A DNA stretch of 35,987 nt from Planctomycetota bacterium (lineage in GTDB: Bacteria > Planctomycetota > Planctomycetia > Pirellulales > UBA1268), in assembly GCA_016872925.1 (NCBI GenBank), contig VGYR01000005.1:1-35987 (forward strand), written 5' to 3'. Of the stretch, positions 1-35,987 are shown one piece after another. Position numbers and translations under genes: made by a program. Position 1 is the first letter of the stretch. Each line of letters begins with the position of its first letter. The notes below the pieces were generated by a model, which was not told the origin of the DNA, ran no database searches, and was given only the letters and a program-made list of their open reading frames with translations.

Positions 1-342
1 ATGCCAGCCTCGACCTCGTGCAGCTGCCTCCGGCTTCTGGTTGCCTCCAACAGGCCCCATAAAGGACTCTCACCTTCCGTCATTCATCCATGCCCAACGC
101 ACCTCGTCTCGCTACGCTCGACTCGGTCAGGCCCCTACCGGTGATTTACAGAAGAGACGTTACACGAACGCGTGTTCAGGAGCGTCGCTCAGTTGGTCGA
201 CGCAATTCGTCGCTACGTCGACCACCACAATACGAACCCAACGTCCTTCGTCTGGACGAAGAAGGCCGAAGACATCCTTCAAAAAATCGCCCGGGCGAGG
301 AAGGCTCTCGATAAAGTCCCATCTGCGTGAGACGCTACACTA
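1..342 (+). mobile_element. 3' end of an IS630-family insertion sequence (transposase C-terminus plus right terminal inverted repeat); positions 1-140 look degraded or error-rich
   Basis: Frame from ~142 to stop at 328-330 reads FTEETLHERVFRSVAQLVDAIRRYVDHHNTNPTSFVWTKKAEDILQKIARARKALDKVPSA*, typical of IS630 transposase C-termini. GAGACGCTACACTA at 329-342 is the inverse of TAGTGTAGTGTCTC at 35823 (13/14 identical). Confidence 0.8.
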
Positions 343-1161
343 GCGACGCGGGCCGCCCGCGGCCGGGGCGGCGGCGAGGGTCGCCTGCTCCAGTGCCGCG
401 AGCCGTTCCGCTGCCTCCGCTGGCGCGTTGCCGCGGGCGATGGCCGCGCGATAGCTCTCCGCGGCCTCGGCGGGACGGTCCAGCGCCTCCTGCGCGAGGG
501 CCTCGAGCATCAGCACGTCGGCCGGCGTCTCGTCGGGACCGTACGTCTCCCGGAGGATCGCCAGCGTCGCCAACGCCCGCTGCGGCCGGTCGAGCCGCCG
601 ATAGGCTTCCGCCGTGTCGATGAGCACGCCGCGGTCGGCGCCGTCGATGGCCAGAGCCCGGTGGAAGTCGGCGAGCGCCGGCTCCGCCTGACCGCGGGCC
701 AGCGACACGCGGCCACGGAGGTGCCACGCGGCCGCCGACCGCGGCGCGAGCCGCACCGCCTCGCGGGCCAGCCGGTCGGCATCGCCGAACAGCCCCATCT
801 CCAGGTACATCTCGCCCCCTTCGACACACAGCCGCGCGTCGGCCGGGGAGAGCCGCAGCGCCTCATTGACCTGCGCCACCGCCTCCATCCGCTCGCCGCG
901 GCGCCAGAGCACCTCCGCGTAGTGCCGGCGGGCATCGACGTCGACCGGGCAGCTCTTCACGGCCCGCTCGAGCAGGCTCTCCGCGCGGACGAGGTCGCTG
1001 CGATCGGCGGCCGAGAGGCCCTCGTTGCTCAGGCGGCGGGCCTCGGCCACTTCCGGGGCCACGGGGCCGCGTCGCTGCACGAGCCTGCACCCCGAACCGC
1101 TCGTCGCGATCGCGATCGCGACGATCCAGAAGGCCACGTTCGTGAAGGGGGGCCGGATCAA
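340..1161 (-). CDS. TPR-repeat lipoprotein; stop codon supplied by the IS630 terminal repeat
   Basis: Lipobox-like N-terminus (IAIATSGSGC), tandem TPR-like repeats (AVAQVNEALRLSPADARL, ALADFHRALAIDGADRG). The TAG stop (342-340) lies in the IS630 end. Start is TTG or a nearby downstream codon. Confidence 0.75.
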   Translation of the reverse strand: MIRPPFTNVAFWIVAIAIATSGSGCRLVQRRGPVAPEVAEARRLSNEGLSAADRSDLVRAESLLERAVKSCPVDVDARRHYAEVLWRRGERMEAVAQVNEALRLSPADARLCVEGGEMYLEMGLFGDADRLAREAVRLAPRSAAAWHLRGRVSLARGQAEPALADFHRALAIDGADRGVLIDTAEAYRRLDRPQRALATLAILRETYGPDETPADVLMLEALAQEALDRPAEAAESYRAAIARGNAPAEAAERLAALEQATLAAAPAAGGPRR

Positions 1162-1347
1162 GCACTGGGCCCGGGAGAGGGCCGGGACGGTAGCGACCCA
1201 GCCGCCGTCGCGACAGGCCGGGCCACGGCACCTGCCCCGTCGCCGCCGACCGCCGCGCTTGCCGCGCTTGCCGCGGCCGGCCGCACGACGGGCTTGTGAC
1301 CGCGACCGCCCGCACCTACCTACCCGCGGTCCCGGAGGCTTCCGCCC

Positions 1348-1935
1348 GTGCGCGACGCACTTCCCATCCCCCGCTCCCGCCGCCCCGCCTGCGCGGCGGC
1401 GCTGCTGGCCGGCGGACTGGCCTTGGCGGGCTGCAGCGTGCGCGACGAGCGGGCCGTGGGCAAGGGCGATGCAGCCTGGTGGGCGACCACGGCGGACGAG
1501 TCGCGGGCCGGGCTGATCGGCGGCTCACCCGCGCAGCCGCCGGCAGCCGCCGCCATCGACTACGAGGAGGGCTTCGACGCAGCCGTGCGTCGGGCGGCCG
1601 AGACCGGCAAGCCGACCCTGCTCGTGTTCCGCGCCGCCTGGTGCCGCTGGAGCGGCGACCTGCTCTCCGCCGCGGAGGGAGATCCCCGGATCGTGGCCCG
1701 GGCCCGCCGCTGCGTGTGCGTCGCGGTGGACGCCGACCGCGACCGGGAAACCTGCGCCCGGTACGGGGTGCGGGCCTTCCCGACCGTGATCCTGCTCGAC
1801 GCCGCCGGCGAGGAGACGTTTCGCCGGACCGGCTCCTCGGCGATCGGATCCCTGGCCGAGGCGATCGACGACGTCCTGGACACGGCGGCGACCGCGCGCC
1901 GGATTGCCGAGACCGAGTCCGCGACGCGCCGCTGA
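1348..1935 (+). CDS. Thioredoxin-fold lipoprotein with single-Cys active site (WCRWS)
   Basis: Lipobox LALAGC; KPTLLVFRAAWCRWSGDL...VAVDADRDRETCARYGVRAFPTVILLDAAGEE matches the thioredoxin-like pattern including cis-Pro (FPT). Confidence 0.8.
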   Translation: MRDALPIPRSRRPACAAALLAGGLALAGCSVRDERAVGKGDAAWWATTADESRAGLIGGSPAQPPAAAAIDYEEGFDAAVRRAAETGKPTLLVFRAAWCRWSGDLLSAAEGDPRIVARARRCVCVAVDADRDRETCARYGVRAFPTVILLDAAGEETFRRTGSSAIGSLAEAIDDVLDTAATARRIAETESATRR

Positions 1936-2013
1936 GAACCCGTCGGCTACCATGAGGCCCTCCGGGAGCCCATCGACCGGCCACCCCGTCCGCCCATCCC
2001 GAAAGCACGCGCC

Positions 2014-3171
2014 GTGTCCGACCCGCAGGCCCCCTCCGCTCGGCCAGCCACGCGGGAGTTTCATGCCTACCCGTGGTGGAGCCCGCGATTCTGGCACGGC
2101 ATGCCGGCCGGCATCTGGTTCACCCTCGTCCGCGAACACGGCGGCCGCATCGGCCTGACGAAGCTCGGCCTGGCCACGACCGTCTCGCTGATGTCGGGCC
2201 TGAACTCGATGCTCGGCCCCCTGTCCGACGCCCGCTATCGCCGCCAGCTCCGCCGGCCGCCGGAGACGCCGCCCCCGCTGTTCATCGTCGGGCACTGGCG
2301 AAGTGGGACCACGCTGCTGCACGAACTGGCGATGCTCGACGACCGCTTCTGCTGCCCCAACACCTACGAGTGCTTCGCCCCGGGCCACTTCCTCCTCACC
2401 GAGGACGTGCTCACACGCGCGCTCTCCTGGATGATCCCTGCGAAGCGGCCGATGGACGACGTGGCAGCCGGCTGGGATCGCCCGCAGGAGGACGAGTTCG
2501 CCCTGATGAACCTGGGGGCCCCCTCCTGCTACCGCCGGATCGCATTTCCCTTCAGCAGCCCCGACCACCCCGAGGCCCTCGACCTGACGACCCTGCCGGC
2601 GGCGGAGGTCGAACGCTGGAAGCGGTCGCTGCGGCGGTTCCTGCAGATGCTCGCCGTCCGCGACCCGCGGCGTCCGGTCCTCAAGAGTCCGCCCCACACG
2701 GCCCGGCTCGGCGTGCTCGCGGAGATGTTTCCGGAGTCGCGGTTCCTGCACGTCGTCCGCGACCCGTTCGTGGTGATCCCGTCGACGCTCCGGCTCTGGA
2801 GGTCGCTGCACGACGTGCAGTCGCTCCAGGTCGACCGGGGGGAATCCCTCGAGCGGTACGTGTTTGCGGCGTTCGCGGAGATGCACGCGGCCTTCGAGCG
2901 GGACCGGGCGATGCTCGCGCCCGGCAGGCTGTTCGAGGTCCGCTACGAGCAGCTCGTGGCCGACCCGGTGGCGACGCTCGCGGAGGCCTACGAGCGACTC
3001 GGCCTCGGTGAGTTCGACCGCCTCCGGCCGGCGCTCGAGCGGCAGGCGGCGGCCATGCGGAAGTACCGCACCAACAGCTACCGGCACGATCCGCGGCTCG
3101 TGGCCGAGATCGCGACCCGCTGCCGGGGGTTCCTCGACCGCTACGGCTATGCCGCTCCCGCCGTCGGCTGA
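2014..3171 (+). CDS. Sulfotransferase family protein
   Basis: FIVGHWRSGTTLLHELAMLD (5'-phosphosulfate loop) and FLHVVRDPFVVIPSTLRLW (3'-phosphate-binding motif). GTG start. Confidence 0.85.
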   Translation: MSDPQAPSARPATREFHAYPWWSPRFWHGMPAGIWFTLVREHGGRIGLTKLGLATTVSLMSGLNSMLGPLSDARYRRQLRRPPETPPPLFIVGHWRSGTTLLHELAMLDDRFCCPNTYECFAPGHFLLTEDVLTRALSWMIPAKRPMDDVAAGWDRPQEDEFALMNLGAPSCYRRIAFPFSSPDHPEALDLTTLPAAEVERWKRSLRRFLQMLAVRDPRRPVLKSPPHTARLGVLAEMFPESRFLHVVRDPFVVIPSTLRLWRSLHDVQSLQVDRGESLERYVFAAFAEMHAAFERDRAMLAPGRLFEVRYEQLVADPVATLAEAYERLGLGEFDRLRPALERQAAAMRKYRTNSYRHDPRLVAEIATRCRGFLDRYGYAAPAVG

Positions 3172-3869
3172 CGGCGGCCGTGCTGCTGCAGCAGCCGGAC
3201 CTTCGGATCGGCCTGTGGGCTGCGGGCCTCGTCGGCGAACTCCTCGGGCGTCATCCGGATGCGTTTCTCGAACCTGCGGCGGGCCGAGAGCCAGGAGACC
3301 ACGGCCACCAGCGCGGCGGCGACGAGCAGCCAGGCGACGCCCCGCCAGGCCGCCGCCAGCGCGGCCGTCGGATCTCCGCCGGCCAGCGGTGGCCGGATCA
3401 CGAAGGCCGCGGCGGTGGCGATCGCCACCAGGCCGAGCCCGGCCCCGCACGCCGAGGCGAATGTGCGGAAGGACAGCACGCGGGCGAGGCCCGCCACGGG
3501 ATCGATCCGTCGATATGCCGGCACGACGCGGCCCGGCTGCCAGGAGAAGCCGTCGACGGCCAGCCGCACGGCGAGGCCGACCCCGGCCGCCGCGAGCACG
3601 ACCGCGATCGTGGGCAGGGCGACGCCGATGAACGACGACGCGGCCAGCACGCCCCCGGCGGAGCCGCGGCCCGCCGCGACGATGGTCTCACGGACGACTG
3701 CCGTGGCCGCCTCGAGGGTGGCCGTCGCCCAGATGGGCACGAGGATCACCGTCGTGGCGACGGTCGCCACCCAGGCGGGCAGCGCGGCGGTGGGCATCAG
3801 CCCCTCGCGGCGGGCCGCCTCGCGCCGCCGTGGCGTCGCCGGAATCACGCGATCGGAGTCGTCGGCCAT
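3147..3869 (-). CDS. flhB: Flagellar export protein FlhB, transmembrane domain only (no NPTH autocleavage domain)
   Basis: ATPRRREAARREGLMPTAAL N-terminus, four hydrophobic segments, RIRMTPEEFADEARSPQADPKVR linker, then stop; last gene of a fliOPQR cluster. Confidence 0.8.
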   Translation of the reverse strand: MADDSDRVIPATPRRREAARREGLMPTAALPAWVATVATTVILVPIWATATLEAATAVVRETIVAAGRGSAGGVLAASSFIGVALPTIAVVLAAAGVGLAVRLAVDGFSWQPGRVVPAYRRIDPVAGLARVLSFRTFASACGAGLGLVAIATAAAFVIRPPLAGGDPTAALAAAWRGVAWLLVAAALVAVVSWLSARRRFEKRIRMTPEEFADEARSPQADPKVRLLQQHGRRQPTAGAA

Positions 3870-3902
3870 CGAGCGGCACTTCCGGGGTCCGGCAGGGGAA
3901 CG

Positions 3903-4691
3903 TCACGGTCGGGCGACGTCGAGGCACCGCTCCACGGGTGCGCCGACGAGGGCCGCGTAGCCGCCGATCCAGGAGTCGGCGGCGACGCAGACCGCCGTCA
4001 GCAGCACGAGCGACGCGAGCGACTGGAGCAGGCCCTGGCCGGGATCGACGCGGCCGACCCGCACCGCGATCGCCGCGGCGACGTGGAAGGCGAGCACCGC
4101 CGCGAGCGCCGGTCCCGCGAGCAGCAGGGCCAGCGAGAGCCCCGTCGCCGGCGCGGCGGCGACCAGCGGCAGCAGCGGCGCGAAGCCGCCACCGGCCGCA
4201 GACACGGCACCCACGGGCAGCGCGTGGAAGGTGTCGATGAGCCCGGCGACCAGGGCCACGTGACCGCCGGCCGCGAGGAACCCCATCAGGCCGAGCCACC
4301 AGGCCAGGCGGGCGACGCCCGCAGCCTGCGCATCGCCCTCGGGCGCGAAGTCGTCGGCCCAGGAGAGCCCGCTGACGCTGCCCAGCACGGAGCCCGCCCA
4401 GGCCGCCGCGGCGAGCACCGCGGCCACCGCCATCCCGAGCGCGAGCCCCACCACGGCCTCGCCGGCAACGACCCTGACGATCGCGGTCGGCTCCGCGGTG
4501 ACCGCTGCGCCGGATGCCGCCGGCCAGGCCGCGACGGACAGTCCGAACACGCAGGCCAGTTTCACCGGCAGGCTCGTCGCCGCCGTCACCGGCAGGCCGC
4601 CGACGGCGATGGCGGCGGCGAGCCGCGCGACCACGCCGGCGGCCACGACCGCCTGGTCGGGTCTCGCGACGGCCGCCCAAAACCAATCCAT
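3903..4691 (-). CDS. fliR: Flagellar biosynthetic protein FliR
   Basis: Multi-TM protein with VRVVAGEAVVGLALGMAVAAVLAAAAWAGSVLG and FHVAAAIAVRVGRVDPG, in fliPQR order. Start taken at MDWFW. Confidence 0.8.
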   Translation of the reverse strand: MDWFWAAVARPDQAVVAAGVVARLAAAIAVGGLPVTAATSLPVKLACVFGLSVAAWPAASGAAVTAEPTAIVRVVAGEAVVGLALGMAVAAVLAAAAWAGSVLGSVSGLSWADDFAPEGDAQAAGVARLAWWLGLMGFLAAGGHVALVAGLIDTFHALPVGAVSAAGGGFAPLLPLVAAAPATGLSLALLLAGPALAAVLAFHVAAAIAVRVGRVDPGQGLLQSLASLVLLTAVCVAADSWIGGYAALVGAPVERCLDVARP

Positions 4692-4729
4692 CGTCGACTC
4701 CTGCACGCCTGCGAACACCGGTCGGCGGC

Positions 4730-4984
4730 TCACGGGCCGGCCGCCGTCTCCCGCACGAGTTCGGCCAGCCGCTCGACCATCCACGGCAGCGACACGACCA
4801 CCGCCGCCGCCATGGCGACGACCTTCGGCACGAACCCCACGATCGGCTCGTGCACGCCGCTGGCCGCCTGCACGAGGCCCGTCACCAGGCCGACGACGAG
4901 GCCGGCGGCCAGCGTGGGCAGGAGCACGACGAAGCCCGCGACGGCTGCGTGCCGCACCAGTTCGACGAGTTCCTGCTCCGTCAC
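4730..4984 (-). CDS. fliQ: Flagellar biosynthetic protein FliQ
   Basis: 84-aa two-TM protein (LLPTLAAGLVVGLVTGLVQAASGVHEPIVGFVPKVVAMAAAVVVSLPWMVERL) between fliP and fliR. Confidence 0.88.
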   Translation of the reverse strand: MTEQELVELVRHAAVAGFVVLLPTLAAGLVVGLVTGLVQAASGVHEPIVGFVPKVVAMAAAVVVSLPWMVERLAELVRETAAGP

Positions 4985-5000
4985 GGCATGCGCTCCGGGG

Positions 5001-5858
5001 TCAGGTGGGCAGCGACTGGACGCCGTCGAGGAGCGTGCGGACCACGAGCGTCCAGCCGTCGGCGGCGACGAACACGAGCAGCTTCAGCGGCAACGACACC
5101 AGCGACGGCGGCAGCATCACCAGGCCCGTGGCCACCACCAGCGTGGCGACGAGCAGGTCGAGCACCAGGAACGGCAGCAGCATCCGGAAGCCGATCGTGA
5201 AGGCGGTCTCGAGTTCGCTGACGAGAAACGCCGGCAGCAAGGCCTCGACCGGGACGTCGTCGTAGGTCGCCGGCTGCGTCCGGCCGGCCGGGTGGCGGGC
5301 CAGGAAGAGGAGCATGGTGTCGCGATTTCCGGCCTGCTCGATCTGGGAGGCCATCCAGCGGCGCACCGGCAGCGAGCCGCGATCGAGGGCCTCGACCGCC
5401 CCGACCTCACCGCGGCGGAAGGGCTCCATGCCCTCGCGCCAGGCCTGCGTCCAGACCGGCCACATCACCAGCGCCGAGAGAAAGATCGCCAGCGAGGCAA
5501 CCACCTGGTTCGAGGGAATCTGCGGCGCTCCGAGCCCCTGCCGGACGAGGGCCAGCACGACCGACATCCGCACGAAGCAGGTGGTCATCAGCAGCACCGC
5601 CGGGGCGAGGCTCACCACGCCGAACATCAACAGCGAGGGGAGCAGCGACTCGAGCGTCGCGGCCGAGAGGGAGCCGGGCCACGCCGCAGAGAGCGGCGCC
5701 GCGGCCGGCCGGACCGTCGAGGCCGCCAGGGCCGCGCCCTCGGCGACGTCGGACGTGGATCCGGGGCGCACGGGCTGCAGGTCGTCTGCGGCGACGGTCG
5801 CCACGCCGACCGCCAGCGCCAGCGCGATCCAGGAGAAGTGCAGGCACGGGCGGCACAT
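5001..5858 (-). CDS. fliP: Flagellar biosynthetic protein FliP
   Basis: LLMFGVVSLAPAVLLMTTCFVRMSVVLALVRQGLGAPQIPSNQVVASLAIFLSALVMWPV and AFTIGFRMLLPFLVLDLLVATLVVATGLVMLPPSLVSLPLKLLVFVAADGWTLVV are diagnostic. Confidence 0.93.
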   Translation of the reverse strand: MCRPCLHFSWIALALAVGVATVAADDLQPVRPGSTSDVAEGAALAASTVRPAAAPLSAAWPGSLSAATLESLLPSLLMFGVVSLAPAVLLMTTCFVRMSVVLALVRQGLGAPQIPSNQVVASLAIFLSALVMWPVWTQAWREGMEPFRRGEVGAVEALDRGSLPVRRWMASQIEQAGNRDTMLLFLARHPAGRTQPATYDDVPVEALLPAFLVSELETAFTIGFRMLLPFLVLDLLVATLVVATGLVMLPPSLVSLPLKLLVFVAADGWTLVVRTLLDGVQSLPT

Positions 5859-6457
5859 CACGAGCGCGCCTCCGCGGCGGCATCCTGCGACGCGGCCTTC
5901 CGCGGCCGGCCGAGGTTCCGCGCCGGGCCGCCCTGGCAGGCGGCGACGATCCGCTCGGTGGCCTGGGGATCGACGAGTTCGGCGAGCGTGCGGGCCCCCG
6001 ACGAGGACACGGCGACGAGGAGTGTCCGCGGGCCGAAGCGGACGACACGAACCGAGTGCTGGCCGCCGAGCGACGCCTCGCCGAGCAGTTCGAACACGTC
6101 GGGCGGCAGCGGGGTCGACCGCCGGCCGCCGAGGACGCGATACGCCGCCATGGCCGCGAAGGCGCCGCCGAGCGCGGCCAGCAGCCGCCAGTCGGGGAGC
6201 GGCCGCGGCGGAGCAGCGGGGCCGCCCGCTGCCGGGGTCGACGGCGGCAGCGCGATCGGACCGAGCACTGCGGCCGGCTTGGACTCGTGGGCGCCGGCGA
6301 CGTGCTGCCGGGAATCCGCCTCCTGATGAGCCACCGCCACCACGCCCGCGGCGCCGAAGCCCGCTTCGGGGGACGGCGCCACCGGCGGCTCGTCGGCCCG
6401 CACCTGGAGCGAGGCGGCGAGCAGGACCGCGACGCGGACGAACACGGTGCTGGCCAT
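5858..6457 (-). CDS. fliO: FliO-like flagellar assembly protein
   Basis: Signal peptide, one TM (LLAALGGAFAAMAAYRVLGG), ELLGEASLGGQHSVRVVRFGPRTLLVAVSSSGARTLAEL pattern; directly upstream of fliP with overlapping stop/start (TGATG). Confidence 0.7.
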   Translation of the reverse strand: MASTVFVRVAVLLAASLQVRADEPPVAPSPEAGFGAAGVVAVAHQEADSRQHVAGAHESKPAAVLGPIALPPSTPAAGGPAAPPRPLPDWRLLAALGGAFAAMAAYRVLGGRRSTPLPPDVFELLGEASLGGQHSVRVVRFGPRTLLVAVSSSGARTLAELVDPQATERIVAACQGGPARNLGRPRKAASQDAAAEARS

Positions 6458-6468
6458 GCTGGAGTGCC

Positions 6469-7989
6469 TCAGGCAGCCATGCGGCGGGAGCCGCCGCGGG
6501 AATCCCGCGCGGGGCTTTCGTCGTCCGCATCCGACCAGTCGATCCGCCGCGTGTGGATCCGCGTCGGCGCACCCTCCGGCCCCGCCGACGCCCGGCCGTG
6601 GCCGCTGCGGTAGAGCAGGTAGGCGAGCAGGGCGGAGCACTTGGCCGTGATCACCATCCAGGCTTCTCGGGGAATGTCGCCGAACCGGCCGTCCGAAACC
6701 GCCTGCAGCGTGACGTCGACATAGGCGCCGAGTGTCCGGGGTTTGCCGTCGCCGGCCGGAGCCTTGCCGCCCGCCGCCGGCGCTGGGGCTGCCGGAGCGG
6801 GCGCCGATCCCGCGGCAGCCGCCCGCGCCGTGGCCTGTGGGCGCGGCTGGGCGACGGGGAACCTCGTGATCACGACCCGCCGCTCCTCCCCGTGGGTGGC
6901 CGGAGGCAGCGACTGGAGGACGTGGCTCCGCAGCCGTTCCTCTTCGTGCCGGGCCGCATCGGCGGCCTTCGCAGTCGGCTCGCGGTCGCGGCCGGACTGC
7001 AGGGCGACGTCGAACCAGGTTTCGGGCACCGCCAACGACACCACGATCGCGTCGTGCCCGTCGCCCGGGGCGGCCGCCTGCTCGGGCGTTGCCGGTGGGC
7101 CGACCTCGGCGGGGGTGTTGGCGGCGGCCTCGGGCTGCGACTCGACGGGGGCGGCGACCGGATTCGGAGAGGCGGTCGCTGCGACCGTCACGTCGACGAC
7201 GGCACCCTTCACGAACGACACCGCCTGGCGGACCTTGGCGGCCAGGTGCCGCTCCAGTGCCATCCGCCGGGCCAGCGCCGGATCGCCCGCCGCGCCGGCT
7301 TCGGCGGCGGGGGAGTCGGCCAGGGGGCCGGCGTGCACCCGGCCGCTACGGAGGTCGGTGACGGCCACGCGGTCGGCGGAGAGGCCGGCGATCGACGAGG
7401 CGACGAGCACGCGGATCGCCTGCACCCGCGCCGGCTCGAGTTCCACGTCCGGCTGGGTGCGGACGTTGACGCTCGCGGTCCGCTCGGGTCCGTCGGCGAG
7501 GCCGCCGTCGAAGCCGTGGCGATCCTCGACGTCGTAGAGCACGGCAGCCCGCTCGATGCCCGGCATGGAGCAGATCACGTGGGCGAGTTCCTCCTGCAGG
7601 GCCACGCGGAGCAGCTCTTCCTGGGCCGCGCGGCTCTGCCACGGGCTGTTCTTCTCGAGCGCCCGCCGGAGGCTGCTGCCGAACTCCCGCGGCAGTGCCT
7701 CGGCATCGACCAGCGCCCGCATGTAGGCGCTCTGTCGCGACCGCGACACCCAGACCCGCCCGTCCTCGGTGCGGTGGCCCGTCAGCTGGGCCCGGTCGAA
7801 GGCGGCCTCGACGATCGCCAGTTCCGACGACGGCAGGGTCGTGCCCGGCAGGAGTTCCACCTCCTCGCTCGTCGGCCGGTCGCGCAGCAGCCAGGCCGCC
7901 CAGCCGATCGACGCGGCGACGAGGCCGAGCGCGACGACCTGGGCGGGGCCGGCGAACAGCGGACGCCGCGGCGGGGAGGACGAGTCCAT
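6469..7989 (-). CDS. fliF: Divergent FliF/YscJ-family M-ring protein
   Basis: N-terminal TM, RTEDGRVWVSRSRQSAYMRALVDAEALPREFGSSLRRALEKNSPWQSRAAQEELLRVALQEELAHVICSMPGIERAAVLYDV and TASVNVRTQPDVELEPARVQAIRVLVASSIAGLSADRVAVTDLRSGRV follow the FliF ring-domain pattern; C-terminal TM. Start taken at MDSSS. Confidence 0.72.
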   Translation of the reverse strand: MDSSSPPRRPLFAGPAQVVALGLVAASIGWAAWLLRDRPTSEEVELLPGTTLPSSELAIVEAAFDRAQLTGHRTEDGRVWVSRSRQSAYMRALVDAEALPREFGSSLRRALEKNSPWQSRAAQEELLRVALQEELAHVICSMPGIERAAVLYDVEDRHGFDGGLADGPERTASVNVRTQPDVELEPARVQAIRVLVASSIAGLSADRVAVTDLRSGRVHAGPLADSPAAEAGAAGDPALARRMALERHLAAKVRQAVSFVKGAVVDVTVAATASPNPVAAPVESQPEAAANTPAEVGPPATPEQAAAPGDGHDAIVVSLAVPETWFDVALQSGRDREPTAKAADAARHEEERLRSHVLQSLPPATHGEERRVVITRFPVAQPRPQATARAAAAGSAPAPAAPAPAAGGKAPAGDGKPRTLGAYVDVTLQAVSDGRFGDIPREAWMVITAKCSALLAYLLYRSGHGRASAGPEGAPTRIHTRRIDWSDADDESPARDSRGGSRRMAA

Positions 7990-8029
7990 CACGGGTGCTC
8001 TGGGGGCGGAGGAGGAAGCGGACGGTGGT

Positions 8030-8515
8030 TCAGGCGGCCTGCCGGCGGACGGCCCGCCGCGGGAGTCGGATGGTGACGGCCGTGCCGCCTTCAGCGCAGT
8101 CGGCCACGCCCAGCGTGCCGCCGCAGCGGTCGACGAGTTCGCGCACGGCGGCGGGGCAGCGGGCATCGAACGAGCCCGAGGGGCCGGAGTCGGCGATCTC
8201 GAGTTCGAAGGCGTCCGGCCCGTCGATCGCGGTGACCACGACCTCGTGGAGCGGCGGGCCGTCGCCGGGCGTGACGGCCGTCGCGGCCACGAAGGCGGAG
8301 GCGACCAGTCGCTCCACGGCGGCGCGGAAGGCCGCCGCGTCGGCGGTCACGCGGGTGTCGGCGGGCACGTCGAGGGCCAGCCGGACCGCGGCCGGTGCCG
8401 GCCGGTCGGCCACGATCGATTCGATCAGGTCGCGGACCCGCAGGCCCGCCGGAGGCACCAGGGGCAGGATCCGCGGCTCGGAGTCCGGGGCGTGGTCGGC
8501 AGGCGCATGACGCAT
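8030..8515 (-). CDS. Stand-alone HATPase-like (histidine-kinase ATP-binding) domain protein
   Basis: VRDLIESIVADRPAPAAVRLALDVPAD...FELEIADSGPSGSF...LVDRCGGTLGVADCAEGGTAVTIRLP resembles HATPase_c G1/G2 boxes; no kinase core or sensor domain. Confidence 0.6.
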   Translation of the reverse strand: MRHAPADHAPDSEPRILPLVPPAGLRVRDLIESIVADRPAPAAVRLALDVPADTRVTADAAAFRAAVERLVASAFVAATAVTPGDGPPLHEVVVTAIDGPDAFELEIADSGPSGSFDARCPAAVRELVDRCGGTLGVADCAEGGTAVTIRLPRRAVRRQAA

Positions 8516-8562
8516 GGGAATCCTTTCCCGAAAGCGATGGCGAAACGGTGGGACGGCGGCTC

Positions 8563-9243
8563 CTAGCCGGCGACGACGGTCCGCTGATCGACGCGGGAGC
8601 CGCAGGTCTCTTCCATGAGCCAGCGGTTCACGTCGGCGAGTACGGTGCGGGACAGCGGCGTGGTGCCCGGGTAGATCCGCATCGCGAGCATCGCCCCCGC
8701 GGCATGGAACAGGCGGAGCGTGCGGTCCGTCCGGTCTGCGGCGGCGGCCACGTCGGCCGCGGTGCAGCAGTGAAGCATCGGGAGGCGGCGGATCGCGTCG
8801 ATCCGCGCGAACAGCGATTCGTCGAGCGGGAACGAACCGCCCAGGGAGACCACGCCGGCGAACGACTCGGGATGGCGGCAGGCGATGCGGAAGGCCTCGG
8901 TTCCGGCGGCCCCCGCGCCCACCAGCCAGACGCGTCGCGGATGGATGCTCAGCCGCCCCGACACGCGGTCGACTGCCTGCCAGGCGGCGGCCGCACCGCC
9001 GGTCGCCCGCACGGCCACGAAGTTCCGCAGGCTCACGCGGGGCATCACGCGGGCGAGGTCGACCGGGGCGGCCAGCGGGTCGCCGAGCCAGACGAGCAGC
9101 GGATAGTCGTAGGCGGGCTCGTAGCCCTGCGGCACGAACACCGGCATGCCCGCGGTCCAGTCGGCCAACTCATGCACCCGGATCGGCGGCGCGACCCTCC
9201 GGACGGAGCGCCGGGAGGATCGGTTCGCAGGTCGGCCGCTCAT
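8563..9243 (-). CDS. Alpha/beta-hydrolase-fold protein with degenerate catalytic positions
   Basis: MPVFVPQGYEPAYDYPLLVWL...VWLVGAGAAGTEAFRIACRHPESFAGVVSLGGSFP...RIYPGTTPLSRTVLADVNRWLME resembles phospholipase/carboxylesterase proteins, but nucleophile and His positions are substituted. Confidence 0.65.
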   Translation of the reverse strand: MSGRPANRSSRRSVRRVAPPIRVHELADWTAGMPVFVPQGYEPAYDYPLLVWLGDPLAAPVDLARVMPRVSLRNFVAVRATGGAAAAWQAVDRVSGRLSIHPRRVWLVGAGAAGTEAFRIACRHPESFAGVVSLGGSFPLDESLFARIDAIRRLPMLHCCTAADVAAAADRTDRTLRLFHAAGAMLAMRIYPGTTPLSRTVLADVNRWLMEETCGSRVDQRTVVAG

Positions 9244-9382
9244 GGGGGATTCCTCGAAGGCTGGTTCGCGGGACGGCGGGTTCTATCCGAGGCCTCCGCG
9301 CGGGAGCAACGCCAGCCGTCCTCCGCCGCCCCGCCCTGGAAAGCAGGGAAAGCCACGCAAGGCCGGCGAGGCCGCCCGATGG

Positions 9383-11825
<2,443 letters not shown>

Positions 11826-11827
11826 GC

Positions 11828-12865
11828 TCACGCCTCCGTCGTCTTGGTCGCCTCGCCGGCCGCGGCGCCGACCGACAGCACCGCATCGAGGTCGACCATG
11901 GCCGATGACGGCACCGGCCGGCGGGTCGCCCGCGAGCCGACCCACGCCGCCCCGATCAACGACACGAGGGTCGCGGCCAGCAGCGTGGTCAGCACCGTCG
12001 AGCCCGTGCCGCCGCCCGCCGGAGCCACCGGCCGAGGCCGACGGATCGGCTCGACCGCCATGATCACCGGCGCGACCCGGATCGTGTCGGCCGCATTGTA
12101 GGCGTAGTTCTTGAAAAAATAGCCGATCACCTCCACGGGCTCGTCGATCGACAGGCCCGTCGGCATGCCGGCCGGAAGCCGCAGGGCCTGCACCACCACC
12201 GGCGACGACGGCCCTCCCTCGGGCTCGAGCCAGCCCTGCCAGTAGCGTTCGACCCCGTGGTCGTTGGCCGGGGCCGGCAACTCTTCCAGGCGGTGGAGCG
12301 TGCCCCGCATGGCGACGAGGCGGCCACGAAACGACCGCGGCTGCCCGAACAGCTCGCGGAAGGCCACAGGCTGCGGCCCGGCGCGGCGGAACGCCGCGAG
12401 GCCGGCGGCGCGGAGCGTGTTCCAGGTCTGGAACCAGGCCTCCTCGTCGGCAGCGCGGAAGAAGGTGGCGTCGCGGACGCGGGCCAGCGCTTCCCGCGAG
12501 GCCGACAGCGCCGCGGCCGGCGGGGCGTCGAGGGGCAGCCCCTCGGGCTCGATCACGATCTCGTCGCCGGCGGGGGGCGGTCCAGCCACGGCGTCGAGCC
12601 GCGTGTCGACCTCGTCCGCGATCGGCCGCTGCGGTGCGGCGAACCAGGTCCGCTCGATCCACCCCAGGCCCAGGACGATTGCGGCCGCCGCCGGCATCAC
12701 CGACCAGAAGAGCCGACGGCGGTCCGGCGGGGCGAGGAAGTTTCGCGGGCGTGCGGCCGCCGAAGAATCGCGATCCACGGAACCGCCGCCGCCGCTCACG
12801 CCTCGATCCGCGATTGGTCGTCCGCGTGCGCGGAGCCGGCCTTCTGCCGGCGTGTCTCGCGCCAC
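11828..12865 (-). CDS. Uncharacterised membrane protein, related to its downstream neighbour
   Basis: N-terminal TM (LFWSVMPAAAAIVLGLGWIER), central FRGRLVAMRGTLHRLEEL...IGYFFKNYAYNAADTIRVAPVIMA, C-terminal TM. The true start may be nearer 12798 because the listed start overlaps the next gene upstream. Confidence 0.65.
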   Translation of the reverse strand: MARDTPAEGRLRARGRPIADRGVSGGGGSVDRDSSAAARPRNFLAPPDRRRLFWSVMPAAAAIVLGLGWIERTWFAAPQRPIADEVDTRLDAVAGPPPAGDEIVIEPEGLPLDAPPAAALSASREALARVRDATFFRAADEEAWFQTWNTLRAAGLAAFRRAGPQPVAFRELFGQPRSFRGRLVAMRGTLHRLEELPAPANDHGVERYWQGWLEPEGGPSSPVVVQALRLPAGMPTGLSIDEPVEVIGYFFKNYAYNAADTIRVAPVIMAVEPIRRPRPVAPAGGGTGSTVLTTLLAATLVSLIGAAWVGSRATRRPVPSSAMVDLDAVLSVGAAAGEATKTTEA

Positions 12866-13092
12866 ACATAGGCTCCGAACGACGCCACGAGCGTGAACGG
12901 CATCGCGAGCATCAGGAGGATGCTGTAGAAGTAGCCGCGGGCGACGTTGAGGCCGTCCGGATCCGACGTGTTCACCGCATCCTTGCAGGTCGGACAGGCG
13001 AGCACCTCGCCGCAGACGAGCACCGCCAGCACGACGATCAGCGGAGCGAGCGTGGACAGCCTGCGGATCACGGATGAATCCTCCGACGGCAT
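12796..13092 (-). CDS. Small membrane protein with N-terminal CPTCK motif
   Basis: 98-aa ORF with signal/TM, EVLACPTCKDAVNTSDPDGLNVARGYFYSILLMLAMPFTLVASFGAYVWRE; packed between DUF420 and the membrane-protein pair. Confidence 0.7.
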   Translation of the reverse strand: MPSEDSSVIRRLSTLAPLIVVLAVLVCGEVLACPTCKDAVNTSDPDGLNVARGYFYSILLMLAMPFTLVASFGAYVWRETRRQKAGSAHADDQSRIEA

Positions 13093-13105
13093 TGTAGGCG
13101 CCCCG

Positions 13106-13564
13106 TCAGGCTCCGGGGAACCAGTGGTAGAGCATCAGGTAGATGACCACGCCCGTCACCGAGACATAGAGCCAGATCGGCAGCGTGATCCTGCCCAGGC
13201 GGCGATGGGCGTCGAACCGGCCTCGCCAGGCCAGGAAGAACATCCGCAGGGCGAGCACCGGCACGGCCACCGCCAGCAGGATGTGGGAGATCAGGATCGC
13301 GAAGTACACGGGGCGGATCGCCCCCTGCCCCCGGAACGGCACGTGGCCCACGAGGGAGTGGTACGTGAGGTAGCAGGCGAGGAACACCGCCGAGGTGACG
13401 AACGCCGCCACCATGGTCGCCCGATGGGCGGCCACATGACCCCGGCGGATCAGGATCCAGCCCGCCACCAGCAGCACCGTGGCCACCGTGTTGAGCACGG
13501 CGTTGGTCGTGGCCAGCGGATGCACTCCGGCGGCGACGGCCCCGACGGCGAGGGCAATGATCAT
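13106..13564 (-). CDS. DUF420 family protein (CtaM/YozB-like)
   Basis: Four-TM protein with LNTVATVLLVAGWILIRRGHVAAHRATMVAAFVTSAVFLACYLTYHSL...PVYFAILISHILLAVAVPVLALR...HRRLGRITLPIWLYVSVTGVVIYLMLY, the DUF420 pattern. Confidence 0.88.
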   Translation of the reverse strand: MIIALAVGAVAAGVHPLATTNAVLNTVATVLLVAGWILIRRGHVAAHRATMVAAFVTSAVFLACYLTYHSLVGHVPFRGQGAIRPVYFAILISHILLAVAVPVLALRMFFLAWRGRFDAHRRLGRITLPIWLYVSVTGVVIYLMLYHWFPGA

Positions 13565-14217
13565 GGCACGATTCCCGGGTCGGCCGTCGCGGCACTCTCC
13601 GCGAGCACCTCGCGGAGCAGCTGCTCGAGCCGGTTCACCTTGTCGGCGTCGAGCAGGTGGTAGCCGCCCCGCAGCCGGCCGCTCCGGTCGAAGACGACGC
13701 CGCGCTCCGAGTGCACGCCGAGTTCCACCGGCAGGCGGAACACCTTCTGCCCGACCTGCTCGATGACCTTCAGGTCGCCGGTGAGGAACTTCCAGCGGCG
13801 GGGATCGGCGTCGAATCGCGCCGCGTAGGAGGCGAGCACCTCGGGCGTGTCGTTGGCCGGATCGCAGGTCAGGCTCACCACCAGCAGCGCCGGATCGTCG
13901 ATCCGGCGGAGGAGGTCGGCGATCGCCTGGTTCTCCCGGAAGCACGGGCCTGGGCAGTTGGCGAAGAAGATCGCCCCCAGCACCACGCGGCCTCGGAGAT
14001 CCTCCGCCGTGACCTCGGCGCCGGACTGGTCACGCAGCGTGAAGGGCACGTCGGCGAGGTTCGGCACCTCGACCTCCTCGTCCTTCACGGCGCCCACCAC
14101 CGGCACCGGACGCTCTGCCGTCGGCTCGACGACGGCCCCGGGTCGGCTGCAGCCCACCAGCGTCCCGATCACGAGACACCCGATCCAGATGCGGCACCGA
14201 GGGCGAGGGCCGTTCAT
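13561..14217 (-). CDS. SCO1/SenC family copper chaperone lipoprotein
   Basis: LRGRVVLGAIFFANCPGPCFRENQAIADL (CxxxC), VVSLTCDPANDTPEVLASYAARFDADPRRWKFLTGD, VHSERGVVFDRSGRLRG. Confidence 0.9.
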   Translation of the reverse strand: MNGPRPRCRIWIGCLVIGTLVGCSRPGAVVEPTAERPVPVVGAVKDEEVEVPNLADVPFTLRDQSGAEVTAEDLRGRVVLGAIFFANCPGPCFRENQAIADLLRRIDDPALLVVSLTCDPANDTPEVLASYAARFDADPRRWKFLTGDLKVIEQVGQKVFRLPVELGVHSERGVVFDRSGRLRGGYHLLDADKVNRLEQLLREVLAESAATADPGIVP

Positions 14218-14228
14218 GCGTGGTGCGA

Positions 14229-14720
14229 TCAGTGCGCCGCCTCGGCGAAGGGGCTTTCGGCCGACGCCCTCTGGAGCGTCTTCAGGTCGGAGTCACGGGC
14301 CATGTGCAGGGCCCGCTCCTGCGACACCATGCGGTTCCGCAGCCCGACGTCGGGGATCAGCATGATCCCCAGGAACAGGGCCATCATGGCCGCGGGGATG
14401 GTGAGCACGTACTTCCAGTTCGCCTCCCACCAGACGTGCATGAAGAACAGGATCACCAGCATCGCCTTGGTGCACGACACCGCCATCATGAAGGTCCAGC
14501 CGACCTGTGGCTGGTCGCGCCAGGGCCAGGCGGGCGAGTAGGTCAGGAACGACATCGTCGTCAGGCCGCAGAGGGCCAGGAAGACGAGCACGTACTTGCC
14601 GAGGCCGCCGTGGGCGTGGTGGTCGCCGTGCGCCTCGTGCAGCGCGTGCTGGAGCGTCTCGTCGGCGGAGGCGCCGGGGCGGGTGACGGGGCCGTGGGCG
14701 TGCGGGTCGTGGTCGGACAT
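14229..14720 (-). CDS. Cytochrome c oxidase subunit IV family protein, His-rich N-terminus
   Basis: HAHGGLGKYVLVFLALCGLTTMSFL...VGWTFMMAVSCTKAMLVILFFMHVWWEANWKYVLTIPAAMMALFL. Confidence 0.85.
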   Translation of the reverse strand: MSDHDPHAHGPVTRPGASADETLQHALHEAHGDHHAHGGLGKYVLVFLALCGLTTMSFLTYSPAWPWRDQPQVGWTFMMAVSCTKAMLVILFFMHVWWEANWKYVLTIPAAMMALFLGIMLIPDVGLRNRMVSQERALHMARDSDLKTLQRASAESPFAEAAH

Positions 14721-14728
14721 GGGCTGCC

Positions 14729-15775
14729 TCAAAACAGGTACAGGAGCGGGAACAGGAAGATCCACACGAGGTCGACGAAGTGCCAGTAGAGCCCGATGTT
14801 CTCGATCGCGCCGGCCCGCTTCGCGTTGAGCGTCCAGGTGAGCATGATCGCGAACACCAGCAGCCCCACGCCCACATGGATCGCGTGGAAGCCGGTGAGC
14901 AGGAAGTAGGTGCTGGCCCACATGTTGCCCCCGGGGATCACGGTCGGCAGCCGGAGCCACGGGAAGGCGTCGTTGAGGCCGTGCGCCCCGTGGCCGCCCC
15001 CATGGTCGGCTCCCTCGGCGGGCAGCGGCATCACCTGATCGGCGACGACGGCCATGTCGAAGGCCTGCTGCTCGGGGCTGATGACGATCTTCTGGACCTG
15101 CTGCAGGCGGCCGCGGGCGGCCTGTTGCTCGGCGGAGAGCCGGTCGGCGGCGACCTCGTCGAGCCGCTTGAGAACATCGACCGTGTCGCCGGCCTTGGCC
15201 TCCGCGTCGGCCGGATCGCGGAGGGCCGCCGGCACCAGGGCGACCGGCAGTTTGCGGAGTTCGTCGAGCCGCGCCCGCACGGCCGAGCCGTAGTAGAGGT
15301 CGGGCCGCTCATAGATCCGGCTGTGGGGCATGGCCGGATAGATGCCGTGCGAGAACTTGGCCGCGTATTCGTAGCCCTTGATGCCCAGGAACAACGACCC
15401 GAGCAGCAGCGTGAGCAGCATCCAGATCTTCGCCAGGCTCGCCTTGTTGGCCCGCGCGGCCTCGAGGGCCAGCACGATCGTCACGCTCGAGCAGATCAGC
15501 ACGAAGGTATTGAAGGCCCCGATCGGCTCCGAGAGGTGCACGTGGTGCGGCTTGGGCCAGATGGCCGCGCCGAAGCGGAGCACCACGTAGCTGCCGAGGA
15601 GCGCGGCGAAGAACATGATCTCCGTCGACAGGAACAGCCACATGATCAGCTTGCCGCGGGAGAGCGGCAGGCCGGGCTGGTACTGGAGCGTGATGTGACC
15701 GTGGTGGTCGCCATGGCTACCATGACCGGCATGACCGTGGTCGGAGGACGAGATGGAGGCGGCGTGGGCGTGCAT
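14729..15775 (-). CDS. ctaE: Cytochrome c oxidase subunit III with large inserted hydrophilic segment
   Basis: [27 protein letters not shown] ... [27 protein letters not shown] ... [21 protein letters not shown] are diagnostic. Confidence 0.93.
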
Positions 15776-15801
15776 GGCGGACTCTACGGGCTGTGAATGG
15801 A

Positions 15802-16764
15802 TCAGATTGGCCTGCCGAACGCGACCGTCGCGACGAGGAGGCCGAGCAGGGAGCCGAGGGACGTGAGCAGAAGTCCGCGAGCCGAGGCGTCGTCTCGCCG
15901 GACGGCGAACCGGACGGCGAAGCCGACGTAGACGACCGATGCCACGGCTGCCACGAAGAACAGCCGGACGCTGCCAGAGGGCACGGCCAGCACGAGGCTC
16001 GCGGGAACCATGGCCAGCGACGCCGCCAGCGATTGGCCGGCCGCACGCAGGCCCGAGGGATCGACCACCGTGAGCATCTTCAGCCCGGCAGCCTCGTACT
16101 GCCGCCGGTAGAGCCAGGCGATCGCCATGAAGTGCGGGAACTGCCAGAGATACAGGACCGTGGCCAGGGCGGCTGCGGCGAGCGTGCCCCGCGCGTCGCC
16201 GGCGGCGAGCCGCTCCGGGCCGCCGGCGGCGAGCCAGCCGATCGCCACCGGCAGCGCCCCGGCGACGGCGCCCACGGCGGTGTTCAGCGGCGTCGTCCGC
16301 TTGAGCGGCGTGTAGGCGAGCACGTAGAGCAGCCAGGTGGCGACGGCCGCAGCCGTCGGCCGCCAGTCGGCGGCCGAGGTCATGGCCAGGCAACCCAGCG
16401 CGAGGGTTCCGGCCGCGAGCCACCATGCATCGCGAACCGCGAGCCGCCCCGCCGCGATCGGCCGCGACGCGGTGCGGGGCATCGCCCCGTCGGTGTCTCG
16501 CTCGAGGATCTGGTTGGCGACGCTCGAACTGGCGGCCACCAGGGCGGTGCCGACCAACAGCAGCGCCACCGCCAGCGGACTCTCGGGGCGGCCACCCGTG
16601 AGCCACAGGGCGGCGGCGACCGTGGCCAGTTCCATCACCGCGATCCGCGGTCGGCAGAGGCTCGAGAGGTCGGCAGGCCAGGAGGCGGCCCGGGACTCGG
16701 CCAGCGAAGCGGGACCCGGAAATCCGGGCACCACGACCGCGTCGCTGCAGGCCGAAGGCGTCAT
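15802..16764 (-). CDS. ctaB: Protoheme IX farnesyltransferase (heme O synthase)
   Basis: [29 protein letters not shown] (UbiA-type), [53 protein letters not shown]. Confidence 0.94.
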
Positions 16765-17732
16765 GCGAACACCCTCCCGGGCAGGAGGTGGGCGTCGCGT
16801 TCCCCGGCCGCCGCGGTGCCGACGGCCCCCGCCTTGATGGCGAGGACGACGGCGGCGGCGAGGATCAGCATCCCGAGCACCACGTGGCCGGTGACCACGC
16901 CGGCGCTCCACACACTGCGGGCTCGCAGCGGCTCGCTCCACTGCCACGACTCCGAAACCAGCGCCGACGGCACTCCCCAGTTCGCCACCCAGGCGGCCGC
17001 GCCGAGCAGCATCTGCACGCACACGAGGGCCACGACGACCCGCGACCAGAGCCGCGCCGCCGGCGATCCCCGCTCGGTCAGGAGCACGGCGCCGACCACC
17101 GCGAGCACCGTCACGGCGACGGCCCCCAGGATGTGCAGCGCCACGAGCCCGCGGAAGGTGGCCGGGTCGACGGCCGCGTCGAGGTGCCGCAGCTGGGCCC
17201 CGGCGACGAGCTGGAAGTAGGCCGCGACGAGCAGCGCGACCGGCACCCGCGCGACGCCCACCTGGGCCGTGTCCGCGGGCCTGCGGGAGAGCGTGGCGAT
17301 CGCGACGGCGACGGCGAAGAACAGCGGCCCCGTGCAGGCGTGCACCTTGGCGATCGTCTTGTCGTCCAGCAGCACGCGGGCACCCCCGAGACAGCCCTGC
17401 AGCACCACCAGCGCCACGGCGGCCACCGTCAGCCAGCGGACGGCCGGCCGCGTGTCGGTGCGCCAGGCCACGGCCGCGAGCACCAGGCTGACGATGCCCG
17501 CCAGGGCCCCGAGCAGCCGGTGGCCGTGCTCCAGAAACAGGTCCCACGGACCGTGCAGCCACTCCGCCATGGGAAACAGGAACATGTTGTGCCCGTAGGT
17601 TGCCGGCCAGTCGGGCACCGCCATCGCCGCCTCGTACGTCGTCACGAGCGCCCCGAACGACAGCAGCACCGCCGTCACGCCCACCAGCAGGCAGGCGACG
17701 AGATGCGTCGGATTGAAGGCGGCGGGTTTCAT
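16761..17732 (-). CDS. ctaA: Heme A synthase (CtaA/COX15)
   Basis: [77 protein letters not shown]. Start at MKPAAFNP; the ORF extends to 17825. ATGA overlap with ctaB. Confidence 0.9.
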
Positions 17733-17899
17733 GCTGAACGGAACACTATGCACGGCGACGGGGACCACGCGAGGGCAGGCGAAGGGACTGGCAGACGCTC
17801 GACGAGCCATGGAGATTCCGCTCATCGCGGGCGGTCCCGAAGCCGGCTCTCAACGGCCGAGCTTGCAGCAGTCGACGAAGTCGAGCGAGAACTCCCTTC

Positions 17900-19729
17900 T
17901 CAATGTGCGGCCGCAGCCGCCGCCACGGCCGCGGCGTTCGGGGGATCGGTCTGCATCAGGTGGTCCTTCTCGACGCCCGGCACCGAGTATTCGTAGGGGC
18001 CGCGGTAGACGACCGGCTGATAGTCGAAGTTGCCGTGGCCCGGCGGGCTCGGGGCGGTCCACTCGAGCGTGTTGGCATTCCACGGATTCCGGCCGGCGAC
18101 CGGGCCCCAGAACATGCTGTAGATGAAGTTGGCCGCGAAGATCACCTGCGTGGCCACCATCCCGATGGCGCAGTACGTCATGAAGGCGTTGAGCGGCTGG
18201 AGGTGGTGGAAGGTCTCGTAGTGGTAGGCATCGGCCAGCCGGCGGGGAAACCCGACGGCGCCGAGGATGTGCATCGTGAAGAAGGTGCCGTTGAGGAAGA
18301 TGAACGTCAGGAAGAAGTGCACCTTCCCCCAGAACTCGTTCATCGTGCGGCCGAACATCTTGGGGAACCAGAAGTAGATCGCCGCCCAGACGCCCATCGC
18401 GGTGCCGGCGAAGAGCACGTAGTGGAAGTGGGCCACGATGAAGTAGGTGTCGTGGATGAAGATGTCGACCGGCGTGGCCGCCATGAAGATGCCCGACAGG
18501 CCGCCGATGATGAACATCGACACGAACGAGATGGCGAACAGCATCGACGTCGTGAACTGGATCTTGCCCCCCCAGAGCGTGCCCAGCCAGTTGAACGTCT
18601 TCACGGCGCTCGGGAGGGCGATCATCATCGTCGACACCATGAAGGTGATGCCGAGGGCCGGGTTCATGCCCGACATGAACATGTGGTGGCCCCAGACGAT
18701 GAAGCCCAGGCCGGCGATGCCGGCGATCGAGTAGACCATCGGCCGGTAGCCGAACAGCGGCTTGCGGGCGAACACGGTGAGGATGTCGCTGACCATGCCC
18801 ATCGCCGGGAGGATCATGATGTACACGGCGGGGTGGCTGTAGAACCAGAACAGGTGCTGCCAGAGCAGCGGCTGGCCGCCGCCGGCGCCGGCGATGGCGT
18901 TGTTGACGACGTTGCCCTCCGGCGAGAAAAAGCCGGTGCCGAGCATCCGGTCGGAGAGTTGCATGAAGCCGGCGGCGGTGAGCACGGGCAGGGCGAAGGC
19001 CTGGAGGACGGCGGTGATGAACATCGCCCAGATCGTCATCGGCAGGCGGAACATCGTCATCCCGGGGGCCCGCATCAGGATGATGGTGGTCATGTAGTTG
19101 ACGCTGCCGAGCATCGAGGAGACGCCGACGAACGTCAGGCCGAGCAGCCAGAGCGTCTGACCCATGCCGCTGGCGGGCGACGAAGCCGGGTTGGTGGAGA
19201 GCGTCGGATAGCTCGTCCAGCCGCCCGACGCCGCCCCCCCCTCCACGAAGAAGCTGGCTCCGAAGCAGACGAAGGCCGGCCACATGAACCAGTACGACAG
19301 CATGTTGAGCGTCGGAAACGCCATGTCGTCGGCCCCGATCATCAGCGGAATCAGGAAGTTGCCGAATGCGCCCGCGAGGATCGGGATGATCACCAGGAAG
19401 ATCATCACCGTGGCGTGCATCGTGAACAGCATCGTGTAGAACTCGGGGGCCATCTGTCCCCCTTCCTGGGCGAACAGCTTGCCCACGACCGGCACGTCGG
19501 ACCACGGCCAGGCCACCTGCCAGCGGACGGCGAGCGCCAGGAGCCCGCCGATCAGAAACCAGAGCAGCGTCGAGAACAGGAACTGCAGCCCGATGACCTT
19601 GTGATCCTTCGAGAACACGTAGGTCGAGAGGAAGTGACCGATCCCGCCCTCGGCCGCGTGGGCGGGGGCGTGGACGACCGCGGAACCGTGATCGACGGCG
19701 GGCGTGGCGGTGGTGGGGGGCGGGGTCAT
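17900..19729 (-). CDS. ctaD: Cytochrome c oxidase subunit I (heme-copper oxidase, YSHP motif)
   Basis: TMHATVMIFLVIIPILAGAFGNFLIPLMIG, LFWFYSHPAVYIMILPAMGMVSDI, GFIVWGHHMFMSGMNP, VDIFIHDTYFIVAHFHYVLF. Confidence 0.97.
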   Translation of the reverse strand: MTPPPTTATPAVDHGSAVVHAPAHAAEGGIGHFLSTYVFSKDHKVIGLQFLFSTLLWFLIGGLLALAVRWQVAWPWSDVPVVGKLFAQEGGQMAPEFYTMLFTMHATVMIFLVIIPILAGAFGNFLIPLMIGADDMAFPTLNMLSYWFMWPAFVCFGASFFVEGGAASGGWTSYPTLSTNPASSPASGMGQTLWLLGLTFVGVSSMLGSVNYMTTIILMRAPGMTMFRLPMTIWAMFITAVLQAFALPVLTAAGFMQLSDRMLGTGFFSPEGNVVNNAIAGAGGGQPLLWQHLFWFYSHPAVYIMILPAMGMVSDILTVFARKPLFGYRPMVYSIAGIAGLGFIVWGHHMFMSGMNPALGITFMVSTMMIALPSAVKTFNWLGTLWGGKIQFTTSMLFAISFVSMFIIGGLSGIFMAATPVDIFIHDTYFIVAHFHYVLFAGTAMGVWAAIYFWFPKMFGRTMNEFWGKVHFFLTFIFLNGTFFTMHILGAVGFPRRLADAYHYETFHHLQPLNAFMTYCAIGMVATQVIFAANFIYSMFWGPVAGRNPWNANTLEWTAPSPPGHGNFDYQPVVYRGPYEYSVPGVEKDHLMQTDPPNAAAVAAAAAAH

Positions 19730-19787
19730 CGGTGGTTCCTCCGGGAGCGGATCGGGATCGTGGCGGTCGATTCTCGGTGCAGGATGA

Positions 19788-20585
19788 TCAGTTGGCGGCG
19801 ACGTCGTCGGCCGGAGCCGGCGGCTGGGTGGTGCCCTGCTCGGCGTACTTCCGCTCGAGCCAGGCGTCGAAGTCGGCCCGCGACTCGAAGGTCACGCGGC
19901 CCTTCATCTTGTAGTGCCCCCACCCGCAGAGTTCGGCGCACACGATGTCGTACTCGCCGACGTCGCGGGCCTTGAACCAGACCGGGATCTTCATCCCGGG
20001 AACGGCGTCCTGCTTGATGCGGACGTTGGGCAGGAAGAACGAGTGCAGCACGTCCATGCTCTTGAGCTGGATGAGCACGTCTTCGTCGACGGGCAGGTGG
20101 AGGTCGTTGACGAGAAACAGGTCGTCGGGCGTGCCGAGCGAGCCGTCCCGGCCCGGATAGCGGAGCCGCCATTCGAACTGCCGCGCCACGACCTCGACGG
20201 TCGGCTCCATCGCGGGCCGCCGCATCTTGACGTCGGCCCAGGCGTTCATCTGGTAGATCGCCAGGAACAGGAGCGTGGCTGCGGGAATGATCGTCCAGAC
20301 GACCTCGAGCGTGTGGCTCCCCTGGATGTACGTCGCGGGCCCCGACTGCTTCGCCGCGTCGTACTTCCACATGAACCAGAAGAGCACCACCTCCGTGACG
20401 ACGAACACGACCCCGGTCAACGCCAGGATGAAGTAGAACAGCGAGTCGATGCTGCCGCCGTGCTCCGAGACGTCCTTCGGCAGCCAATGGTCGTACGCCG
20501 GGGCGACGGCGAACGTCAGCACGCCGAGCACCGGGACGGCGAGGAACAACAGTGACCAGAAGATGCCGGCGAGTCGCTTGCCCAC
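19788..20585 (-). CDS. ctaC: Cytochrome c oxidase subunit II (CuA)
   Basis: Two N-terminal TMs, DVLHSFFLPNVRIKQDAVPGM and CuA motif CAELCGWGHYKMKG; no C-terminal cytochrome c domain. Confidence 0.95.
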   Translation of the reverse strand: MGKRLAGIFWSLLFLAVPVLGVLTFAVAPAYDHWLPKDVSEHGGSIDSLFYFILALTGVVFVVTEVVLFWFMWKYDAAKQSGPATYIQGSHTLEVVWTIIPAATLLFLAIYQMNAWADVKMRRPAMEPTVEVVARQFEWRLRYPGRDGSLGTPDDLFLVNDLHLPVDEDVLIQLKSMDVLHSFFLPNVRIKQDAVPGMKIPVWFKARDVGEYDIVCAELCGWGHYKMKGRVTFESRADFDAWLERKYAEQGTTQPPAPADDVAAN

Positions 20586-20621
20586 GTCGATGAACTCCCT
20601 GCTCGGATGCCTGCCCTGCCG

Positions 20622-21941
20622 TCAGAACCTGTCTTTCGCCACCAACGGACGATCGACGCCGAGTTCGCCGTCGAAGTCGTAGGGCAGCGACCGGATGTAG
20701 TTGACGATGTGCCAGATCTCCTCGTCGGGCACACTCCCCTTGCCGCCGGGGCCCGACGGCCCCACGCCCGGCATCGGCGCGCCGTTGATGCCGGTGTAGA
20801 GCCGGCGGTAGAGATCGAGCGGACGCCGGCCGCCACGGTACAGGCCGAGCCGGAGATTCCGCGGCGGGATCGTCCGTGGCCGAAGCGCGTCTCCCTCGAT
20901 GACATCCTCGGCCGCATGCAGCCAGGCGGAGCGGGCGGCGTCGGACTTGCCCGCGGCGAGCCCGCCGCTGACCTCCTTGCTCCACTCCACGATCACCTTG
21001 TTCCAGTCGTCGTAGTCGTTGGCCTGGCCGTCGCCGAGCGCCGTCACCCCGTGGCACTTCACGCAGCCGCCGTCGCCATGAAACAGGGTCCGCCCGCGGG
21101 CGACCGACTCGCGGTTGGCCGGATCGTCGCCGGGCTTCGAGAAATCCACGTTCGCCGGCACGGCCGCGATCGGGATCGCCGCCTCCTCCGCCCCCTGCCA
21201 CTTCTCCACGATCGGGGTCAGGATCTCGTCGACCAGAAACTCGCGCGTCTCGGGGAACCGGTCGTCGGTGCCGAGTTCCTGCTCGGCATACGAGTAGAGC
21301 GCCAGTTCCGTCTCGCCGCGGATCGAGAGGTAGCGGACGTATTCGACCAGCGCGTCGACCTGCGCCGGCGGCAGCAGGGCGAACGAGGGCATCGACGAGC
21401 CCGGCACACCCTGGTGTAGCAGGCGGACGAGATCGTCCCGCGACGGCCGGGCGTCGCGCCACGTCCCCTTGAACTTGAACTTGCCCGGGCGGTAGTCGCG
21501 GGGATACGGGTTGAGAAAGGCCGCGGTCGGCCCCATGCCATCGCCGCTGATCCCGTGGCAGTGGGCGCAGTGCTCACGGTAGAGCCCGTTCTTGCGGCCC
21601 ACGATGTCGCTCCGCACGGGACCGGCCGCCAGGGCGAGTTTGGCGTGGTCGAGCCCAGTCTCCGCGAGGGCGACCGGTTCGTCGGGGGTGCCGAACATCG
21701 CCTCGAGGATCGTCGCCACCTGCGCCTGCCGCTCCCGGGCCCAGCCTGCCCACGGCTTCTCCATCCCGGCCTCGGGCGCCGCCGACTTGGTCGCCTGGAC
21801 CATGTTGAGCCGGAAGGCCGCCGGCGGCGTGCGGCCACACCCGACCGCGGCGACGAGGACGGCGAGCACGGGAACGACGCGGAGTCCGGAACGCGACACC
21901 ATCTTCATACCAGGGAGAGGGGATTGACGGGGCTTGATCAT
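20622..21941 (-). CDS. Diheme cytochrome c lipoprotein
   Basis: Lipobox VAAVGC; two CxxCH motifs (CAHCH, CVKCH); precedes ctaC. Confidence 0.87.
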   Translation of the reverse strand: MIKPRQSPLPGMKMVSRSGLRVVPVLAVLVAAVGCGRTPPAAFRLNMVQATKSAAPEAGMEKPWAGWARERQAQVATILEAMFGTPDEPVALAETGLDHAKLALAAGPVRSDIVGRKNGLYREHCAHCHGISGDGMGPTAAFLNPYPRDYRPGKFKFKGTWRDARPSRDDLVRLLHQGVPGSSMPSFALLPPAQVDALVEYVRYLSIRGETELALYSYAEQELGTDDRFPETREFLVDEILTPIVEKWQGAEEAAIPIAAVPANVDFSKPGDDPANRESVARGRTLFHGDGGCVKCHGVTALGDGQANDYDDWNKVIVEWSKEVSGGLAAGKSDAARSAWLHAAEDVIEGDALRPRTIPPRNLRLGLYRGGRRPLDLYRRLYTGINGAPMPGVGPSGPGGKGSVPDEEIWHIVNYIRSLPYDFDGELGVDRPLVAKDRF

Positions 21942-22825
21942 GTGCCGATCGCTCCGGCGGGAACCTCGAGCGTGCCGAGATCCTTCACCTCGTCGGCCTG
22001 GAGGGTGATCGTGAATCGGCCCTTGGGGTTCCACTTCAGCTCGGGCCGGGTCAAAACGACGCCGCCGCCGGAGCCCGTGGCGCGGGCGTGCCAGACCTGG
22101 AACTCCAGCAGCTCCCCGGCCGGAAGGTCGGCGATTTCGAACGAACCGTCGGCGGCCGACACGGCCGCGTAGCCATCCTTGCGGACGAGCATGTAGGCCT
22201 TCATCCAGGGGTGGATGTTGCAGGTCACGGCCTTCGGGACGCCCATTTCCGAGTCGAGCGTGTAGGCGGTCCCCTGCCCCGCGGGAATCAGCTGGTTGAA
22301 GCTCGTGCCGTCGATGTTGGTGTTGTGCCCGACGGGGTCGCTGTTCTTGATGTCGATCGCCTGGCCCACGCGGCCCACGAACACGGGCGACAGAAACTCG
22401 CAGTTCTTCTGATCGAAGACGGCGGCCGGCGCCGCGGCAGCCGGCGCCTTCACGCGGCTCGCCTTGCGGACGAACACGACGACGTCGGCGAGCCCCTTCG
22501 TGGAGGCGTCGACCCGCAGCGAGCGGTCCACGAGCTTCGACGACGTGCCGCAGACCTCCGTGTCCTTGTCGACCACCAGGGCCTTGGGCTGCCCCGGGTC
22601 GCCGGCGAACACGAACCGCCCCTTCAGGCCGGCCCAGCCCGTGCCCGTGCTGGCCGCCACCGCCCCGTCGGACGCGGTGGCCGAAGCCGCCCGCAGGGTC
22701 TCGCGGAGCGCCGCGGCCGCACCGCTGTCGGCGACCGGCGCCGACACCCGCTGCGGGCCGCAGCCGCCTGCGAGGGCGGCGGTCAGGCCGAGCATGGGGG
22801 CGACGCTGCGGAGCGACGAGTTCAT
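21938..22825 (-). CDS. Cupredoxin-like lipoprotein (type 1 copper ligands) with C-terminal beta-sandwich
   Basis: Lipobox LAGGC; NSDPVGHNTNI and TCNIHPWMKAYMLVR (His...CxxHxxM); DGSFEIADLPAGELLEFQVWHAR. Start at MNSSLRS. Confidence 0.8.
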   Translation of the reverse strand: MNSSLRSVAPMLGLTAALAGGCGPQRVSAPVADSGAAAALRETLRAASATASDGAVAASTGTGWAGLKGRFVFAGDPGQPKALVVDKDTEVCGTSSKLVDRSLRVDASTKGLADVVVFVRKASRVKAPAAAAPAAVFDQKNCEFLSPVFVGRVGQAIDIKNSDPVGHNTNIDGTSFNQLIPAGQGTAYTLDSEMGVPKAVTCNIHPWMKAYMLVRKDGYAAVSAADGSFEIADLPAGELLEFQVWHARATGSGGGVVLTRPELKWNPKGRFTITLQADEVKDLGTLEVPAGAIGT

Positions 22826-22850
22826 GGTGCGGCAAACCTTGCGTGGAGGA

Positions 22851-23621
22851 CTACTTCTGGAACACGGCCGGCGCCAGCACGATCTCGCCGAGATCCGTGC
22901 CACCCGCCGCGACCGTCACCTTCTTGCGGCCCTTCGAGGCCTTCTCGGCCTTGCCGCCGATCGACATCTCGCCGAGGTAGCCGGCCTTCTCATGCCAGAA
23001 CTGCAGCTCCAGTTCGCCGACCGGAAGGTCCTCGATCTCGAAGGTGCCGTCGGCCTTGGAGACGGCGGCGTACGGATTCGGGCGGACGAGCAGCCAGCCC
23101 TTCATCCACGGGTGAATGTTACAGGTCACCTGGGCGGGAATCGCCTCGTCGCTGGCGAACTTCAGCGAGGCGGTTCCGCCGGCCGGGATCAGGTTGTTGG
23201 AGGGGGGATTCTTGATCGTGGCGATGTTGCTGTTGTGGCCGACCGTGTCGGAGTTCTTGACGACCAGTTCCTGACCGACCTGCACGAACGTCACGTGCGG
23301 CTCGAAGCGGCAGTTGGCGTTGTCGAGTTCAACCTTGGCGGCAGCCGCCTTGGCCGCCTCGGGACTGACCTTGACGTCCTTGTCGCGCACGAAGACGACG
23401 ACGTTGGCGATGCCCTTGTCGCCCCCGACGATCAGCTCCTCGGCGAGGAGCTTGTGCTTGCCGCACACCTCCACGTCCTTGTCGGCCTTGAGCTCCGACG
23501 CGGTCGGGGGATCGCCTCCAAACACGAACTTGCCCTTGATCGACCCCCACTCGTCGGCGGGGGCGACGGCGGCGGACGCGACGAGGAGTGCGGCGGACAG
23601 GACCGGCATCAGACGTGTCAT
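22851..23621 (-). CDS. Cupredoxin-like secreted protein, adjacent paralogue of 21938-22825
   Basis: Signal peptide; KNSDTVGHNSNI, TCNIHPWMKGWLLVR, DGTFEIEDLPVGELELQFWHEKA. Confidence 0.82.
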   Translation of the reverse strand: MTRLMPVLSAALLVASAAVAPADEWGSIKGKFVFGGDPPTASELKADKDVEVCGKHKLLAEELIVGGDKGIANVVVFVRDKDVKVSPEAAKAAAAKVELDNANCRFEPHVTFVQVGQELVVKNSDTVGHNSNIATIKNPPSNNLIPAGGTASLKFASDEAIPAQVTCNIHPWMKGWLLVRPNPYAAVSKADGTFEIEDLPVGELELQFWHEKAGYLGEMSIGGKAEKASKGRKKVTVAAGGTDLGEIVLAPAVFQK

Positions 23622-23677
23622 GGCAGGGCTCCGAAGGCGGGACGGAAGGCGGGGAGGACCGAAGCGGACTTCATCAC

Positions 23678-26600
23678 TCAGTTTAGGACTGCCGCCTCCG
23701 GCGACGACCGGACCGACGACAGGGGCCCCGCCTGCGGGGCCGGGAAGGGCTGGGCCGCGGCCCGCGGGGCCGCCGGCTGCTGGCCCGGTTGGGGCTGCTG
23801 GCCGGGCTGCGGGGCGACCGGCTGCTGACGCAGGAAGGCCTCGAGGGACAGGTTCTGTTTGGCGAACGCGTCGAAGTGCATGAGCAGGTCGGTGAGGGCA
23901 TCGACCTGCTGCTCGCTCGACCCGGCGTACAGGTCCTGGCTGACCGGCTGATTGAACGGGATGTTCACCGGCATCCCGGTGTAGGGCAGGAACCGCTTGG
24001 GGTTGGCGATCCAGCCGTGCACGTAGTCGGGCCGGAGCCGCTCGTGCACCCGCTGCAGCTGAGGGGCCAGGGCCTTCACGCTGCCCGGCGGCGTGTAGTC
24101 ACCGATCAGGTGGCACTTCACGCAGTAGTTGTTGTTGGTGACGATCTTCAGCGCGCCCTGGAGGTGGCCCGGATGCGACCGCTCGGCAGCCGCGAGCGAA
24201 GCGTCGTCGAGCCGCGGGTCGTAGACGTAGGGATACTCCGCCCCGTCGACGGCCGCGAAGTAGTTGACGAGCGCCGCGGCCTTCGCCGAGTCGAAGTGGA
24301 ACTTCGGCATCCGCAGCACGGCCGGCGGGCGGATGGGATGCGGGTTGAGCAGGAACTTGTGCAGCCAGGCCGACTGCACCTTCTTGCCCTCGCCGACCAG
24401 GGGCGGCGGCAGCCAGCCCCAGGCGTCGTCGGGCTTGACGTTGGGATTCACCTGCTTCTCGTCGGCGATCACCACCGGAAACAGCAGCCGCGCCAGGTCG
24501 CCACCCCAGCCGGGATAGTGACGGCCGGCGGCCACGGCGTCGTCCGGCACCAAGAGGTTCTGGGCCCCCACGGTCCGGGGCTCGCCGTCCACCAGCGTGT
24601 CCTGCCAGAGCGCGAACGGCCGATGCGCGACCGACTCGGTGTCGTCCGGCTCGATCGGCACGCCGTCCTCGTCGACCACCTGCGGCTTCCCGGTCTCGGG
24701 ATCGAGTGTCGGCATGCCGACGAGCGTGGTCCGCCGCCGGCCCTGGCGGTCGGTGGCCAGCGAGGCGGCGACCTGGTCGGGGGAGAAGTGCGGCGACAGG
24801 AAGGGATAGTCGGCGAACGCCGGCGCCTCGCCGAGGCTCTCGGGCTTGTAGCGGAGGTCCCAGCGGTCCATCCGCAGCGTGTGGCAGCCGCCGCAGTTGT
24901 ACTGCTCGGCCACCACGAGGCCGTCGAGCCGGGCCTGCTCGCGGGGCCCCGGCTTGTGGACGTACTGCGGCGCCGGCGGCTCGGCGACCAGGCCGAGCAC
25001 GAAGGTCATCACCGCCTCCCGCTGCTTCTCGTCGAACGGGAACTGCGGCATCCGGTACCGCTCGTTGTAGGTCTTGTTCTCCGCCTTCTTGTAGTCGTAG
25101 CTCCGCGGCGCCCGGAGCTTCTGCCAGAGGAATCCCTCCCGCTCGTGGCCCAGCAGCTTCTCGAGGAAGTAGCCGGTGTCGGGATCGACCGACTCGGGGT
25201 CGACGTGCAGCCCCTCCTCCGCCAGTTCGTAGGCGAGCTTCGGCGTGAGCGCGTCGTCGCCGGTCTCCGCACCCGCACCATGGTCGCCCGGCTGTCCATG
25301 TGCGGCGTGCCCGCCATGCCCAGCGTGCCCGCCATGCCCGGCGTGACCGTGGGCAAGCTGGTGCATCACGAAGTGCGACGCCTGCTCGAAGGCGATCCGC
25401 GACGGATCCTTGCGGCCCCAGTCGGCCAGCGCCGCACCGGCCGGCTTGCCGTCCTCGAACCCGGGAATGTCGTGGCAGGAGTAGCAGGCCAGCTTGTTGA
25501 TCGTCTTCTTGCCCACGTAGGCGAGCAGCTGGCGGTCTCGGTCCGGGCCCGCAAGGCCGGCGAGCATCCGCTCGTCGCCCTGGATCGCGGCGCCGGCATC
25601 GATGCCCCGCTCGAGCACCTCCTGGGCACGGACGACCGTGAACCGCTCCTTCAGGTACATCAGCGCCAGTTCGTCGAGCGCGGCCCGCTCCTCGGTGGTC
25701 ATCGAGTTGGCCGACGCCATCGCGAAGGGGACCTCGCCGCCGAGCGTCTCCACCATCCACTCCGCGGCCGGCTTCCAGTCACGGCCGGAGCCCATCAGGT
25801 ATTCGGTGGCGTCGGCGGCAGGGTCGCTGACGGTCCCGTCGGCGAGCGGCACCGGCTCCAGCAGCACGTTGGGCATGATCGTCTTCGGGTGGTATCGCGA
25901 CGGCTCGCGGAGCCAGCTGTAGAGCCACTGCTTGCCCTGCGGGTGGGACGCGGCCTTGGCGCCGATCCGCGAAAGGTTGGGGCCGTGGGTGCTCGTGGCC
26001 TCCGGGAAGTCGTCATGCTGATGGCAGGCGAGGCAGCCGCGGAGTTGCACGACCTTCCTCCCGCGGGCCGCGTCGGCCGCGGCGGTGATGCCCTCGAACG
26101 GCTTGACGTATTCGAACGGCGCGCTCGACTCGGTGAGGTAGTGCACCATCGAGCGGATCTCCAGCGGCTCGTACCGCCGCGACTCCTCGAGCTGCTTGCC
26201 TTCGAGGTGGCTCCAGAGCCCGAAGAACCGGGGCATCTTGGTGGACGGTCGGAACTCCTGCGGATTCCGCAGCCAGGCGTAGAGCCAGTCGAAGCCGAGC
26301 TTGCTCGACAGGTGCCGCAGGCTGGGACCGACCTTGGGCAGCGTGCCGGGCGTCTCCGGGTCCTTGAGCAGCACCGCCATCTGATGGGACCGCGGCGAGA
26401 GCCTCGCGCCGGCGCCCTCGGCCGCGTCCCGCTCGATCGCGTCCCGCAGCCGGTTCCGCGACTCGCGGCTGTCGGGGCCGGAGCGGACGTCGGCCACCCA
26501 GCGGACGAACGTGTCGCCCATCTCGGCGATCGCCGGATCGGAGGCCAGCGCCTCGGCGGCCTCGTGGAAGGTCGGCTCGACCCGCATGTCGGGTCCGATC

Positions 26601-28258
26601 CGCTTCTCGGGGCCGGCCCAGCCGTTGATCTCGTGGCAGCCGTAGCAGCCGTACTGGCGGATCAGGTGATAGCCCTCGACGAGCTTCGGGGCGGGGGGCT
26701 CGGGGAAGCGTTCACTCGGCTCGAGATCCACGACCTGATGGTGGCACTTCAGGCAGCTCGACTCCTCGAACCGCTCGGGGAGCATCGGGTAGATCCAGTG
26801 GTGGTTGTTGAACCAGCCGTGCTCGTCATGCCACTCGTGGGCCTGCTTCGGGGTGTTCGGCGTGTGCGACGCCCACTTGAAGCTCGTGGAACTGCCCTGA
26901 CCCTGGTGGCAGATCGTGCAGCCGAAGTTCTTCATCGGATGCGGGCTGCCGTCGCTGACGAACAGGTCGAGACGCGGGTGGGTGGAATAGGGCTGCGGCA
27001 CGCCGCGCCGGACGGTGAGCGACAGCGGCGCCCCCCACTGCGGCGTGTCGAGCAGCGACGCGACGGCCATCTTGCGGGCCAGGGTCTTGCCGCCGCCGAC
27101 CGACTGGATCACGTCGCCGGCCTGCAGTCCGGCGACCGCGGCGGGCGACTCGGGCACGACGACGCTGATCGTCGGATCGTCGGGGTCGAACAGGCCCCGC
27201 GCCGCCAGCCGCATCCCGTAGGCCGCCTCCAGGGCCTCGTTGCCGTCGCCGGCGGCCGACGGCTTCTCGACCGGCGTCGCCAGGGTGACCTCGACCGCCT
27301 CGGCCTCCGGATAGCCCGGCTCCGTCGGTGCCCCCGGCAGCGACTTGTCCATCCCGCGGTGGCAGGTGATGCAGCGGTCGAAGCGGGCGACGTCGCGGAA
27401 GTTGTTGTTGAGCGTGAGTTGCGGGAGCCAGATCTGCTCGATCCTCAGCGGACCGTTGAAGGCGTCGAGCACGGGCAGCTCGAGCAGGCTCTTGCCGGCG
27501 TTCGGCCGGCGCTGCTCGAAGGTCTTCTGCAGCTGGGCGAGCTTGGCACGATGGTCGGCGACCGCCTTGGCGGCGTCGTCTTCCCCCTTGGTGATCCGGG
27601 CCAGCACGGCTTCGAGCCGCTTGCGGTGGGAGTTGGCGTCCTGGAAGGCGAGGTTCGCGGCCGTCACCTCCTCGCGCTTCGCGTCGGCGAGCGCCAGGAG
27701 CGCCGCCTGCCGGTCGGCGGGGGCCTCGTTCGAGACGGCGAGTTCGTAGTCAGCCCGGTTCTTGTCGAGTTCGGCCCGCCTGAGCTTGAGGGCGCCGGCC
27801 CGGCTGTCCTCGCGGAACTTCGTCCGGGCGACGATGTCCCGCAGCCGGGCAAGCAGGTCGCCACGGAGCACCAGCCGCTCCTCGGCGTCGCCCTGGGTGG
27901 CGAGCTGGTCCACGTCGTTCTCCGCCAGATCCGCCGCCTGGGCGTCGGTGGCGACGGTGCGAACCTCCGCGAGAAACGCCTTGGCGAGTTCGGCATCGAG
28001 CGGGGCCCGCCGGGCCAAGCCCAGCGCCGCCTCGAGTTCGTCACGCCGCGACTCGTAGGCCTTCGAATCCTGCTCGTCGATCCGTGCCGCGGCCGTCCAG
28101 GTCTCCAGGCCGCGGAACTCGCGGGCGTACTTCTTCCAGGGCCGATTGTGGTCGGCCGTGAGCATCAGGATCGTCGACACCAGGAGCGCCACGGCCGACG
28201 CCGCGAACACCACGTGCAGGCTCTTGAGGTTCCACCAGGTCTGTTCGGTTGCGGGCAT
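23678..28258 (-). CDS. Giant membrane-anchored octaheme cytochrome c with coiled-coil region, PDZ-like segment and His/Gly-rich loop
   Basis: 1526 aa; one N-terminal TM; eight CxxCH motifs (CITCH, CTICH, CLKCH, CYGCH, CLACH, CYSCH, CGGCH, CVKCH); PDZ-like ISVVVPESPAAVAGLQAGDVIQSVGG; GHAGHGGHAGHGGHAAHG loop. Confidence 0.88.
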   Translation of the reverse strand: MPATEQTWWNLKSLHVVFAASAVALLVSTILMLTADHNRPWKKYAREFRGLETWTAAARIDEQDSKAYESRRDELEAALGLARRAPLDAELAKAFLAEVRTVATDAQAADLAENDVDQLATQGDAEERLVLRGDLLARLRDIVARTKFREDSRAGALKLRRAELDKNRADYELAVSNEAPADRQAALLALADAKREEVTAANLAFQDANSHRKRLEAVLARITKGEDDAAKAVADHRAKLAQLQKTFEQRRPNAGKSLLELPVLDAFNGPLRIEQIWLPQLTLNNNFRDVARFDRCITCHRGMDKSLPGAPTEPGYPEAEAVEVTLATPVEKPSAAGDGNEALEAAYGMRLAARGLFDPDDPTISVVVPESPAAVAGLQAGDVIQSVGGGKTLARKMAVASLLDTPQWGAPLSLTVRRGVPQPYSTHPRLDLFVSDGSPHPMKNFGCTICHQGQGSSTSFKWASHTPNTPKQAHEWHDEHGWFNNHHWIYPMLPERFEESSCLKCHHQVVDLEPSERFPEPPAPKLVEGYHLIRQYGCYGCHEINGWAGPEKRIGPDMRVEPTFHEAAEALASDPAIAEMGDTFVRWVADVRSGPDSRESRNRLRDAIERDAAEGAGARLSPRSHQMAVLLKDPETPGTLPKVGPSLRHLSSKLGFDWLYAWLRNPQEFRPSTKMPRFFGLWSHLEGKQLEESRRYEPLEIRSMVHYLTESSAPFEYVKPFEGITAAADAARGRKVVQLRGCLACHQHDDFPEATSTHGPNLSRIGAKAASHPQGKQWLYSWLREPSRYHPKTIMPNVLLEPVPLADGTVSDPAADATEYLMGSGRDWKPAAEWMVETLGGEVPFAMASANSMTTEERAALDELALMYLKERFTVVRAQEVLERGIDAGAAIQGDERMLAGLAGPDRDRQLLAYVGKKTINKLACYSCHDIPGFEDGKPAGAALADWGRKDPSRIAFEQASHFVMHQLAHGHAGHGGHAGHGGHAAHGQPGDHGAGAETGDDALTPKLAYELAEEGLHVDPESVDPDTGYFLEKLLGHEREGFLWQKLRAPRSYDYKKAENKTYNERYRMPQFPFDEKQREAVMTFVLGLVAEPPAPQYVHKPGPREQARLDGLVVAEQYNCGGCHTLRMDRWDLRYKPESLGEAPAFADYPFLSPHFSPDQVAASLATDRQGRRRTTLVGMPTLDPETGKPQVVDEDGVPIEPDDTESVAHRPFALWQDTLVDGEPRTVGAQNLLVPDDAVAAGRHYPGWGGDLARLLFPVVIADEKQVNPNVKPDDAWGWLPPPLVGEGKKVQSAWLHKFLLNPHPIRPPAVLRMPKFHFDSAKAAALVNYFAAVDGAEYPYVYDPRLDDASLAAAERSHPGHLQGALKIVTNNNYCVKCHLIGDYTPPGSVKALAPQLQRVHERLRPDYVHGWIANPKRFLPYTGMPVNIPFNQPVSQDLYAGSSEQQVDALTDLLMHFDAFAKQNLSLEAFLRQQPVAPQPGQQPQPGQQPAAPRAAAQPFPAPQAGPLSSVRSSPEAAVLN

Positions 28259-28312
28259 TGCGGTTTCGGGTTCGTTGCGAGTGTGTGCAGCGGCTTGGAC
28301 GTCGGTCGCGAC

Positions 28313-28335
28313 GCTGGCCGGCGCGACCGGCCAGC
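28313..28335 (-). promoter_or_regulatory. Intra-operon hairpin (9-bp perfect stem) just after the cytochrome b C-terminal stop codon
   Basis: GCTGGCCGG-CGCGA-CCGGCCAGC; no T-run follows, so not a canonical intrinsic terminator. Confidence 0.5.
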
Positions 28336-28336
28336 C

Positions 28337-29662
28337 TCAGAAGTTCAGGGAGATCTCGGGCATGCTGATGATGTACTTCAGGTTGAAGCTCCAGCGGAGG
28401 ATCATCTTGATCGGCAGGGTGAGCATCAGGAGCATCATGTTCGCCATGATCATGTAGCGGACGAGGCCCATCTTCGCGAAGTAGCCGCGGAACACCGTGA
28501 CCGCCAGGAGCGGCGGCAGGAGGAGCAGGTAGGCGCCCATCAGGAGCAGGCCCGGCGCCTCGCGGAGCAGGATGGTGCCCGCCTGCACGAGGCCGCTCGC
28601 CCCCGGCGACGCCTTGGGCAGCGGCCGGTCGAGCAGGTTCACCCAGAACATCTGCGGCAGGTCGACGTTGTTGAGCACCTCGACCTTGTAGGGCGTCCAG
28701 TACTCGAACGGACCGAAGAAGTTCCAGTTCGGCCCGCGGAGGAAGGTGCCCAGGATGATGAGCGTGATCCAGAGCACGAAGAACCCGAACTGGTACGTCA
28801 GGTAGGCGAACTTCCGCTCTTCGATCGAGTAGTAGCCGTTCCCCTTCTTGTTGAAGTCGAGGTACGGCATCGCCATCAGCCCGAAGATCACGAGGCTGGG
28901 CAGCACCACGCCGGCGTACCAGGGGTCGAAGTAGACGAGCATCTCCTGGAGCCCCAGGAAGTACCACGGCGCCTTGGACGGATTCGGCGTCTTCACGCTG
29001 CTGGCCGGCTCCTCGAGCGGCGCCTGCAGGAAGATCGCCCACACCAGCAGGAAGGCCGACACGGCCACCATGCAGATCAGTTCCGTGTAGACGAGGTCGG
29101 GCCAGACCAGCACCTTCTCGTCGTTCTCCTTCTCGACGGTGGGGAGACCCTGGGCGATCCGCTCGTCGTTGACGACGGCCTGCTTGGTGGCCAGCCAGGT
29201 GAAGAAGGCGAGCAGGAACACGAGCCCCACGATAGGCACGTTGTCGGGCTTCATCACGATCGAGGCGAAGTTCTCGTCGGCCATCGAGAGCCCCATCAGC
29301 ACCAGCATCGCGTTGAGGATCGCCCAGGCGACCATGGGGCGGACGAAGAACTTCCGGAACACGAACAGCACCGTCAGCAGGGCGACCGTGCCGAGCGTGT
29401 AGAGCACCGGGCCGGAGAGATTGTTGACCAGCCCCCGCACCGACGCGGGGAGCGCCGGCACCATGCTCGAAGAGCCGGAGAGGGCCAGGCTCGCCAGCAC
29501 CATCATCACCACGGCGACGGCCGTCCAGACCAGGGCCCAGCCGACCTGCCCCTTCTTCCGCCAGAGGATCAGCGCCGCGATCCCGTTCATGATCGCGATC
29601 GCGGAGTAGTAGCCGCCCAGGAAGCCGGCGACGTCCTTCAGGAAAAAGCCGTTGGAATGCAT
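28337..29662 (-). CDS. Cytochrome b C-terminal domain protein (subunit IV-like) with N-terminal multi-TM extension
   Basis: PNPSKAPWYFLGLQEMLVYFDPWYAGVVLPSLVIFGLMAMPYLD is the bc-complex cytochrome b C-terminal pattern; ~190 extra N-terminal residues. Confidence 0.87.
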   Translation of the reverse strand: MHSNGFFLKDVAGFLGGYYSAIAIMNGIAALILWRKKGQVGWALVWTAVAVVMMVLASLALSGSSSMVPALPASVRGLVNNLSGPVLYTLGTVALLTVLFVFRKFFVRPMVAWAILNAMLVLMGLSMADENFASIVMKPDNVPIVGLVFLLAFFTWLATKQAVVNDERIAQGLPTVEKENDEKVLVWPDLVYTELICMVAVSAFLLVWAIFLQAPLEEPASSVKTPNPSKAPWYFLGLQEMLVYFDPWYAGVVLPSLVIFGLMAMPYLDFNKKGNGYYSIEERKFAYLTYQFGFFVLWITLIILGTFLRGPNWNFFGPFEYWTPYKVEVLNNVDLPQMFWVNLLDRPLPKASPGASGLVQAGTILLREAPGLLLMGAYLLLLPPLLAVTVFRGYFAKMGLVRYMIMANMMLLMLTLPIKMILRWSFNLKYIISMPEISLNF

Positions 29663-29672
29663 GACGGGAGAC

Positions 29673-30446
29673 TCACAGCGGCCCGCTGATGCCGCCGTCC
29701 TTTCGCACGCGCCAGAAGTGGATCGCCAGCAGGAGCGCGACGGCCAGCGGAATCGCGATGCAGTGCAGCACGTAGAAGCGGTTGAGCGTCTCCTCCCCCA
29801 CGAAGCGGGCGCCGAGCAGCCCGAAGCGGGCGTCGGAGGCGTCGGTGATCATGTCGATGCCGCCCACCGTGAGCAGCTGCTGCCCCGGCCCCTCGTAGCC
29901 GAGGAAGGGAGTCGCGCGGGCCATGTTCGAGCCCACCGTGATCGCCCAGATCGCGAGCTGATCCCAGGGCAGCAGGTAGCCGGTGAACGACAGCAGCAGC
30001 GTGAGCAACAGCAGGATCACGCCGACCACCCAGTTGAACTCCCGGGGGGGCTTGTAGCTGCCGGTGAGGAACACCCGGTACATGTGCAGCCAGGTGGTGA
30101 TCACCATCGCGTGCGCACCCCAGCGGTGGAGTTCGCGGAGAATCCCGAGGCTGGTGACGTCGCGGAGGGCCAGGATGTCGTTGTAGGCCCACTCCAGCGT
30201 GGGGCGGTAGTAGAACATCAGCAGCACGCCCGTGACCGTTTCCACCAGGAACAGGAAGAACGTGACGCCCCCCATGCACCAGGTGAACGACAGGGCGATG
30301 CCCTGCTTCTTGATCGACACGGGGTGCAGGTGGAGGAAGAAGTTGGTGAGCATCACCACGATCCGGTTCCGCCGATCGAGCGGCATCGGATGGCGGAAGA
30401 TGCTCTTCCAGATCTGGGAGTTGCGGATGGTCTCGCCGATGGCCAT
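29673..30446 (-). CDS. Cytochrome b N-terminal domain protein (cytochrome b6-like)
   Basis: [110 protein letters not shown]. Confidence 0.95.
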
Positions 30447-30467
30447 GGTCTGCTCGTCGTCCCTTCG

Positions 30468-31541
30468 TCAGACGGTCACGTACGATTCGGGGTCGGCCCA
30501 CTGGCCGAGCTCCTCCTGGAACGTCCTGCTCTTGTCGATCTCGAGCTGCCCGTCGTCGGCGATGCGGATCGCATACCGCTCCAGCGGCCGTGGCGCGGGC
30601 CCCTCGAAGTTGACGCCGTCCTTGTAGAAGCCGCTGCCGTGGCAGGGGCACTTGAACTTCTGCTCCGCCTCGAGCCAGCTCGGCGTGCAGCCCAGGTGCG
30701 TGCAGACCGTCTTCAGGGCGTAGATCTGCTGCTGCCCGTTGAAGTCGCCGTTCACCACCCAGACGCCGTACTGCGGCACGTACTTCGTCTCGACCTTGCC
30801 GGACGGGAAGCCGTCCTTGAAGCCCACCTTGAACTTGCTGGGGGGCTCCGCAAGCACGTTGGGGAACATGAATCGCGCCAGCCCGAGCGTGAACAGGCCG
30901 CTGGTGACCGACAGGGCCGTGAAGCCCAGTGCCATCGCCGAACCCAGGGCGATCTGCAGGAACCCGCGGCGGTCTTCCGCCTCCTCCCCCTTCTTCGCCG
31001 GCTTGACCGGCTTCGGGGGCACGGTGGCGACGGTCCGTGGCGGAGCGGCCCGCTCTTCGGCCGGCTTCGGCTCGCGCGGCTTCGGCGCCGGTCGCGTCGG
31101 CGCATCGGCCTTACTGACCGGTCCGGGCTTCGCCCCGGCGCGGGCAGCTGCGAGGATGCTCGCGGTATCCCGCTGCACTCCGGTCTTCGGGCCACCGACG
31201 GCAGCGGCAGGCTTCGCGGCCGCCGGCTTGGCCGGCGCCGCCTTGGCCGCGGCAGCCGGCTTCGCGGCCGGAGCGGCGGCGGGCGCATCGCCTGCCTCCT
31301 TCTTCGCGCGGGCCATGGCGAGGATGTCGGCCACGCTCGGACGAGCACCCCCTGCGGCAGGCTTCGCGGCAGGAGCGGACTTCGGCGCGGCCGGCTTTTC
31401 GGCGGCGGTGGTGGCGGCCGGCTCCGCAGCCGATTCGGCGGGCTGATCAGCCGGGGCCGCCGGCGCAGCGGTTCCCTTGCCGTCTGCAGCCCGGGCGGCC
31501 GCCAGAATCTCCGCCACCGACATCTTCTTCTTGTCTGCCAT
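30468..31541 (-). CDS. Rieske 2Fe-2S protein with ~190-aa Ala/Pro/Lys-rich N-terminal extension
   Basis: CTHLGCTPSWLEAEQKFKCPCHGSGF; Tat-like RRGFLQIALGSAMALGFTAL at residue ~191, preceded by low-complexity sequence. Confidence 0.93.
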   Translation of the reverse strand: MADKKKMSVAEILAAARAADGKGTAAPAAPADQPAESAAEPAATTAAEKPAAPKSAPAAKPAAGGARPSVADILAMARAKKEAGDAPAAAPAAKPAAAAKAAPAKPAAAKPAAAVGGPKTGVQRDTASILAAARAGAKPGPVSKADAPTRPAPKPREPKPAEERAAPPRTVATVPPKPVKPAKKGEEAEDRRGFLQIALGSAMALGFTALSVTSGLFTLGLARFMFPNVLAEPPSKFKVGFKDGFPSGKVETKYVPQYGVWVVNGDFNGQQQIYALKTVCTHLGCTPSWLEAEQKFKCPCHGSGFYKDGVNFEGPAPRPLERYAIRIADDGQLEIDKSRTFQEELGQWADPESYVTV

Positions 31542-31642
31542 GGATCAATGGCCTCTGCGCGGAGGCATCCCTGCCACCGGGACGGACACCCACTGGCGGA
31601 ACGCGGGACCGCGTAAAAAGCATGTTTCGGCCGCGTTTGCGC

Positions 31643-31668
31643 GAGTTCGTGATTTTTTTCACGAACTC
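31643..31668. promoter_or_regulatory. 26-bp perfect dyad (10-bp arms) upstream of the Rieske/respiratory cluster
   Basis: GAGTTCGTGA-TTTTTT-TCACGAACTC in the divergent intergenic region. Confidence 0.6.
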
Positions 31669-31674
31669 CTCTTT

Positions 31675-31702
31675 ACTGTATCTGGGCCCCCTGAACTGTC
31701 AA
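31675..31702 (-). promoter_or_regulatory. Putative sigma70-type promoter for the respiratory cluster
   Basis: Minus strand TTGACA (31702-31697), 16-bp spacer, TACAGT (31680-31675); the dyad begins ~6 nt downstream of the -10. Confidence 0.5.
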
Positions 31703-31929
31703 CGTCGCTGGACCTGCCGCGACCCCCTCGTCCGGGAGGTTTGCCGCGTTCCGCAGCGGCATTCGTGGCCCGTCGGATCCTCCCCACCCCGTGCCGACCG
31801 TCGACAGACCCACGCCACGGGCGCCGCCGAGAGCCGGTTCGTTCGGTACAACCACGGTCCGCGGGCGTCGTCCGTCGCCAGGAGGGCGACGCCGCTGTGC
31901 CACCTCCCCCATCCTCGAGGACTCACCCC

Positions 31930-33294
31930 GTGCCCGCATCCCGCCGCGTTCTCGTCGTGGGGGGCGGCGGCAGGGAGCACGCCCTCGCCTGGAAACTCGC
32001 GGGCGACGGCGCCGAGGTGCTCGTCGCTCCCGGCAACGCCGGCACGGCGGCCGTGGCCGAAAACGTTCCCATGGCGGCCACCGATGTGGCCGGACTGCTC
32101 GACGTTGCCCGCTGTCGCGGCATCGACCTCACCGTCGTCGGCCCGGAGGCGCCACTCGTGGCGGGGATCGTCGACGAGTTCACCGCGGCCGGCCTGCGGA
32201 TCTTCGGTCCCACGAAGCGGGCGGCGGCGATCGAGGGCAGCAAGTCGTTCTGCAAGCAGATCCTCCATCGCGGCGACGTCCCGACCGCGATGTACCGGGA
32301 GTTTCGCTCCGCGGCCCGGGCCCGCGAGCATCTGGAAGCCCGCGAGGACATGCCGGTGGTGATCAAGGCCGACGGCCTCGCCGCGGGCAAGGGGGTGTTC
32401 GTCTGCCAGAACCGCGCCGAGGCCTCGGCCGCCGTGTCCAGCCTCGCGTCCGACCCGCTGCTGGCCGCGGCCGCCGGGAGCATTCTCGTCGAGGAGCGGC
32501 TCGACGGCGTCGAGGTGAGCGTGCTGGCGATCACCGACGGCCGCACGATCGTGACGCTCCCGCCGCTCCAGGATCACAAGGCGGCCCACGACGACGACCA
32601 GGGGCCGAACACGGGGGGCATGGGCGCCTACTGCCCCACCCCCTTCGTCGACGACGCGCTGCTCGCCGAGATCGAGGGGCGGATCCTGGTGCCCACGGTC
32701 CACGCGATGCGGCGGGCGAAGGTGCCGTTTCAGGGGGTGCTCTATGCTGGGCTGATGATCACCGCGCAGGGGCCGAAGGTGCTCGAGTTCAACGCCCGGT
32801 TCGGGGATCCGGAGTGCGAGCCGCTGCTGATGCGGATGGAGTCGAGCCTGCTGGAACTGCTCGACGCCACCGTCGACCGCCGGCTCGACGCCTGCGCAGC
32901 CCCGCGGTGGCGCGAGGGGGCCGCGGTGAGCGTGGTGATGGCCAGCGCCGGATACCCCGGTGCGGTCACCAAGGGACAGCCGATCCGGGGGCTGGAGGCG
33001 GCCGCGGGGCTGCCGGACGTGCAGGTGTTCCACGCGGCCACGCGGCATCTCGACGGGCAGGTCGTCGCCGACGGTGGGCGGGTGCTGGCCGTGACGGCGC
33101 TCGGGCCGTCGCTCGGCCGCGCGAAGCTGCACGCCTACACGGCCGTCAAGGAGATCCGCTGGCAGGGAGCGTGGTGCCGCAAGGACATCGCCGACAAGGG
33201 GCTGCGGCGGGAGCGGGACCTGCTTGCGGCCGAGGCCGTCAGCCAGGAATCCCCGGCAGACGACACCACGAGCCCGGAGCCCGCCACGTCATGA
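31930..33294 (+). CDS. purD: Phosphoribosylamine-glycine ligase
   Basis: RRVLVVGGGGREHALAWKL, VAPGNAGT, GPEAPLVAGIVDEF, VIKADGLAAGKGVFV, DHKAAHDDDQGPNTGGMGAYCP, LEFNARFGDPECEPLLMRM. GTG start. Confidence 0.95.
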   Translation: MPASRRVLVVGGGGREHALAWKLAGDGAEVLVAPGNAGTAAVAENVPMAATDVAGLLDVARCRGIDLTVVGPEAPLVAGIVDEFTAAGLRIFGPTKRAAAIEGSKSFCKQILHRGDVPTAMYREFRSAARAREHLEAREDMPVVIKADGLAAGKGVFVCQNRAEASAAVSSLASDPLLAAAAGSILVEERLDGVEVSVLAITDGRTIVTLPPLQDHKAAHDDDQGPNTGGMGAYCPTPFVDDALLAEIEGRILVPTVHAMRRAKVPFQGVLYAGLMITAQGPKVLEFNARFGDPECEPLLMRMESSLLELLDATVDRRLDACAAPRWREGAAVSVVMASAGYPGAVTKGQPIRGLEAAAGLPDVQVFHAATRHLDGQVVADGGRVLAVTALGPSLGRAKLHAYTAVKEIRWQGAWCRKDIADKGLRRERDLLAAEAVSQESPADDTTSPEPATS

Positions 33295-34295
33295 AGCTCC
33301 GCGTGGGCATCGTGGGCCTCGGCGACCAGTGGGAGAGCCGCCACCTCCCCGCCCTCCGCACGCTCGCCGACCGGTTCGAGGTGCGGGGCGTGTGCGAGCA
33401 GGTCGCCCACCGGGCGGATCGGGCGGCGGCCGAGCTGGGCACGGCGTCGGTCGACGGGTTCCGCGCCCTCGCGGCCCGAGACGACATCGACGCCCTGCTC
33501 TATCTCGCCGACCAGTGGTTCGGGGCCGCCCCGATCCTCGCCGCCTGCGACCACGGCAAGTCGGTCTACTCCGCGATCTCCTTCCCTTCCGACGTGGCCG
33601 AGGCCGACGTGCTGCACCGGCGCGTGGAAGAGTCGGGGATCGCCTACATGGCCGAGCTGCCCCGCCGGCACGCCGCCGCGACGGTGCGGCTCAAGGAGTT
33701 GATCGCCACCCGGCTGGGCCCGCCGCGGATGCTCTTCTGCCACCGGCGGGTTCCCTTCTCCGGCGCCGTCTCCCCGCCCCGGGACCGCGGCAGCGAGGCC
33801 CGCGACCTGATGGAGCTGATCGACTGGTGCCGCTACGTCGCCGGCGTCGAGCCCACCAGCGTGATCGCCGTCCGGCACGCCGACGCCGGCAGCCGGGATC
33901 TCGACGACTACCGCATGATGAGCCTCGACTTCTCCCGCTCGGGCAGCCCCGGCGACGGCCCGCTCGCCCAGATCAGCTGCGGCTATTACATGCCGCGGAC
34001 CTGGGAGGAGGCGGTGTCGTTTCGGCCGCCCCCCGGGCTGCAGGTGGTCTGCGCGGGAGGCATCGCCTTCGTCGACCTGCCGCAGACGCTCGTCTGGTTC
34101 GACGACGCGGGCCGCCATCAGGAATCGCTCGACAGCGAGCGGCCGGTGGGAGAGCGGATGCTCGGCCAGTTCCACCGCATGGTGACGAGCCTCGTGCGGC
34201 AGACGAGCGGCCTCGACGACGCCCTCCGCGCGATGCGGATCGTGGAGGCCGCCGACCAGAGCGTCGCCGCCGGCGTCCGCGTGACGCTCGGCTGA
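33291..34295 (+). CDS. Gfo/Idh/MocA family oxidoreductase
   Basis: LRVGIVGLGDQWESRHLPAL Rossmann motif, ILAACDHGKSVYSAISFPSDVAEADVLHRRVEESGIAYMAELPRR; 4-bp ATGA overlap with purD. Confidence 0.85.
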   Translation: MKLRVGIVGLGDQWESRHLPALRTLADRFEVRGVCEQVAHRADRAAAELGTASVDGFRALAARDDIDALLYLADQWFGAAPILAACDHGKSVYSAISFPSDVAEADVLHRRVEESGIAYMAELPRRHAAATVRLKELIATRLGPPRMLFCHRRVPFSGAVSPPRDRGSEARDLMELIDWCRYVAGVEPTSVIAVRHADAGSRDLDDYRMMSLDFSRSGSPGDGPLAQISCGYYMPRTWEEAVSFRPPPGLQVVCAGGIAFVDLPQTLVWFDDAGRHQESLDSERPVGERMLGQFHRMVTSLVRQTSGLDDALRAMRIVEAADQSVAAGVRVTLG

Positions 34296-34322
34296 GCGGG
34301 ATGGACTCTCCAGGCCCGGGCG

Positions 34323-35822
34323 TCAGATCGTCGCGAAGGCCTTCTTCTTCGCGGTCGTGCGATCCGTCGACGACATCATGCCGGTGACCAGCGCTGCAAA
34401 CGCGGCTTCTTCGGTCGTGGGCGTCGAATCGGCGGCCGCACCGGCCGCAGTATCTCCGGTCGTGACACCGAGGCCAGCCGCCATGGTGAGCGGGCGATAC
34501 GATCCGCGGTTGTACAGATTGGCCGAAGCGAATGCGGAAATGTCGAGGATGTCGACTCTGCCGTCGTAGTTGAAGTCGCCGTCGCTCCAGGAAGCCGACA
34601 AACCCGAGTTGAAGGTGTTGCTGGCAAGGATGTTCGTTACGTCGAGAATGTCGATCGAGCCGTCGAGATCGGTGTCGCCGTTGGACGCGAATCCCACGGT
34701 CACGCTTCCATCACCAGTAACGACGTACCCGAGCCCGAAGGACGGCCGGTCGCTGAAAGTGCCAGACGTCCAGCCGGTGGTGCCGTTCCAACTGCCATCA
34801 CCGCGGCCTCTGATCAAGGCAGCCCGAATCGCCGCCGCATCGGGTTCGGCTGCTGCGACCGTCACTCTGCCGTAGCCAAGATCGATTTGACCGGTGGGGC
34901 TCAGCGTGACGGAGGGCACGGTCACCCCTGAGGTATGGATGTCGAACGACAATGACGCGCCAGCGGCGATGACCAGCGGGCCGGTTCCCAGAGCCGCCGG
35001 GTTGCGAACGATGACCCGCCCGCCCTGCACGATGACGCCTCCCGTGTGGCTATTTGGGCGATCGAGCACGAGCGTGCCGCTGCCATGCTTGACGAGTCGC
35101 GATGAGCCGGTGCGCGTGATCGTGTCGGTCGAGGAGTCGGTGCCGCCGACCGTCATATTCCAGTCCTCAACCACATCGGTGACTGCCACCGTCAGGGGTG
35201 AGACGAGCGGGCCACGGATATCGAAGGCACCCCCGGTGAAAGTCAGCACCACGGAATAGGACTCCCGCGTCTCAAAATCCAGGACAGTGCCCGCCTTGAG
35301 ATAGACGGCCTTGCCCGAGACCTCGAAGGCTGAAGCATCGGGACCAGTCAGCGTGACGGTGGCTGTGGCGAGAATATTGTCTGGGATGTCGATGTCGGCG
35401 ACCTTTATTCGACTGGCCGTGCTCGTGTTTTCGACCAGGCTCGACACGGCGTTGCGGATGCCGAAGCCGGCGTCCCCGAGCAGTCTGACGAAGGCGATGT
35501 CGCTGCCGGTACGGCCGGCGACGAGGATCTTCCCGTCGGGCATGCAGGCCACCGAATAACCGTAGTCGTCGGCGCCGAAGTTGACCGACACCTTGCCCGC
35601 GGTGTTGAACGACGTGTCGAGCGACCCGTCCTGGTTCATCCGCAGGACGATCAGATCCTGGTTCACGCCGTTGTTGGCGAACCCCGTGATCACGATCTTC
35701 CCGTCCGGAGCGAGCGTCGCCCGGAAGCCCTCGTCGGTCGAGTTCAGCACCGGCACCTTGACGATGCCGTTGGTGCCGAATCGCAGATCGATCTCGCCGC
35801 TGGCGAGATGCCGCGTGACCGC
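34323..35822 (-). pseudogene. Delta-60 repeat / autotransporter-associated repeat / dockerin-like surface protein, 5' end removed by IS630 insertion
   Basis: DGSLDTSFNTAGKVSVNFGADDYGYSVACMPDGKILVAGRTG (delta-60), GSGTLVLDRPNSHTGGVIVQGGRVIV (PATR-like), DTDLDGSIDILDVTNIL...DFNYDGRVDILDISAFA (paired dockerin-like EF hands). The listed ORF start (TTG, 35849) lies inside the IS630 terminal repeat. Confidence 0.8.
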
Positions 35823-35987
35823 TAGTGTAGTGTCTCCGAAATAACGCAACTTATTGCTGTCAGTGCCGTTGAATCCTCAACTCATGGAGGATTCCGTCAT
35901 GCGTGTTGCCAAGCCAGTTGTTCTGACGGTTGAGCAGCGAGCGACGCTGATGAAGTGGTCGCGGGGCCGGAGCACTCCGGCGCGGTT
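35823..35987 (+). mobile_element. 5' end of an IS630-family insertion sequence (left terminal repeat plus transposase N-terminus, running off the window)
   Basis: TAGTGTAGTGTCTC at 35823-35836 matches the inverse of 329-342; the ORF from 35899 (or in-frame ATG at 35884) reads MRVAKPVVLTVEQRATLMKWSRGRSTPAR. Confidence 0.85.
35872..35893 (+). promoter_or_regulatory. Hairpin overlapping the transposase ribosome-binding site
   Basis: AATCCTC-AACTCATG-GAGGATT perfect 7-bp stem containing GGAGG just upstream of ATG 35899. Confidence 0.5.

Follow-up and report, generated by a model that had tools for sequence, protein, structure and literature searches.

An octaheme cytochrome c with an inserted PDZ domain, encoded between b6f-like and aa3-type oxidase genes in Pirellulales

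The window, i.e. the whole stretch of 35,987 nucleotides that was analysed, comes from a planctomycete of the order Pirellulales and carries on its minus strand, in this order, genes for a Rieske protein, a b6-type cytochrome b, a subunit IV-like protein (bC), an octaheme cytochrome c, two cupredoxin-like proteins, a diheme cytochrome c, CoxB and CoxA (Table 1). CoxA is followed by genes that, named by sequence alone, encode heme A synthase, heme O synthase, CoxC, CoxD and a SCO-like protein. Cupredoxin-like protein 2 gave no Pfam match. Elsewhere in the window, a run of flagellar export apparatus-like genes (fliF-, fliO/P- and fliR-like) occupies positions 3903-8166 of the minus strand, and a purD-like gene (31791-33170, plus strand) sits upstream of the Rieske gene in divergent orientation and is a neighbour in the distant locus L048 as well.

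Table 1. Features of the respiratory gene cluster and of the octaheme protein, in window coordinates
Feature	Position	Strand	Basis and remarks
Rieske iron-sulfur protein	30468..31541	minus	last four codons (30471-30482) encode YVTV-COOH, candidate PDZ ligand
b6-type cytochrome b	29673..30446	minus	four-helix; sequence, domain matches
Subunit IV-like cytochrome b C-terminal protein (bC), extra transmembrane helices	28337..29662	minus	domain match
Octaheme cytochrome c gene	23678..28258	minus	1526 aa, ATG start, single open reading frame
N-terminal membrane helix, residues 11-37	28148..28228	minus	AlphaFold2 helix, hydrophobic sequence
Charged helical region, residues 40-250, ending in long hairpin 125-176/181-250	27509..28141	minus	AlphaFold2, composition
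Heme 1 CXXCH (residue 296)	27359..27373	minus	sequence, alignment
PDZ domain, residues ~318-420; carboxylate-loop Gly348, GD381-382	26999..27307	minus	Pfam, AlphaFold2, Foldseek, conservation
Heme 2 CXXCH (residue 447)	26906..26920	minus	sequence, alignment
Heme 3 CXXCH (residue 502)	26741..26755	minus	sequence, alignment
Heme 4 CXXCH (residue 538); invariant Met675	26633..26647	minus	sequence, alignment
Heme 5 CXXCH (residue 742); invariant Met795	26021..26035	minus	sequence, alignment
Heme 6 CXXCH (residue 925); invariant Met1070	25472..25486	minus	sequence, alignment
Heme 7 CXXCH (residue 1122); invariant Met1317	24881..24895	minus	sequence, alignment
Heme 8 CXXCH (residue 1379); invariant Met1429	24110..24124	minus	sequence, alignment
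Cupredoxin-like protein 1, CxxHxxM site	22851..23621	minus	sequence, domain match
Cupredoxin-like protein 2 (start approximate)	21938..22828	minus	homology to protein 1 family
Diheme cytochrome c (start approximate)	20622..21938	minus	sequence, domain match
Cytochrome oxidase subunit II (CoxB)	19788..20585	minus	CuA motif CAELCGWGHYKM
Cytochrome oxidase subunit I (CoxA)	17900..19729	minus	domain matches

An earlier note on this DNA had described the octaheme gene as encoding a giant cytochrome with eight CxxCH motifs and a single N-terminal transmembrane segment next to a split cytochrome b, and each of these points was confirmed, including the coordinates. That translation starts at this ATG is supported by the homologues, whose first residues, MPATEQTW, are near-invariant. 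All 16 cysteines of the protein sit in its eight CXXCH motifs and none lies outside; a chance origin of these motifs is ruled out by an expectation of 0.006 and a maximum of 1 in 2000 shuffles. When the query was aligned with 29 homologues, H427, H440, H465, M675, M795, M1070, M1317 and M1429 proved invariant. These three histidines and five methionines amount to one extra ligand for each of the eight hemes, which implies that three hemes, those close to the membrane anchor, are bis-His and the other five His/Met; Table 1 gives the putative pairing for the latter.

The region ahead of the first heme was modelled with AlphaFold2 (residues 1-440, 47 sequences, mean pLDDT 84). Residues 40-250 are helical, with 37% charged residues and 4% proline plus glycine. 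For what the earlier note read as about 250 residues of charged coiled-coil stalk, a helical hairpin is the better fit, as the model consists of shorter helices and one long antiparallel hairpin. Foldseek found no whole-chain match to a model of the eight-heme part (residues 262-1461); the top matches were to the PDZ domain alone.

This PDZ domain lies between hemes 1 and 2; the insertion falls after heme 1 and ahead of the segment RG..P...HPRLDL. A profile search for domains had been posed beforehand as a possible refutation of what was then called a PDZ-like segment, and it placed both Cytochrom_C and PDZ_6 above their cut-offs (PDZ_6 with 30.4 bits against 27). Furthermore, AlphaFold2 predicts a compact domain at about residues 320-420 with a pLDDT of about 85-94, and Foldseek matches it to PDZ domains of the PDB with a probability of 1.00 and a target TM of up to 0.78. 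The peptide-loop residue Gly348, like Asp382, is found in all 46 sequences compared, and position 347 is tyrosine or phenylalanine in every one of them. Taken together, profile match, conservation, prediction and structural comparison rule out a low-complexity artefact. The domain shares fold, peptide-loop glycine and GDxI motif with other PDZ domains (PDZ_6, PF17820; PDZ, PF00595), but differs from them in being inserted inside a multiheme cytochrome. Its aB1 helix position is mostly arginine by our own alignment, which is not the canonical PDZ specificity residue.

Octaheme cytochromes of this family occur across the Planctomycetota. A match at E <= 0.001 was obtained in 58 of 60 related genomes, a few of the matches being partial or restricted to the PDZ, and in the first 50 loci examined, eight CXXCH motifs were counted in each homologue that no contig end truncates. 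At E <= 1e-30, a profile search detected related proteins in 88 of 244 genomes of the phylum; 20 of the loci from those 88 genomes were read, and every intact homologue again has eight motifs, with overall identity to the query falling to 23-39%. In a scan of genome contigs, those of the best 80 matches listed that carry organism titles are planctomycetes, and a search for plasmid carriage gave no match.

The PDZ is not a general trait of this family. Ten Planctomycetaceae-like homologues have just 50-67 residues between hemes 1 and 2, and no PDZ was found in them; no Pfam match to a PDZ was obtained in the further Planctomycetota loci L140, L141, L142, L146, L147 and L149 either. When a profile of the PDZ segment was run against 298 genomes of the class, all 41 strong matches (E < 1e-20) were long open frames from Pirellulales, whereas outside this order no match was better than about 1e-12, and most lay in far shorter frames. 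The domain is thus common to the Pirellulales homologues and was found in no other order sampled. Many Pirellulales genomes, among them many of families f7 and f15, gave no strong match to the PDZ-octaheme segment. From this distribution, the PDZ arose once, as a single late insertion in one order from which all PDZ-containing sequences descend. The survey suggested by the earlier note, i.e. whether the insertion is conserved beside split cytochrome b genes, therefore has a divided outcome: nearly all homologous Planctomycetia genes adjoin bc-complex genes, contrary to the note's refuting case of homologues always distant from them, but the PDZ is confined to one order. We regard it as a lineage-specific conserved insertion, whose peptide loop looks functional. 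One divergent member of the order (L048:6242-10234) lacks most of the pre-heme helices and has its first heme at residue 120; it keeps the PDZ, with an insertion of about 35 residues ahead of the last strand, and its Rieske tail deviates from the motif described below.

The gene order from the Rieske protein through b6, bC, octaheme, cupredoxin and diheme c to CoxB and CoxA is shared by loci throughout Pirellulales and by the ten Planctomycetaceae-like ones (family f21). No cytochrome c1 was found in the window's genome, and for cytochrome f a single match below the cut-off was obtained there and none above it; neither PF02167 nor PF01333 (cytochrome c1 / cytochrome f) is among the Pfam families matched by the octaheme protein. 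Consequently, the octaheme protein is most likely the replacement of cytochrome c1/f, wiring quinol oxidation to the aa3 oxidase. The earlier note's proposal of a substitute for cytochrome c1 is well supported by these absences and by the gene's position behind Rieske-b6-bC, which almost every homologous locus of Planctomycetia shares. The octaheme complex is not the sole quinol route, because the genome contains a second Rieske/cytochrome b complex (L150:2582-5193; G000 contig C1, 31500-40000), made up of a Rieske protein of 196 aa and a cytochrome b of 742 aa that is fused to diheme cytochrome c domains. This second complex resembles the Kuste3096-3097 type.

Octahemes that replace cytochrome f are already known from anammox bacteria, whose b6f-like Rieske/cytochrome b complexes have a hexa- or octaheme cytochrome in its place, namely Kustd1485 of Kustd1480-1485 and Kuste4573 of Kuste4569-4574 (PMC12954380). 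In an AlphaFold3 model, the large subunit Kustd1485 wraps the complex and its Rieske protein with long helices, and the complexes with these multiheme subunits were proposed to make NAD(P)H (PMC12954380). Both kinds have a multiheme cytochrome c encoded with a Rieske protein, a four-helix b6-type cytochrome b and a subunit IV-like protein, and the multiheme protein itself has six or eight hemes (eight in the window), an N-terminal transmembrane segment and long helices. In contrast, the protein of the window is about 1.6 times longer, contains a PDZ and is encoded with an aa3 oxidase instead of an NAD(P) oxidoreductase. Between the Rieske and CoxA genes of the window no NAD(P) oxidoreductase gene could be recognised, aa3 genes being found instead; we therefore assign the protein to the same kind of c subunit but not to an anammox-type NAD(P)-linked complex. 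It is probably an aerobic, enlarged version of the known subunit.

Members of the family with eight hemes and 938-956 aa were detected in genomes of the phylum that have two b6-type cytochromes b besides a fused one, the pattern described for Kuenenia. In G261, G137 and G203 a b6-type cytochrome b is found a few kb or less from the short eight-heme member, and likewise in G235, which has three b6-type genes. The members of 945-956 aa near a b6-type cytochrome b in these four anammox-like genomes may correspond to Kustd1485. Short members of 945-950 aa were also noted in the anammox-like genomes of L147 (5390-8224) and L148 (6537-9386); in L147 the gene has moved, and the closest b6-type cytochrome b is about 20 kb away. 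A functional parallel exists in the actinobacterial QcrC, a diheme cytochrome cc that forms the membrane-anchored link of complex III to aa3 in an obligate III2IV2 supercomplex, without free cytochrome c (PMC8361435). The window protein would likewise be a membrane-anchored multiheme c subunit joining complex III to an aa3 oxidase; the likeness is one of function, and the window differs by eight hemes instead of two, a split b6-type cytochrome b, a PDZ and a helical hairpin. Three points are new: the inserted PDZ, its confinement to a single order, and the Rieske tail that matches it. No precedent for a PDZ in a complex III cytochrome subunit, and no direct one for a PDZ with multiheme cytochromes or in planctomycete complex III, was found in the open-access literature searched.

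The earlier note had the PDZ docking a partner tail, a plausible hypothesis to which the conservation of the Rieske C-terminus lends indirect support. In non-redundant clusters, the Rieske protein ends in [FY][VIY]x[VA]-COOH in 60 of 63 with the PDZ, against 3 of 17 without it, and it ends exactly nine residues past the conserved GxW in 61 of 63 against 5 of 17. Overall similarity of the Rieske proteins is comparable in both sets: in the ten Planctomycetaceae-like loci the mean identity is 68% and the end varies, whereas in PDZ-containing loci outside the window's family it is 70% and 34 of 36 keep the end. The second Rieske protein of the window's genome ends in KVVQG. By family topology, the C-terminus of the operon's Rieske protein should be on the PDZ's side of the membrane. 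A ligand of the PDZ would be expected to resemble this conserved tail. However, all PDZ-containing sequences share one ancestor, so that the contrast may reflect shared ancestry; in addition, similar tails occur in some relatives without the PDZ, and aB1 is mostly arginine. We therefore propose only tentatively, and consider somewhat doubtful, that the Pirellulales PDZ grips the free Rieske C-terminus ([FY]-[VI]-x-V-COOH) and thereby holds or gates the mobile [2Fe-2S] head beside heme 1. To our knowledge, a tail-tether of the Rieske protein is known in no bc1 or b6f complex.

Alternatively, the PDZ might be structural filler or an assembly aid between hemes 1 and 2 that binds no peptide, with the Rieske tail kept for packing. 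We give this reading a little less than an even chance: besides the single insertion and the arginine at aB1, tail conservation is partly older than the PDZ, as two relatives without it (L130, L131) have Rieske tails SFVPV or SFVEV, while the conserved loop residues 347 and 348 and a Rieske end frozen to the residue in the PDZ-containing set argue against it. Another candidate ligand would be the tail of an assembly or quality-control protease, of an uncharacterised subunit or of another operon product. In the bacterial envelope, PDZ domains often function in proteases, for example DegP and RseP, and both Pfam and NCBIfam put the octaheme PDZ near envelope-protease families by sequence. However, among PDZ-containing loci the tails of the cupredoxin-like proteins, diheme c, CoxB and the octaheme protein vary in length and residues, and the bC tail LN[FIL] is conserved in loci without the PDZ too and probably cytoplasmic by its predicted topology; these operon tails are thus the less likely ligands, and we consider binding of any such other tail unlikely.

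We regard it as probable that the octaheme protein is the c-type subunit replacing cytochrome c1/f in a b6f-like complex clustered with an aa3-type oxidase. The genes, motifs, conserved ligands, synteny and fusions are observed, and the PDZ fold is supported by profile and prediction; the path and order of electron transfer, the heme potentials, the wrapping by helices and any binding by the PDZ are our inference. Electrons from quinol would pass via the Rieske protein to the bis-His triheme N-terminal part (hemes 1-3), from there to the five His/Met cytochrome c domains (hemes 4-8), and then via the blue-copper protein and/or the diheme c to CuA of CoxB. The N-terminal helix anchors the octaheme protein, the long hairpin probably embraces the membrane complex, and the PDZ, inserted next to heme 1, may act as a lineage-specific periplasmic docking module, most likely for the tail of the operon's own Rieske protein. 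The CxxHxxM site is kept in 221 of 224 cupredoxin-like neighbour proteins, and L121:10001-15424, L129:10001-15499 and the distant L142:4962-10556 encode the octaheme protein with a cupredoxin-like protein fused to its C-terminus; this suggests that electrons are handed over directly. Operon conservation and these fusions are suggestive of a III-IV supercomplex. That the octaheme complex feeds another acceptor, the aa3 genes being merely co-located, is very unlikely: although the anammox relatives belong to complexes with proposed NAD(P)H formation (PMC12954380) and coxA/coxB are absent nearby in L048, L141 and L143, coxB and coxA come next in nearly all Pirellulales and Planctomycetaceae-like loci long enough to show them, and the window lacks a recognised NAD(P) oxidoreductase gene in the interval named above.

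Positioning of the Rieske head and the wiring of complexes III and IV without free cytochrome c are long-standing questions. The octaheme complexes with the PDZ in Pirellulales and without it in other orders offer a natural comparison, and a dock between PDZ and Rieske tail would be testable with the PDZ and a short Rieske tail peptide.
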